Positions 1 to 64,000 of a DNA stretch of 64,000 bases are shown here, in pieces. Position numbers and translations under genes: made by a program. Position 1 is the first letter of the stretch; each line of letters begins with the position of its first letter. Below the pieces are notes generated by a model. It was not told where the DNA came from and ran no database searches. It was given only the letters and a program-made list of their open reading frames with translations. The stretch is from Mesostigma viride (lineage: Eukaryota; Streptophyta; Mesostigmatophyceae; Mesostigmatales; Mesostigmataceae): positions 2,158,287 through 2,222,286 of the forward strand of contig RPFO01000406.1 in NCBI GenBank assembly GCA_009746045.1, given 5' to 3'.

Positions 1-111
1 CCTGGCTCAACCAGCCATGTCTCTTTTGTACCCCTAATCAACTTAAAAACAATAACAATAATGTTGGGGGTGCAGACCTGCATTAAGAAATAAATAATAA
101 AACAATACTGG
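1..111 (+). mobile_element. Cop1: 3' end of the internal region of a copia element, cut by the window edge
   Basis: No gene is visible. The stretch ends in an A-rich tract (about 81-107) followed by CTGG and then the start of an LTR at 112. In Cop2 and Cop4 the same place reads purine tract, TTGG, AGTTA, so this is read as the polypurine-tract end of a fourth copia element. The rest lies left of the window. Confidence 0.55.
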
Positions 112-584
112 AGTTAGTCTCCATGCTTTGCTGTAGACTAAGTCTCAAAGGCATTGTGAATACAACGTATGAATAAGCCTTGTAAACCCACGTTGGTATG
201 TGAATATAAATACCACGTGGGCTATGCAGATAGGGATGCTAGTCGAGTCGCATACGTTTCCCTAGATAGGTACTTTGGGTACTGAGGTACGTGACAGATG
301 TCAGTACCCAGTATACGTAGTGTCCTGTCATTGGACGGTACTAGAGTATCCTAGATAGGGACCGTACTGCAGCGTGCATTGATTTGTGATCGCACGATGC
401 AGTGACTAGGCAGCTACCTGTCATCGTGCGGCCTCGGGCCAACGGTCTGCACCCAACGGTCACTGGCGGCGCAGCCGGTGAGAGGAACGTTGATAAAGGG
501 TAAACCTATTTTCTAATGAACCAAGCAATTCATTGCTCCAAGCCTTCAGTGTTCTCAAGCAATATATCCCACCGCATTCTAACT
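112..584 (+). repeat. Cop1 3' LTR (473 bp) with AGTTAG...TAACT ends
   Basis: It starts AGTTAGTCTCC and ends ATTCTAACT, matching the unusual LTR ends of Cop2 (AGTTAA...TTAACT) and Cop3 (AGTTAT...ATAACT). Near the 3' end, CAAGCCTTCAGTGTT resembles CAAGCCTCAAGTGTT in the Cop2 LTR. After 584 the sequence becomes homologous to the Gyp2 leader (CCTCATGGTCG), which marks an insertion into Gyp1. TCTAC (585-589) is the expected right TSD; its partner is outside the window. Confidence 0.6.
205..212 (+). promoter_or_regulatory. TATA box in the Cop1 LTR
   Basis: TATAAATA lies about 95 bp into the LTR, a place where LTR promoters are expected. It is followed by CCACGTGG, a palindromic E-box-like site. 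No start site can be seen from sequence alone. Confidence 0.35.
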
Positions 585-737
585 TCTACCCCTCATGGTC
601 GCCCTCCTGTAGAAGCTCTAGATTTTGCTACCCCTCCTTCGTCTCCCCCTAAGAGGGCTGCATCCTCATCTAGCTTAGATACTCCTCTCACCTTGGAATT
701 CGGTTCCCTATCCATTACTGTTGTTAAAAAGGACTGA
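585..737 (+). pseudogene. Leader ORF of Gyp1, N-terminal half removed by the Cop1 insertion
   Basis: The last ~47 residues (from HGRPPVEAL to ITVVKKD and the stop) match the C-terminal half of the 130-codon leader ORF of Gyp2 at 28002-28394. The reading frame continues upstream into the Cop1 LTR, which is not its own sequence. Function unknown. Conservation of both frame and stop between two copies suggests it is translated in intact elements. Confidence 0.5.
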
Positions 738-861
738 TTTAAATTGTTCCTTTCTTTTAAGCCAGTAAAATCTTTTCCTTTTCTTTCCTTGCCTTATATT
801 AGGCCTTGTCCTTTATCCTTGTTGCTTTCAGTTAGATTTTTGATCATTTACTTAAACAAAA

Positions 862-2622
862 ATGGATCCAATGGGTGGTAACCTGTCGCCTATACCTACC
901 AATACTCCTACTATGATGAATAATAATAATAATAATAATAACAACCATAACAACAATCGGGGTAACCGACGGGACTCACTTGAAACGGTACACCATCTCA
1001 CTCCTCAAGGTAATCTTCGTGCCTCACCTCCTTCTCCGCTTGCTGATGGTCGCCGTCGTCCCTCACTTACCCCTCCTACCTATGAACAACGTCAACGTAT
1101 GCAAGTTAGATTTAGTGATGACCCTTCCCTTACCCTGAACCAGGCCCCTGCCCCTCCTGCAACCTTGGCTCAACCCTCCAGCAGGTCCTCACTAACTAAC
1201 AATGTTTTTAGGCCTCCCTCCCACCCTGTTCCTTCCATGCCTGCTCTTAACACGGGTCGTGCCTCTGCCCCTGTCGGTCCTTCTGGGCGCCCTAGTGCAG
1301 TTCCCTTTTACCCACCTGCTTCCTGGTCCTACCCTGAGACGGCCTATGAGGCAGCCCAGGTCCCTACCCGTGTGGCTGATTTAGAAGTTAATAGTGATTT
1401 CAGCACCATGCCCTTAGATGACAGAAATTATGATCATTTTGCCTATTCCTCTCTTCGTGAGCAATATACTGTCCCCTTCTCTTATGGGCACCAGCCTGAA
1501 ACGGTGGCCCCGTCTAGACCCCTACCCAAGACTTTTCCTCTTCCTTCCTTCTATCCCGCTTATGTAGCAGTGGAAGCTAGTGGCCCTATGGGAAAAACTG
1601 ACTCTTCTAATCCCCCTAAGCCCCCTGCTCTTCCCCTCTTTGCTAACCTTCCCAAGCTGGATGTCAAGTCTACCCCTCAACAGTTTTTCACCTTTATTAT
1701 GTTGCTTACACAGAACACGGAGTCGTGGCAGAATCATAATAGATGGCGTCTTTCTGATGCTGTATTAGTTCCTCACTATCTCACAACCTGTATTACTCCT
1801 GAGCTTGCTAACCTCATTCAGTGTGAGTCTTTGGCCTCTCATGCCTACCCTAACTCTGTAGCAGAATTGTTTAAGCGTTTAGAGAACCATTTAGTCCCTC
1901 CTGATTCAGATTGGCAGGATAGATTAGCCTTTGGTACCTTGCAGCAGGGTACCAAATCATTTAAGGAGTATATGAAAGAGTTTGATGCTCAGATGGTACG
2001 AATTAGGGATTTGTCGGGTGCAGAAGTACGTGCTCGCTTCCTCCAAGGCCTCAGTAGACCCTTATTACGTGAAGTCAAGCGCCAGTTCTCTGCCTACCGT
2101 TTTACTGATCTGCCCCTCAAGCATGTGCGCCAGCATCTCTTGCGTGTAGCAGATTTCTTCACCACCCCTTCTCTTCCTACCCGTTCCCGTATTAATAATA
2201 TTATCCTTACCCCTGAGGAGGAGAACTCCTATGTAGAAGAATTAGATATCTGTGTTACTGACCTTTCAGCCCTTGATGTCTCTCATATCACATGCTATCA
2301 TTGTAAGGAAGTAGGTCATCTTAAACGTGAGTGCCCCAAGTTCCTTTCGGGTGCTCCCCCTCATCCCGACGCTCGCCCTCCTCGTACCCCTCAGCGTGCT
2401 CCTATTCGTCCTACTTCAGGACGCATCCCTTCAGCTACCCCTAGTAGGCTGAATGCTGTGCAGACAGGATCCCCAGGGTTCCCCTATGATAATCAGGCTC
2501 CCGCACCCTCTTCGCTCCCTCGTGACCCTCCAGCAGTGGCTTTTTCGCCAGGGTCTTCTTCGGGGTTAGTTCCTATGGATTTGGGGGGGAGGGGGAACAG
2601 TAGGCCTGTCAGCCGGGGGTAA
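862..2622 (+). CDS. gag: Gyp1 gag: capsid/nucleocapsid polyprotein
   Basis: The 586-codon ORF begins at an ATG (AAAATGGAT). The N-terminal 240 residues are low complexity and rich in Asn, Pro and Ser, including an Asn run at about residues 20-33. A Retrotrans_gag-like capsid follows at about residues 255-440 (motifs LPLFANLPKLD, FKEYMKEFDAQ, RFLQGL). A CCHC zinc knuckle (CYHCKEVGHLKREC) lies at about residues 476-490, in keeping with RNA binding. Compared with Gyp2 this copy has 7 rather than 8 G in the run at 2583-2589. That changes the last residues and moves the downstream pol from the -1 to the +1 frame. Confidence 0.9.
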   Translation: MDPMGGNLSPIPTNTPTMMNNNNNNNNNHNNNRGNRRDSLETVHHLTPQGNLRASPPSPLADGRRRPSLTPPTYEQRQRMQVRFSDDPSLTLNQAPAPPATLAQPSSRSSLTNNVFRPPSHPVPSMPALNTGRASAPVGPSGRPSAVPFYPPASWSYPETAYEAAQVPTRVADLEVNSDFSTMPLDDRNYDHFAYSSLREQYTVPFSYGHQPETVAPSRPLPKTFPLPSFYPAYVAVEASGPMGKTDSSNPPKPPALPLFANLPKLDVKSTPQQFFTFIMLLTQNTESWQNHNRWRLSDAVLVPHYLTTCITPELANLIQCESLASHAYPNSVAELFKRLENHLVPPDSDWQDRLAFGTLQQGTKSFKEYMKEFDAQMVRIRDLSGAEVRARFLQGLSRPLLREVKRQFSAYRFTDLPLKHVRQHLLRVADFFTTPSLPTRSRINNIILTPEEENSYVEELDICVTDLSALDVSHITCYHCKEVGHLKRECPKFLSGAPPHPDARPPRTPQRAPIRPTSGRIPSATPSRLNAVQTGSPGFPYDNQAPAPSSLPRDPPAVAFSPGSSSGLVPMDLGGRGNSRPVSRG

Positions 2623-2716
2623 CCTGGACAGGTCCTTAGATAGTACCCCAGATAAAAATTTTTGCCTGCCTGTTTTTATAACCTCTGTAGGAGCTGAATC
2701 TTCCCTACCACTACGT

Positions 2717-4669
2717 GTGCGTCCTCTTATGTTCTTGAATGGTGGTTTAACCGTCCCTCACACTGTTGTAGACCCCTTCTTGCATGCTGATGAACTCCTG
2801 AATGTCTCTGTGTTGGTAGATAGCGGTGCGGCTAGCTCCTTTGTGAGCGAGGCCCTAGTTAGACGTTTAGGACTAGTCCCTACCCCTCACACCAAACCCG
2901 TTACTGTTCATTATGCTGATGGTCGCACCAGTCATTCCCCGGGTACGGTGTCCCTTCCCATGGTTATACAAGGACGTACTGTCAACCTGACGGCCACTAT
3001 AGGCCCTATCACTACCGCTGATGTATTACTAGGATTAGATTGGCACCAGGATAATAAGATTACTATTAATTATGATACCATGGTCATTTGGTTTCCAGAT
3101 AGCTCTTACTGGGTACCTGAACGTCATTATAGATTGGAAAACTTATCCTTGGTAGATATTACTCCTCCTACACCTGTTGATCCTCCTGTAAGACCTATGC
3201 CTGAAGTATTAATGTCAAATGACGAATTACGTTCTGAATTAAAGCAAAATGGATACCTATTATGTATGTTCCTTCAGTTAGAAGTACAAGAGATACCTAT
3301 CACTAATAATAGTGTGGATATAGATGTAAATACAGTGGATACAATAGGAGTAGGATTTACTGAAAATGAAATAGTAAGATACATGGCTGTGATAGATTCC
3401 TCAAAAGTATTTGAAGAAAAGACTCCTTCTTATCCTCCTCCTCGTTCTGTTTTACACCGTGTAGTTATCAAGGACGGTGCAGTTCCTACGCACTCTCCGA
3501 TGTATAGAATGGGCCCTACCGAGTTAAAGGAACTAAAACAGATTTTAGTGTCATTATTAGAAGCAGGATTGATAGAGCCTAGTAACTCCCCCTACTCAGC
3601 TGGTGTCCTGTTAGTTCCTAAGCCAAATGGCAAGTTTCGCCTAGTTACTGATTATAGGAAGTTGAATGATATTACTGTGAAATCTAAATACCCTCTACCT
3701 CGTATTGATGATATATTTAATAAGGTTAAAGGTTCCACTTGTTTCACAGTACTGGATTGTGCGGATGGTTTTTGGCAGTTGCGGATAGCTCCTGAGGATT
3801 GCCATAAAACCGCCTTTGCTACCCCTTTTGGTCATTACCAGTTTAGAGTAGCGGCTATGGGACTCTGTAACTCGCCTGCCTCTTTTCAAATGTTAATGAA
3901 TGAAGTGCTTAGACCTGTTATGGGAAATTCTCATCTTCCTCAGGTGTCCTCTGATCTAAAAGATCCTTCCTTCTCCTCTGTTTCTTTATCTGAGCATGAC
4001 CGTTCTTGTGCTCAAGCTTACTTAGATGATATTCTCATTTACTCTCCTGATTTTGAAACGCACCTACGTGATTTAAAGAAAGTATTAGAAATAATGGCTG
4101 AAAATTCTTTGTGGGCGCGCCGTGCTAAAGTTCGTTCGGGTAGGAGTGTCCCATTTTTAGGGCACGTTCTTTCAGATGCCGGGGTCGCTACCGACCCGGA
4201 TAAAACTAAGTCAATTCAGGAATGGCCTACTCCTACCGACGTTAAAGGTGTACGTAGTTTCCTAGGAATTGCTTCTTACTATAGGCGTTTTATCCCGCGT
4301 TTCGCAACTATAGCAGCCCCTATCAATCATTTATTAAAGAAGGATATCCCCTTTGTTTGGAGTAGTGAGTGTCAGTCTGCTTTTCAGTGCCTAAAATCCC
4401 TACTCCTTTCCCCTCCTGTACTCATCCTACCGGATACTACTAAACCCTTTGTTGTGGCTACAGATGCTAGTAAAGTAGCTATAGGTGGTGTCCTTCTCCA
4501 GGATCAGGGTCAGGGCTTACAGCCAATTGAGTATATCTCTAGGACAATGCTCCCTGCGGAGCGTAACTATCCCGTCCACCAGCAGGAACTCTTAGCTGTG
4601 GTGTATTGTTGCCACGCGTGGCAGCACTTCCTTAAGGGGAGGTGGCACCCCAAAAACCTTAAAATTTGA
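2717..4669 (+). CDS. pol: Gyp1 pol, 5' part: protease, reverse transcriptase and start of RNase H
   Basis: The frame is open from at least 2612, overlapping the gag stop, so pol is probably made by frameshifting. Retropepsin: VDSGAAS at about residues 34-40 of this ORF and VLLGLDW near 104-110. RT: LVTDYRKLND, QLRIAPEDCHKTAF, then the catalytic YLDDIL near residue 435. About 28 residues are inserted between the FQMLMN helix and YLDD, where most Ty3/gypsy RTs have only a few. RNase H starts at ATDASK near residue 581. At the TTAA at 4632-4635 TTAA-1 interrupts it; the residues after that belong to the insertion. Pol resumes at 7275. Confidence 0.9.
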   Translation: MRPLMFLNGGLTVPHTVVDPFLHADELLNVSVLVDSGAASSFVSEALVRRLGLVPTPHTKPVTVHYADGRTSHSPGTVSLPMVIQGRTVNLTATIGPITTADVLLGLDWHQDNKITINYDTMVIWFPDSSYWVPERHYRLENLSLVDITPPTPVDPPVRPMPEVLMSNDELRSELKQNGYLLCMFLQLEVQEIPITNNSVDIDVNTVDTIGVGFTENEIVRYMAVIDSSKVFEEKTPSYPPPRSVLHRVVIKDGAVPTHSPMYRMGPTELKELKQILVSLLEAGLIEPSNSPYSAGVLLVPKPNGKFRLVTDYRKLNDITVKSKYPLPRIDDIFNKVKGSTCFTVLDCADGFWQLRIAPEDCHKTAFATPFGHYQFRVAAMGLCNSPASFQMLMNEVLRPVMGNSHLPQVSSDLKDPSFSSVSLSEHDRSCAQAYLDDILIYSPDFETHLRDLKKVLEIMAENSLWARRAKVRSGRSVPFLGHVLSDAGVATDPDKTKSIQEWPTPTDVKGVRSFLGIASYYRRFIPRFATIAAPINHLLKKDIPFVWSSECQSAFQCLKSLLLSPPVLILPDTTKPFVVATDASKVAIGGVLLQDQGQGLQPIEYISRTMLPAERNYPVHQQELLAVVYCCHAWQHFLKGRWHPKNLKI

Positions 4670-5082
4670 CATATGCTAATATCACTTGAAATTCATTTGC
4701 ACAATGCTGAATTATGATTGGGGGCACTAAATAACATCTCTAGTGAGTTGTCCATGCACTTGTTGGGGGTACTACCCCCATATATACGCCAATAATGCGC
4801 TATAAATAGCAAAAGACGCTAATTAGGGCTGGGTATGCCCCAGCCAATGCACTTATTTGTTGGCTACCAAAAATCAAGGTCATATAGTTCCCTGAGTTTG
4901 TAGCTTGCTGAGCTATTTACATCATGGAAATGGCAAAACCTTGAACAGTTATTAATTTTCCCGCAAAACAGGTCATTTTTTACCGGACATTGAGAATAAA
5001 CACATCATAAACACTTCCGATAAGGCCACAAAATCAACAAAAATTCCGGCTAACAGGGGGACAGCAGTGTTCCAAGTCCCGG

Positions 5083-5464
5083 GTCATTCCGACAAGTCTA
5101 GCTCAAGTTATTGCGTCAGACGTGTTTTCAGAAAAATGCCCGCTAAAACAGAAAATGTCACTATATCAGCCCTTGTAAGCATCCTGCACAAGGCAGGCAG
5201 GGCAAAACCAATCCCCCTTGGGCTCCTTAGTCAACGGGGGGTCAGCGCAGCACCCATGCAGTCCTCCCTTGCACCCGGATGTGCTGCACAGCAGGAAAGG
5301 GACACCGTCAATTTCATCCGGGGACGCACATGCAAGGCAAGGAATATCATCAACATCATTCTCATCATCACTGCTACCTTCCCCATCGCCCCCCTGCCCC
5401 TCCCTTTGCATCACGTCGTGACAGCCACCCTTAAAACTGGTCATTCCGACAAGTCTAGCTCAAG
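5083..5464 (+). repeat. Direct repeat pair framing the PHD-like fragment
   Basis: A 26-bp direct repeat beginning GTCATTCCGACAAGTC and ending CTCAAGT occurs at about 5083-5108 and 5440-5465. The segment between the copies holds the PHD-finger ORF on the minus strand. It could be a deletion footprint or a tandemly used binding site. CATTCCGACAAGT also occurs in both Cop2 LTRs (about 12081 and 19413), possibly by chance. Confidence 0.5.
5166..5444 (-). pseudogene. PHD-finger fragment, probable relic of the TTAA-1 transposase tail
   Basis: The 92-codon ORF reads as a C4HC3 PHD finger: CLAC, then LLC and SGC, LHGC, and WFCPAC, preceded by an acidic stretch (SSDDENDVDD). PiggyBac transposases end in a Cys-rich RING/PHD-like domain, so inside a TTAA-flanked element this may be what is left of that domain. 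No DDE catalytic part is present. An unrelated captured PHD domain is the alternative. Confidence 0.45.
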
Positions 5465-7278
5465 TAATAAGGTTATGCGTGCTAAAACCTGAACATAAGC
5501 TTAAGGGGGTTTTTCTTTGTATATGGCCACTTAGGCATGCTGTTTTCCATCCAAAAAGCCAGAAAGCATGCCCCACTCAATCACAAAACATAAGCAAACG
5601 GCTAGGCACCACATCTGCCCTCACCTGCCCTCGGCATGGCCAACCTTGCCAGCGCAAGCATAGCAACACGATCGCTAGGCATACATGCCAAGAGAGCATA
5701 CACTATACTCTACCCAAGGTTACCTTGTAAACTTCATGCCAAGAACTCAGCAAATCTATGATCAACAGCACATATAGTTAACTCTAGCACACTGATGACG
5801 ACACATGCTCAAGGTTGGGGGTCACTGTGGCACGCACTGATGGGTTTCCTAGACGACCACTCACCACCTGACAAGGCGCTAAGGACCACTCAGAAAGCAA
5901 GTAAACAAAATCACACTTTTCATTCCATCCAACATGCATCAAATCCATGCTGAATATGTTATGAAGTACAAAGGGGTGGCCACGCACCTCATACTCCTTC
6001 ACCGTCCCTCGAGCATGGCCAGACTTATAAGTACGTGAATAGCAATAATGATGATGGCACTAACATGCATTACCAGCATTTTCTATGTTTCTCCCAGGTT
6101 AGAATGTAAGGGTTATGCCAACCAAGCTTACCAACACAGCAACAACTCCTTAACTGCCCTACCCGACATGGGCAACAAACTGGAACTATGGAGGGCAAGG
6201 AACCAAGGAGATCATGGCATACAAAGCTTGCATGCAGTCAACCATGTCAACCATGGTTAGCTCAGCACATTGCTGTCTTGTCACATCATCATAACAAGGA
6301 AAGCTCAAAAAACCAATGATGGCAGCTATCTACATGCAGTCACACAAACGCAATATCTCCAACATGGTCGTCGATAAAAAAACTTCCTTCCCTACACGAT
6401 CAAATGCAAAGAAACCAGTGGCGGCCGTTCAGCTTCTGACCGCTGTGATGCCGCTGCGAGGAAAGGGTTCGTCACTATCACACAACAAGAAGCGTCCATA
6501 CGCACAACATCCTTGCCAGAACACGTGCTATGAAATCCCTTACGCCTTCCCTAGGATCTATCGGCTGAGACTGAAGCGGATTTGATCAAGACATCAACGA
6601 AAACAAGCTAAAGCTGCCAGGTATTCGTCAACACGACGGCGAGCAACGGAGAGTTAACTGGCGGAAACTGACCAAAACGAACGCAAAAAACTTCGAACGA
6701 TGAGCTCTTCGAAGAAAGAACTGATAGTAGATAACAGTCGCCACAAATCTATACCTTGCCCTCGTAGATCCCTCGCCCAGGCGCGCAACAACGGCCGTTC
6801 TTCCATGGAAGGTTCCGACGTGCACTGCGCAGGCCTGAAGAATTACTTACCGAGAATGGCCGAAAATGTAGCAAAAAGCACCAGTTCGGTTTGGAAGTCA
6901 ATGCTACCGATATTAATGCATCCTTCACGATCAAAAAGACCCCCAAAACTGAGAATTTACTGCCGCTATCACGAATTCTATTTTATTCCGCGCGACCAAA
7001 AAATGCAGTTTACCCCCCATGCCGATGGCAGTAAAAGAAAGCAGCGATATTGTAAACCAGCTACTTGCCGCCACAACCCAACATCATTAAATCATCGTAT
7101 TCAACATTCGAGCAATTTTTTGGCATTTCTCTAGCCCTACATTGCTAGTTTCGCCTAAACGCAGTCGCCATGGCCACTTCCGCAAGTGGTGCGCGCACGG
7201 AGCACCCACTTTTCACGGTACGGCCGGTACCGCGAATTTTTTCGCGCGGAAAATATTCGGCGCGCCACGTCCCCTTAA

Positions 7279-7741
7279 AGGTGCTCAATTTGATGTCTGC
7301 CTGAATGAACCCTGTGAGCTAGATCCTTATAGGTTAGTTATCCAAACGGATCATCGTCCCCTTACCCATCTTCTCTCCCAACCCAACCTTACCCCTCGGC
7401 AAGCGCGCTGGATGGAATTTTTAGCACAGTTTTCCCCTTTTAAACTTCAGTATGTCAAGGGTGTAGATAACATAGTACCAGATGCACTCCCTCGTCGTGC
7501 AGACTATTCCTTCTTCGAGGACCTTGATGTTCTCAATACTACTCTAGTTCCTACTACTATGGGTGTAACCCCTTATGGTGAACTACCTGATGATGATTCC
7601 TATGCCTACCTCTTTCATACAGCTGTTCGCATGCCTGATCTCCTTTCTCACGTAGGACTCTCTCTCCCGTGTGAGGCCCTTCCTGTGGCCTCGGTGGGGG
7701 GGAGGGGAAAAATAAAATTTCTATACCGCTTAGCCATATAA
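7279..7741 (+). CDS. pol: Gyp1 pol, middle part: rest of RNase H
   Basis: It continues the RNase H cut by TTAA-1: QTDHRPLTHLL, TPRQARWMEFLAQF and the closing VKGVDNIVPDALPRR, the standard Ty3/gypsy RNase H end with its last catalytic Asp. The frame ends at 7741, soon after a run of 7 G at 7696-7702. In the -1 frame from that run the sequence stays open into the integrase ORF at 7807. The stop is therefore best read as a one-base indel in a homopolymer. Confidence 0.85.
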
Positions 7742-7806
7742 CGACTAGGCCAGGAAAGTCTTATGAAAACGTAGTCCCCCTAGGACCTCCCCTTCTCTTC
7801 GGCAAG

Positions 7807-9381
7807 GTGGTAGGAGATCTCTTTAAACCTGTTCTGGATACTTCTGTAGCGATGCCTACCTCTGATCTTGAACGCCTTATTAGTAGATTTACGGCCACTG
7901 AGCCGGAAGCATTAGCTGCCATTGCTGCACATCCCCAACAATTAGGCAAGCACCCTTGTAAATTTGTAGGTGGGTTTTTATATGTGCAGATAGCAGATTC
8001 TCCCCCTCAATGGCGCCTGTATGTCCCTCCTATCTGTCGCTCCTCCTTGCTCTTTGAGTTGCATGACTTAGCTGCTCACCAGGGTGGTAAACGGGTACGG
8101 GACCTAGTAGCCCGCTCTTATTACTGGCCTTCCCTTTATAAGGATGTGGATGAGTATGTTAGAACTTGTCAATCTTGCCAGGAAATGAAACCCAATAATG
8201 TAGGACAGATAGCAGAACCTAGGACCTTGCCTGACCCTATCATGCCTTGGGATTCTATCATGATGGATTTTGTAGGACCTTTTAGAAAGAATGATAGGGG
8301 CAATGCCCAAATCCTTGTGTTCATAGATCGTTTTACTCGTATGTGCCATCTTGTGCCGTGTCCTTTAGAACTCACCGCACGTGATTGCGCACGCCTATAC
8401 CTCAATAATGTATATAGATATCATGGATTGAGTAGGCAGTTTATTAGTGATAAGGATAAGTTATTTACCTCAGATTTTTGGCAGCAGTTTTTCGCTGCCA
8501 TCGGTACCAAGGTTACCTACGGTACTGCCTACCACTCCTCCTCCTCTCATTTAGTAGAGCGTCTTAATAGAGTAGTAGAAGAAGCGCTTAGGCACTATGT
8601 TAATGGCTCGGGTAGTGATTGGGAGGATTATTTATGTTTGGTAGAGTTCTCCCTCAACAATTGTCCCCAAGCTGCGCATGGATATACGCCCTTCTTCTTA
8701 GACACTGGGAGACAGCCCCTTACCCCTACTACCTCTCTCTTAGCTAGTCCTCTACGGGACAAGGATGATGTGTCCCGAGATACTGTAGAAGGTGTACAGT
8801 CCTTACTAGATAGAATGAAAACTGCTCATGACCACGCGATCTCAGGGTATCAAAAAGCTCAGGCTAAGTACCTTGCTAGGTTGCGTGCCTCCTTAGATAG
8901 ACGAGCACCTGAGATAGAAGTAGGAGATCTAGTATTAGTAGAAGGCCCCCGTGTTGGCCGTTTTGCTCATAAGTTTGAAGCAGAACTGAAGGTCAAACTT
9001 AGGCCTGCCTTCTTAGGACCCTTCCATGTGTTGTCTAGGGTAGGAAATTTCTTGTATAAAGTCGATATCCCTACCTCTTGGCAAACGCATTCAAACACCT
9101 TCCATAGGAGCCAGCTTAAACTGTACCACCCTAGTACGTTCGCTGGCAGGGAGTTAGCGCCTGCCCCTTTAGAGCATAATCCTGACACTGGGGAAGTAGA
9201 AGACGAAGTAGAAAGCATCGTGGCCCATCGAGATATCAAAAAGGGCCGCGGTACCCAGCGTCAGTATAAAGTGAAGTGGATGTATGCTCGTAGTGAAGTA
9301 GATAAGGTTTGGTATACGGAGAGTGAGCTAGATGGGTGTAGTCGCCTGCTGCAGGAATATAAAACCCTGTACAAGCTCTAG
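7807..9381 (+). CDS. pol: Gyp1 pol, 3' part: integrase with C-terminal chromodomain
   Basis: HHCC zinc-binding domain (HDLAAHQGGKRV then CQSCQEM). The DDE core has Asp in MMDFVGPF, Asp in FISDKDKLF and Glu in SHLVERLNRVVEE. The C-terminal ~60 residues form a chromodomain: VESIVAHRD, QYKVKWMY, VWYTESELDG, LLQEYKTLY. That identifies the element as a chromovirus-type Ty3/gypsy, whose chromodomain is thought to steer integration to marked chromatin. The frame is open upstream to the G run at 7696-7702, so the listed start is only the first in-frame start codon. Confidence 0.9.
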   Translation: MVGDLFKPVLDTSVAMPTSDLERLISRFTATEPEALAAIAAHPQQLGKHPCKFVGGFLYVQIADSPPQWRLYVPPICRSSLLFELHDLAAHQGGKRVRDLVARSYYWPSLYKDVDEYVRTCQSCQEMKPNNVGQIAEPRTLPDPIMPWDSIMMDFVGPFRKNDRGNAQILVFIDRFTRMCHLVPCPLELTARDCARLYLNNVYRYHGLSRQFISDKDKLFTSDFWQQFFAAIGTKVTYGTAYHSSSSHLVERLNRVVEEALRHYVNGSGSDWEDYLCLVEFSLNNCPQAAHGYTPFFLDTGRQPLTPTTSLLASPLRDKDDVSRDTVEGVQSLLDRMKTAHDHAISGYQKAQAKYLARLRASLDRRAPEIEVGDLVLVEGPRVGRFAHKFEAELKVKLRPAFLGPFHVLSRVGNFLYKVDIPTSWQTHSNTFHRSQLKLYHPSTFAGRELAPAPLEHNPDTGEVEDEVESIVAHRDIKKGRGTQRQYKVKWMYARSEVDKVWYTESELDGCSRLLQEYKTLYKL

Positions 9382-9457
9382 TCGTAGGCCTTCTCCTCTC
9401 TTATGTTATGTCTGCTGTCGACGGGTGGTTGGTTGTCCCCTCCCCTCCGCAGCCGTC

Positions 9458-11758
9458 ATGACAGAGCCTACCCCTCCGGCTGAGAGCCCGCTGCCGTCCC
9501 TGCCCCTACCGGACCCTGAGCTGTATTTCGAGGCCCTTCCGGGCCGCTGGGTGTCGCGATCATGTTACCGGGGTGGCGTTGTGCAGCCGGCCCTTCAGGC
9601 CCAACATGCGAGCTTAGTCAGGGCGGCCCTCTTCGGGGTCACGTGGTATGGTCCTTCCCCTAATGAGCCGCACCAGCTTGTCCTGCACGGGTTCGACGAT
9701 GCCGGACACTGTTTGTTGGGGTGTGGTTCTCGCTGTCCCGCCTTGGAACAGATAGATGCGGTTCTCCGGTGCTGCCGTGTGTTCTCCTACCTCTCTACCC
9801 CTGTGGGCCGTACCTGCCTACGGGAGGTGTTTCCTTGGCTTCCGGCTGAGGGTGATGCTGAGGTAGATGAGAACCCCTGCGACCTTTTACGGGCCGTAGA
9901 ATGCATGGAGATAGCTGATCAGGCGGCGGGACTAGCGGTTGATGGTCCTGCCCCTTCGGGCGCCCCAGCCGAGGTACATTATACTCCAGATTATTCTGCC
10001 TCGAGCGCTGCGTCCGCCTCCTCGGCGTCTGTTCCTCCCTCTCCGGTCCCGTCGTCCCCTCGGTCGACCCGGGGTGTTGCAGTGGAGCCTACCCCTTCGG
10101 GTTTGCCTGATCCTCTTTCGGCGACGGTCTCGGCTATGCAGGCTCAGATCCAGTCCCTGACCACGGCGTTTGGGGCCTTCCTGGCGGCCCAGGCGCAGGT
10201 CCCGGCTACGCCAGCTGGATCCGCGCCTCCTACCCCTTCTGTTGCCCCGGCGACTACGGCTTCGCCCGCGCCCCCGCTGGCGCCCGCGGTCGCTGTGGTT
10301 CCGGCGGCTGCTGCGACTCCTGCTGCCTCTGCGCCTGTGACCGCTGTACCTGCGCCTACGCGCGAGTCCCCTGCCCCTGTGACCGCGCCCGCTGTCGCTG
10401 CTTCCGAGCCTCCACCAGCTCAGTCGCAGCCGTCGCGGGGCTTCTTTGGCGACACTAGCGGACTGCCCAGGCTTTGGGAGGGTGGTCCCCCGCAGAGGAT
10501 CCCGGTTCCTGACTGGAGCCTGGATGGTAGTCAATCTTATGCAGGACTGCCTGTCCCTGCGGGCCCCATTTTTAACATGTGGCCTGAGGGTGCACCGGCC
10601 ACTGAGACCGGCGCGCCAGCTTCGGGGGCGGGTCCGTCACGGCCCCCTCTGGCTTCGGGTCCGGCGCGACCGTCTGCTGTATCAGTGTCACCTGCGTCGG
10701 TGTCGTCTCCTGCCCCTGCTTCGGCCCCTGCCCCTTCGGCCTCTCTGTCCTTGGCTGCGGTTGTTCGGTCCACCGGCCAGGATCCTCGCGCTACCCGCGC
10801 TTCCGACTCCCTCCGGGAGTTGTCCCAGGGTGATCGGGACAGGGCTCCTTCTGTGGTGCATGCGACGCCGGAGTCGCGCGACACGCCCGTGCCTGGATGT
10901 GGTATGTCCGCACTCGCCTGCCGCCAGTGTGACCTGCCGCGCGCCTCCGCCGAGCTTGCCATCTCGCCCATGTCCTACGGTTTTTCCCAGGTGTGTCGGG
11001 CGCCTCGGGATCGTGGCCTACCCATTGAGACTGATCGGCCTCCTTTCGACATGGTTATTTTAGCTGATCCTGTGTTCCAGGGTGAGATCCTGGTTCGGCG
11101 CGTTCTGTATCGCTGGGCTAGGCGCCACAACGACTTGGACACCTACGGTGGGTTCCAGTGGGCTTACCCTCCGCCTCTGGGCATTATGGCTTCGGATGCC
11201 CTTACGGTAGAGTTTCCTGCGGTGCCGGGTGTTACGTCCACCACGGTCCTCCAGCCCATCCTCGAGTGGGATGCCCGGCGTCCGGCGCCCCTCCCGGGCC
11301 AGGGTCTAGACTCCCGCGGTCACCCTCCTCCTCGGGCCAGCGACTACCTAGAGACATTCGGGTCGCGCCAGTGTACGCGCCGGTGGCGTTCCCGTGAGAT
11401 TCGGCACATCCGGTTGTGGCCGTCCAACGTGGAGCCCCTGGTAGATCTGTTTTTCCCGACGGGTATGCGCCCTCGGATCCGGTATCATCGCCTGCTCCTT
11501 CGGGCTCTCTGCCTGATCGCGGTAGAGCCTTTCCTACGCCTCTTTGCCTGCGGTTTCCTGGACTGGGCCCGGGGCCAGGTCGTTCTTACGCAGCATAGGT
11601 ATTACTGGGCCTTTCTGGGCCTTTTTCCTGACGGTGTGTGGGCCGATGTTTTCCTCACTGTAGATAGGCATGACAATGTCGAGGATGTGGCCCACTACCA
11701 GGCCTACCTGGATGTCCTGCTGGCCTCCCGTGGTACCTACCAGACGGATGGCCATTAG
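9458..11758 (+). CDS. Gyp1 extra ORF downstream of pol (766 codons), function unknown
   Basis: The ORF opens at an ATG 76 bases after the pol stop (CGTCATGACAGAG) and stays open for 766 codons. The N-terminal ~190 residues (LYFEALPGRW, CRVFSYLSTPVGR) look folded. The middle (~residues 190-460) is rich in Ala, Pro and Ser. The C-terminal ~250 residues again look globular (VLYRWARRHNDLDTYGGFQW, RIRYHRLLLRAL, HRYYWAFLGLFPDGVW). I recognise no family. It lies where env sits in some gypsy elements, but I see no signal peptide or clear membrane segment. It is visibly more GC-rich than gag and pol, which suggests separate origin. Confidence 0.7.
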   Translation: MTEPTPPAESPLPSLPLPDPELYFEALPGRWVSRSCYRGGVVQPALQAQHASLVRAALFGVTWYGPSPNEPHQLVLHGFDDAGHCLLGCGSRCPALEQIDAVLRCCRVFSYLSTPVGRTCLREVFPWLPAEGDAEVDENPCDLLRAVECMEIADQAAGLAVDGPAPSGAPAEVHYTPDYSASSAASASSASVPPSPVPSSPRSTRGVAVEPTPSGLPDPLSATVSAMQAQIQSLTTAFGAFLAAQAQVPATPAGSAPPTPSVAPATTASPAPPLAPAVAVVPAAAATPAASAPVTAVPAPTRESPAPVTAPAVAASEPPPAQSQPSRGFFGDTSGLPRLWEGGPPQRIPVPDWSLDGSQSYAGLPVPAGPIFNMWPEGAPATETGAPASGAGPSRPPLASGPARPSAVSVSPASVSSPAPASAPAPSASLSLAAVVRSTGQDPRATRASDSLRELSQGDRDRAPSVVHATPESRDTPVPGCGMSALACRQCDLPRASAELAISPMSYGFSQVCRAPRDRGLPIETDRPPFDMVILADPVFQGEILVRRVLYRWARRHNDLDTYGGFQWAYPPPLGIMASDALTVEFPAVPGVTSTTVLQPILEWDARRPAPLPGQGLDSRGHPPPRASDYLETFGSRQCTRRWRSREIRHIRLWPSNVEPLVDLFFPTGMRPRIRYHRLLLRALCLIAVEPFLRLFACGFLDWARGQVVLTQHRYYWAFLGLFPDGVWADVFLTVDRHDNVEDVAHYQAYLDVLLASRGTYQTDGH

Positions 11759-12006
11759 ATAGAGGGCCTTAGGCCCGACCTGAGGGTGTTGTCCCTCCGG
11801 TATGTAGAGTCGCCCTCATATTCTGGCCAGTTGGTTGGCTGTTCTTGGTCCTTGGCGCTGATGTGTTTACTCTGTGTGTCCTGCCCAGTGCCGTCCCCCC
11901 CCGGCCAGGACTCCGTTCCAGGCAGTTAGGGGAACCTCCCACCAGGCTTGGTGCTGGCTAACCCTACACCACCCGGCGTGGTGGTGGAGACCGTGTGAAC
12001 TATTGG
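11759..12006 (+). other. Gyp1 3' untranslated region, first part, ending in the Cop2 TSD
   Basis: Non-coding DNA between the extra ORF and the Cop2 insertion. ATTGG at 12002-12006 is the left Cop2 target duplication. The region resumes at 20042. Confidence 0.7.
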
Positions 12007-12702
12007 AGTTAACGCCAAGCGCATTGGCGTGATCCTGATTCGGCATATCTCTGCGATTCCAGCAGCACCGGAACGAGTTCATTCCGACAAGTATCAAGAA
12101 AGTTATGGCGTTCCGACTTCCCGGTCGCGCGCGAGCGCGAGCCGGCTGTTCTTCTAAGTCGGACGTGAATATTTGCCGACGACATATGGGGTCGACAGTA
12201 ATTCCTGGGCTGACAGGAATTAGGTGCTGTACCTACGACGGTATTGGATTAATACGTCGTACGCAGGAAATAGGAACCTTAACCTGTGGTCTGTTGGTAC
12301 CGCAGGCTTAGTCCTGGACTTCTAGGTGCAGATGCAATAATCACTGTGGTGACTGTACTCTGTGGTCACTGTGCCTGTATGGCAGACCTACTGTATAGGA
12401 GCTGGGCGCTGTACAGGTAGTGAATACTGTACCGGGGTGTTATTACTGAGCAGGCCTCCTAGGCTGCTCAGGACTAGCAAGCACAGTGCACAAGTATATA
12501 AACAATAGGCCAGTGCCAAATGGGCATCTCTTGCGAGCCCGCCTCACGTGTTGTGCCTTGACTTGGCAAGCTCGTGTGCAAGCCTCAAGTGTTGAGCGCT
12601 GTAAACATTATCCGATTTAACAAAGCTCCGTTTCCAACCATATTCACACATTGCTGCATTGCAACCATATCCTTCACATTGCGTGTGCGAAGAACGTTAA
12701 CT
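12007..12702 (+). repeat. Cop2 5' LTR (696 bp)
   Basis: It starts AGTTAACGCCAAGC and ends GAACGTTAACT. The 3' copy has one substitution and two single-base insertions relative to it. No primer-binding site starting with TGG follows: the next bases are CAAATTACAACC, so priming is not of the usual initiator-Met type. Confidence 0.92.
12495..12502 (+). promoter_or_regulatory. TATA box in the Cop2 5' LTR
   Basis: TATATAAA about 490 bp into the LTR, leaving about 200 bp for R and U5. The same octamer is at 19828-19835 in the 3' LTR. Confidence 0.5.
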
Positions 12703-12795
12703 CAAATTACAACCAGTCTCAGCGGAACGGCCAGGAGGGTCGTTGCCGGTTGCGGTGTGCAGCGTTTACGACGAGAGGAGCTCGTCTGGTGGTGA

Positions 12796-13632
12796 ATGGT
12801 GCAGGAGGAACAACGGCAGCAGGATTTCCGGTTTCGGCAGTCTGCTGGGGGTTCGATTTCTCCTGAATTACGCCGTGTCGTTCGGGATCTATCTTTGTTG
12901 CTTGCAGATCGTCCGCCTGTAAATCGCAGCTTCGTGCAATTCGTCGACGACCAGGTCGAAGATTGGGAGCGAATTCTGCGACACGTACAAACCATCGTCA
13001 TTCCGGAGCACCGGAGCATCGACGACCTTGAGCAGGAGCTTCACGGGTTGGTCGGCATCCAGACGGTGATTACTGCAGTAGCAGAGCGAGTGCGGACGGA
13101 GTTGGCAGCAAGGCGAGGCGAGGTTGCGGAGGCAGCTGGCGCAGGGCGACACGAGTTTGTGCCGACAGTAGCGGGCGCGGGAGTACCACGTGCTTTCGCA
13201 GGCGGCATCGGCGACGAGGGTGTTGCAGCGGGCCAGTTAGGCGTGAACGACGCGGAGCGGAGCATCACAGGCGGCTTGCAGAGGTCGGGGCGACAGCGGA
13301 AGCCATCGCCGGAGGACACGCGCGACAAGAGTCGGCAGGTTTCCAGAGCGAGTAAGAGTTCCTTTTCAGGAGCTGCCCCGCCCCTTCGCGTTCGTGTGAC
13401 GCGTTGGGAGGAGTTTGCACCTCTTGGGTACGATAGTGACCTTGAGGTAGGAGCAGGGGGTGTCGCTGGGCTAGGCGACGAGACACTTGGCGACCACGAG
13501 GTGCCAACGTACAATCCGCGAGGGCCAACGACGGGTTGTCACCTGTCTACTTTACCAACGGTGACGATTCAGTCATCGCGGGCCGACAGCGGGTCGACGA
13601 CGGCGCAGCAGGTAGCAGGGTACCAGAGCTGA
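12796..13632 (+). CDS. Cop2 5' ORF (278 codons), possible N-terminal Gag segment
   Basis: It begins at ATG 12796, 93 bases after the LTR. Residues 1-115 look helical (SPELRRVVRDLSLLLADR, DDLEQELHGLVGIQTV, AERVRTELAARRGEV). The remainder is low complexity and rich in Gly, Ser and Arg. No catalytic motif. Cop3 has a longer helical ORF in the same place (57547-58827) in frame with its gag, so this may be the N-terminal part of the Gag precursor. The frame relation to gag here is disturbed. Confidence 0.55.
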   Translation: MVQEEQRQQDFRFRQSAGGSISPELRRVVRDLSLLLADRPPVNRSFVQFVDDQVEDWERILRHVQTIVIPEHRSIDDLEQELHGLVGIQTVITAVAERVRTELAARRGEVAEAAGAGRHEFVPTVAGAGVPRAFAGGIGDEGVAAGQLGVNDAERSITGGLQRSGRQRKPSPEDTRDKSRQVSRASKSSFSGAAPPLRVRVTRWEEFAPLGYDSDLEVGAGGVAGLGDETLGDHEVPTYNPRGPTTGCHLSTLPTVTIQSSRADSGSTTAQQVAGYQS

Positions 13633-13876
13633 TTGTGGTGAGCGACAGCGACGACGACAGCGACAAGGAGAACCAGGACGCGCCTGGGGCCAGCCGTGGT
13701 GGTCTTGCCTGAGTGGTAACACTTGGCACTTTCCTTTCTTGTTCAGTAGCTTATATTGCTTTAATTGCTGCTTGGCCACTTGGCTGGCTGTAGCAGATCT
13801 GAACAGAGGCCATCATGGAGGATGGAGCTATCAACCAACAAGCGGGCTTTATGGGCTTCGGCGGCGCGGCGCTGGG

Positions 13877-13930
13877 CTGGATGGACGAGATGGACGCGAT
13901 GGACGCGGTGGACGCGATGGACGCGGGGAC
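13877..13930 (+). repeat. Short tandem repeat, unit GATGGACGC
   Basis: Five or so 9-12 base units (GATGGACGAGATGGACGC and variants) in the gag leader of Cop2. One frame reads MDEMDAMDAVDAMDAG from an ATG at 13815. Length change in this array would shift frames, which may explain why the N-terminus of gag cannot be placed. Confidence 0.6.
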
Positions 13931-14055
13931 GGCCAGGCGCTGGGAGACCAGGCTGAGGTGCCAGATAATCAGAGCCAAGGATCGCAGGGCGGGCAGCACG
14001 CGCCAGCCGCAGATCAAGCGGCGCCTAAGCGACCAACGTTGCTGAGGGGTACGCG

Positions 14056-14634
14056 GTGCTAGGCCAGTTTCAGTCCATCAAGGACAATTGGCAGCCCCGG
14101 GATGCTGAGAGGATGTTAGAGGACATGAACTTGTACACGGAGATATACAACGGTGACAAGCTTCGCATCCTGGCGTCTAGTGCCTACATACGGCAGTCGG
14201 CGAGGCGGCTGTTCAAGTTTGTTCGGGAGCGACACGCGGCGGGGGACACCTGGACGGCGTTTATGACGCGACTCAGGTCGTTCCTGAGTGACAAGAGGAC
14301 CATAGATGGGTCCCACCTGAAGCAAGAATACCTGGACTACAAGCCCATCAAGGGGCAACTAGTGGTCCACGCCTTTGAAGACTTCGTCAAGCTGAGGGAG
14401 GACGCCATGGCCAAGGGCTTCTTCGTCGCAGATCGGATGGCCATGGGCGACTTTCTCAAGTCGCTGCAGCTGGATCCGGTCACCATGGATAATGTGACCA
14501 TCCACATGCGACAGGTCCATGGCTGGGCAGCCATGACGGATCAGTTGTATGAGTGTTTCAGCGGCAAGTACGTGGGGGTAAGCGCCCTCGTCAGAATGAT
14601 GAGGAGGCCACTGAACCCACGGTTAAGTCCATGA
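14056..14634 (+). CDS. gag: Cop2 gag, capsid part
   Basis: The 192-codon ORF has a capsid-like helical pattern (LRILASSAYIRQSARRLFKF, HAFEDFVKLREDAM, FLKSLQLDPVTMD, MTDQLYECFSGKY), comparable to UBN2/Retrotran_gag domains of copia elements. The listed start is a GTG, and the true N-terminus probably lies upstream in another frame. The frame leaves the gag reading near the GGGGG at about 14574-14578. The +1 frame continues into the zinc-knuckle ORF at 14553-14999. Confidence 0.75.
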   Translation: MLGQFQSIKDNWQPRDAERMLEDMNLYTEIYNGDKLRILASSAYIRQSARRLFKFVRERHAAGDTWTAFMTRLRSFLSDKRTIDGSHLKQEYLDYKPIKGQLVVHAFEDFVKLREDAMAKGFFVADRMAMGDFLKSLQLDPVTMDNVTIHMRQVHGWAAMTDQLYECFSGKYVGVSALVRMMRRPLNPRLSP

Positions 14635-14999
14635 GGGGATCGGGCCACGGGGGCCCAGCGTCCTCGAGAGGGCCTGAGACCTCTTCAAGGGGTCGAGGAA
14701 GGTCCAGGAGGGGGCGTGACAGAAGGGCTGGACGGGGGACCCCGCCGAAGTCGGGACATCCACAGTCCCAGTTTGACTTCAAGAGGGTGGGTGGTCCTCC
14801 CAAGGCTGGGCCCAGCAGTGGGACCTCACGGGACATCAGTCAGGTGGAATGTTATTTCTGCCAGGGGAAGGGTCACTTCAGGAATGAGTGTCCCTCGTAC
14901 CTGAGGCAGGAAGGTCAGAGCAAGCCAGCTCAGGGTGGCAGCAAGGACAAGGCTGGTCCATCCCAGGACAAGGGCAAGGGCAAGGCTGCTGATCATTGA
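14553..14999 (+). CDS. gag: Cop2 gag, nucleocapsid part with CCHC zinc knuckle
   Basis: A basic Arg/Gly/Ser-rich segment is followed by the zinc knuckle CYFCQGKGHFRNEC near residue 100, typical of Gag nucleocapsid that packages the RNA. It overlaps the end of the capsid ORF in another frame. It ends in TGA at 14997-14999. The same frame is open again immediately after and runs into pol. Confidence 0.85.
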   Translation: MFQRQVRGGKRPRQNDEEATEPTVKSMRGSGHGGPASSRGPETSSRGRGRSRRGRDRRAGRGTPPKSGHPQSQFDFKRVGGPPKAGPSSGTSRDISQVECYFCQGKGHFRNECPSYLRQEGQSKPAQGGSKDKAGPSQDKGKGKAADH

Positions 15000-15032
15000 T
15001 ATGAGCCTGCACACATCCCTGAACCCTGGAGG

Positions 15033-18000
15033 GTGCCCCCAGGGGTGTGTAATGAAGCTGCTAGTGACAGCAGTGAGGGGCAGCCCCATGCTCTAGTGAA
15101 AGAGCCTATTGGACACGATGGGGCAAGCTTGGTTACCACAGAGAGTATGCCAGCTGTAGCTGCAGTGGTTACTCGCCAACGTGCCCGCCATGGCGGTGCT
15201 GAGCCTGAGGTAGGACCTGGTGATGTGGACCCAGGTGGATCTCAGAAGCATTCTGACCGTGCAGGACTGGCACAGGATGGTCAGGATGAGGATAGGGCTG
15301 GAGACAGTCTGACAGGCACGACCCTGGTGCCTCCTGTACATAAGGGATCTGTACATACCTTGAGTGCTAATAATGACAATAAAAGGTTTTCTCTCTTGTA
15401 TGACATTGCCTCAAGGTTGCATACCATGTTTGGCCATGCAGCTCAGTCTTTGCAAGTTGCTAGACGGCTGGGAGGAAGTGAGTTGTACTCCATCTGCCAA
15501 CAGGTTGCTCAAGCTTGCAAGTGCAGGCTAGTTGCTAGAAAGCCCAAGCAGTCTCATGCCAGGACTCCTATTTTGCAGCCAGGCCATGTGCAGGTAGATA
15601 TTCAGAGAATCAGGGGTTTGAAGCTGCTGGTGGCAGTGGACAGATATACCAAGTACAAGACCCTAGAGATCCTGCCTGACATGGAGAAGCCTACATTGAT
15701 TGCTGCTCTGAAGTTGACAAGGAGCAGGTACCCTGGGTTGGAGTTGTTGCAGTGTGACATTCAGTTTGAGTGCTGTGAGAACCTGCCAGAGTTTCCAGAG
15801 TTGCTGATTACACCCAGGGAGAGCCACGGCCAGCAAGGGGTGGTGGAGAGAGCCATCCAAGAGATCAAGACTGTGCTGCTGGTGGAGAGGATTCCAAGGA
15901 CGTCATCTGCCATTGTGACATCTGCATGGCTACGTTCTGTGGAGGACAGGCTGAACCTGAGGACTCCCATGTTCTTTGGTGACATTGCCATCAATCCTCT
16001 TATGCTGCATACCAGGATGCTGCCAGCTGATGCTGAGCAGGCATGGAAGGAGAAGCTAGAGGCCAAGTTCCTCAAGCTGAGGCAGAAAGACAAGGGCTGG
16101 AGTGTCCTAGAACCTAACGTTGGACAACAGGTTGTTGTGTGGAAGGAACCAAGCTTTCCAGGGAAACGTGGCAGCTGGCATGATGGGGTGGTGACCCGAG
16201 TAGAAGCCGCTGGCCATAAGTGCTGGGTGGCCATTGATGGCTCCCAAGCAGTGCACCGTCTGTCCTGGTCAAAGATCCGTCCCCGGGGAGGTAATCAAGG
16301 AGACCTCTTCCAGGTGCCCGCTGGTGTACAAGGCGGGGGTGACGTGGAGCTTCCTGATCAGGGTGCTACAGCTGTATCGAGCCCTCAGGGTGACCCTGGC
16401 CCGGCCCCTGGGGTACCTTCACATACGGTGGTTGGGCAAGCAGGCGGACAGGCTGCACCTCCGGAACGGCCCGACACCAGGCCTAGGGGTGTGCGTCTAT
16501 CAGATATTGTACAGGCTTTGCAAAGAGCCAAGAAGGAGCCTAAGGTGTCCAAGCTTGTCCAGTTGGATGAACCTGAGGTAGCTGCCATGGAGATAGATAC
16601 CAATGCACAGGTTTCTGTCATGGGACCTCAGCATACAGGAGAACTGCTGGTCGGAGAACCAAGTTGCCCCTGGGTGTCTGATTTCAGTGGTAGGACGCAT
16701 CTAAGGGTGTTGGGAGAGGTTACTGCCCCTGTCATGGGTGTGGATGTGACCTTCCTTGTCCTAGAGGACTATGATGGCCCTGTGATTTTGGGTCAGAATT
16801 TTCTGGGCAATCCTGGGATTTCTATCAGAGCTACAGCTCTGAGAAGAGATGGCTGGGGGATGATTCCCCTAGAAAATTTCAGGACAACATTTCCAGTCAG
16901 GTGCAGGGCCAAGCCGGTCAAGGGTGTAAAATGGGATGAAGGGGAGGTGCCCCCAGCGGCCAGTTTGGTTATTCCAGCTGTGTTGCACCCCAGCAGTATT
17001 GGCATAACTCACAGGAGCCTTGCTGCACACTCTCCTTTGACATATGACCAGCTGGTCCAAGAGATGAGCTCGCCTACTTTGTTTGAGGCTTGGAAGCTCG
17101 CCTTCTCCAAGGCATTGGAGGAGTGGTTGCAGTTTGAGTGTGCTGCACCAACAGACAGACGTCCCCCAGCATCAAGGAAGCTTGCTTTGAGATTTGTGCT
17201 GAAGAGGAAGGTTGTGGATGAGGTATCAGTGCCCCATGTCAGGCCTGTCCTGAATGAGTATCACGGCACGGGGAGTCTGCCAGGAGAGGAGCTATACACG
17301 CCAGGGATGCTACACGACACATGGAGAATTTTGCTATGTCTCTACGTGGGGTTGCTGAACAGGGGAGCAGCTATGTCATCAGTGCTGCTGGACTTCAAGA
17401 GGGCATTTTTAAAATCTGATCCAGAAGTGGCCAGGAGGGTGTGGAAGCAGGATGAGCCTTACTGTGTTGAGGTGCCTGCCATCTGGAAGCTGGAGCTGCA
17501 TCAACAATTCCTGGTTATTCTGAAGGGCCTGGAAGGACTCAGGTCGAGCCCAATCATCTGGAGACTCACGCTGCAGGAAGCTCTGATCAGTGAGTGTGGC
17601 TTGAGAGTGTCTTCAGTTGATCCCTGTTTGCTGCTGGCCCAATGGGAGGGTCTGCCAGTGTATGCTAGTTTGCATGGAGATGATCTGCATTTGCTAGCCC
17701 CCACGACCTGGCTGAAGAAGTTTATTCCTGTCATCAGTGGCAAGTTTTCACTGGGCAAGGAGCTGTGGCAGGAGCCCAACAAGCCTGTAGTGTTCTGTGG
17801 AATGCAGGCTACCCTGTTCAGGAGGGACGGGGAGTGGAGTATCAGGCTTCAGGCTGGAGGAGATTATAAACAGACCATTGTGAAGGCCTTGCCAGAGAAG
17901 ATCACCCAGGCTGCAGGACCTGAGTTGAGAGGCATGTGGGCCTGGTTTGCCAGCATCTGTGGTCCGTCTTTGATGGTCCATAGCAGAATGCCTGATGAGG

Positions 18001-18590
18001 TGCTTGAGGATGAGAAGCCTCGAGTCATAGCCCGGTTGGTGGAGAGTACCCCTGATCTGATTTTGTCTGGGATTGACTTTGCCCAGCCTATCACCTTGGA
18101 GATCTTTGTTGACAGTTCCATGGATGCTCGCCAGGTTACCAAGGTCAGGGGGAGATCTGCTGCTCTGTTTGCTTTTTATCAGAGCAGGGCAAGTTTGTTC
18201 AGCTGGTACAGCAGACTGCAGAAGAGGGTCTGTATCAGTTCAGATGTGGCAGAATGCAGGGCCATATGCGAGGGGATCCAGTCCAGCCTGTACATAAAGG
18301 AGTTAATGCTGGAGCTGGCTTCAGTTACCCCTTGGACCTTGCAGATGGAGACGTTGTTGCTAACAGACAGCATGGGTATGGTCCAGTTTGTTCACAAGCA
18401 GCTGGCCAGGAGCCGGGACCTGGATTATTTGTTGCTGAAGGAGTTGGCCAGTTTGGTTGACTTGAAGCATATCCCTGGCGAGGAGAACCCTGCTGATGCA
18501 TTGACAAAGCTGCCACACAAGGCCCCAGCCCAGTACAATGTACTGAGGAAGCTCATGAATGCTGACTGTCAAGTCGGTCTATCTGTCTAA
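15033..18590 (+). CDS. pol: Cop2 pol: integrase, protease-like, reverse transcriptase and RNase H (1185 codons)
   Basis: The frame is open from 15000, directly after the gag TGA. Integrase comes first: HTMFGH and CQQVAQACKC (~residues 128-168), DDE residues in VDIQR/VDRYTKY (~188-205), LQCDIQFE (~240) and VVERAIQE (~272). A retropepsin-like domain follows at ~515-600: EIDTNAQVSVM, then DGPVILGQNFL. RT is at ~700-960, with FKRAFLK and LHGDDLHL in place of copia YVDDM. RNase H is at ~1020-1165 with VDSSM, AECRA, TDSMGM and NPADALTK. In known copia elements protease precedes integrase; here it follows. DTN instead of DTG/DSG is also unusual. No stop interrupts the ORF. Confidence 0.9.
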   Translation: MPPGVCNEAASDSSEGQPHALVKEPIGHDGASLVTTESMPAVAAVVTRQRARHGGAEPEVGPGDVDPGGSQKHSDRAGLAQDGQDEDRAGDSLTGTTLVPPVHKGSVHTLSANNDNKRFSLLYDIASRLHTMFGHAAQSLQVARRLGGSELYSICQQVAQACKCRLVARKPKQSHARTPILQPGHVQVDIQRIRGLKLLVAVDRYTKYKTLEILPDMEKPTLIAALKLTRSRYPGLELLQCDIQFECCENLPEFPELLITPRESHGQQGVVERAIQEIKTVLLVERIPRTSSAIVTSAWLRSVEDRLNLRTPMFFGDIAINPLMLHTRMLPADAEQAWKEKLEAKFLKLRQKDKGWSVLEPNVGQQVVVWKEPSFPGKRGSWHDGVVTRVEAAGHKCWVAIDGSQAVHRLSWSKIRPRGGNQGDLFQVPAGVQGGGDVELPDQGATAVSSPQGDPGPAPGVPSHTVVGQAGGQAAPPERPDTRPRGVRLSDIVQALQRAKKEPKVSKLVQLDEPEVAAMEIDTNAQVSVMGPQHTGELLVGEPSCPWVSDFSGRTHLRVLGEVTAPVMGVDVTFLVLEDYDGPVILGQNFLGNPGISIRATALRRDGWGMIPLENFRTTFPVRCRAKPVKGVKWDEGEVPPAASLVIPAVLHPSSIGITHRSLAAHSPLTYDQLVQEMSSPTLFEAWKLAFSKALEEWLQFECAAPTDRRPPASRKLALRFVLKRKVVDEVSVPHVRPVLNEYHGTGSLPGEELYTPGMLHDTWRILLCLYVGLLNRGAAMSSVLLDFKRAFLKSDPEVARRVWKQDEPYCVEVPAIWKLELHQQFLVILKGLEGLRSSPIIWRLTLQEALISECGLRVSSVDPCLLLAQWEGLPVYASLHGDDLHLLAPTTWLKKFIPVISGKFSLGKELWQEPNKPVVFCGMQATLFRRDGEWSIRLQAGGDYKQTIVKALPEKITQAAGPELRGMWAWFASICGPSLMVHSRMPDEVLEDEKPRVIARLVESTPDLILSGIDFAQPITLEIFVDSSMDARQVTKVRGRSAALFAFYQSRASLFSWYSRLQKRVCISSDVAECRAICEGIQSSLYIKELMLELASVTPWTLQMETLLLTDSMGMVQFVHKQLARSRDLDYLLLKELASLVDLKHIPGEENPADALTKLPHKAPAQYNVLRKLMNADCQVGLSV

Positions 18591-19320
18591 AAGCTGAGAG
18601 CTGGGTGCTTAAGTCTCTGGATATCAGGCTGGGAGCTTGATTGTACATAATCCTGAGCACACCTTGAGGGGTGAGACATGTCTCTGGTGTGGGAATGTCT
18701 GACATTGTCTCTGATGGAGAGATGTCTATCTGGGGTTTTCATCTCAGTCTGAGGTTTCCCCAGATCTGTGGTTTGTGGGCGGGGTTCGATTCCCTGGTGC
18801 CGTCTTAAGGCGGAGTTTCACGGACTGGCTGACCCATCCACCATGCTGGTGAGGTGGCGACAGGTCCCCTGATTTTCCACGGTTGGAACGAGTATAGGAG
18901 CTTGTGTTTTGCATGTGCTTCGCGTAGATGTTGTGTCTGGTTCGATAAGGGGCAGCAGACCGGCGCCGACTCCCGTCTGGGGGTCAGCAATGTTTTCTGA
19001 TGAGCTGTTGTGGGTGATCTGTGGGGTTTCGCCTAAGGTCCTGAAGGTTGTACATACTTCTCAAGTTCTTAACTGAACACCTATGGGCTGCCACAGTTGG
19101 CCAACCTCTTGTACATGGGTAACACAACGAGCCTCCCGTGAAGGGATAGGGACTCATTGTAATTTGTTTGTGCTCCTGAGCCAGTATGGGTGCTATGTAC
19201 ATATAATAAGGAATCCAAGCTGACTGTCATGCCCAGCGGGTTGTGACTTGTAGTCTGGGGAGGATATCCAGTACCCATTGTGTGTGTTTGTATGTAGACT
19301 TGTGTGAGCTGCTACAGCTC
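18591..19320 (+). other. Cop2 3' untranslated region, no gene
   Basis: About 730 bp without a supported ORF. It contains a B-box-like site at 18783-18793 and ends in the polypurine tract. Confidence 0.7.
18783..18793 (+). promoter_or_regulatory. tRNA B-box-like sequence
   Basis: GGTTCGATTCC matches the Pol III B-box/T-arm consensus GGTTCGANTCC. The same 11-mer with a fuller T-stem occurs in the Cop4 3' region (54327-54337). No complete tRNA fold is seen around it. Confidence 0.35.
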
Positions 19321-19338
19321 AAGAAAAGAAAGGATTGG
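19321..19338 (+). promoter_or_regulatory. Cop2 polypurine tract
   Basis: AAGAAAAGAAAGGATTGG directly abuts the 3' LTR. Cop4 has AAGAAAGGGTTGG in the same place. It is the expected primer for plus-strand DNA synthesis. Confidence 0.75.
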
Positions 19339-20036
19339 AGTTAACGCCAAGCGCATTGGCGTGATCCTGATTCGGCATATCTCTGCGATTCCAGCGGCAC
19401 CGGAACGAGTTCATTCCGACAAGTATCAAGAAAGTTATGGCGTTCCGACTTCCCGGTCGCGCGCGAGCGCGAGCCGGCTGTTCTTCTAAGTCGGACGTGA
19501 ATATTTGCCGACGACATATGGGGTCGACAGTAATTCCTGGGCTGACAGGAATTAGGTGCTGTACCTACGACGGTATTGGATTAATACGTCGTACGCAGGA
19601 AATAGGAACCTTAACCTGTGGTCTGTTGGTACCGCAGGCTTAGTCCTGGACTTCTAGGTGCAGATGCAATAATCACTGTGGTGACTGTACTCTGTGGTCA
19701 CTGTGCCTGTATGGCAGACCTACTGTATAGGAGCTGGGCGCTGTACAGGTAGTGAATACTGTACCGGGAGTGTTATTACTGAGCAGGCCTCCTAGGCTGC
19801 TCAGGACTAGCAAGCACAGTGCACAAGTATATAAACAATAGGCCAGTGCCAAATGGGCATCTCTTGCGAGCCCGCCTCACGTGTTGTGCCTTGACTTGGC
19901 AAGCTCGTGTGCAAGCCTCAAGTGTTGAGCGCTGTAAACATTATCCGATTTAACAAAGCTCCGTTTCCAACCATATTCACACATTGCTGCATTGCAACCA
20001 TATCCTTCACATTGCGTGTGCGAAGAACGCTTAACT
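19339..20036 (+). repeat. Cop2 3' LTR (698 bp)
   Basis: Near-identical to 12007-12702. It ends GAACGCTTAACT, followed by the TSD ATTGG at 20037-20041. Confidence 0.92.
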
Positions 20037-20041
20037 ATTGG

Positions 20042-20154
20042 TGCTTTGTATCTGGGATGGTCTATCGATTGTGTTGGTGTGTGTTGGGTGCATTAGGTTT
20101 TTCCTACCCCTTCGTTTCCTCCCTGTGCGTAGGGAGAGGGCTCCCTACCTTTGT
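20042..20154 (+). other. Gyp1 3' untranslated region, second part
   Basis: It continues the Gyp1 sequence interrupted at 12006. No ORF is supported. Confidence 0.65.
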
Positions 20155-20165
20155 GGGGGGGGAGG
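20155..20165 (+). promoter_or_regulatory. Gyp1 polypurine tract
   Basis: GGGGGGGGAGG immediately precedes the LTR start TGTTACG, the expected place for plus-strand priming. Confidence 0.7.
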
Positions 20166-20737
20166 TGTTACGTCGCGTAACAATTCGTGTAGTTACGGAC
20201 GTAAATTAGGTCTTTTGCCTCGGTTGTCCCTAGGTTTACGTTTAGGCTCCTACCGGGACATTATTGTCTTCGTAACAGTACTGTGGTACATTGGGTGCCG
20301 TTGGGCGCCGCGCCGCGTACTTTACTAGTGGTCCTGATCCTGTGGTAGAATGTAGTGGACCAGCGTGCATCAGTAGATGTAGTGGACCAGCGTGCATCTG
20401 TAGGCGAGGGCCATGTCGGCCCGAGCGTGTTGGACCGTTGGTGACCATTTATGCGCGTTCTACCCCTTGTGTGTGCACTCGGCGTGTGTTAAGTGAATTG
20501 ACACATTTAGGCTTGGGTCACGGCAGTGTAGTTGTGTTTCCTTCCTCTATTCCTGGAGTAAACGGGTTTTGGTAAATGGTTGTATGGCGTATTATAGCAA
20601 CACTTACGTTAATGCATTGAGATCAGCTCCGTCACGTTCGTCTTTCGCCAGAGGGTTAAGTAGAGGAGGCCTGACCAGTTTAGGTAGTATCAGGCCCATT
20701 AGAGGTAGAGGTGGAGGTAGATATCCGCGGCGTAACA
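20166..20737 (+). repeat. Gyp1 3' LTR (572 bp), TGTTACG...CGTAACA
   Basis: Canonical TG...CA ends. The first 17 bases are a near-palindrome, TGTTACG-TCG-CGTAACA, so the terminal inverted motif is present twice at the 5' edge. The Gyp2 5' LTR at 28899-29471 is a copy on the opposite strand, roughly 94-95% identical by eye. An internal 24-bp unit (GTAGTGGACCAGCGTGCATC plus a few bases) is repeated twice near 20350-20400. Confidence 0.9.
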
Positions 20738-21526
20738 CTCAGATAGGGAAACAGAGGAGAAGGAAGGATCCTTTAGATCAGAGGACACCTGAGGAAGGTG
20801 AGAATTTCCCATAACAGGTCTAAGCACTTCATTCATTAACATTTGAAAAGAGGCAGGCGAGTTACAGAGTCCCATAGCCGCTACTCTAAACTGGTAATGA
20901 CCAAAAGGGGTAGCAAAGGCGGTTTTATGGCAATCCTCAGGAGCTATCCGCAACTGCCAAAAACCATCCGCACAATCCAGTACTGTGAAACAAGTGGAAC
21001 CTTTAACCTTATTAAATATGTCATCAATACGAGGTAGAGGATATTTAGACTTCACAGTAATATCATTCAACTTCCTATAATCAGTAACTAGGCGAAACTT
21101 GCCATTTGGCTTAGGAACTAATAGGACACCAGCTGAGTAGGGGGAGTTACTAGGCTCTATCAATCCTGCTTCTAATAGCGACACTAAAATCTGTTTTAGT
21201 TCCTTTAATTCAGTAGGGCCCATTCTATACATCGGAGAGTGCGTAGGAACTGCACCGTCCTTAATAACTACACGGTGTAAAACAGAACGAGGAGGAGGAT
21301 AGGAAGGAGTCTTTTCTTCAAAAACTTTTGAGGAATCTATCACAGCCATGTATCTTACTATTTCATTTTCAGTAAATCCCACTCCTATTGTATCCACTGT
21401 GTTTATATCTATATCCACACTATTATTAGGGATAGGTATCTCCTGTACTTCTAACTGAAGGAACATACATAATAAATATCCATATTCCTTTAGTTCAGAA
21501 CGCAACTCATCATTGGACATTAATAC
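20738..21526 (-). pseudogene. pol: Gyp2 pol fragment: reverse transcriptase, cut before YLDD
   Basis: It begins at MSNDELRSELKEYGY and carries the RT fingers/palm (LVTDYRKLND, QLRIAPEDCHKTAF, FQMLMN). It ends at SLSE inside the insertion that precedes YLDD, because Gyp1 is inserted there. Upstream it connects with the protease part at 23305 once the hAT-like element is removed. Confidence 0.88.
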
Positions 21527-21823
21527 TTCAGGTACCAGGTTGGAAAATACGTGTGCGGGGTATAATACGTGGACTTAAAATACGCGTATTATACGTGGGG
21601 GGTATAAAATACGCCGTGGTAAAATGCGCGACAGTTTTTGTGGTCCAATTGTCAGTCACCCAATTAGCACGCTCCTTGATGATGGTCATTCAGTTATTAC
21701 AACTGAAATTTGGTGTATATGCTTATTTATTAGCATCTTCCATTTATGCCCTGCAATCCTATCTGATTATGATTTGTTAAATGCAGGGGGGAGCATGCTG
21801 CAACGGGAATAGTAAGGATTCAA

Positions 21824-22455
21824 TTAATTAATTGATTGTAAGGAAAGCCATCCACTATATAATGCATGAGAGGACATAAGACACAACTTCCGAGAAGGAG
21901 GGGTGACGTGCCCTCCTTTGTACTGGATCATGCCGGCCACCATCTGCTTGAAAGAGGCGCTCTCAGCCGCATTGAAGCAATGCCGTTCTCGATAAAAAAT
22001 TCGGCAGCCAGCAGCTGGACACCTTTCTCGTCGACGGGAACCAGCCATTTGGTGATGCTCAGCTGGCCTTTGCTGGGAACCGACGACAAGTCAGCCGGCG
22101 CAGCTGCCCCTCCCATCTCCGCCATTGCCCTGTTCAAATTGTGCTGCTTCTTGGCGTCTGACTGCTGCGACTTGTTGTTATACATCCTGAGAAACCTGCT
22201 CCGGATATTCGGTGGAATTTTGTCGCAGGGTAACATCCCTTCCCCTGCGATTCCGGCAAAGTGTGCACGGACTCGGAATACGCTGATTGCCCCCGCCCCG
22301 TATGAGAACTTCTTGTTGCAAAATGAGCAGAACTTATTCGACACAAACTGCGTTTTGTTACTAACAGCATCTGTGACTGCTTCTTTCTTCTCGAGAACGA
22401 AATCCCATTCAGGCCCTTTCTTCTTCATGGCTGCAAATCGAAAATGGCTGCACAC
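21824..22455 (-). pseudogene. hAT transposase N-terminal fragment with BED-type zinc finger
   Basis: The minus-strand ORF 22455-21928 has a BED-like finger (CSFCNKKFSYG ... RVRAHFAGI ... LPC). Then come PADLSSVPSKGQL and FFIENGIA, resembling the hAT stretch before the catalytic core. Near residue 155 the frame slips into the ORF 22048-21824, which continues FNAAESASFKQMV and TPPSRK, another hAT-typical stretch. The DDE core and dimerisation region are absent. It is therefore a frameshifted, truncated transposase. Confidence 0.65.
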
Positions 22456-22740
22456 TGTCGCACAGTCGCACTGGCCTCGTCGTCGCTATACCGTAGTGGC
22501 TCAAAACCCTTTGCGAATTAATATTTTTTCGAGGGTTTTTCTGCATGGTTTTGACACTTTGCGGGGAAAGTTCAGCACGTGTTAGGTAAACTTCGAGCCC
22601 GGGAGCTTGTTTATATTAGGGCACCTAGTTCAGTGTCTGACTTGGATTCTAACCTACCAAGTACATTAATTACCCACCAAGCGCAGTTCCTATCTGACAA
22701 TTAAATGAGTACCAGTATGACATAAGGCCCTAATCTTAAT

Positions 22741-22795
22741 TAATAGGGCCCCTAATCAGTGCTAATAGGGCCCCTAATCAGTGCTAATAGGGCCC
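22741..22795 (+). repeat. 22-bp tandem repeat, 2.5 copies
   Basis: Units begin TAATAGGGCCCCTAATCAGT at 22741, 22763 and 22785 (partial), inside the hAT-like element. Confidence 0.8.
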
Positions 22796-23304
22796 ATCTA
22801 GCTGCGCCGCGGCCTGCAGCCAGAAACAGGTGTAGCGGCGCTGCCCGGTTTTCATACTTTACGGGGTAAATTGGAGCATTATTTTAGCACTTTTCGGGGG
22901 GTCATTCGAAAATATTAATTCGCAAAGGGTTTTGAGCCACTACGGTATTGCATTACACCGTCAGTAGCACAGCTGGCATTTGCTGGCACACTGTTATTTA
23001 TGCGTTATGTACCTAGTCCTAGCTGTCTCCTACCGGCCAAACATTTTGCAAGGCTTGCGCTGTATGAAAAGAACTGTACGCATCTACTTCTAGTAGTAAA
23101 AATCTCAAATGTGCAGTGAGCGCGCCGCGCCCAGAACCTGGGCACCGCGCCAGTGCCCGCTGCCCGCTGGTACCCCCGAAAAATTCTAAGTCCAAACCGC
23201 GTGGTCAGACGTAAAATACGCGTAAAATACGTCGAGGCCCATAATATGCTTTATCCCGCATTTTATCGCAAAAGTGCGGCGTACAGACCAACCCGGTTCA
23301 GGTA

Positions 23305-23785
23305 TAGGTCTTACAGGAGGATCAACAGGTGTAGGAGGAGTAATATCTACCAAGGATAAATTTTCCAATCTATAATGACGTTCCGGTACCCAGTAAGAGC
23401 TATCTGGAAACCAGATGACCATGGTATCATAATTAATAGTAATCTTATTATCCTGGTGCCAATCTAATCCTAGTAATACATCAGCGGTAGTGATAGGGCC
23501 TATAGTGGCCGTCAGGTTGACAGTACGTCCTTGTATAACCATGGGAAGGGACACCGTACCCGGGGAATGACTGGTGCGACCATCAGCATAATGAACAGTG
23601 ACGGGTTTGGTGTGAGGGGTAGGGACTAGTCCTAAACGCCTAACTAGGGCCTCGCTCACAAAGGAGTTAGCCGCACCGCTATCTACCAACACAGAGACAT
23701 TCAAGAGTTCATCAGCGTGCAAGAAGGGGTCTACAACAGTGTGAGGGACGGTTAAACCACCATTCAAGAACATAAGAGGACGCAC
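23305..23785 (-). pseudogene. pol: Gyp2 pol fragment: retropepsin
   Basis: VDSGAANSFV gives the catalytic DSG and VLLGLDW the second retropepsin motif. It ends at DPPVRPIPE, where the hAT-like element begins. The residue after DSGAA is Asn where Gyp1 has Ser. The frame is open upstream toward gag. Confidence 0.88.
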
Positions 23786-23898
23786 ACGTAGTGGTAGGGA
23801 AGATTCAGCTCCTACAGAGGTTATAAAAACAGGCAGGCAAAAATTTTTATCTGGGGTACTATCTAAGGACCTGTCCAGGTTACCCCCGGCTGACAGGC

Positions 23899-24307
23899 CT
23901 ACTGTTCCCCCTCCCCCCCCAAATCCATAGGAACTAACCCCGACGAAGACCCTGGCGAAAAAGCCACTGCTGGAGGGTCACGAGGGAGCGAAGAGGGTGC
24001 GGGAGCCTGATTATCATAGGGGAACCCTGGGGGCCCTGCCTGCACAGCATTCAGCCTACTAGGGGTAGCTGAGGGAATGCGTCCTGATGTAGGACGAATA
24101 GGAGCACGCTGAGGGGTACGAGGAGGGCGTGCGTCGGGATGAGGGGGAGCACCCGAAAGGAACTTGGGGCACTCACGTTTAAGATGACCTACTTCCTTAC
24201 AATGATAGCATGTGATATGAGAGACATCAAGAGCTGATAGATCAGTAACACAGATATCTAATTCTTCTACATAGGAGTTCTCCTCCTCAGGGGTAAGGAT
24301 AATATTA
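23899..24307 (-). pseudogene. gag: Gyp2 gag, 3' part with zinc knuckle
   Basis: It resumes at NNIILTPEEENSYVEELD after TTAA-2 and holds the CCHC knuckle CYHCKEVGHLKREC. It ends VPMDLGGEGEQ at a stop reached because the poly-G run has 8 G. Pol is then in the -1 frame, as in Gyp3. Confidence 0.88.
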
Positions 24308-24311
24308 TTAA

Positions 24312-26573
24312 GGGGTCCGGACGGACCGGAATTATTTCGCGCCAAAAAATTCGCGCCGGTACCCGTCACGTGAAATTGTGGTGCACGATGCGCGTAACCC
24401 TTGCGCCAAGTTGGCCATGGCGACGTGCGTTAGGTAATAAATGCAGTAATATGGCAATAAGACCGCAGAAAATTATGCAGATGCGTCAAATTAAAGTTTC
24501 ATCATGATCTTGCGTAGCCGAAGATGCATTATTGACGAGATCGATGCCATTTTTCATCCGCGTTTGCGAGGGGGTCTGGCCCGGAAATCTTGCCGCAACG
24601 AATAAGCAGCAATACATGCCTACAGCGATAATTACAAAGGTTCTTAGTCCCTAGCGATGCAGAAAGCAACGTTCATTAACGGGGAGATTGAAAATGTTAA
24701 AGAACCTTTTATTTTATTACTTTTCCTCGTCATTTTCGGAAAGAAAACGCCAGGTCCTGCTTTATGCGCTGTCAACCCGTCCATGGGTGGCTGGCATTTC
24801 TTGCGCGCCTTGTCAGGAAAGATAGCATGCCATTGTACGTCTATTATCCAGTGGTTACCCCCGAAGTCTATTGCGTTTAGAAATCCCTTTATTCTAAGCT
24901 TTCAGCACGGTTTCCTGGAAGGGTGCGTTGTTTTGTTCGCCGCTTGCTGCATGCACGTCTCTAGTTTTCCGGCAGCTTTCAACCGATTCGCTTACGTTAT
25001 GCGTGGCAAGCTCTGAAATCCTGTCTAGGATTGATTTGGGTAATATCAAGGTAAGCTGCTACGTTAATGTAATGATATATGGAAGGATTTGGATGGCAGA
25101 GTGCTTATATTGCATATTCAACACGTACCCCGGCATGCCTCGAGGGCGGCATGCAACAAGCTGGCGAGCATATGAACCGTGCGTCTCAACGTGCTGGGAA
25201 ACAAGGTGGCTATACTTCTCTTGCTGGCCATGCTTTGTATATGTGTAAGCTATGCTTACGTGTGTGTTCTCTTTAGATTTGTGGATCACAGCCACTATGC
25301 ATCACAATCAATGTGCTCTCAAGGATGCTAGCCATGCTTATGAGGATGGCTGCAAGCCATTTCTCTTATGGCTTTGCTGTATTTCGTGTTTGCGCTTACA
25401 GTTCTGTTTTGTTGGTTGGTTTTTGAACGGGGTGATGTGAACCTGCAGGGTTAGAACATTGTGTTATTATTGCTGGTTGATTGAGGCATCATCCTCTACT
25501 CTAAGTCAGCATAGCACGTGTATATGAGCATGCTGTTTATGCACCTTATTGTTGAGCATGGTTTACAACCATGGTGAGGTGTGGGGTGTGGCTAGCATGT
25601 ACGAGTCACCCATCTAATCCCACATGTTTCTGTTGCTATTGAACGTTGCTTGGGCCTCTAAACATTTCTGTTATTACCAATGAAGATTGCCAACTATGCT
25701 ACCATAGTGTGGTGCTGCATGCTATGAATGACCTCTCTAGTACTCAAGGCTCATGCTCAGCTTGATCCTGCATTTGGTGGCTGTTTGTATAACTCAATTG
25801 GCAGCCGTCTATGTTAGGATTCTGATGATTTGTGGTGGGCAGGTGATGAAAAGGGTTATGTTTGAGCTCATGCCAGTCTATACTAGGGTTGAGGGGTGGC
25901 AGTTGAGGACACTAGTTTATGCCATCAGTCTAGCTCAGAATGACCTGAATTTTGATTCCAAGATAGTTTGCATGATAAATAACTTGCTGGCACCTTGTTT
26001 GCCCCACTTGGTGGTGGGCAAGGTTGTGATTGGTGCAGCCATTTGGCATAAAACCGTATTTTCGTGCATTTTTTTTTTTCATACAAAAGTGATGCCTGTT
26101 CACATACGTGGTCAGAATGAGCTGAAAATTGGTCCCATTGATATTCCCACCCTGTGGAAGTTATCTATATCTCCCTGGGCCCAACCCACGCGCATTTGAT
26201 TTGATTTTTTTTTTTTAGTCACAAAAAAGACGTATTTTTCGGTAAACTGCCAAAGTATGCCCAGACGTGCGATTTTGGTGCTGCAAATTAGCTCCATTCC
26301 TTGGTCTGGGTGGGGATTTGACTGGAATATGGTGTTTGGTACACAAGTGTGGGGGGGTTGTCCTAGGCAATCCGTGCTTTTAGGGGGTGTGCGCGCCAAA
26401 AAAAGCTCCCTGCACATGTATTGTGATGGGCCTTGAACTCAAAAAGTAGCCAGATGTGCACATGCCCAAGGGTCATATTTATGGTCCCCCATCATAATTT
26501 GCATTGCCAGCATGGGTATTGAGTGCAAAACATGTGTATTCAATTTGGGGGGGGGCAGGTCCGTCCGGACCCC
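24312..26573. mobile_element. TTAA-2: piggyBac-like non-autonomous element (2.26 kb)
   Basis: TTAA lies on both sides (24308-24311 and 26574-26577) with perfect 16-bp TIRs, GGGGTCCGGACGGACC. The empty site, TATTAATACGGG, is intact in Gyp1 near 2192-2200, which proves the insertion. I find no convincing ORF inside; the longest frames look random. The left end shares AAAAAATTCGCG and GGCCATGGCGAC with the right end of TTAA-1. Confidence 0.85.
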
Positions 26574-26577
26574 TTAA

Positions 26578-27910
26578 TACGGGAACGGGTAGGAAGAGAA
26601 GGGGTGGTGAAGAAATCTGCTACACGCAAGAGATGCTGGCGCACATGCTTGAGGGGCAGATCAGTAAAACGGTAGGCAGAGAACTGGCGCTTGACTTCAC
26701 GTAATAAGGGTCTACTGAGGCCTTGGAGGAAGCGAGCACGTACTTCTGCACCCGACAAATCTCTAATTCGTACCATCTGAGCATCAAACTCTTTCATATA
26801 CTCCTTAAATGATTTAGTACCCTGCTGCAAGGTACCAAAGGCTAATCTATCCTGCCAATCTGAATCAGGAGGGACTAAATGGTTCTCTAAACGCTTAAAC
26901 AATTCTGCTACAGAGTTAGGGTAGGCATGAGAGGCCAAGGACTCACACTGAATGAGGTTAGCAAGCTCAGGAGTAATACAGGTTGTAAGATAGTGAGGAA
27001 CTAATACAGCATCAGAAAGACGCCATCTATTATGATTCTGCCACGACTCCGTGTTCTGGGTAAGCAACATAATAAAGGTGAAAAACTGTTGAGGGGTAGA
27101 CTTGACATCCAGCTTGGGAAGGTTAGCAAAGAGGGGAAGAGCAGGGGGCTTAGGGGGATTAGAAGAGTCAGTTTTTCCCATAGGGCCACTATCTTCCACT
27201 GCTACATAAGCGGGATAGAAGGAAGGAAGAGGAAAAGTCTTGGGTAGGGGTCTAGAAGGGGCCACCGTTTCAGGCTGGTGCCCATAAGAGAAGGGGACAG
27301 CATATTGCTCACGAAGAGAGGAATAGGCAAAATGATCATAATTTCTATCATCTAGGGGCATGGTGCTGAAATCACTGTTAACTTCTAAATCAGCCACACG
27401 GGTAGGGACCTGGGCTGCCTCATAGGCCGTCTCAGGGTAGGACCAGGAAGCAGGTGGGTAAAAGGGAACTGCACTAGGGCGTCCAGAAGGACCGACAGGG
27501 GCAGAGGCACGACCCGTGTTAAGAGCAGGCATGGAAGGCACAGGGTGGGAAGGAGGCCTAGAAACATTGTTAGTTAGTGAGGACCTGCTGGAGGGTTGAG
27601 CCAAGGTTGCAGGAGGGGCAGGGGCCTGGTTCAGGGTAAGGGAAGGGTCATCACTAAATCTGACCTGCATACGTTGACGTTGTTCATAGGTAGGAGGGGT
27701 AAGTGAGGGACGACGGCGACCACCAGCAATAGGAGAAGGAGGTGAGGTACGAAGATTACCTTGAGGAGTGAGATGGTGCACCGTTTCAAGTGAGTCCCGT
27801 AGGTTACCACGATTGTTATTATGGTTGTTAATATTATTATTATTATTATTATTACTCATAGTAGGAGTATTGGTAGGTATAGGCGACATGTTACCACCCA
27901 CTGGATCCAT
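26578..27910 (-). pseudogene. gag: Gyp2 gag, 5' part with capsid
   Basis: It starts at ATG 27910 (MDPVGGN) and matches Gyp1 gag closely through RSRI, where TTAA-2 interrupts it. The Asn run near residues 20-33 is shaped slightly differently (NNNNNNNINNHNNN). The capsid motifs LPLFANLPKLD and FKEYMKEFDAQ are intact. Joined across TTAA-2 the gag frame continues at 24307. Confidence 0.9.
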
Positions 27911-28001
27911 TTTTATTTAAGTAAATGAATAGGAATCTAAAAGAAGACAACAAAGGAAAAAGGAAAAACCTTGAAGGCCTGAAGCAAGAACAAAATTAAA
28001 A

Positions 28002-28394
28002 TCAATCCTTTTTAACAACAGTAATGGATAGTGAACCAAACTCCAACGTGAGAGGAGTATCTGAAACAGATGCAGATGCAGCCCGTTTAAGGGGAGAAGA
28101 AGGAGGGGTAGCAAAGACTAGAGCTTCTACTGGAGGACGACCATGAGGAATAGGGCGTACGTGCAGGCCTAAATCTGATTGGCTATGATCTATAAGGAAC
28201 TGCTGAGCTTCTTCGAAGGTCATAAATTTCTTATACCTAATTACGTTGTATACACGGTTCTGGACAATCTTCCTAGCGTCGGACCAAGAAAGGAAAATGG
28301 AGGACCATTGAGGCGTAATCACTACGTAATATTTAGCTAGACTATTATCACTAGAAGAATGGGAAGGAGCAGTAAAAGATCGCCGCTGGCTCAT
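28002..28394 (-). CDS. Gyp2 leader ORF (130 codons), function unknown
   Basis: The ORF starts at ATG 28394 (MSQRRSFTAPSH) between the LTR and gag. The N-terminal half has a folded look (KYYVVITPQWSSIFLSWSDA, FMTFEEAQQFLID) and the C-terminal half is low complexity, ending ITVVKKD. The C-terminal half is conserved in Gyp1 (585-737) with the same stop. I recognise no domain. Confidence 0.6.
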   Translation of the reverse strand: MSQRRSFTAPSHSSSDNSLAKYYVVITPQWSSIFLSWSDARKIVQNRVYNVIRYKKFMTFEEAQQFLIDHSQSDLGLHVRPIPHGRPPVEALVFATPPSSPLKRAASASVSDTPLTLEFGSLSITVVKKD

Positions 28395-28898
28395 GGTAAC
28401 GCACCTTGTTCTTGAGTAGTCACGATAGGAGTGGAAGGGGTAGGAGTCGACTTAGCTGGGTTATCTGGATCACCGAAATGACGAGGGCGACAACGGTCCA
28501 GTGCTCGTAGTCCTAAAGTCAGCGACCCAGTGAATTTCTGCGAGTGCGGAAGTCTAATGAGCAGCAACACGAAGGAGAAGGTGTAGGTACTGCGACGCTA
28601 ATCGTCTCCGAACAGTAATACTCCCCTATCTATGACAGGAAACAGCCGTAAGCAGGAAAACAAGGCGAAGGACAGGCTAACTACGAAAGGGTTTATCCGC
28701 TGCGAGCAGGTCTAGCATCTAGGTAGAGCGTGTCCCGAAACGGGCAGCACGACGCTCCTAGCTTGAAGGCGACCCGCCCATTACCTATCAAGGACGTGTC
28801 GGCTTCGTATTCCTGGACGCGGAAGGGGTCTTGAAAAGGCGTATGTGGCAAGGGATCGTCGTCTTGTTCTCTACCTACTGAAGTTCCTCCGGAACCAT
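28395..28898 (-). other. Gyp2 leader between LTR and first ORF
   Basis: Non-coding leader of about 500 bp. Directly after the LTR the minus strand reads A-TGGTTCCGGAGGAAC, a TGG-starting stretch one base from the LTR. It is a candidate primer-binding site, though I cannot name the matching tRNA. Confidence 0.5.
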
Positions 28899-29471
28899 TG
28901 TTACGCCGCGGATATCTACCTCCACCTCTACCTCTAATGGGCCTGATACTACCTAAACTGGTCAGGCCTCCTCTACTCAACCCTCTGGCGAAAGACGAAC
29001 GTGACGGAGCTGATCTCAATGCATAAACGTATGTGATACTATAATACGCCATACAACCATTTATCAAAACCCGTTTACTCCAGGAATAGAGGAAGGAAAC
29101 ACAACTACACTGCCGTGACCCAAGCCTAAATGTGTTAATTCATTTAACACACGCCGAGTGCACACACGAGGGGTAGAACGTGCATAAATGGTCACCAACG
29201 GTCCAACACGCTCGGGCCGACATGGCCCTCGCCTACAGATGCACGCTGGTCCACTACATCTACAGATGCACGCTGGTCCACTACATTCTACCAAAGGATC
29301 AGGACCACTAGTAAAGTACGCGGCGCGGCGCCCCAAAGGCACCCAATGTACCACGGTACTGTTACGAGGACAATAGTGTCCCGGTAGGAGCCACACGTAA
29401 ACCTAGGGATAACCGAGGCAAAAGACCTAATTTACGTCCGTAACTACAACGAATTGTTACGCGACGTAACA
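28899..29471 (-). repeat. Gyp2 5' LTR (573 bp)
   Basis: On the minus strand it starts TGTTACGTCGCGTAACA and ends CGTAACA, a copy of the Gyp1 3' LTR in opposite orientation. GAACC (29472-29476) would be the adjoining TSD. Confidence 0.9.
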
Positions 29472-29482
29472 GAACCGAGCCT

Positions 29483-31732
29483 AGTTATGGCACTCGTGCA
29501 ATGGATGCGAACGTGTGTTGGATTATGCAATGGCTGGCATAATATCAACCCATGCAAGCTTGCCAAGCTGGATTGCATGGGCACGTAGGTTAGGGTAACC
29601 TAGCTATCCTGCACTAGTGCTAACCAATGAGATGCTGGCTCCGTCCAGCTAGATCTACTCCAGCTATAGGACTGATACGATGCCCGCAGGCACCGACTGC
29701 CTAACAGCACTACGTGGATGGTCCTGGACCTCCCCTAGCTCGTCGTCTGTCCCTGGTCCTCTACGGAGGACTGAGTTGAACTCAGTCCTCTCTAGAGGAC
29801 CGAGTTTTTGGGTTTCGTAGAAAATTCGCCCCGGTCAGAATGTTTGACAAAAAAATTCTCTCAAAATTTATTCAAATACTACGTGAAAAGATCTTTCTTG
29901 GACATATTTTTGGGATTTTTTTGGATTTGGTATGAGCGGCTAAATGTACGGTCAAAGTACAGGTGGTAAGGGTACTTTTCCACGTGAAACGCGAGTTCCG
30001 GAAATGCACGACCTAGCCATGGCGGCTCGCGCCCATGCATGCAGTTTACGTTTGCGGACGAGTTAGCTGTCCAAACTCAGGAAATAGATTTAACATGCCG
30101 TAAAGATGATAAAAGTACATTTTTAGCTCGCGGGGATGCGATTTACCCGGTGTCGGCACTGTTCTTGCTGGAAAAAACTGCGATAAGGCAGGTCGACGGA
30201 ATTGATGACTGCGCTTGCTTTCCGGCGCAATTTCAATGGCTGATAGGTTTCTTTCTACATTTTAACATGCATTGTATTAGAATAAATTGAGTGACCGTAT
30301 AGATTTGAGTATTTCGACCATTCTGTCACGTCATGGTCTATGTGCCGCAAAGTGCCACTTTTGCGGGCACCGCCTGGGCCAAGGTAACGCCAACCGTGCC
30401 AGGTAAAGCCGGATAATCGTTGCCTCTTCGTTTCTTGATGTTCGTACATGAGTTTAAGCTTGCGAGGCGTTGTCAGGTTCAAGTATTGATGCTCTTTCTT
30501 GACCGTTGCCTGCCCTCTCCAAAACCCCCTTTTCAGATGATGTTATCAGGCATTTGCCTTGACCCAGTGTAGTTGTGCAGGGTTTTAGGAGCTGTGCAGG
30601 TTTAAACACCTTCATAGATGTTAGTTATTCTTTTGCTACGTTCATACTGCATGATTTTGAGGCCACGGGCCGCGTCAAGGGTGCATTCAAGCTTTTACGG
30701 GTGAGTGAAAAGTCTTGGTGACAAACCACTGCCATCATGTGCCAGCAACTATGTTGGCCACATCATGGCAAGGCAAAACAGTTATAGCCATATCTATTGT
30801 TGTTAGAAACAATGGAAATATAATGCTTAACCTACCCATTATATTGGTGGTTGACACTTATAACATAACCCTTTGTTGGTAGGGTATCCAAGCCCATTCC
30901 CTACATGCATGCATAGGCTCTCACTACATGATAAGGTATGATATACCTGAAGTATGATGATGCAAGTGTGTTGTCCTGTAATGCTTGAAGGGAAATGAGT
31001 TGATTGGGATGGTTGGTGGCCACGATGGTGTGTAGTATGACCGCACTTACATGCTAGCAAAGTTAGCAAAAGCCCCATTCCTCTCCTGAGGACTGAGAGT
31101 TTTTTAATTGTTTCAGGCAGTTGCAGTGGCCAAATCGAGCCCAGTTTTTTTCCACGTTTCAAGAACTATATTGTTCACATGCCTATATTTTTTCTTCATG
31201 CACGAGGATTTGATTGAATTTTTCCCACTCGTTCTTATCCCGAAAAATGCAAATTCGCGAGGGGTGCCCATCGTCCGTGTAATTTTCAGGTGTTCGGGTC
31301 AAGTTTTCACATATGCAGTATTTTTGCCAACAAAATGACATCTAGTACACCCCCGATCCACATCAAACCATTTGGGATGGACCCCCCACCTAGCCGCTAC
31401 ACGCGGTTGAAAATTGTCAACTCAGTCCTCCTGTGAGGACTGAGTTGGGACAGACGACGAGCTAGGACCTCCGTACAGGACTAGCACTGCAACCACCTTG
31501 TGGTCTGCATCACAGCTCATAAACCCTACCACGTGAATACCCACGTGCGTGTGCCCTACATATCTCAGTGCTAATATCTAGCACCCACGTGCCCAATATG
31601 GCACGTGCGGATCTAAACCCTAGTAGAGATATGTCCAGTGTACTACACCACCGTCCATGTCCGTATCCCACTTGGGAGACGGGGACAACGCCACGTGTAC
31701 TGATAGTCTAGGCCTGAAGTCCTAGAATAACT
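29483..31732 (-). repeat. Cop3 3' LTR, interrupted by the CTAG element
   Basis: The two parts, 29483-29738 and 31466-31732, together match 58877-59397. On the plus strand it begins AGTTATGGCACTC and ends AGAATAACT. Confidence 0.9.
29739..31461. mobile_element. CTAG-flanked TIR element (1.72 kb), superfamily unknown
   Basis: Perfect 15-bp TIRs, CTCGTCGTCTGTCCC, are flanked by CTAG at 29735-29738 and 31462-31465. The empty site (CCCCTAGGACC) is seen in the other Cop3 LTR at about 59127-59137. Just inside the left end is a hairpin, GGACTGAGTTGAACTCAGTCC minus its last base, with related copies at the right end (ACTCAGTCCTCC). No gene is supported within. A 4-bp TSD fits Ginger or Sola types, but nothing internal decides it. 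Confidence 0.75.
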
Positions 31733-32109
31733 CCCATTATTACTTTTCTTTGGGGAGTGAGGGGAAGACTCTTCCCACAACCCACTCATATGCCAACCAC
31801 TACGAATAAGCAAGGTTCCCCACAGGGACAACCAGGACACTGAAAGAGATGCATTTATAAAAGCGCCCATAGCTCCTCCGTGTTGGATATACAACATCCC
31901 CACTGGTTGGGTGCCTGTGTTAGGAAAACCATTGTCAGAAAAATATGACCACACGTTTTATTGGCAAAGAACAAGCCATCAATAAAGGAGGACCCTTCTG
32001 ACCTCAATCTTTAATGACGCAAAGAGAGTCTTGCGGGTGGGACACTTCAGACCCTGCCACCCCATGACCACCCTCCTATCTGGTGCTAATATCCCTAGGC
32101 TGAGGCACT
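31733..32109 (-). other. Cop3 3' untranslated region
   Basis: No ORF. On the minus strand it ends CCCCAAAGAAAAGTAATAAT then GGG before the LTR, a weak polypurine tract. Confidence 0.6.
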
Positions 32110-33036
32110 TCACCCTCTGCCGTTATATGGGTTCATCAGCGTGTATAGGACTCTGTACTGAGGCCCTGCAGCCTGTGGCACTTTTGTGAGTGCATCTGCT
32201 GCATTGTCAGGGTCTCGGATGTGAGTCTTGGACTCCAGATAGGTACACTCCTGCTTGAGGACAATCCAGTCCAAATCGGTGTGCACAGCCAAGGGGTTGT
32301 CCAGGAAAGAGAGAAGTGATTGACTGTCAGTCAGCAGATGGGATTTGACACCAGCATAACTACCAGCCTGATGCTGCAACCACACCAGCAGATGGTTCAA
32401 GTACCTGGCATGCAACACAGCTGAGACCACAGCACGGCATTCCGCTACATTGCTGCTGACTGCCTTGCGCTTGTGGAGTCTGCTGAACCAGGAGACCAAA
32501 GATTGCTTGCCAGTGGGGTTAGACAACATAAATAGCCCTGCCTCTCTGGCTTGTACCTTAGTGACTACCCGTGACTCCATGGAACTGTCCATCATGCATG
32601 TGATGTGGATGGGTTGGGACAGATCCAAAGCATGAAGAATAAGGGGAGGGCCATCATGCAACACCTGTTTAATAGCCCTGGACCCTACCTCCATGAGGAC
32701 ATCATCATCCACTCTGCTGACCACTGCCAGATGAGGAGCACAAGTGGCACACAGCCAACCTAGCTTACCCCTAATAGTGGGACAGAGATCAGAAGTGATG
32801 TCAGAGGGGAGAACATCTTTGCAAGACGTGACATACTCAGGGGATGCTTTGAGAGAACACACCCACTCCTTCTGCTCCTTAAACAGGTTCAGAATGATGC
32901 CACAGAACTTGACAGGATCTTTCCCCAGCTCCAGCTGCTTGCCTAATTCAAAGCTAGCAGACACTTGAGCAATGAAATCCTCCACAGCTGCCCTGGGACC
33001 AGTAATGAGCTGATCATGCATCCCCATGCCACACAA
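32110..33036 (-). pseudogene. pol: Cop3 pol, 3' part: end of RT and RNase H
   Basis: 308 codons in a different frame from the upstream RT ORF. HDQLITGP continues the RT just after the catalytic site. RNase H keeps all four acidic positions: MMDSSME, AECRAVV, TDSQSLL and DNAADALTK. The frame switch near 33020-33036 falls on the catalytic motif: upstream reads WHGD and the next residue resumes as HDQ, consistent with a 2-base loss that removes the second Asp of the DD pair. Confidence 0.85.
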
Positions 33037-34117
33037 ACATCATCATACCAGCAGGATGAGGGATGGTGAAGAAACAAGGGTCAATATCATCATACTGGGC
33101 CCCCAGCTTCAGGAAGACCTCTTGGGCAGACAGCCTAAAAATTTTAGGTGCTGACTGAAGCCCTTCTACCCCCAAGTTAGGTCTTAGATGAGGTTCCTTG
33201 ATGTCCCCAGCCCAGACTTTGGGAGTGTTTACCACATAGACTTGACCCCTCCACACCTTTTGTGCTATGTCAGGGTTGCCTTTAAGGAAGGCACGCTTAA
33301 TGTCAGTGGCTTTACACACGTAGTCCTTACCAGCATTCAGATGGTGAAGGAAAGTGGCCAACAGGACCTTAAGAGACGTCTGCTGAATACCAGGGGTATA
33401 CAGTTCAGCCTCTGTTAGCTCAGTGGAGCCCCTGAACTCCGTGACACAAGGTCTGGCATGAAAAATGGGAGGTGTCCCATCTGCCTGGGGTTTATGCTTG
33501 CAGACAAACTTCAGTCTGAGCTTTCTGGCCCCTTGTGGCAGTGCCTCAATCGGTGTTACAGGTGGTACCTGGGACTTACTACGTGGATCAGGACAAACCC
33601 ATTCCTGTCTAGCCCTGTTAAAGGCTTCCATCCATTTCAGAAAACCAATCTGCGTTTGACAGTCTTTGACCACATCATCATAGGACAAGGGAGACATGGA
33701 CGCTATGTCCCATCTACCAAGCCCAAACGCAGAGGGGTGTAGCTTCTGAGAATGAATGAGGGAATCAACACAGGGTTCCTGACCTGGGAGGTATTTTATG
33801 TTGACAGCATTGATGGCTGCTTCCAGGCCATCACTGATCTGTGTTAAAGGAATTTTGAAATGGTCCAGGGTGACCTGCCCCACCCCAGTCACGCTCAACC
33901 TCCCAGCTGAGATGACAACTCCAGGGTATGAGACAAATGGTTCCCCCAGCAGTGCATTCCCCTTGTAGCCCTCTACTACCTGGAAGGGAGTGGGCACACC
34001 CAGAATGGGAATTAGCACTTGGCCTTTGACTGCCATTTTTGTTTTGCCTGAAAAATCTGACACTCTAGCCCAGGGCGAGCGTTGCAGACTTAGGCCAGAT
34101 ACAGCTTGTGCATGCAC
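33014..34117 (-). pseudogene. pol: Cop3 pol, middle part: protease-like domain and RT
   Basis: The first ~90 residues are the second half of a retropepsin-like domain (PILGVPTPFQVVEGY, then NALLGEPFV). The active-site half lies just upstream in another frame and reads LAVDTQAQVSII (about 34122-34157), so a frameshift splits the domain. RT follows: RKLRLKFVCKHK, AELYTPGIQQTSLK, DIKRAFLKGNPD. This copy independently shows protease between integrase and RT. Confidence 0.8.
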
Positions 34118-34176
34118 TGATGATGCTCACCTGTGCCTGTGTGTCTACTGCCAGAATACTGGGATCCTGGTTAGAT

Positions 34177-34627
34177 TCACCCATGCACAGCATTGACTTG
34201 TGCTGCACCTGCTGCCATTTGTGCCTTGGCAGTGTGTGCTCTATGTAGAGCTTTTAGAGCCTCAGCAAATTTAGTCCTGGGGACAACAGGATCTGCTGCT
34301 TCGCGTGGCTGTTCCTGAGATGAGGGAGGAGCGACCTGCTGCTCATCCAGTGCACGTTCCTCCTGCCCAGTTGGACCAGTGGGCTGTGGTGGGGCTGCAC
34401 CACTGAGGAACACAGGAGCGTCTATGGTTGTGTTGCTTGCATCAGCTATGTCCCTAGCCAATTCACTGGGTGAGACCAACCCACCAGACTGAGGCTCTGA
34501 ATCCATGTCCAAGAATTCTACCCCTGACACGTCTGCCAAAGGAGGGTAATAAAGCTTCAGTCTATGCTTGCCAACCATTCGCTCTCTGTGATGCTGAATA
34601 GTCACCGTGTCACCTGTTTCTGACAAC
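34177..34627 (-). pseudogene. pol: Cop3 integrase C-terminal part
   Basis: It reads LSETGDTVTIQHHRERMVGK and KLYYPP, the SH3-like end of a copia integrase. It is separated by the 34628-45421 transposon and by the LINE from the preceding residues HSGRWH at about 47480. With both insertions removed the frame reads through. A linker rich in Ala, Pro and Gln then leads to the protease-like domain. Confidence 0.8.
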
Positions 34628-34658
34628 GAGGGGATTCATAAGTGTTTGCTCAATTTCA
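34628..34658 (+). repeat. Left 31-bp TIR of the DUF7869 element
   Basis: GAGGGGATTCATAAGTGTTT and the next 11 bases match the reverse complement of 45391-45421 without mismatch. Similarity decays just inside. Confidence 0.9.
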
Positions 34659-34798
34659 TAAATTTTACTCAATTTTTCCACATGTGATTAAATACACATA
34701 CGTTTTGTTCATTCAAATGCCATTTGCATGCGAGGCTCGGACAACGCCGCGGACTGTTTCACTTTTTCACTTTTTGGATGGTCCTTCGTTTCTCGCAT

Positions 34799-35460
34799 GT
34801 TCAGCCCAGTTCAGGCTGTACGACCTCAGTGTTGGGGGTCGGTGAATGGGTTCTCAATGGAATTCTCAATGGAATGCCGCAACAGCCCATTTTCATTGAG
34901 AATGCAAGCCCTTTTTGCATGTTCAGCCCAGTTCAGGCTGTACGGTCAGTGTTGGGGGTCGGTGAATGGGTTCTCAATGGAATTCTCAATGGAATGCCGC
35001 AACAGCCCATTTTCATTGAGAATGCAAGCCCTTTTTGCATGTTCAGCCCAGTTCAGGCTGTACGGTCAGTGTTGGGGGTCGGTGAATGGGTTCTCAATGG
35101 AATTCTCAATGGAATGCCGTTACAGCCCATTTTCATTGACTGAATGCAAGCCCTTTTTGCATGTTCAGCCCAGTTCAGGCTGTACGGTCAGTGTTGGGGG
35201 TCGGTGAATGGGTTCTCAATGGAATTCTCAATGGAATGCCGCAACAGCCCATTTTCATTGAGAATGCAAGCCCTTTTTGCATGTTCAGCCCAGTTCAGGC
35301 TGTACGGTCAGTGTTGGGGGTCGGTGAATGGGTTCTCAATGGAATTCTCAATGGAATGCCGTTACAGCCCATTTTCATTGAGAATGCAAGACCTTTTCGT
35401 TTGTTCTGGCTGTACGGTCAGTGTTGGGGGTCGGTGAATGAATTCTGAATGGAACTCTCA
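34799..35460 (+). repeat. Left subterminal tandem array, ~120-bp unit, about 5.5 copies
   Basis: Copies start GTTCAGCCCAGTTCAGGCTG at 34799, 34921, 35041, 35163 and 35283, with a degenerate last copy from about 35400. Each unit contains CTCAATGGAATT twice in near-tandem form. Since 120 is divisible by 3, long open frames run through it; I do not treat them as genes. Confidence 0.92.
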
Positions 35461-35687
35461 TGCGCCGCGCTGAGTCAGCGGAAGATCGAGCCACAAACGA
35501 GGCAGGAGAGGCATAATTGGGAGAGGCGTGCCAACATAATTGCGAGAGCTGCCATGGGCGGTCGTGAAGGTTCAGACTATTGGAGGCGCCGTGACGAATA
35601 TGGTGGGGGGCGCTGGAATTGGATGTCGTTGGAAATTGAAGAAGACCCTTGCCCCAGGCCCCCTGTTTTAGCCGGGGATGAGGCAGC

Positions 35688-36396
35688 TTGCTGGAGAATG
35701 GTCGTTGCCGTTTTGGTGTTGCTGCTCTTACGTCCCGACCACCAGGGGCCTGTCTCGTACAAGGGGAATTGATGCCCAGGCAGCGTCGATTCCCCTTGTA
35801 CGAGGCCTACAACGTCGTAGTAGACGTTGATCATGACGATCAGGTCGACCATCTGGATATCGGCAGTGATGACGATGATGATGTAGGTGGTGGGTGCCGC
35901 ACAGCAGGATTCAAATCATCAGCAACAACAGTACTGAAATACGCCTGTAATGCCCATGTGATCGCGGCAGAGCTGCGCGGGCGGTGTTGTAAACATAGAT
36001 GCATACAAGATCCCCAGAGCCCCCTGTCATCCTTTGTAATATGGGAGGCGGCACGTAGCAAATATTGGGGGCTGTCCTGCAATGAACGCCGGCAGCTGGT
36101 GGTGGGGCTCTTTGTCGCTGCCGGCCTGGAGCATGTGACAGTCACCTTGCCAGAGTTTGGCCGACACCATGGGAAATACGAATGCTCGGTGCCGGTTGTG
36201 GCGGAGGTGCTGGTGCATGGGCGACGGCACCACGTGGAGGGGTGCCACCATGCGATACGACGCATGTTTGGCATCGCCCACTCCACGTGGAGGACATACA
36301 TGGCCGTCGCCAAGGCGGCCTGCAAGCTTGATCACGAAGTCTGGGAGGCGGACACCCTCGACGCCGTGGGGTGTGAAATACCAGGAATCTCTCACG
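35688..36396 (+). CDS. DUF7869-like gene, first supported exon
   Basis: The open frame has an acidic stretch (DIGSDDDDDVGG), a Cys/His cluster (GRCCKHRC) and a probable folded part (KYWGLSCNERRQLVVGLFVA, HHVEGCHHAIRRMFGI). It ends at a consensus donor (CACG|GTAAG, GT at 36397). Joining to the acceptor AATGCAG|GC at 36796-36797 restores the frame of the next ORF (…GISHG + AGKREPS). The start is uncertain: an upstream ORF from 35449 in another frame could be an earlier exon. Confidence 0.6.
35756..35803. repeat. 16-bp inverted repeat in the first exon
   Basis: CTCGTACAAGGGGAAT and its reverse complement ATTCCCCTTGTACGAG are separated by about 16 bases. Possibly a regulatory stem-loop or a small insertion. 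Confidence 0.6.
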
Positions 36397-36797
36397 GTAA
36401 GAAGACATGCTATCGTTCTGCCCTTCCTCCTTTTGGATGCAATTCACCTTATTGCTGCCCTGTTTTGAGAAATCTGTATGAGAAATGCTACTGTGCCTGG
36501 CAAGCCAAAAAAAAAATTTTCCCCTCGCGGGGGGCGCTGGAAAACGGCAAAGGCAAAGCGGAGCCCGCCCACTTTGGGCGGGCTCCGCTTTGCCTTTGCC
36601 GTTTTCCAGCGCCCCCCGCGAGGGGAAAATTTTTTTTTTGGCTTGCCAGGCACATTTATTGTTGTTTCATTACTATGTTTAATACCTGATGTTGCTCTCG
36701 CGTGTGCATGTTGAGGATGACCCTGCATGGATAACTTATATTCTTGATGCCTCTGTTGGTAAACTTGTCCATGTGATGTGTGCCTTGTGCAATGCAG
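36397..36797 (+). other. GT-AG intron (401 nt) in the DUF7869-like gene
   Basis: Donor GGTAAGAAG and acceptor TGCAATGCAG; phase 1 on both sides. It is the only intron I can support in the window. It wholly contains the palindromic element at 36492-36654. Confidence 0.65.
36492..36654. mobile_element. Perfect 163-bp palindrome (foldback or snap-back MITE)
   Basis: Two 80-base arms are exact reverse complements around a 3-base loop (CTT). The outer ends read TGTGCCTGGCAAGCC, then A10T4 and a GC-rich core. No clear TSD is seen. It lies inside the intron, so a transcript would carry a very stable hairpin. Confidence 0.85.
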
Positions 36798-38920
36798 GCG
36801 CTGGCAAACGCGAGCCGAGTGTTGTGCAACAGCGTAAAGAATGGGCTGTGGACTGGATTGCGGCATACGTGCAGACGAATGGCTGCCGCGATCCCACACG
36901 CGACAATGTATTGCTGCTAGAGAAAGAGAACTTGAAAAACCTGTGGGAGCAGCAGTATTGTATGGATTGCATCGCGGTATGGGGCAACCCAACGGAGTCG
37001 AAAATGATGTACAAGTACACGGCCTTCACCATTCTGTGGAACGACGTCTGCGAGGGCAAATACAGCGACGGCTTGAAAATAGAGATGCAGAAAAACCGGC
37101 GCAATGTGGGGATTTGTGGGCACTGTGTGCTGTACCGTACCCTCCGTGCGGCAGCGGGAACCAATCGGGAGCAGCTGGAGCGCATCACCCTGGAGCGGAA
37201 TCGCCACCTGGCTGCCGTGCGAGTTGCGCGGCGCGAGTTTTGGAAGCGCCGCCGTGAGGGTGTGGATTGGCAGATCATATCCCTTGCGTGCGATAAGATC
37301 GACAGCAACAAGTCATACGTGCCGCACATGTGCGCGAAACACGAGGGTTGGGAAAACGGAATAAACACATTGTTTCGTTTCTCTCTCTTTTGTGTCGCAG
37401 CCCACGGGTGGAAAACTTGTTTCTTCCAGGTGCTCCCCTGGGTGGCTGTGGCAGATCAGTCGGGGGGCATCACCGTCACGCTGCTCATGTGGGTGCTCTG
37501 TGAGCTCATCAAGGCCAAGCCTTGGGAGGGGAAGGGGCTGCCGATGCCTGATACCCTCCACCTGCAACTCGACGGGGGATCTGAAAATCGCAACGACACG
37601 GTGCTGCTGTGGGCGTGGTGGCTGGTGGCGTCGGGCTTGTTCGCGCGTGTCGAGATTCATCGCCTGCCAAGGGGGCACACCCATCTCGACATCGATCAGA
37701 AATTCGGACAAGTTTGGGGGTACTTCAAGCTGGGGGCCAACGCACTGAAGGGTGCGGTGTGGCACACAGTGGAGGAGTATGGGGAAGCGGTCGTTGCCGC
37801 GTTTCGGCGTTCGGACACGTCGGACCTGGGTCGCACCACGCCCGCAGGCACGGTCTGCTGGACCATGGGCGCCGCCTACAACATCGCTGCGTGGCTCATG
37901 CTCTTGAAAGAGCCGGAGCTCGCGAACTGGGCGATGTCAACGGATTGGGTGGAAAACCCGCTGACGGGGGAGGCAGAAAAAAACACAAAGTCCTGCAAGG
38001 TTCACCATCTGATGTTGCGGCGTGCTGCGGACGGGGAAGTCTACTTGTGGTATAAATTCCATGACTTGCTCGAGTGGAGGCCGGACGGCGCCGACGGCGA
38101 GCACCCGCTGTGGACTAGGGAACACGACGACAAGGAGTTGTATGGGGTATTGGTGGTGGACGGGGAGAAGGTGGAGCGCGCACTTGGGACGGTGCCCTCG
38201 CTAGCAGGCTTGGATTTGGACTTCCTGGAGGGCAAGATGCCAGGAATCCAGAGAAAGATCAAGGGCTTGATGGCTGGAGGATACGCGCAGTATTTAAAGA
38301 AGGAGGGCATGGACAAGTGGGAGGCCTTCTGGCCTCTTGTTCCAACTGGTGTGGCCACCGTGCCTGCTGAATGGCAGCCCCCCAAGTGGCCAACTAGAGC
38401 GGAAATCCAGGCGCTGCGGCGACCCAATCAGAGCGGAGCAGGCCCGAGTGCCACCACTGACCTGGATGCGGAAACGCGTCTAGCATTGGAGGGTGCTCGT
38501 TGCTTCGTGCCGCTGGTTGACCCCGTTGTCCACGCGGGGCGGCCCGCTGCTGTGCGACGCGCAGAGGATGCAGCGGTCGCGCTAAAGCAAGCATCCGCTG
38601 CAGCATGGGAGGGCATCGAGGTGGGGAAGCCGGTGATGTGTCAACATCCGGGGCTAAAGGACGGCTGCGATCTTCTGTGCAGCCCCCTAATGCCTTTCAC
38701 TCCTTTGCTGTACGCGGTGGCCCGCAACATCACCGGCGACTTATCGCCAGACGCCGTGGTTGAACTTGAGTGCTACGGCTCGCACTCGTACACAACGCGG
38801 TTTTCGCCCTTCAGCCCGAGCTCGGCCCATTTCCCCCTGCCCGCCGCCACAAGGACAGGTACCCACACATTTTCAGTGAAGGCAAGCACAATCGTCTTGT
38901 CTTCGTGGCGTGCGGGGGGG
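36798..38920 (+). CDS. DUF7869-like protein, main exon (candidate transposase of the 10.8 kb element)
   Basis: It begins AGKREPSVVQQRKEW and contains WAVDWIAAYVQTNGCRDP, an arginine-rich helical stretch with CDKIDSNKSYVPHMC, then LHLQLDGGSENRN followed ~35 residues later by LPRGHTHLDIDQKFG. That D-x-G-x-EN plus GHTHxDID pair is the hallmark of the DUF7869 family, common in algal and other protist genomes. The spaced acidic residues recall an RNase H-fold nuclease, so a transposase role is plausible but inferred. The frame is open to 38944; coding probably passes to the +1-shifted frame at 38770-39453. Confidence 0.7.
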
Positions 38921-39453
38921 GCAAGGTGCGCCGGGTGGGCTTGACAAGCAGTGGCACATTGACGCAGCACACGAAGGATGCTGTTGTTGGGCTCTCGCTC
39001 GACTGGATTCAGTGGGATGGGTACGGAACCCCGGCGATGGCGGAGAAGACGGCGGTGGGACTTTTCAAATCGCGTGTCATGGACGTGCCAGAGCCGGAAT
39101 GGTTGGTGGGGACCCTGGTATGCAAGATATTTTCGGGCCCCAACTCGGGGGAGAAGCGGTATCATGGCCATGTGACGGCCTTTAGTAAGGAGCACGACAT
39201 GGCCCATCTGCTATACTCCGATGGCGACGATGAAATAGTGGGATTTGATGAGGTGCAGGCTGCGCTTTGCGCATGCCCCGGTGTGCAGTTGCCAAATCTT
39301 CCACCTGCGAGCATTGCGCGAGGGAAGGCGGACATTACTGAGTGCATTCGCAAGCAGGTCGCCCAGCGGTCCACGGCAATGAAGCAAGCCAAGGCCACCC
39401 CGCGCCACAAGCGCCGGCCTCCCATCATTCATGATTCAGACTCTGATGACTAG
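38770..39453 (+). CDS. DUF7869-like gene, C-terminal part with Tudor-like domain
   Basis: Overlapping frame with HNRLVFVACGGGKVRRVGL, then GTLVCKIFSGPNSGEKRYHG and LYSDGDDEIVGFDEV. That is the pattern of a PTM/Tudor-like barrel (V-K-F...G-V...Y-DGD-E), known for histone-tail or DNA binding. The tail is basic then acidic (HKRRPPIIHDSDSDD). The link to the preceding exon is unresolved: an intron in 38790-38900 or an indel in the 8-G run at 38914-38921 would both do. Confidence 0.6.
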   Translation: MLRLALVHNAVFALQPELGPFPPARRHKDRYPHIFSEGKHNRLVFVACGGGKVRRVGLTSSGTLTQHTKDAVVGLSLDWIQWDGYGTPAMAEKTAVGLFKSRVMDVPEPEWLVGTLVCKIFSGPNSGEKRYHGHVTAFSKEHDMAHLLYSDGDDEIVGFDEVQAALCACPGVQLPNLPPASIARGKADITECIRKQVAQRSTAMKQAKATPRHKRRPPIIHDSDSDD

Positions 39454-39604
39454 CCTTGCCGCATGTGGCTTTTAATTTTTCATGGCTGCCCTACCTTCTC
39501 GGTGCATGCTTTGCGGCTAGCAGCCTTGTGATCAACACATTCCGTGTCTTATGACCTTGGTTCATAGGTTTATTACATGTCCTTACAATTGGTACACTAG
39601 GAAC

Positions 39605-39960
39605 TCAGATTCTGAGAATTTTCTCAAAACCCTCAATTTTCTCACCTTTTGTGAGAATTTTTTGAGAAAATTGAGAAAAATCTCAATTTTTTTCCGCAAA
39701 CGCTAGGCAAAAAATCTCACCAGGGTGAGATTTTGGTGAGAAAAAGGGGGTTTTGGTGAGATTGGGGTGAGAAAAAACCCTAAAGTGAGAAAAAAGGTGA
39801 GAATGGGTGAGAAAAAGTGAGAAAATTTGAGAAAATTGAGAAAATTGAGAAGTTTCTCACCAACACGAGAAAAATCACTAACACGAGAAAAATCACAAGT
39901 CAACGTGGTGAGAAATTTCTCACCAAGAGTGTAACACGAGAAAAATCATGAGCTTTATTT
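39605..39960 (+). repeat. Left subterminal GTGAGAA-rich array
   Basis: More than a dozen GTGAGAA/TTCTCAC motifs at irregular spacing in an A/G-rich strand. The mirror array is at 43640-43980. Confidence 0.85.
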
Positions 39961-40103
39961 CATTAAGTCCTTAACGTGAAAAAAAACTCAACACCACTTT
40001 GATATGCATTATAGGGTGCACAAAGGTGCAATTAATATAGGGTTGTCATACAATATAAAACAGCACATCATTCCATAAACAATGCTGTCATGCCCAAATT
40101 AAA

Positions 40104-41192
40104 TCAATAGTCATCTTCTTCAGAACTGCTGTCCGAGGGGTTGCTTGCATCAACATCATCTTCTGATGACATAGTGTCATCCCCACTAGTGTCGCAATAG
40201 TTCACAGCTTTACGCTGCCTTCCACTGGCCCTCTTTGCCATAGGGACCTCCTCAATTACAACGGTGGGCTGGCTAGGTCCAGCATCTGTGGGAGCACCAC
40301 GCTTGCGGCTGCGCCCTCGAGCAGGTGCCTTGCCAGCGCGGCGCACCACGTCGCCATCACCTAGGTCTGCCGCTGCCACCTTCTTCTTCTTGGACCCCTT
40401 CTTCTTGCCTTTCTTCTTGCCACTAGGCGGTGGCGGTGGCATCGGCTCACCCTCCTCAATCACTTCAAACTGCGGCATGGTGGGGAAATCTGCTGCCACG
40501 CTGTGATACACATGGTTACTGAGGGCAGATTGCGCCTGATGTGCCATGCTCCATGGCAGTTTGGCAGGGATTACCACCATTTCGGGAGCATAGCATTCAT
40601 CGACGACATACCCAACTGAGCTCACTGCACCTGGCAACACAAGGCACGACGACCTGGGGGCCTGTGCGCTGCTGATGACCACCAACCTCTCGTGGGGCAG
40701 GTGAGCGACATGAAGGCGATCAAAAAGCTCCACCTTCAACAACAGCTGCCATTCCCAGCCCCCTCGTGGGTACTCTAACCTGGCCTTCAGAATGTGTGTA
40801 ATGAAACCAAAGTCTACACCGCCCGGGCCATGCACCGCAACTCCCGCATTCTTGTGCCGCTTTCCCTGGGATTGGTCCGCAGCCTCCGTGCGGTAGTTGA
40901 ACCTGTGTATCCTGACTTTGTGGAAAGAATCCGCGTAGCGCTTCACGCCCCCACACGCCGCTACAATGCCTTGCGGCACAAGCGGCGTCAGGTTTAATGA
41001 TGCCCATGCAAGCACGTTGAACGTTGTGTCAGCACAGCGATCTCGCCTGCATTCAAACAAACGCACACCGATAACCCAGCAAAGAGTATTATTATTGCAA
41101 GTATTGGTTATTAAAAAAAATAGAACAGATACAACACAGGACGCTTTTACTGGCGGCAAGATCATGGCACCCGGATGGGTAAAACCAAACAA
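40104..41192 (-). CDS. Unknown 362-codon protein of the CACTA-ended element
   Basis: The N-terminal two thirds look folded (TFNVLAWASLNLTPLVPQG, GWEWQLLLKVELFDRLHVAH, SSVGYVVDECYAPEMVVIP). It also has a proline run (MPPPPPSG), a strong nuclear-localisation-like stretch (GKKKGKKKGSKKKK), a second basic patch (RGRSRKRG) and an acidic Ser-rich tail (SSEDDVDASNPSDSSSEEDD). I recognise no domain. A nuclear DNA-binding accessory protein of the element, comparable in role to TnpA, is a guess. The first ~30 residues may not be translated. Confidence 0.55.
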   Translation of the reverse strand: MFGFTHPGAMILPPVKASCVVSVLFFLITNTCNNNTLCWVIGVRLFECRRDRCADTTFNVLAWASLNLTPLVPQGIVAACGGVKRYADSFHKVRIHRFNYRTEAADQSQGKRHKNAGVAVHGPGGVDFGFITHILKARLEYPRGGWEWQLLLKVELFDRLHVAHLPHERLVVISSAQAPRSSCLVLPGAVSSVGYVVDECYAPEMVVIPAKLPWSMAHQAQSALSNHVYHSVAADFPTMPQFEVIEEGEPMPPPPPSGKKKGKKKGSKKKKVAAADLGDGDVVRRAGKAPARGRSRKRGAPTDAGPSQPTVVIEEVPMAKRASGRQRKAVNYCDTSGDDTMSSEDDVDASNPSDSSSEEDDY

Positions 41193-41481
41193 ACTAGATA
41201 TTAATTACTAGGGCTGGCTTTGTGACAGTAAAACATGATTGCATGGCTAATCCCAAGGCGCCTTTCAATAGGACTGAATTAAAATAACCAAAGCAGACGG
41301 CGTAAGTAGCATTTGCAAAAAACAAGGCTCACCAGTAGGCCTCGTCGCCATTCGCAGGGTCGCTGTAATCAGCCTTGGGAAGGGCATCTTCTACCAGCAA
41401 ATCCCTTGCCGCGTTGTGTCAGCACAGCGATCCCCCCTGCATCCAAACAAAGGCACACCGATAACCAAGCAAAGAGTATGC
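41021..41481 (+). repeat. Direct repeat pair, ~70 bp
   Basis: Copies at about 41021-41092 and 41411-41481 share GTTGTGTCAGCACAGCGATC, then GCACACCGATAACC and GCAAAGAGTAT, with a few mismatches. The first copy overlaps the start of the 362-codon gene. Confidence 0.75.
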
Positions 41482-42428
41482 AAATGTGTAGCCTTGTTCA
41501 TTGAAATTATGGCTGGCTTACGCAAAGAGCGACTGTAAGATGACCTATACAGTGGGGCCGGAAACAGCTTGCTTGATCAGGGCGTGTTTTTCGAGCTTCA
41601 CTGGCCGGGAGTGTCTAGTGGTGAGAACCATTGCTGCGATCGCTTTCCCACCATTTACGAGGAAATACCCGCAAATGAAAAACCACTGAAACGGTCTAGC
41701 TAGTCAGTCATTACATTAGCCACATGCCATCATGCATGTTTCCAAACGTCCAGGAACTGCACACGGTGCAAATGCCATTTGCAGTGCAAAAATCCAGAGG
41801 ACACGACCTCATTGCTTCATATTTGTATGCAGAAGACTAAAAAAGTAACATGCATTAATGGCCCGCATGCATAAAGGGCCTGAATTCTGATGCGGGCCCA
41901 ACGGCAGCACCGCCAAAGCAGATAAGGGCCCGCAGTCTGATGCGGGCCCCACGGCACCACCGCCATAGCAGAGCTCGAAGGTCGTGGTGCGCGTGAAACG
42001 TACGTATGCCCTTTGTCGGTAGGTGCCGTTGGGGTCAAATTGGGTGCCGCCAAAATCGGGCCGACGCGTCAATAGACTGAGGCCGTCGATGAGAGCCATC
42101 ATGCGGCTTGGGGAACTTCAGCTAAGTTAACTTAACGCAAACCACTGGTCGCCCGCGTCGGGAACCGGCCCAACGGCTCTCCCGCAACAGAAAATTACGC
42201 GGCATACTGCATAAGTCGTCGGATTGTTAGATTTCGACGGTCAAGATTTCATGATGAGGTTTGCGTTCAATTTGCCGCAGTTTGCCGCCCAGAGAAAGTA
42301 GTTGTTGGACTCGTTGCCCACGATGAAACACAATCAAGCAAGCCGTTTCCGGCCCCACCGTGTAGGTCATGTAGTCGCTCTTCACGTCAGCCAGCCGTAA
42401 TTTCAATGCACAAGGCTACACATTTCCA
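41478..42428. repeat. Inverted repeat pair with ~95-bp arms inside the CACTA-ended element
   Basis: Arm 1 (about 41478-41577) includes TGTAGCCTTGTTCATTGAAA and CAGTGGGGCCGGAAAC. Arm 2 (about 42334-42424) carries the imperfect reverse complement (TTTCAATGCACAAGGCTACA, GTTTCCGGCCCCACCG). The arms enclose ~760 bp without a supported gene. It could be another nested foldback element. Confidence 0.65.
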
Positions 42429-43340
42429 TCTCCATTCATATTCATAATCCTGCACGACTCGAAAACGCGGACAAGATAACGGCAGGCTCGAGCTACCATG
42501 GTCCGGATTCTCCCGATTTCTGGCCTGCGCTGGTTGTCTCCTTGATATTGGCAACTCTCTCCGGTAAGAGATTTTCCGCAGTTTGGCTGTTTCGAAACGT
42601 TAATTAAGTGAGATGCCTTCGGATCAGGAGACTCACACAGCCGCGAAATCATGCCAAAGGTCATATGTTCGATCCCTTGCTGGTAGCTTCTGAGCTTTCT
42701 TATTTTCTGTGTTCCGCGGAATCTCAGATTTGGGCCGCTAGCGTTTTCACGTTTGTTGCTTTCTGATCCGACGACAACGTTGTGCCTTGCTCGTGTGACA
42801 TCTGGCGCATGGTGTGATTCATGTGTATGGTGCTGCCTTGCCACATGGGGCTGCTTTGCCATAAGAGTGAGTGTTGGGTTCTACACATTTGCTGCATGGA
42901 CCGTTAGGTGCTGGTGAGCTCTTCCTTGTAGAATGGTGATGTCTATGTCAAGGATCTGATGTCTTTTTTGTCTCTTGCACTGCTTTCATTTTAGGGGGAA
43001 TTATAGGTGTCATTATTTTGGCATTTGAAGGTATAGATGTTTATCTGCAAGGGCCTGTTTTTTTTCCCCCGGCCTCTTGCATGCATGGATGTGTAGAATT
43101 GTATGTTGATGGAATTATGATTTGCCATACACATTTGCTGAGCTCAAGATCCTTGTAGAACGCTTACATCTATGTCAAGGATCTGATTTCTTTTCCTCTT
43201 GCGTATATTGTGTCGGTTTGCTTTATTTCTTGCAGGGACCACGAGAGTAAAATGCAAGCGGTTCCACTTTCAAGTCAGCATGTGACGCCCTGTCGACCGG
43301 CCCGCTTTGTTAGCTAGCTACCATATAGTATTTGATGATA

Positions 43341-43490
43341 GGCATTGAATGCGAAAGATGTCATAACGCCATAACAGACTGTGTTGAACAGGCATTGAAT
43401 GCCGAAGATGTCATAACGCCATAACAGACTGTGTTGAAAAGGCATATTTGAATGCCGAAGATGTACATAACGCCATAACAGTGTTGAATA
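43341..43490 (+). repeat. ~50-bp minisatellite, 3 copies
   Basis: Units begin GGCATTGAATGCGAAAGATG (43341), GGCATTGAATGCCGAAGATG (43391) and GGCATATTTGAATGCCGAAG (43441). Confidence 0.85.
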
Positions 43491-43639
43491 GTTGAATCAA
43501 CGGGTTCTTGCAGCTGTAAACATTAAAATTATTCAAACATTTAATGAAAAAATCATTATTGTTCGTGCTGTTTTGAACAGCGGTTGTTACTGGCACTGCA
43601 TGCATGTGTCTGCTGCCAGCATATTGCATTATGGGTGTG

Positions 43640-43980
43640 TTTTTCAGCGCTGTGTTTTCTCACTTTTCTCACGTCCTGTTTTTCTCACTTTTCTCACTTT
43701 TCTCACGTCCTGATTTTCTCACTTTTCTCACGTTTCACACCTCCCGTTTTTCTCACTTATCTCACGTCCTGTTTTTTGAGATTTTTCTCACGTTTTTCCC
43801 CTTTTTTCACCTTTTTGGGGCAATCTCACCCGGGTGAGAAACGTGTTTTCTCACCCATTCTCACCCCATTCTCACCCTTTTTTCTCACCTTTCTCACCCA
43901 TTCTCACCCATTTCTCACCCTTTTTCTCACCTTTCTCACCCTTTTTCTCACCATTTCTCACCCATTCTCAAAGCCGAGTT
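43640..43980 (+). repeat. Right subterminal TTCTCAC array
   Basis: Dense TTCTCAC motifs in a C/T-rich strand, the inverted counterpart of 39605-39960, ending at the right TIR. Confidence 0.85.
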
Positions 43981-44104
43981 CCTAGTGTAGAACATATATC
44001 AAATGGGATAAAACCATATTTGGGTGAACAGGTTTCATGGCTCATGGCTCATCTATTTTTTTTCAATGGGATATGACGTAAAAGCTGGCAATGTGCATTT
44101 TCTA

Positions 44105-45330
44105 AATGCTGCCTGCAAGAATCCAGCCTGAAATGAGTTCATTTGTTCACTATTCATATTTGTTTCATGGAAGTTAACCGAGAAAATCACGAAAAACTGC
44201 ACATGTATGCTGTCACATGTCACCATTTGAGCTCAGAATGAGCCCAATTTTTGTGGGTGGTCTATTTTCATGGTCTAGATGCTGCCTGCAAGAATCCAGC
44301 CTGAAATGAGTTCATTTGTTCACTATTCATATTTGTTTCATGGAAGTTAACCGAGAAAATCACGAAAAACTGCACATGTATGCTGTCACATGTCACCATT
44401 TGAGCTCAGAATGAGCCCAATTTTTGTGGGTGGTCTATTTTCATGGTATAAATGCTGCCTGCAAGAATCCAGCCTGATATGAGTTCATTTGTTCACTATT
44501 CATATTTGTTTCATGTAAGAAAAGGGGGAAAATGACGAAAAACTGCACATGTATGCTGTCACATGTCACCATTTGAGCTCAGAATGAGCCCAATTTTTGT
44601 GGGTGGTCTATTTTCATGGTATAAATGCTGCCTGCAAGAATCCAGCCTGATATGAGTTCATTTGTCCACTATTCATATTTGTTTCATGTAAGAAAAGGGG
44701 GAAAATGACGAAAAACTGCACATGTATGCTGTCACATGTCACCATTTGAGCTCAGAATGAGCCCAATTTTTGTGGGTGGTCTATTTTCATGGTATAAATG
44801 CTGCCTGCAAGAATCCAGCCTGATATGAGTTCATTTGTTCACTATTCATATTTGTTTCATGTAAGAAAAGGGGGAAAATGACGAAAAACTGCACATGTAT
44901 GCTGTCACATGTCACCATTTGAGCTCAGAATGAGCCCAATTTTTGTGGGTGGTCTATTTTCATGGTATAAATGCTGCCTGCAAGAATCCAGCCTGATATG
45001 AGTTCATTTGTTCACTATTCATATTTGTTTCATGTAAGAAAAGGGGGAAAATGACGAAAAACTGCACATGTATGCTGTCACATGTCACCATTTGAGCTCA
45101 GAATGAGCCCAATTTTTGTGGGTGGTCTATTTTCATGGTATAAATGCTGCCTGCAAGAATCCAGCCTGAAATGAGTTCATTTGTCCACTATTCATATTTG
45201 TTTCATGTAAGTAAAGGGGGAAAATGACGAAAAACTGCACATGTATGCTGTCACATGTCACCATTTGAGCTCAGAATGAGCCCAATTTTTGTGGGTGGTC
45301 TATTTTCATGGTCTACATGCTGCCTGCAAC
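44105..45330 (+). repeat. Right subterminal satellite, 173-bp unit, 7 copies
   Basis: Copies start (A)ATGCTGCCTGCAAGAATCC near 44105, 44278, 44451, 44624, 44797, 44970 and 45143, with a partial eighth from 45315. The middle copies are almost identical to each other; the first two share GGAAGTTAACCGAG where later ones have GTAAGAAAAGGGGG. This fits homogenisation from the centre of the array. Confidence 0.93.
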
Positions 45331-45390
45331 AGTCCAGCTTTAGGTACCCTCAGATCTGAAAGATTTTTTTTTTACTCATTTGAAGACTTG

Positions 45391-45421
45391 TGAAATTGAG
45401 CAAACACTTATGAATCCCCTC
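45391..45421 (-). repeat. Right 31-bp TIR of the DUF7869 element
   Basis: Exact reverse complement of 34628-34658, followed by the TSD AAC. Confidence 0.9.
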
Positions 45422-45613
45422 AACCTGATGATTTCAGCTGGACCATGCCATCTACCCCCCACGAGCCACGAGCCACGAGCCACGAGGTAGCCATGGCTGT
45501 CGGAGCTCATAACTTTCACGTTTGAGCCCCGAATTCAGCTGTGAATATCACAATCGCTTCGTCTTTCTTAGACGCACATGCTGATATAATTTTCCAAAGC
45601 TATAACGCACTAT

Positions 45614-47035
45614 ATGGCGAATAAACGCGCCTCGACGCAACGCAGCCTGGCGGCTGCGCTCGGCAATGAAAATACGTCTGCAGCTCCGGCTGCAGCTTCG
45701 CCATCAGGGCCGGAAGGCAGTGCTGCCACTAGTCGCGCACTGGTGGTCGTCCAGCACCCCCCCGGGCTTCCTGCCTCGCCTTCAGCCTCGCCTGAGCCAA
45801 AACGCAGCCGCCCAGCCGAACCGAGCTGGTCTGAGCGCGATTTTGACGTTGACGGGATATTTTCCACCTTCAACACCTTCAACGATCACAGACCCAGCTA
45901 TTTCGACATGCCACCCCTCAAGCTACTGGAGTTCGTGTTTTATGGGTCATACGCCTCCCTTCTCGACCTGTGCCAACGCCTTCAACAATGCTACCGCTTC
46001 CGCAATGGACCTGACGGCCGGTTCACAATGCGACAACAATCTGAGAACCTGGCCAGCTGGTCTCGCCCCCGTCTTCAGATCGGCGCCCTCTTTTCCATCC
46101 TTGACCGCTCTGTCACGGACCTCTGGACCCCCTCCCCCTTGACCGAATCCACCTTCCTCTTCCACCTCCAAGCAACCATCTCACAGCACGTGACGCCCCT
46201 AGCAGCAGATGTGGCGGCAATGGGCGGCACGCTGGCTGCTGAGCTCCCCACCATCTCCACCGCCACTTCCAGCCTCCTCGCCTCCTCCACCGCCACCACC
46301 CCCACCTCCGACGCCATCACCGCCCAGCTCCGTGACATCGACCAGCGTCTTAAGGACAACGCCATCGCTATCGAGGTTCTGCAGAACACCGCAGGCCTCA
46401 CCGCCCAGGCGGTGAAGGACATTGCCGCCAAGCCAGCCCCGGCTGGCCTGGCCGGCGATGCTCCTCCCATCACCACATGGGCGGACATGCTTAAGCAACA
46501 TACCACCTCCACCACCTCCGCCGTCGCAGCCCAGCTTCAACAGCAGACGCTTGACCTCCGCGAGGAGGCCGAGCTCGCCAAGCGCAGCCTCAACGTCATT
46601 GTCAAGAACTTCAAGATGGAGGAAGGTGAGAATTCCGAGAAGCTTTTGCGTGCGTTTGAGAAAGAAATCCTTGGTCGCATGGGCCTTAACGGTGAGATCG
46701 AGCTGGCCGCCCACCGCCTTCCCCGCGCGCGGGGTAAGGCAGGGCCGCCCCCGCTCCTTCTCACCTTTAAGACCCCGGCGGACAAGATTTCTTTTCTCAG
46801 ACGCCGCAAGCGGCTCGAGAAGACTCTCTTCACCCTTGATGACGACTTGACCCTGGCGCAGCAACAACGGCGACGGGAGCTATGGCCGACCTACCTCCAG
46901 CTCCGGCAGACCAAGGCGGGACAGCCGGTGTACTGGAAGGGGGCGGCCATCTACGTCGGCCATAAGCCCTGGCAGGCGACCCCCCCCCCCCCGCGGCCCC
47001 AGCGACTCCAGACGCCCCAGCTTAGGGGAATATAG
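45614..47035 (+). CDS. LINE ORF1 protein (473 codons)
   Basis: It starts at ATG (ACTATATGGCGAAT). Residues 1-100 are Ala/Ser/Pro-rich. A capsid-like or unknown part follows (LLEFVFYGSYASLLDLCQRL), then a helical, Ala/Thr-rich stretch (~residues 200-320). The C-terminal ~150 residues resemble L1-type ORF1 RNA-binding domains: RSLNVIVKNFKMEEG, AAHRLPRARGKAGPPPLLLT, FKTPADKISFLRRRKRLE, LAQQQRRRELWPTYLQLR. Its role would be binding the element RNA. The frame is intact while the expected downstream ORF2 is missing. Confidence 0.75.
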   Translation: MANKRASTQRSLAAALGNENTSAAPAAASPSGPEGSAATSRALVVVQHPPGLPASPSASPEPKRSRPAEPSWSERDFDVDGIFSTFNTFNDHRPSYFDMPPLKLLEFVFYGSYASLLDLCQRLQQCYRFRNGPDGRFTMRQQSENLASWSRPRLQIGALFSILDRSVTDLWTPSPLTESTFLFHLQATISQHVTPLAADVAAMGGTLAAELPTISTATSSLLASSTATTPTSDAITAQLRDIDQRLKDNAIAIEVLQNTAGLTAQAVKDIAAKPAPAGLAGDAPPITTWADMLKQHTTSTTSAVAAQLQQQTLDLREEAELAKRSLNVIVKNFKMEEGENSEKLLRAFEKEILGRMGLNGEIELAAHRLPRARGKAGPPPLLLTFKTPADKISFLRRRKRLEKTLFTLDDDLTLAQQQRRRELWPTYLQLRQTKAGQPVYWKGAAIYVGHKPWQATPPPPRPQRLQTPQLRGI

Positions 47036-47467
47036 CAGTAGTAGTGTAGAATAGATAGACCGTGGCCATGTACATGTACGCCTCCTAGAGGCACTATCTC
47101 AGCTAAGCCACGCGCTTTACTTCATCATGTACATGTGTGCCTATTATGAGCCACACCCCAGATGATGCCTAGCTTTATTTAGTTCTGTTGTGCCTATGCA
47201 GGGAATAACTCTCTGCTGAGACGCCATGCCCTAGCTTCTTTGTATAGCTATGCTGATCTTCCCCCCCATGACAGGCTCCCCCTTCGCTGGGCATAGCTTG
47301 AAGATCATGGGGATGCCAGTGCCCTGGTGCACCTAGAGCAAGGGTCCTTTACATCCCCACCCTTGCAGGAAGTAGCTTAGGATGTATGATAGGCCATACG
47401 CCCCCTCTCAAGGGCTATGTGCTACATATACTCCCAACGGAGTTCTGTTACAATTCAATTCAATTCA
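47036..47467 (+). other. LINE 3' region without ORF
   Basis: About 430 bp between ORF1 and the repeat tail. No reverse-transcriptase motif is seen in any frame. It is presumably the 3' UTR recognised by an autonomous partner element. Confidence 0.6.
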
Positions 47468-47479
47468 ATGCCATCTACC

Positions 47480-47895
47480 AGAGTGGGCTTTGTTCCCTTC
47501 CCCCTCCCTATAGTAGAGTACCTGATCCCCCACTTCAAACACAGGCCTGGCATTACTCTTATCCTTTTTTGCCAGCAACTTGGCCAAGTGTTGCCTTTGC
47601 GTGTTGTAGTGGTCTAGTACCTCCTGAGAGTAGCTACCTGATTGCAGGCCAATTGGTGTGATTTCACCAAAAGGAGAAGACATGAGGGGCTTGGTGTTCA
47701 GAGTTCTGCACACCTCAGCTGCCCACGCTGTCCTATCAGCATAGCTCCCAGACTCTGCTGTCCTGGACTCATTTTTCTTTATGAGGTCCCTGATAGCACG
47801 CATGGTACGTTCAATCATCCCCTGGCGTTCATGATCTTGAGCCCCAGCAATGTCTATCTTGGGCAGATCAGGATAATCTTGTATCCACGTGAACT
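47480..47895 (-). pseudogene. pol: Cop3 integrase, middle part
   Basis: On the minus strand it continues from the Cop4 insertion as FTWIQDYPDLPKIDIAGA, then QGMIERTMRAIRDLI, where Glu in MIERT is the third residue of the DDE triad. It then reads VGDQVLYYREGEGNKAHSGR before the LINE insertion. The frame joins with 55481-57489 on one side and 34627 on the other. This fragment itself has no stop. Confidence 0.85.
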
Positions 47896-47900
47896 GCTGA

Positions 47901-48565
47901 AGTTAGCATATTGGGACGCCAATGTGCTAGTTGGATGCAGGATGAGGAGACCTTTCTAACGCCGTACTGACCGCCTGAAACAGACAAGGGACGTGAGAGT
48001 TATCAGGTCCCGAAGTACTGCCGACCGGCGGCGGTGGCAGTGCACACCGAGGTCGCCGTGGACAGGACACGTGGCAGGCAGGGCCTGCACAGGCTTAGCC
48101 TGGACCATCACGTGACTAAGGTCCACGGAGGCTGAGGACGCAACGGTCCTGTGGCTAAGTAGAGACCAGTAGGCCAGTCGCGGGCTCTGCAAGGATACGC
48201 ATCCGTGCAGAGCTGTGACAGGAACTGGTGATACCTAGTCACGGGATGTCAGAGGTCCTTAACGCTACCTGCAGCGAGGATGCAAGGTAGCGGTAAGCTG
48301 AGCTCTGGCAAGGTAGCGGTGCACTGTGCGAGGCCGACGGGAGATGCCTTAGGGCACGATGGAAATGAGGTAACATAAAGCTATGGCCTAAGGCAGGTCA
48401 AGGCAGTTCTTTGCCGACGCACCGTGGTTGTCACTTGGAGTGAGCAAGCCAGCGAGAGCGTTACCTGGGGCGAGGAGCAAAGGTTGCAAGCTACGCGACC
48501 TAGGTCCTAACAGTTGCGACAAGGACCAGGAGCTCACGGCAGCTGCCTGGCCGGCGTCGCTAAAT
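47901..48565 (+). repeat. Cop4 5' LTR (665 bp)
   Basis: It starts AGTTAGCATATTGGGACGCC and ends GTCGCTAAAT. It differs from the 3' copy at three positions near its end. Confidence 0.92.
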
Positions 48566-49449
48566 CGTATTATTGTTCCGGGTTTTTGAGAAGAGCTCCG
48601 GGAGCAGTGGTTTCTGCTCTGCGACAGGCACGAGAAGCAATGACGCCAGGCGAGCTAGGCTGCAGGCGGTTATTTTCCTCGGTGCTCGGCAGGGCGGAGA
48701 CAGTGTTATAATATGATGTCGAGACGGCCTGATTGACGGGTTTGGTGGTCTTGCTACGTGCTCGGGACTTTCTTGGGCGAAGTTGCTGTGATGTCGCTAG
48801 GTGGCGCCAGGTGTTTGCTTGCGTCGTGGCTAGTTAAAGCTATGGCGAAGGGGCTTTGGTGACGCTAGCGGTAGTGAAAGCGGCAAGCGAGACAACCCGT
48901 GCGTTTCGGCAGCCAGATCTGTCCAGTCGGCGAGGAATTGAGCTTTGCCTGGACTGGTGTGGGTTTGAGGATTTACAGTCTGTGCCCTCGTTGCTTGGCA
49001 GCATTTCCGGATGAGCGTTTTGGTCGGCATATTCGTCAGAGCCAGGAGCAGCCTGTCGTTTTCCCTGCCACGCTTGAGGTGGTAGAGGTCTGCAAGGGCT
49101 GGACGTCAAGGACGTGTATTGCGGCTTGTAGAACGACTGAGACCGGAAAGAGCAACTGCAGCTGTCAGAGTGGCAGCAAGCGACTGGTAGCGGCATCGTC
49201 ACGGCAGTGGTCTACAAAGAGAGCGGTGGACATTGTGGCGAAGCTTGAGACCTGTGCGGGGAAATCATGCAGGGTGCGTGGTTTGGTATGAGCTCCTTCT
49301 GAGGCTTTGTCAACTGTCGAGCGCCTGGAAGAAAGGCGACCAGTAAGCCGGTGTTGGGGCTAGTTCCTCTGCTTGCAGGATCAGTTCGGCCTACGTCTCT
49401 TCGGTCCGGGCGTTGCTTTCATTGCTGCCACCTTGTATCTGTGTCCATA
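48566..49449 (+). other. Cop4 leader, no gene
   Basis: About 880 bp between LTR and gag without a supported ORF. The bases after the LTR (CGTATTATTG) do not look like a TGG-type primer-binding site. Confidence 0.6.
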
Positions 49450-50675
49450 ATGCTTAAGGGCAAGAACGGGGTCGGCGGCGGGAGCAAGGCGGTTGCGACG
49501 GAGGGTGAGAGGCGGAAAGCGTCAGTGCCAGCAGTCGGCCAGCCAGAAGGGGAGACGATTCCCACGATGGAGGGCGTGGCGGGGCAAAAGACGCGGTACC
49601 GGAAGCGAAAGGAGGAAGCACGGGGGAAGGAGCGCGCAGAAGGGCCATCGGACAGCTTTGAGCTGGCTGGAGGAGGCCAAGGGGAGGGGATGCAGGCCAA
49701 CGGTGGTAAGACGGCCCGTGTGGCCGAGGCAGTCGTTCCTCCTCATGTTTCTGTAGACGCTTGGGCTGGGGGTGCTGGGGCTTCTGCTGTGGGTAGTGAT
49801 GCTCGCGCGTTGCCAGGAACTAGACCCCACATAAGTGCTGTAGCCGTGATGAACGGCCAGAAGCCTCTGAAGCCACCCGTGAGTCAGGAGGAGTTAGACA
49901 AGTGGTTAGAGGATATGGAGCTAGTCACCTACTCCGTAGATCCCACTGTCAATCTCGTCCAGGTGTTCCATGCTTCCTCAGTGAATAGGGATTCTTCTGA
50001 GCGTGTGAGGGACAAAGCCAGGTCTGCAGTGAAGGATAAGCTCTCTTAGGAGCAGTTTCTCCTGGGCCTGCGTCAGGAGTTTTCTGACAAAGTCCTCAAC
50101 CTCACTAATCACTACAAGCTGGCCTATGATGCGTTTGAGATCAGGGGCTCAGTGTGGATGGTCGCAATGCAGCTAGGCTGTTTGCAGATCAGACAGATGG
50201 GTCGCTGGCTGCCTTAGAGAGGGTAGTCTTGAGCATTCGCCCATCTGCCCCTGCTTGTAAACCCATTCAGACCTCAGGTGCTTCAGCCTCCGCTAGCCAG
50301 GTGCAGGGGGATGCCCCAGGGCAGGCAGCCCAGGGAGGTCCTCATCCTAGCAGGCGTCAGAGGGCTGGGAGGCGCAGGGGGGTTGGAAACCAAGGTGGCA
50401 AGGGCCAGCAGCAAGGGGCTCAGAACAAGGGTCAGAAGCAGGCTGGTGGTCACCAAGGGGGGCAGCAGGGGGGGAGGTAGCCAAGGGCAAGGCAAGAGCC
50501 AGGGCCAAGGCAACCAGAATAAGCCAGGCAACCAGAACCAAGGGGGGTCAGAGGAAGGCCCCGGCTGGGAAGGAGGATAAGTGCTTTGGCTGTGGTAAGA
50601 CAGGTCACTGGCACCGTGATTGCCCTGATCTGGCCAATGCTGCAGGAGCAGGTGGTCAGTCCAGGAAGCCGTGAC
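49450..50675 (+). pseudogene. gag: Cop4 gag, broken
   Basis: It starts at ATG 49450 (MLKGKNGVGGG) and runs 199 codons to an in-frame TAG at 50047-50049, after which the same frame continues EQFLLGLRQEFSDKVLN. Frameshifts follow. A CCHC zinc knuckle, CFGCGKTGHWHRDC, is readable near 50581-50622. Between them lie basic Gly/Gln-rich repeats (NQGGKGQQQGAQNKG). It is not able to give a full Gag. Confidence 0.75.
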
Positions 50676-51252
50676 TTAGTGCAGTGCCCCATGTAAATAG
50701 TCAGTCACCCCAGGTGGGGCAGGTGGCACTTGTAAATATGGATGATAGGGGTGCACCTCCTGTTCAGCAGCAGGGGGTTGGGAATACTGATGGGTTTGTT
50801 CTTCCACATGATTGCAATGTCGCTGCTGCAGCAGTGCAATTCCCTGGGCCTGTGGCAGGTACAGGGTCTTCAGTGAGTGTTGGCTCTGGGAGTCAAGCAG
50901 CTCAGCTGGAAAGTCCTGCTGGCGCCGAGGGAACCACTGTTGGCTCTGGGAGTCAAGCTGTGGAGGTCCCTGGTTCCAAGGAGCAGGAGGTGGGTCGTGC
51001 GGTCCCGCGCACACAGCCAAGTCCTAGTTCCTCCTTATGCAGTGAGACTGATAGGGGGTTGAGCTATGCAGCCGCTGGGCATACTCTATACCATGTATTT
51101 GGGCGCTCTAAACAGGCAGAAATGTTTGCTTGAAAGCTAGGTAAGCAGCCTCTGTTGGAGTCCTGCACTGCAGCTGCTGAGAACTGTGTCTGTCAGGAGA
51201 ATCAGATTCACCCACCACGGTCCCACGCTAGAGAGCCTGCTAGAGAGCGGGG

Positions 51253-51990
51253 GATATCCAAGTAGATATACAGCACATGCGTGGTTTGTATCTGTTGGTG
51301 GGGGTGGATAGGTTCAGCCGGTATGGGCTGTTGACCATCCTGCCTGGCATGGATGAGCATCACTTGTTGTTGGGTCTCCAGTCTTTGTTGCCATGCTTTG
51401 GGGTGTACACCTTGGTGCAAGCTGACTTGCAGTTTGACTGCTTGAGAAAGCATGCTGATCAGCTTCCGTGTAAGCTGGTAGTGGTCCCTAGAGAGAGTCA
51501 TGGGCAGCAGGGGCTGTAGAGAGATCTATCCGTGAGGTAAAGACAGTGGTGCTAGCAGCAAAGACTGTGCCAGTGGTAGCATCTGCTTTGGAAAAGGCAG
51601 CCTGGTGCAAGGGGATTGAGGAACAGCTTAACCACAGGGTAAACTATTACTATGATGGTGTGGCAGTCTCTCCCTTAGCAGCGCAGTTTGGGTTGTTGTC
51701 CCCAGAGGTAGTGGGTGCCTGCCTGAGAAAGGCAGATAGAGTGTTTGCTCGGCTGAGGCGCAAGGACAAGGGCTGGAAAAATGCTGAGGCCCCTTGTGGG
51801 AATGGGGGTCAGGATGTGGAAGGAGCCATCAATACCAGGCAAGCGTGGCAAGTGGCAGGATGGGCTGGTAACCCAGTTGGATGAGGCCAACCATTCTTGT
51901 CTGGTAGCCTTGGACAAGGATCCTAGGCGCGTGTACAGGTTGTCCTGGGCTCACATCCGAGAGAAAGGCCAAGTGCAATCTGGCCTGTAG
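51253..51990 (+). pseudogene. pol: Cop4 integrase, broken
   Basis: GLYLLVGVDRFSRYGLLTIL and VQADLQFDCLRKH give the first two Asp of the DDE triad. At QGL the frame hits a TAG where Cop2 reads QGVVERAIQE, so the catalytic Glu region is reached only after a frameshift. The tail (51546-51990) includes DKGWK and MWKEPSIPGKRGKWQDG in alternating frames. Confidence 0.75.
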
Positions 51991-52170
51991 ACGGCCCTGA
52001 GCCTCCCTTGGAGGTTGAGGCTCAGGAGGAGAGCCAGGCAGTAGATGCTAACCCTCCATGCTTGGATGATGGTCTGTCCTGGATGGACGAGGGTGAGCTG
52101 GAATCTGCTGCATCAACTGTCACAAGGCCAGTAGGGGGCCAGGGCTGGACCAAAGCCCAAGGGGCTCCTC

Positions 52171-53170
52171 ATGGCGGACGTCATCCGGGCATTGATGAGC
52201 GGCAAGCGTGATCCCAAGGTATCTAAGCTCACGGGGTGGGGGTCATGCTGGGCAGCAACATTAGAGGTGGATACCAACTCGCAGGTGTCCATTCTGAGGG
52301 CTGAGGATGCTGCAAGGTTGCAGATGTCTGTAGCCGGTTGCCCAGCCGTGTCTGATTTCTCGAGGAATGTGTCCATGAAAGTTCTGGGGGAGGTGAGTGT
52401 GCCTATTCTGGGGGTGCCCACGGTGTTCTGTGTGGTAGAGGGCTATGAGGGTCCAGCCATACTGGGGCAGAATTTCTTATGCCAGCCGGAGGTGACGATA
52501 ACCTCTGAGGAATTGGCACTAGAAGGGCAGGGTAGTTTACCCCTCCAGAGATATCGCTACTCCCAGGGACTTAGTGTGGCTGTAAGGGCTGTGAAGGGTG
52601 TTGCAGTGGAGGGGCCTGATTCTAAGGAGCCCATTGCTAAGGACCTGCTGATCATCCCAACTACGTTTGACCCACGCCAGTTGGGGGTGCAGAGGTACCA
52701 GATCCCTGGAACGAGTCCTGTACCTTGGCGCAAGCTAGTGGAGATGATGCAAAGCCCCAAGATGGCTAAGGCATGGACTCCTGGCTTCGTTGCTTCTGGG
52801 CATGAGTGGATGATTGCCAACTGTGCAGAGCCTGTAGAGGTCCTCCCTGAGGATCACCAGCTGCTCAGATTGATGTTTGTCCTCAAGCTCAAACAGGTAG
52901 ATGGTGTCGAGGTGCCACATGTCAGACCAATTGCAACCGAGTACCATGGCACTAGACAGATAGCAGATGAGGAGCTCTATACTCCAGGGATGCTGCATGA
53001 CACGTGGAGAATGTTGTTGTGTGTTTTCTTATCCTTCCTGGTCAAAGGCATTGCCTATGGCTCTGCTTTGATAGATTTCAAGGGGGCTTTTCTCAAGGTG
53101 ACCAGGAAGAGGCTAGGGAGACATGGCGAACAATACCACCTTTCTTTGATAAGTGTGCCTGCTGTGTTAA
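52171..53170 (+). pseudogene. pol: Cop4 protease-like domain and N-terminal RT
   Basis: LEVDTNSQVSIL then PAILGQNFLCQP form the retropepsin-like domain, again after integrase and again DTN rather than DTG. RT follows with LMFVLKLKQVDGVEVPHVRP, DEELYTPGMLHDTWRML and IDFKGAFLK. The RT breaks off near 53160. Compared with Cop2, about 135 codons including the HGDD catalytic site are missing. Confidence 0.8.
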
Positions 53171-53866
53171 GTGTCCCTGCAGGAGCCCATTACCCGGCCA
53201 AGGGGTGCTACCATACGCGGTATGTTGGCATGGTTGGCTAGCATTTGTGCGCCTGACCTGCTGGTCTTGAGTCGGTTGACAGATTCCCAGCTGGTCGAGG
53301 TGGGTGTTGAGAGTGTGATGCAATCTGTGAGGATGTCTCCACCTCTCATCTTGGGTCCTTTGGATTAGTACAGGCCCTTTGACATGGTTCTCTATGTGGA
53401 CAGTTCTATGGATAGTAGGAAGGTCACAGAGGTCAGGGGGCGGGCAGCAGCATTAATCACCCTGGTGCAGGAACAGTCCTCTCTGGTCTGCTGGTACAGT
53501 CGGTTGCAGAATAGGGTAACCCCCAGCAGTGACATTGCTGAGTGCAGAGCAATCTGTGAGGGGCTGCACACAGCCCTTTACTTGAGGGAGCTTTTCTACC
53601 AGCTATGTAAGGTAGCTTCCTGTCGGTTGCAGATGCACACACTGGTGAAAACTGGCAGCATGGGCATGGTGCAGTTCGTGCACAGGCAGCTGGCCAGAAG
53701 CAGGGACCTTGATTATCTGTTGCTCAAGGCACTGTCCTGCTTAGCTGACATTGAACATGTGGCTGGCCTGGATAACCCTGCAGATGCTCTCACCAAGCTT
53801 GAGGAGAAGGCCGTGCAGCAGTACCCTCTGCTCCGTGGGCTCATGGGCCCCATGGTGGGGTGCTAG
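53171..53866 (+). pseudogene. pol: Cop4 RT connection and RNase H, broken
   Basis: IRGMLAWLASICAPDLLV matches the Cop2 region after the RT core. A TAG at 53367-53369 interrupts it. The RNase H that follows keeps VDSSM, AECRAI and NPADALTK, but where Cop2 has TDSMGM this copy has KTGSMGM, so one catalytic Asp is lost. Confidence 0.8.
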
Positions 53867-54810
53867 GGAGACCAACGCCTTGCTCTGAGGTGGGATGTGT
53901 CCCGGTGGGCTGGGTAGCCAGAAATGGCTGACAGCAGGTTCTTCAGGGTTCGTACACCCTGCTGAACAGGGGTCAGGGTGGAGTCACTCCCCTGGCTGAG
54001 AATATCGCCTGGCCCTGTCATGGGGTTGCAGAAGGGTCTTAAGGACCTTGTAACCGGCCTTGGGTCTTCATGGAATGGACCCTGAAAGGGCAGCCCAAAT
54101 GTTGGCTCTTACAGGTTGCTGTACATTTGTTTATATTCTCTGTAACCAACCTGTTGCATGCTAATAAAACCCTGGTTGTGTGACCATGTTGGACGTGGTT
54201 GCCAGGGAGCCTCATTATGGGTTATTCTCTCTATATTAATAAGTCATAATCGTGTTATCTCCATTTCATGTTTGTTTGTAATGTACAGTTCCAGGAGCTG
54301 TTCCAAACCTGGAGGATATGGGGTGGGGTTCGATTCCCCAGCTGACCACAGCCTGGCATGTGTGAATCCTGAGTTTATCCCTCAGTGAGGACATGGGCTC
54401 CCCAGTTTGGCAAGCATTAACTGGGCTCTATCCGTGTCTGTTGAATGAAAAGGAAGGGGAATGGTTGTGAGCGGGCGCCTCTGATACGGGCGCCTGTGAT
54501 AACTGGAAAGGACCAGGAACTCACAATAATACGTATCATAACTTCCTCTGTCCAAGTTCAGCTGCCTGGATGTAGAGACCTCACTTTTCTCCTCAACCAG
54601 GTTCCCAAAAGAAAGGGTTGGGGGCTGACATCTGGGTCAGGGCTGGGCCTTGGAACCAATGTTGGCTCTGGACTAATCTTTGGGTAAAACCTCAAGTTCC
54701 AAAAGAAGGGCAGCCCTGGCCTCTGGGAGAGGTCAGGAGTCTGTGGCATGAGTGAGCATGGCTGATTGGAATCTCAGGCTGGTCCAGCCTCCAAAACAAG
54801 AAAGGGTTGG
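53867..54810 (+). other. Cop4 3' untranslated region
   Basis: About 940 bp without a supported ORF. It holds the B-box-like site at 54327-54337 and ends CAAGAAAGGGTTGG, the polypurine tract before the LTR. Confidence 0.65.
54327..54337 (+). promoter_or_regulatory. tRNA B-box-like sequence with T-arm stem
   Basis: GGTTCGATTCC within GGGGTTCGATTCCCC, a perfect tRNA T-arm hairpin. The counterpart in Cop2 is at 18783-18793. Confidence 0.4.
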
Positions 54811-55475
54811 AGTTAGCATATTGGGACGCCAATGTGCTAGTTGGATGCAGGATGAGGAGACCTTTCTAACGCCGTACTGACCGCCTGAAACAGACAAGGG
54901 ACGTGAGAGTTATCAGGTCCCGAAGTACTGCCGACCGGCGGCGGTGGCAGTGCACACCGAGGTCGCCGTGGACAGGACACGTGGCAGGCAGGGCCTGCAC
55001 AGGCTTAGCCTGGACCATCACGTGACTAAGGTCCACGGAGGCTGAGGACGCAACGGTCCTGTGGCTAAGTAGAGACCAGTAGGCCAGTCGCGGGCTCTGC
55101 AAGGATACGCATCCGTGCAGAGCTGTGACAGGAACTGGTGATACCTAGTCACGGGATGTCAGAGGTCCTTAACGCTACCTGCAGCGAGGATGCAAGGTAG
55201 CGGTAAGCTGAGCTCTGGCAAGGTAGCGGTGCACTGTGCGAGGCCGACGGGAGATGCCTTAGGGCACGATGGAAATGAGGTAACATAAAGCTATGGCCTA
55301 AGGCAGGTCAAGGCAGTTCTTTGCCGACGCACCGTGGTTGTCACTTGGAGTGAGCAAGCCAGCGAGAGCGTTACCTGGGGCGAGGAGCAAAGGTTGCAAG
55401 CTACGCGACCTAGGTCCTAACAGTCGCGACAAGGACCAGGAGCTCACAGCAGCTGCCTGGCCGGAGTCGCTAAAT
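54811..55475 (+). repeat. Cop4 3' LTR (665 bp)
   Basis: Copy of 47901-48565, followed by TSD GCTGA at 55476-55480. Confidence 0.92.
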
Positions 55476-55480
55476 GCTGA

Positions 55481-57489
55481 TCCAGCATTAATTTTTCCTG
55501 AGGATGATACCGTGCTAGTGCAATCAGCAGGGCCCTGTGCAGTTGTTCATTGGCCATGCCTGGCAAGGGTTCTATCACCACAAACCTAGACCAGGCATCT
55601 TTTAGGACCAAGTAATACACCGTGTCCTTCACCAGGTGTATCACATCCCCTACTAGCTTTCCTCTAGCCAGTGGTGGGGTGGCCACATGCCATCTCTTGG
55701 GTTTAGGTGCATGCAGTTGGCACGCTTCACAGTGCTTCCTGACATGCCTGCACATTTGTTCCAGGTCACGGCCATCAATTTTGTTGGCCAGCCTTTCTGC
55801 CACTGCCTCATGCCCCATTGCCTTGTGTAGCTGTTGGGCTAACCTGGCATAGGAGATAACCTTATCTGCTGCTGCATCTAAGGAGGCTATAGTGGGATCT
55901 TGGGCCACCTGTGCTAACGTCATGTCATAAGCCAGGTCCCAATCCACTTCCTCACTGTCAGGCAACACAGAGCAAATAGAAGGTACACGGCCATTGAGAA
56001 ACCAGGGTACAGGAGACTTACAGTCGTCCTGAGTGCTGGCTTGTTTTGTGGGGCGCCCCGTCGAGGCTCCCTTCCTGGGCTTGTTGCAGCGTCCCCCTGC
56101 AGGTAACGGGTGGCGGGGCTCCCAGCAACCTGGGCACACATCCACATCAGATCCAAGTTCGGGTTTGACCTTCCAGCAATCATCCCTCTCATGCCCCTTG
56201 CATGAGCACCTGGTGCAGTACAGGGTGGAGTCATGAGGCTTACCTTTCTGACTAGGCCCCTGGTCCGAGGGCCCTGCCTTACTGCCTGGGTTCCCCTTTC
56301 CCCCCTTGTCTGATTTCCCCTGCTGCTTGGATGACCCCCCTGCCTTCTTACCTTGCTGGGGACCCTTGAACAACGCCTTGACCTGAGCTACCACCTCCTT
56401 GATGAGCTTCTTCCTGCTAGGACCTGCACCGTCCTGACCACCCCCCCCTTGGACCTTGTTAACCTTGGGTTCCTTGACAGTTGAGAAGGGTTCTAGGCTC
56501 TGCTGAATGAACAACATGGCCCCCCTAAAATCATCCCACTTGTCTTTAAGGCCAGCCAGCACAACTGCATTGGTGTTCTTGTCCAGCTCAGCTTTGGTGA
56601 GCCACTGATGGATCAGGTACTTAGAGTTGAGTTTCTTCAACTCCTCGTCCCTGTCTATGTACAGGACATACTGTTTGTTGTCACGTACGTAGTCCGACTT
56701 GTTGACTTTGTACGAGGCCAACCAGTTGAACCCCTTGAGAGCCTGCAGGTGTTCACCCTTGGTCAACAGCCCTTTTAGGTCTGCTATGAATTCTGTGAAG
56801 ATTTGCACCTCCTCAGCCCCAGGTGTGCTAGCCCTCCTCTCATACATCTGGACCATTTGTTTTATGCTAGGTGCAGATTGGTGGATCGTGTTAGACACCC
56901 TGAGAGCAGGAAACCAATCACGGATGTTATCATGGGACCAGGAATGTTCTATCTTGAAAAGAAACTCAAGTGCATCCTCCTGCACAAATCCCTCAGCTAG
57001 ACCTGGGAAGGTAATCCTATCTTCCCTACGGGATGCATCAAACCTGGGTCGCTGTGGTACAGCGACAGCCGCTTGTGGTTGAGGTTGCTGCTGCTGCTGC
57101 TGCTGCTGCGGTTGCTGTTGCTGATGCTGCCGCTGCTGCTGCTGCTGCTGCTGCTGTGGCTGATGCTGTGGCTGCTGCTGCTGCTGGGTTGTCGCTCCAG
57201 CGTTGCTGCCGCCCGCCATACCCCCGGTGCTTGCTGGTGCCCCTCCCTCTGGTGCTCCCCCGTCCTTCCCCTCGTCACCATCCTCCTCTGGATGCGACCG
57301 CTGGGGCGTAGACGATGGTCCACACCCCTCCTGCCACTTTCCTTGGCGGACCCGCTTGGCGGCCCTCAGCAGTTGCTCTACTGCCTCTGCTGCCCGCGCC
57401 CGCTTGGTCGGGTTGGCCTCCGCTGCGTCCAGCTCCTGGTGGAGTAGTGCAGCGATGCGGTCCAGCTCCAGGTCCGTGTCGGTCTGCAA
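55481..57489 (-). CDS. gag-pol: Cop3 gag and integrase N-terminal part
   Basis: Uninterrupted frame to the Cop4 insertion. Residues ~95-140 are a polyglutamine tract (CAG-type codons, 57040-57190). The gag capsid-like helices follow (FVQEDALEFLFKIEHSW, IQIFTEF-like stretch, VVLAGLKDKWDDFRGAML), then the zinc knuckle CTRCSCKGHERDDC (~421). Integrase begins with LHKAMGHEAVAERL and CRHVRKHCEAC, then LVGDVIHL and LVLKDAWSRFVVIE. No protease motif lies between the knuckle and integrase, where copia elements normally have it. The listed start is TTG; the frame is open upstream to the TAG at 57547-57549. Confidence 0.85.
57040..57190 (-). repeat. CAG/CTG trinucleotide tract (polyglutamine in Cop3 gag)
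   Basis: Runs of CTG on the plus strand, broken by a few other codons, give Gln-rich sequence with His and Pro on the minus strand. Such tracts are length-unstable. Confidence 0.85.
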
Positions 57490-57546
57490 AGTGTATTTGG
57501 GTGGGGGGGGTGGGGGGTGGGGTGTGTCTGCGCCAGCGCGAACACG

Positions 57547-58827
57547 CTAACGCGCGTTTAACAAGGCCGCTCCTCGCTGGGCTCTTGCTGGCTGCGGGGT
57601 GCGCATGAAGTCCAGTACCGCGTCCTCGGGCAGCGGCTCATGTGGCGCCAGACCACGCTCAAAACGGATGGCGTCTCCGAATTCTCCCTGCAGAGCCCAG
57701 GTCCTGGCCGCCTCCTGATACCTGCGCAGAGCCCGCTCCTCCTTACGCATGCGCCTGTCTAAGGCACGTGCGTTCCGCCTGCTCTTCCTCGCCAGCCTGG
57801 CCTCCTGCTCCCTCCTCGCCGGGCCCACCATTGCTGCCAGTGCCGCCTCCGACCTCTTCATGGCCGCGTCCAGACGCGCCTGATGACGCCGGGTCTTCTC
57901 CGTGGCATCGTGCGCCTTCGCACGAAGTCGCCGCAGCTCCCTATTATGCTGCGCCTCCCTGGCTGCACGCTCCCTAGCCAAACTGTTCTCAGCCATGGAC
58001 CGCACCATTGCCCGCTTTGCCTTCCGCTGGCAATGCCTGGTGTACTCGATCTTGGCCAGTCGCTCGGCCTCGACCATGGCCGGGTCCATCAAAACCAGCT
58101 CCTCACCCCGCGCTCCTGGCTGCATCTCCACCGAGGAGTCTGTCTCCTGCAATACATCCCCAGCCATGCGCCGAAAGGTGCGCGCTGTGCGCCTGTGCGC
58201 AAAGGTGAAGAGCTCGTTCTTCTTGCGGAGAACGTAGGGGGGCGCCTCTTGCGCTCCTGTCGGCCCCGCGCGCAAACCCGCCCTCGCTACTCGATCCCGC
58301 TCCAGCTGCCGCTCCGCGAGCTCCCGGGCTATTCTGTCTATCTCAGTCTCCGCCCGCAGCTGAGCCTCGCGCTGAGCCTCCAGCTCGCGCTGCTGCTCCA
58401 GCTCCTTGCGCAGCTGGGCCTCCTGCCGAAGGCGCTCTGCCTCTCGGCGGAGCAGCTCCTCGCGCTTCTCCCTGTCCTCCGGCAACTCGAGATCCACGAG
58501 GTCCTCGTCCTCGTCGTAGCCATCCGACGGGATATCCCCCAGTACCGGCACCACCCTCCCCGGCCCCGTAACCAGCTCGGGTGCCGTGGGCTGCCCTTCA
58601 GCCGGTGGTGCAGAGGGACGCCAGACGTTGTATATCGGCGGCCTCGCCGCCAGCTGATCCAGGAACCGCGGGTCCTCGTCCGAAGACGAGCGACCACTGC
58701 CGGCATCGCTGCCAGCGTGATCACCCCTACCCTTCCGGCCCCGCACTGCCGCCCGGTAGTCCAAATCTTCGGACGACGGGGACAGGCTTGACTCCGAAGA
58801 GCCCTCACGATCAGAAACGTTCGACAT
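57547..58827 (-). CDS. Cop3 coiled-coil ORF upstream of gag (426 codons)
   Basis: It starts at ATG 58827, 50 bases after the LTR. The N-terminal ~110 residues are acidic and Ser-rich (SESSLSPSSEDLD, GYDEDEDLVDLELPED). From about residue 115 a long charged helix follows (EKREELLRREAERLRQEAQL, LAERQLERDRVAR), and another is at ~270-390, suggesting a coiled coil. It ends in TAG, and the same frame is open into the gag ORF. It may therefore be an N-terminal Gag domain reached by readthrough, or a separate protein. Confidence 0.65.
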   Translation of the reverse strand: MSNVSDREGSSESSLSPSSEDLDYRAAVRGRKGRGDHAGSDAGSGRSSSDEDPRFLDQLAARPPIYNVWRPSAPPAEGQPTAPELVTGPGRVVPVLGDIPSDGYDEDEDLVDLELPEDREKREELLRREAERLRQEAQLRKELEQQRELEAQREAQLRAETEIDRIARELAERQLERDRVARAGLRAGPTGAQEAPPYVLRKKNELFTFAHRRTARTFRRMAGDVLQETDSSVEMQPGARGEELVLMDPAMVEAERLAKIEYTRHCQRKAKRAMVRSMAENSLARERAAREAQHNRELRRLRAKAHDATEKTRRHQARLDAAMKRSEAALAAMVGPARREQEARLARKSRRNARALDRRMRKEERALRRYQEAARTWALQGEFGDAIRFERGLAPHEPLPEDAVLDFMRTPQPARAQRGAALLNAR

Positions 58828-58876
58828 TTTAAAATGATAGAGTAGTATAAAAACTGTGAGAGTTTTTATAAATGCA

Positions 58877-59397
58877 AGTTATGGCACTCGTGCAATGGAT
58901 GCGAACGTGTGTTGGATTATGCAATGGCTGGCATAATATCAACCCATGCAAGCTTGCCAAGCTGGATTGCATGGGCACGAAGGTTAGGGTAACCTAGCTA
59001 TCCTGCACTAGTGCTAACCAATGAGATGCTGGCTCCGTCCAGCTAGATCTACTCCAGCTATGACTGATACGATGCCCGCAGGCACCGACTGCCTAACAGC
59101 ACTACGTGGATGGTCCTGGACCTCCCCTAGGACCTCCGTACAGGACTAGCACTGCAATCACCTTGTGGTCTGCATCACAGCTCATAAACCCTACCACGTG
59201 AATACCCACGTGCGTGTGCCCTACATATCTCAGTGCTAATATCTAGCACCCACGTGCCCAATATGGCACGTGCGGATCTAAACCCTAGTAGAGATATGTC
59301 CAGTGTACTACACCACCGTCCATGTCCGTATCCCACTTGGGAGACGGGGACAACGCCACGTGTACTGATAGTCTAGGCCTGAAGTCCTAGAATAACT
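58877..59397 (-). repeat. Cop3 5' LTR (521 bp)
   Basis: On the plus strand it reads AGTTATGGCACTC...AGAATAACT and matches the interrupted left LTR. It is followed by TSD AGCCT at 59398-59402. On the minus strand the bases after the LTR (TGCATTTATAAAAAC) are not a TGG-type primer site. Confidence 0.92.
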
Positions 59398-59402
59398 AGC
59401 CT

Positions 59403-60625
59403 GTATGGCAAACGTGGTGTTGCACGGATGCAACATGCCGTTTGTGGTAAATATAAATTATCCGTCCCGGTCGATCGGCGCCGACCGTAATCCGGCGCCA
59501 GTGCCGAGGCCATAGTAGTTGGCAGCCGAGGCAACCCGTGTGGAAGTATAAGTGTAGAAGTTTTGCTGACGAACTTGGCCTTTGCGCCGTAGGCAGACCT
59601 AGCGCCTGAACGGGAGTTACGGGACAGCCAAGTGGCACTGCACATGCGTTATGATGGTACCTACGGACATTTGGATATTTTTCAGGAGAGGCCTCTAGCC
59701 GTACTGGTCTTTAATGTGTTCTAGACGGTTCGAGAAGCCCGTCCCCGCGGACCTCACGTCATGCCTGGTTGGCAGCGCCAGGCGCAGCCGCCAACGGGGA
59801 CGAAGGGACAAAATAGGAAGGCACGAGCTATGCCAGCAATCCGGACCTTGTATCGTAATTTACCACGTTGCTCTACAGATTATTTACCATCGCTTAATCC
59901 TGGAGTGTAAATCTCCTGTGGGCTCGAGTGTGAATCCCTCGCCTACTGGGTGTAAGTCTTCCCGCATTGAGTGTTTTAATCTGTGTGGTGACATTGTAAT
60001 ATACGAAACCGGTTTTCCGGGTTTGAGCTTATTCGTATTGTGTGACGAGTATTCTTAAGCCACCATCGTGCGCTGTGACGCATAGGAAGTCAAAGGTCTT
60101 TCGCATTCATTCTCAATCATTAAGGCGCTATTCTAAATAGCCATACGTGTTAAACTGGACTCGGAGGAAACTTTCCTAGTGGCCTCTATCCCGTCCCGTT
60201 TTTCTGTAATCTGATCCGGATCAGCAACGGAATTATATAAGGGCCGGAACCCTTACTAATTCCGCTTGCAGTAATTCATTGTGGGGGTCGGATCCCCACA
60301 ATCCTAACTGCCCATACCCGTTACCCATATTGCGGTTCTTGCATGCCCCAACCTGGCCTTGTCCGGTTGACCTAAGGGATTCGTCCGGAAACGAATCTCC
60401 TTATATTGCGTGCTTTAAACGGAAACGCTTTGTGGGTTGCAATTTCACGCATTGTTTGGCGTCTTGGCCATTGCCTCACACCCTATATCTGGGATACTTA
60501 CTGTCAGCTCCGGCAAGCTGCAGTAATATCTCACGTCCTTTAATTGACGTATTTTTTGTGCTTAATTTGTCATCCCGCCAAGGTGACTAAAGGCACATTG
60601 TTCACACTTTACCAGCCACCACGCG
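59403..60625 (+). other. Gyp3 upstream region; LTR limits not visible
   Basis: No gene is supported. It probably contains the Gyp3 5' LTR and leader, but the 3' LTR is outside the window so the limits cannot be set. TATATAAG lies at 60234-60241 and a hairpin GTGGGGGTCGGATCCCCAC at about 60280-60298. A spaced motif GAGTGTAAATC/GAGTGTGAATC/GGTGTAAGTC recurs at 59905-59975. Confidence 0.5.
60234..60241 (+). promoter_or_regulatory. TATA box upstream of Gyp3
   Basis: TATATAAG, about 390 bp before the first gag ATG. It is a plausible LTR promoter; no start site is defined. Confidence 0.4.
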
Positions 60626-62502
60626 ATGGCTGACGGTATTGAGAGCGAGGGCGACGAGAGGCCCATCGCTTCTCTCCTGCCCCTTCCCTCGTGGCAGCAC
60701 TCGAGGCGGCAGAGAGAGCTACCCAAAATCACTCACGCCCGAGTAGTGAGCGTGGCTCTAGGGGGTCATCCCCAGCACAAACCCCACGTTTGGGAGGGAA
60801 TTCCTCGGCGGCTGCCGGTGCACCACCTGATAGCCCTGTAGTGAATCCCCTTAATGGACCACCAAGTGGAACATCCATCGCGGGATTGTCGGCGGGTCCG
60901 GCCCTTGGTGTAGGAGCCGGCGCGGGGGCGCAGGGGAATAATGTTACCCTGCACTACGGTAGGAGTGGGGCCCTGCCTACGGTGCTGCCGCAACCTACAT
61001 TGGCCACTTGGCCCAGCAGCGCCCCGGCGCCACCCTTGTATGATAGCCGATCGCGGTCTCGCCGCGCTGCGAATCGGGCGTCCTATCATGCGCCTGGACC
61101 CCTTGGGGCTAGCCCCTTCGGCCATGCCTCGCCAAATATGGCTGGGCAGGGCCAGGGCACCGCACGGACCGGTCGGTCTTCCTTCGGGGTCGCAGGGGAG
61201 GCGATTCCCCTCCCCAACTCAGCATACGACCGCCTGGCTCCGGGTGACCCACGAGCGCAGCACCCAGCGGCCACCGCCGCCCATCATTATGCAAGCCGCG
61301 CCCACTACCCACATGGGTATGAGCACCCGGGTGAGGATGAGTGCAGCCCCCCGGCAGGTTACCCGCGTGGGCACACCTCGCAAGGTGTGGCCAGGCCCGG
61401 GAGACCCGCGAGTATCATGGGCCATCATGACGATGATACTCACAATGCAGGGCGACTACCACCGTTGCCCAAGCTGTCGGATATTCCCAAGTTTAAACCC
61501 GACTGCTCGTACCAAGAGTTTGAGGCTTGGGAGATTGCAGTGTCTCAGAAGATCGACATCTGGGAGACATACAATCGCAAGCTCTTGGACGAGGATATCA
61601 AGGTCAAGCTGGTGTCCAGCGAGGCACTGGCTCCCGATGTGAGACAAGCTCTCCATTGCGAAAGCGCCCTGGCCAATGGCTTCCCCAGCAGCTTGGCTGA
61701 ATTATTTCGGCGAGCACGGGCCAAGTACCTGCCACCCGACCAAGACAAGCTGGACCGGGAGGCTTTTGGGGCGTTCAAGCAGGGGAACCTGAGCTATCGG
61801 GAATATATGACCAAGTTCGAGCTTCTAGCTGGGCGGGTTGATGACCTGATGGGCCCAGAAGCCTTGGCAAGGTTCTATGAGGGCTTGCAACCCGAATTCC
61901 GGGATGAGGTGAAGCGGAAATTCGCCCACCTCTCCTGGGCTCAATGGAACCTGCAGGACATCAAGACCTACCTAGCGGAGATAGCTCCCTTGGTGCAGCG
62001 GACCCCAAAACCCCGCGTGAATGCACTGGAACTCAATGAGCTGGGATTCGCCCCCGTGTGGGTGGATGAGCTACAGTGCGAGGTCCTGGACATTAATGCC
62101 TTGGACACTTCCCGGATTCAGTGCTACCACTGCAACCGCGTGGGGCACATCAAACGTGAGTGCCCTGATCTCCCTCCGCTGGACCAGGCCCCGCCTGTGC
62201 AACGCAACAACTTCCAAGCGGCCTCCCCGCAAATGGCCTCGAGGCCACCACCGGCGCGAAATATGCGCACAGCTCCCAGTGCGGGTGAGCGTGCCCGACG
62301 CTTGCAACAAGCGCGCCAACAGCCCCGGCTGTACCAACAACCCAAGGCGCCCCCAAGCGCCTACCAGCAAGCTGGGCATGCCCTCAACCAACTGGATGCC
62401 GCAGACGCGGCCGAGCCTGATGATGGCTCTTCCGCGGCCGCATCCGGCCACCTGCGAGGCACACCGGTGGACGAGGGGCCTGCAGGAGAGGCGTTGGACT
62501 GA
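60626..62502 (+). CDS. gag: Gyp3 gag
   Basis: The first ATG (60626, MADGIESEGDERP) is in another frame from the main ORF, which is open from about 60634 to TGA at 62500-62502 but has no ATG near its start. A one-base shift around 60660-60700 is likely. The main ORF has a Pro/Gly/Ala-rich N-terminus, a Retrotrans_gag capsid (LSDIPKFKPDCSYQEFEAW, GNLSYREYMTKFELLAG, ARFYEGLQPEF) and a CCHC knuckle (CYHCNRVGHIKREC). It is a clear relative of Gyp1 and Gyp2 gag but far more GC-rich. Confidence 0.85.
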
Positions 62503-64000
62503 GAGGCCGGGAGGGCACTCCGGGCGACACCTTACCCGGCCATGAACAAGTCGCCCACGTTTTGTTACCATGTAATGTGGTGACAGAGACCCAGGAATGG
62601 CAAGCGGAGCCTAGCGAAGGCCCGCGGCAACTACTCCTCTTCACTGGAAGCCTACCAGACCCCCAGGGCTCTGGGCGTTGTTTGGAGGGCATCAAGGTCC
62701 TCATTGACAGTGGTGCGGCTACCACCTTCGTCAGTGAGGCCATAGTGCAGCGCCTGGGAGTAACCCCGACTCCCCATACCATTGCTCGGCGCGTGCGATA
62801 CTCGGATGGCTACACTCAGCCATCCCCGGGCTATGCGGACTTGGCCCCTATCGTACAAGGCACCAGCGTGCCCATTCGCGCCACGGTCATTCCCTTACAA
62901 GCGGCTGATATCATCCTAGGGATTGACTGGCTGCACATATCCAAGGTGACCGTCTCTTTTGGTACCATGGTTACCCACTTCCCAGATGGGTCATTCTGGT
63001 TACCTGAGCGGCAGTATGCGGCCAACGGCATGACCATCACCGATGACACGCCTGCCCTCAAGAGTGACCGTCGTCGCCTTGCGGACATTCTCATGTCCAA
63101 AAGGGAGTTCAAGCGGATGATGAGAGCCCGACAGCCTCCTCCCGTTTACTCCATTCGTCTGGACGCCCTTGCCCACGCGCGCGGGCCCAGCGCCCAGCAT
63201 GCCCAGGCTGGAGTTTCGTTAAACTCGCTTGGCATGGACTTGTCGGAAGACGAGGTGAAACGACTCAACGCAGTGCTCGATCAGTATTCAGCCGTGTTTG
63301 AGGAGAAAACACCTACGTTTCCCCCGGCCAGACCGGTGCTCCACCGCATTCATTTGCAGGAGGGGCACCCACCTACCACCTCACCCATTTTTCGCATGGG
63401 GCCCGTGGAGTTGGCAGAGCTCAAGAAGATCTTGGTCGGCTTGTTGGAGGCCGGCTTGATCGAGCCCAGCAATAGCCCTTACAGCGCGGGCGTGTTGCTG
63501 GTGCCCAAACCCAATGGGAAGTGGCGTCTGGTTACGGATTATCGCAAACTCAATGCGATCACCGTGAAGTCCAAGTATCCCCTCCCCCGCATCGATGATA
63601 TATTTAATAAGGTGGAGGGCGCAAAGTACTTTACGGTGCTCGATTGTGCAGACGGTTTTTGGCAACTTCGGATCGCCCCCGAAGATTGCCATAAAACAGC
63701 CTTTGCCACGCCTTTTGGCCATTACCAATTCCGCGTGGCGGCCATGGGCTTGTGTAACAGCCCTGCCTCTTTTCAGATGCTCATGAACCACCTCTTTAGG
63801 TCGGTGATGGGCACTAGTCGGCTGCCCCAGGTCTCGGCAGACCTGCGCGACCCGACTATCCCGTGGGACCCGGGGACGCAGCCGTACAAACGCACCTGCG
63901 TGGCCATCTACTTGGATGACATCCTCATTTTCTCTCGCACGTTCGAGGAGCACTTGGAGGATGTTGCCGCGGTTCTGCAGATCATGGCGGATAATAAACT
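62499..64000 (+). CDS. pol: Gyp3 pol, partial: protease and reverse transcriptase
   Basis: The frame is -1 relative to gag, open across the gag stop and to the window end. Retropepsin has LIDSGAATTFV (62700 on) and IILGIDWL. RT has LVTDYRKLNA, QLRIAPEDCHKTAF, FQMLMN and YLDDILIF near 63910. As in Gyp1 there are about 28 extra residues between FQMLMN and YLDD (including RLPQVSADLRDP). RNase H and integrase lie beyond the window. No stop is seen. Confidence 0.88.
   Translation, partial: MRGREGTPGDTLPGHEQVAHVLLPCNVVTETQEWQAEPSEGPRQLLLFTGSLPDPQGSGRCLEGIKVLIDSGAATTFVSEAIVQRLGVTPTPHTIARRVRYSDGYTQPSPGYADLAPIVQGTSVPIRATVIPLQAADIILGIDWLHISKVTVSFGTMVTHFPDGSFWLPERQYAANGMTITDDTPALKSDRRRLADILMSKREFKRMMRARQPPPVYSIRLDALAHARGPSAQHAQAGVSLNSLGMDLSEDEVKRLNAVLDQYSAVFEEKTPTFPPARPVLHRIHLQEGHPPTTSPIFRMGPVELAELKKILVGLLEAGLIEPSNSPYSAGVLLVPKPNGKWRLVTDYRKLNAITVKSKYPLPRIDDIFNKVEGAKYFTVLDCADGFWQLRIAPEDCHKTAFATPFGHYQFRVAAMGLCNSPASFQMLMNHLFRSVMGTSRLPQVSADLRDPTIPWDPGTQPYKRTCVAIYLDDILIFSRTFEEHLEDVAAVLQIMADNK

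Follow-up and report, generated by a model that had tools for sequence, protein, structure and literature searches.

An element of 10.8 kb in the genome of Mesostigma viride, bounded by terminal inverted repeats (TIRs), very probably represents one member of a large cut-and-paste DNA transposon family in which a protein with the DUF7869 domain serves as the transposase. Confidence in the transposase reading comes mainly from the element boundaries, the target-site duplications, and the linkage of the gene to the TIRs, and the elements are best read as cut-and-paste DDD transposons that form an undescribed superfamily. This provides a testable function for DUF7869, which is listed as a domain of unknown function in mosses, amphioxus, and M. 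viride. The transposon reading explains the many near-identical DUF7869 copies, which should be masked as transposons and not counted as genes. The superfamily is likely to be new and recently mobile, its deletion derivatives are suited to transposition assays, and the conserved PHD-like partner of the DUF7869 gene invites comparison with RAG-type two-protein transposons. The stretch of DNA that was analyzed (the window) comprises 64,000 nucleotides and corresponds to positions 2158287-2222286 of contig C1435; genome-wide searches were performed against the M. viride assembly of 440 Mb in 2243 contigs.

Boundaries and internal layout of the window copy

The element spans positions 34628-45421 of the window and is bounded by TIRs that are identical at 31 of 31 bases, the left one at 34628-34658 on the forward strand and the right one at 45391-45421 on the reverse strand. 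The trinucleotide AAC adjoins both outer edges (34625-34627 and 45422-45424) as a 3-bp target-site duplication. Within the window, a 24-base TIR core with up to three mismatches was present at the two TIRs only (mean of 0.00 in 100 shuffles). The empty site, a 40-base pattern made of the joined flanks with one AAC, was found with up to three mismatches at 113 other places in the genome (98 of 100 among those listed were exact), and the reversed-pattern control gave 0. The host sequence around the insertion is itself a high-copy repeat, which looks to be of the Copia type from a match to RVT_2 (1.3e-5, below the RVT_2 cut-off), and copies of it that lack the insertion define the element's two ends to the base. 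The perfect 31-bp TIRs and the AAC duplication that the initial annotation had described for this DNA transposon are both borne out; that annotation had also relied on a Cop3 integrase frame rejoined across the element. Joining the flanks does give an open frame of 186 aa, but this is weak evidence, as the frame continues for 36 residues past the junction; the empty site is the strongest evidence for the boundaries, far stronger than the rejoined frame.

The DUF7869 gene lies on the forward strand. Its 5' part, an open frame at 35682-36395, encodes a Cys-containing N-terminal region and is joined to the main exon in the gene model (MFGIAHS...GISH into GAGKREP) across a putative intron at 36396-36796, the ends of which follow the database gene model and which contains a perfect palindrome with 80-bp arms (36492-36654). 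The main exon (36797-38941) is open in the window copy and encodes the candidate transposase, as indicated by a profile match, a structural model, and structural matches. The frame at 36683-38941 matches PF25273 (DUF7869) at 2.3e-14 with a score of 53.9 bits (cut-off, 26 bits), in agreement with the original description of a DUF7869-like protein, and PF25273 was the sole Pfam family over cut-off for the family proteins scanned. The window ORF corresponds over its full length to an M. viride database protein at 100% identity, with one D/G difference seen by eye. Protein searches with this ORF returned no match besides itself, a PDB sequence search returned none at E<=10, and an NCBIfam search gave no score near a cut-off.

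A C-terminal Tudor-like domain had also been assigned to the protein. The region concerned (38770-39450, forward strand) does match PF21743 at 4.7e-4, but this is below the cut-off, and in the window copy it lies in a different frame from the DUF7869 part. The two parts are joined in one 923-aa frame in the copy on contig C1813 (L035). The frame difference is located at a run of G between them, which is eight long in 13 of 16 copies, including the window copy, nine long in two, and ten long in one; in L035 it is nine long and the frame reads through. The run of eight may have arisen by decay or by a sequencing error, or it may be a slippage site. An intron between the two frames was considered and dropped, given the single frame of L035.

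The window copy is partly deleted. A copy on contig C1469 (9983 bp, ATA duplication) has approximately 3.84 kb of additional sequence at its left end, and BLASTN of the two copies placed the deletion junction at 34694-34700 of the window, where bases 67-3903 of the C1469 copy are absent. The sequence missing from the window copy contains 173-bp repeats and a second gene, a 706-aa reading frame on the opposite strand in the C1469 copy. Complete copies are about 10 kb long, and their second gene is PHD-like and divergent from the DUF7869 gene. The initial annotation had presented the element as complete and bounded, with the DUF7869 gene as its only large gene outside the nested element; the element is bounded, but it lacks these 3.84 kb, and the second gene, deleted here, was missed. 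Two subterminal arrays are present in the window copy, a minisatellite with a 120-bp unit in 5.6 copies (34795-35460) and an array with a 173-bp unit in 7.1 copies (44103-45338). The C1469 copy also has 173-bp repeats at its left end, inverted relative to this right-end array and 95-98% identical to it. The nested element of 4393 bp (39595-43987), which has CACTAGGAACTC termini, is not part of the DUF7869 family; it is confirmed by its TA duplication and by the C1469 copy, which has the exact empty site.

Three DUF7869 genes linked to three TIRs

The TIR core of the window family (family A) occurs 294 times in the genome with up to three mismatches (149 forward and 145 reverse; control 0), and the 40-base forms of the left and right ends occur 137 (72 + 65) and 141 (69 + 72) times, respectively. 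A perfect 3-bp duplication was found in nine of 11 family A TIR pairs tested (AAC, ACA, TAT, TTT, TCG, GTA, TGG, TCA, and ATA); all nine sequences differ, and no TWA preference is apparent among these matched pairs. The pairs without matching flanks were on contig C1107 (CAG/CGG) and in a nested cluster on contig C2 (TCA/AAA). Copies of the family are mostly 98-99.9% identical over kilobases, a near-identity that points to recent activity. On contigs up to C1613, at least 82 left ends (exact) and at least 92 right ends (up to one mismatch) were listed, and for 73 of the 82 listed left ends a right end in the correct orientation lay no more than 30 kb away, with spacings of 3456 to 23223 bp.

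Searches by tblastn with the DUF7869 ORF identified at least 19 near-identical loci (95-100% identity), 13 of which cover residues 1-714; this is a lower bound, 62 of 853 candidates having been scored. The gene was within a listed TIR pair at 10 of 13 evaluable family A loci. Among the other three, the locus on C1107 has both ends as judged by the 24-mer, and those on C1392 and C1505 show one end each; this count leaves out six loci (C1912, C1978, C1813, two on C1945, and C2056). At least 10 of the 73 listed TIR pairs hold a scored DUF7869 gene, so that the pairs do not always lack it, an outcome that the initial annotation had named as adverse to its reading. The remaining 63 pairs are without a scored copy; they include L074, a derivative that has an internal deletion and intact ends.

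Two further DUF7869 families (33-37% identical) are each bounded by TIRs of their own, and 3-bp duplications were found in nine of 11 cases for family B and in two of two for family F. The family B protein is 36-37% identical to that of family A. A copy on contig C2000 is 10131 bp long, its 31-bp TIRs have one mismatch between them, and it is flanked by TCG/TCG; duplications match in eight of 10 further pairs, the failures being at C1690:3733516 (GTG/AGT) and on C1502 (AAT/ATG). The family B TIR pattern occurs 34 + 35 times in the genome (control 0), some of these being a short-element variant. Both ends were listed at nine of 10 family B gene loci, and the right side of the tenth (C1635) passes into N; the other adverse outcome, a gene located mostly outside TIR-bounded units, was thus found in neither family A nor family B. 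The C1635 and C2074 loci have a left flank in common over the bases compared and may be alternative haplotypes. The family F protein is 33% identical over the compared part, and its two copies are 11210 bp (TCT/TCT) and 11267 bp (CAT/CAT) long. Three distinct DUF7869 genes are therefore linked to three distinct TIRs, and the elements have moved in the past as TIR-bounded units.

The products of the second gene are similar between families B and F (29% identity, 3.6e-28) and, more distantly, between A and F (1e-4) and A and B (4e-4). Their N-termini gave weak PHD-finger matches, all below cut-off (B, 4.9e-4; F, 0.011; A, 0.1), and no enzyme domain was found in the second gene in the Pfam scan. 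These results bear on whether DUF7869 might be cargo, either passenger or regulatory, in elements that an unrelated transposase from another locus mobilizes in trans, a possibility that is highly improbable. The transposase role of DUF7869 is argued from prediction and linkage, and the 63 pairs without a scored gene imply that ends need no local copy of the gene to move; however, gene-less copies are usual for autonomous families, L074 is an internal deletion, each of the three families with its different TIR has its own version of DUF7869, and the other gene is PHD-like, with no enzyme domain detected in it.

Predicted fold and proposed mechanism

Two AlphaFold models of DUF7869 proteins showed an RNase H-like core, with model confidence across the core blocks ranging from 46 to 96. 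Among the VIA-align structural matches listed, 50 of 50 were DDE transposases or integrases, with mariner transposases among the best; the absence of a superfamily from these match lists does not count against that superfamily. Three aspartates, all encoded on the forward strand, are candidate catalytic residues. D166 (37292-37294), in the strand formed by residues 161-168, is conserved in at least 90% of 52 sequences and in eight of eight aligned proteins. D259 (37571-37573), at the end of strand 253-259, is invariant in the 52 sequences. D300, at the start of a predicted helix (297-316), closes the segment from H294 to D300 (37676-37696; HTHLDID of the GHTHxDxD motif), in which H294, H296, and D300 are invariant in the 52 sequences and D298 is conserved in at least 90%. 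In the models, D166, D259, and D300 appear to sit where an RNase H-like triad belongs, and by prediction and conservation the protein would qualify as an RNase H-like DDD/E transposase. Both predicted models have the RNase H fold and the conserved acidic residues that had been suggested as a check, which together with the gene-TIR linkage supports the proposed transposase role. The predicted fold and the conserved D residues also weigh against DUF7869 being cargo.

In the proposed mechanism, the N-terminal Cys/helical region of the DUF7869 transposase would bind the TIRs or the subterminal repeats, and the RNase H-like D-D-D site (D166, D259, D300) would excise the element and join it to target DNA. 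Staggered cuts of 3 bp, with no evident sequence preference, would account for the 3-bp duplications. The divergent PHD-like second protein is probably accessory and may contact the transposase or chromatin. Having lost this gene, the window copy would need the second protein in trans if it is essential. A role for the Tudor-like region is likewise presumed.

Relation to known transposon groups and to DUF7869 elsewhere

EnSpm/CACTA elements are about 10 kb long with subterminal repeats and two genes, and the DUF7869 elements share each of these features. EnSpm/CACTA elements also have a 3-bp duplication, with 5'-CAC..GTG-3' termini and with C(2)C and H(3-4)H motifs between the second D and the last E (excerpts of PMC12730594). 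The DUF7869 termini differ, being GAG..CTC in families A and B and GGG..CCC in family F, not CAC, and no C(2)C motif was seen by eye between D259 and D300 in eight aligned DUF7869 proteins. In RAG-like (RAGL) transposons the transposase has a RAG2-like partner with a PHD finger, and the duplication is 5 bp; the DUF7869 elements resemble them in having two genes, the second PHD-like, but differ in their 3-bp duplication. The RAGL genes are convergent (excerpts of PMC7204232), whereas those of the DUF7869 elements are divergent, and no RAG1 or Transib profile match was obtained in the Pfam scan of window frames. Retroviral and LTR-retrotransposon integrases share the predicted RNase H-like core and gave similar structural scores against the models, but the DUF7869 element is a TIR-bounded DNA element, and no reverse transcriptase was found by Pfam in the scanned frames of these elements.

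PIF/Harbinger elements have a TWA target and a DDE_Tnp_4-type transposase profile; the 3-bp length agrees, whereas the family A duplications do not fit TWA. In the Pfam scan of window frames a DDE_Tnp_4-type match was absent at E<=1, with which a distant relation is still compatible. Zator and canonical Harbinger elements also have 3-bp duplications (excerpts of PMC10045372 and PMC12730594), a feature that Zator has in common with the DUF7869 families; the Zator transposase resembles ISAzo13 (excerpts of PMC10045372), and an ISAzo13-type match was likewise absent from the window frames at E<=1. Tc1/mariner elements (Mos1, the SETMAR/Metnase transposase domain) duplicate TA (excerpts of PMC10045372), whereas the DUF7869 elements have 3-bp duplications of no fixed sequence, a GHTHxDxD motif, and two genes in about 10 kb, and no mariner profile scored over cut-off in the window frames. 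KDZ (Zisupton) elements differ in their 8-bp duplication (excerpts of PMC12730594).

By mechanism, the DUF7869 elements would be cut-and-paste DDE transposons; by transposase, termini, and motif, they fit none of the superfamilies tested. It is improbable that they belong to a named superfamily (e.g. Zator, PIF/Harbinger, or EnSpm) with a transposase diverged past profile recognition: the 3-bp length known from Zator and canonical Harbinger, the subterminal arrays and two-gene layout that recall EnSpm, and the mariner transposases among the best structural matches are set against PF25273 as the sole family over cut-off, the GAG or GGG termini, the lack of a C(2)C motif in the aligned proteins, and duplications without TWA preference. 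Somewhat less unlikely is that the elements have already been described under another name, in Repbase or another paper, and are new only to Pfam and the literature searched. The repeat chart in the Mesostigma genome paper includes a TIR class (excerpts of PMC6947507), but no paper naming DUF7869 was found in the literature searched, the transposon literature included, a search with Repbase and most subscription papers outside its scope.

Beyond the preferred reading as an undescribed superfamily, a wider proposal is put forward tentatively, as one that may hold but falls a little short of probable. DUF7869 would define a DDD transposase superfamily (GHTHxDxD motif, 3-bp duplications, GAG/GGG termini) across green plants and animals, with a conserved PHD-finger partner as an independent parallel to RAG1/RAG2; this partner would act as a chromatin reader guiding or restraining integration, with the transposase itself contributing another reader through its Tudor-like tail. 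The initial annotation had called DUF7869 proteins numerous in protist genomes; the DUF7869 relatives named in the analysis are from mosses and amphioxus. Of 275 candidate places for PF25273, 150 were scored and all 150 exceeded the cut-off; the corresponding count for control genomes was 0 of 14, and the window ORF had no match when viral contigs were scanned with it. A DNA motif scan of other genome contigs gave 12 matches, eight of which were dropped, as was a single viral match, since the upstream DGGSEN/DNAVGDNKN-type motif was not seen. No clear TIR pair around the DUF7869 gene was detected among the inverted repeats of the other four contigs (L004, L010, L012, and L013), all of which have the upstream motif and score as PF25273.

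Intron palindrome and frame break of the DUF7869 gene

The intron of the DUF7869 gene, the candidate transposase gene of the family A DNA transposons, carries in the window copy a perfect palindrome with 80-bp arms (36492-36654), of which the copy on contig C1469 has a shorter version. A run of 8 G is located at the point where the DUF7869 frame and the Tudor-like stretch part into different frames (38905-38925), and may represent a sequencing error, decay or a slippage site. Among the 16 copies examined, this run was 8 G long in 13, 9 in two and 10 in one.

Nested element and other repeat arrangements

The element nested in the window copy (39595-43987; 4393 bp) is bounded by 12-bp CACTAGGAACTC ends and a TA duplication, and its subterminal arrays are rich in TGAGAA/TTCTCA. 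It resembles Mirage or ESTA in its CAC termini and TA duplication, and contains a 366-aa reading frame for which a Pfam search returned no family above the cut-off.

Elsewhere in the M. viride assembly (G000), several 2.5-4.2 kb units are flanked by the TIR variant GAGGTGTTGC[GA]CTGG.... These units are probably short forms derived from a relative of family B, the second DUF7869 transposon family. Family A ends were found nested at C2:4785847-4805513, apparently as one element within another in opposite orientation. Another repeat forms long inverted copies in the window (919-3994 and 20738-27850), which are 96-98% complementary.

DUF7869 genes on contigs filed under bacterial MAGs

DUF7869 genes were also present on four outside contigs filed under bacterial MAGs (L004, L010, L012, and L013), which look eukaryotic because they carry these genes. 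The L004 protein was 85% identical to a Ceratodon protein across most of the core region, and TTTAGCTCGA motifs were repeated to either side of its gene, with none of the matches listed falling within it. By eye, a Tudor-like stretch lies 3' of the DUF7869 exon on the plus strand of L013, in a different frame, as in the window copy.
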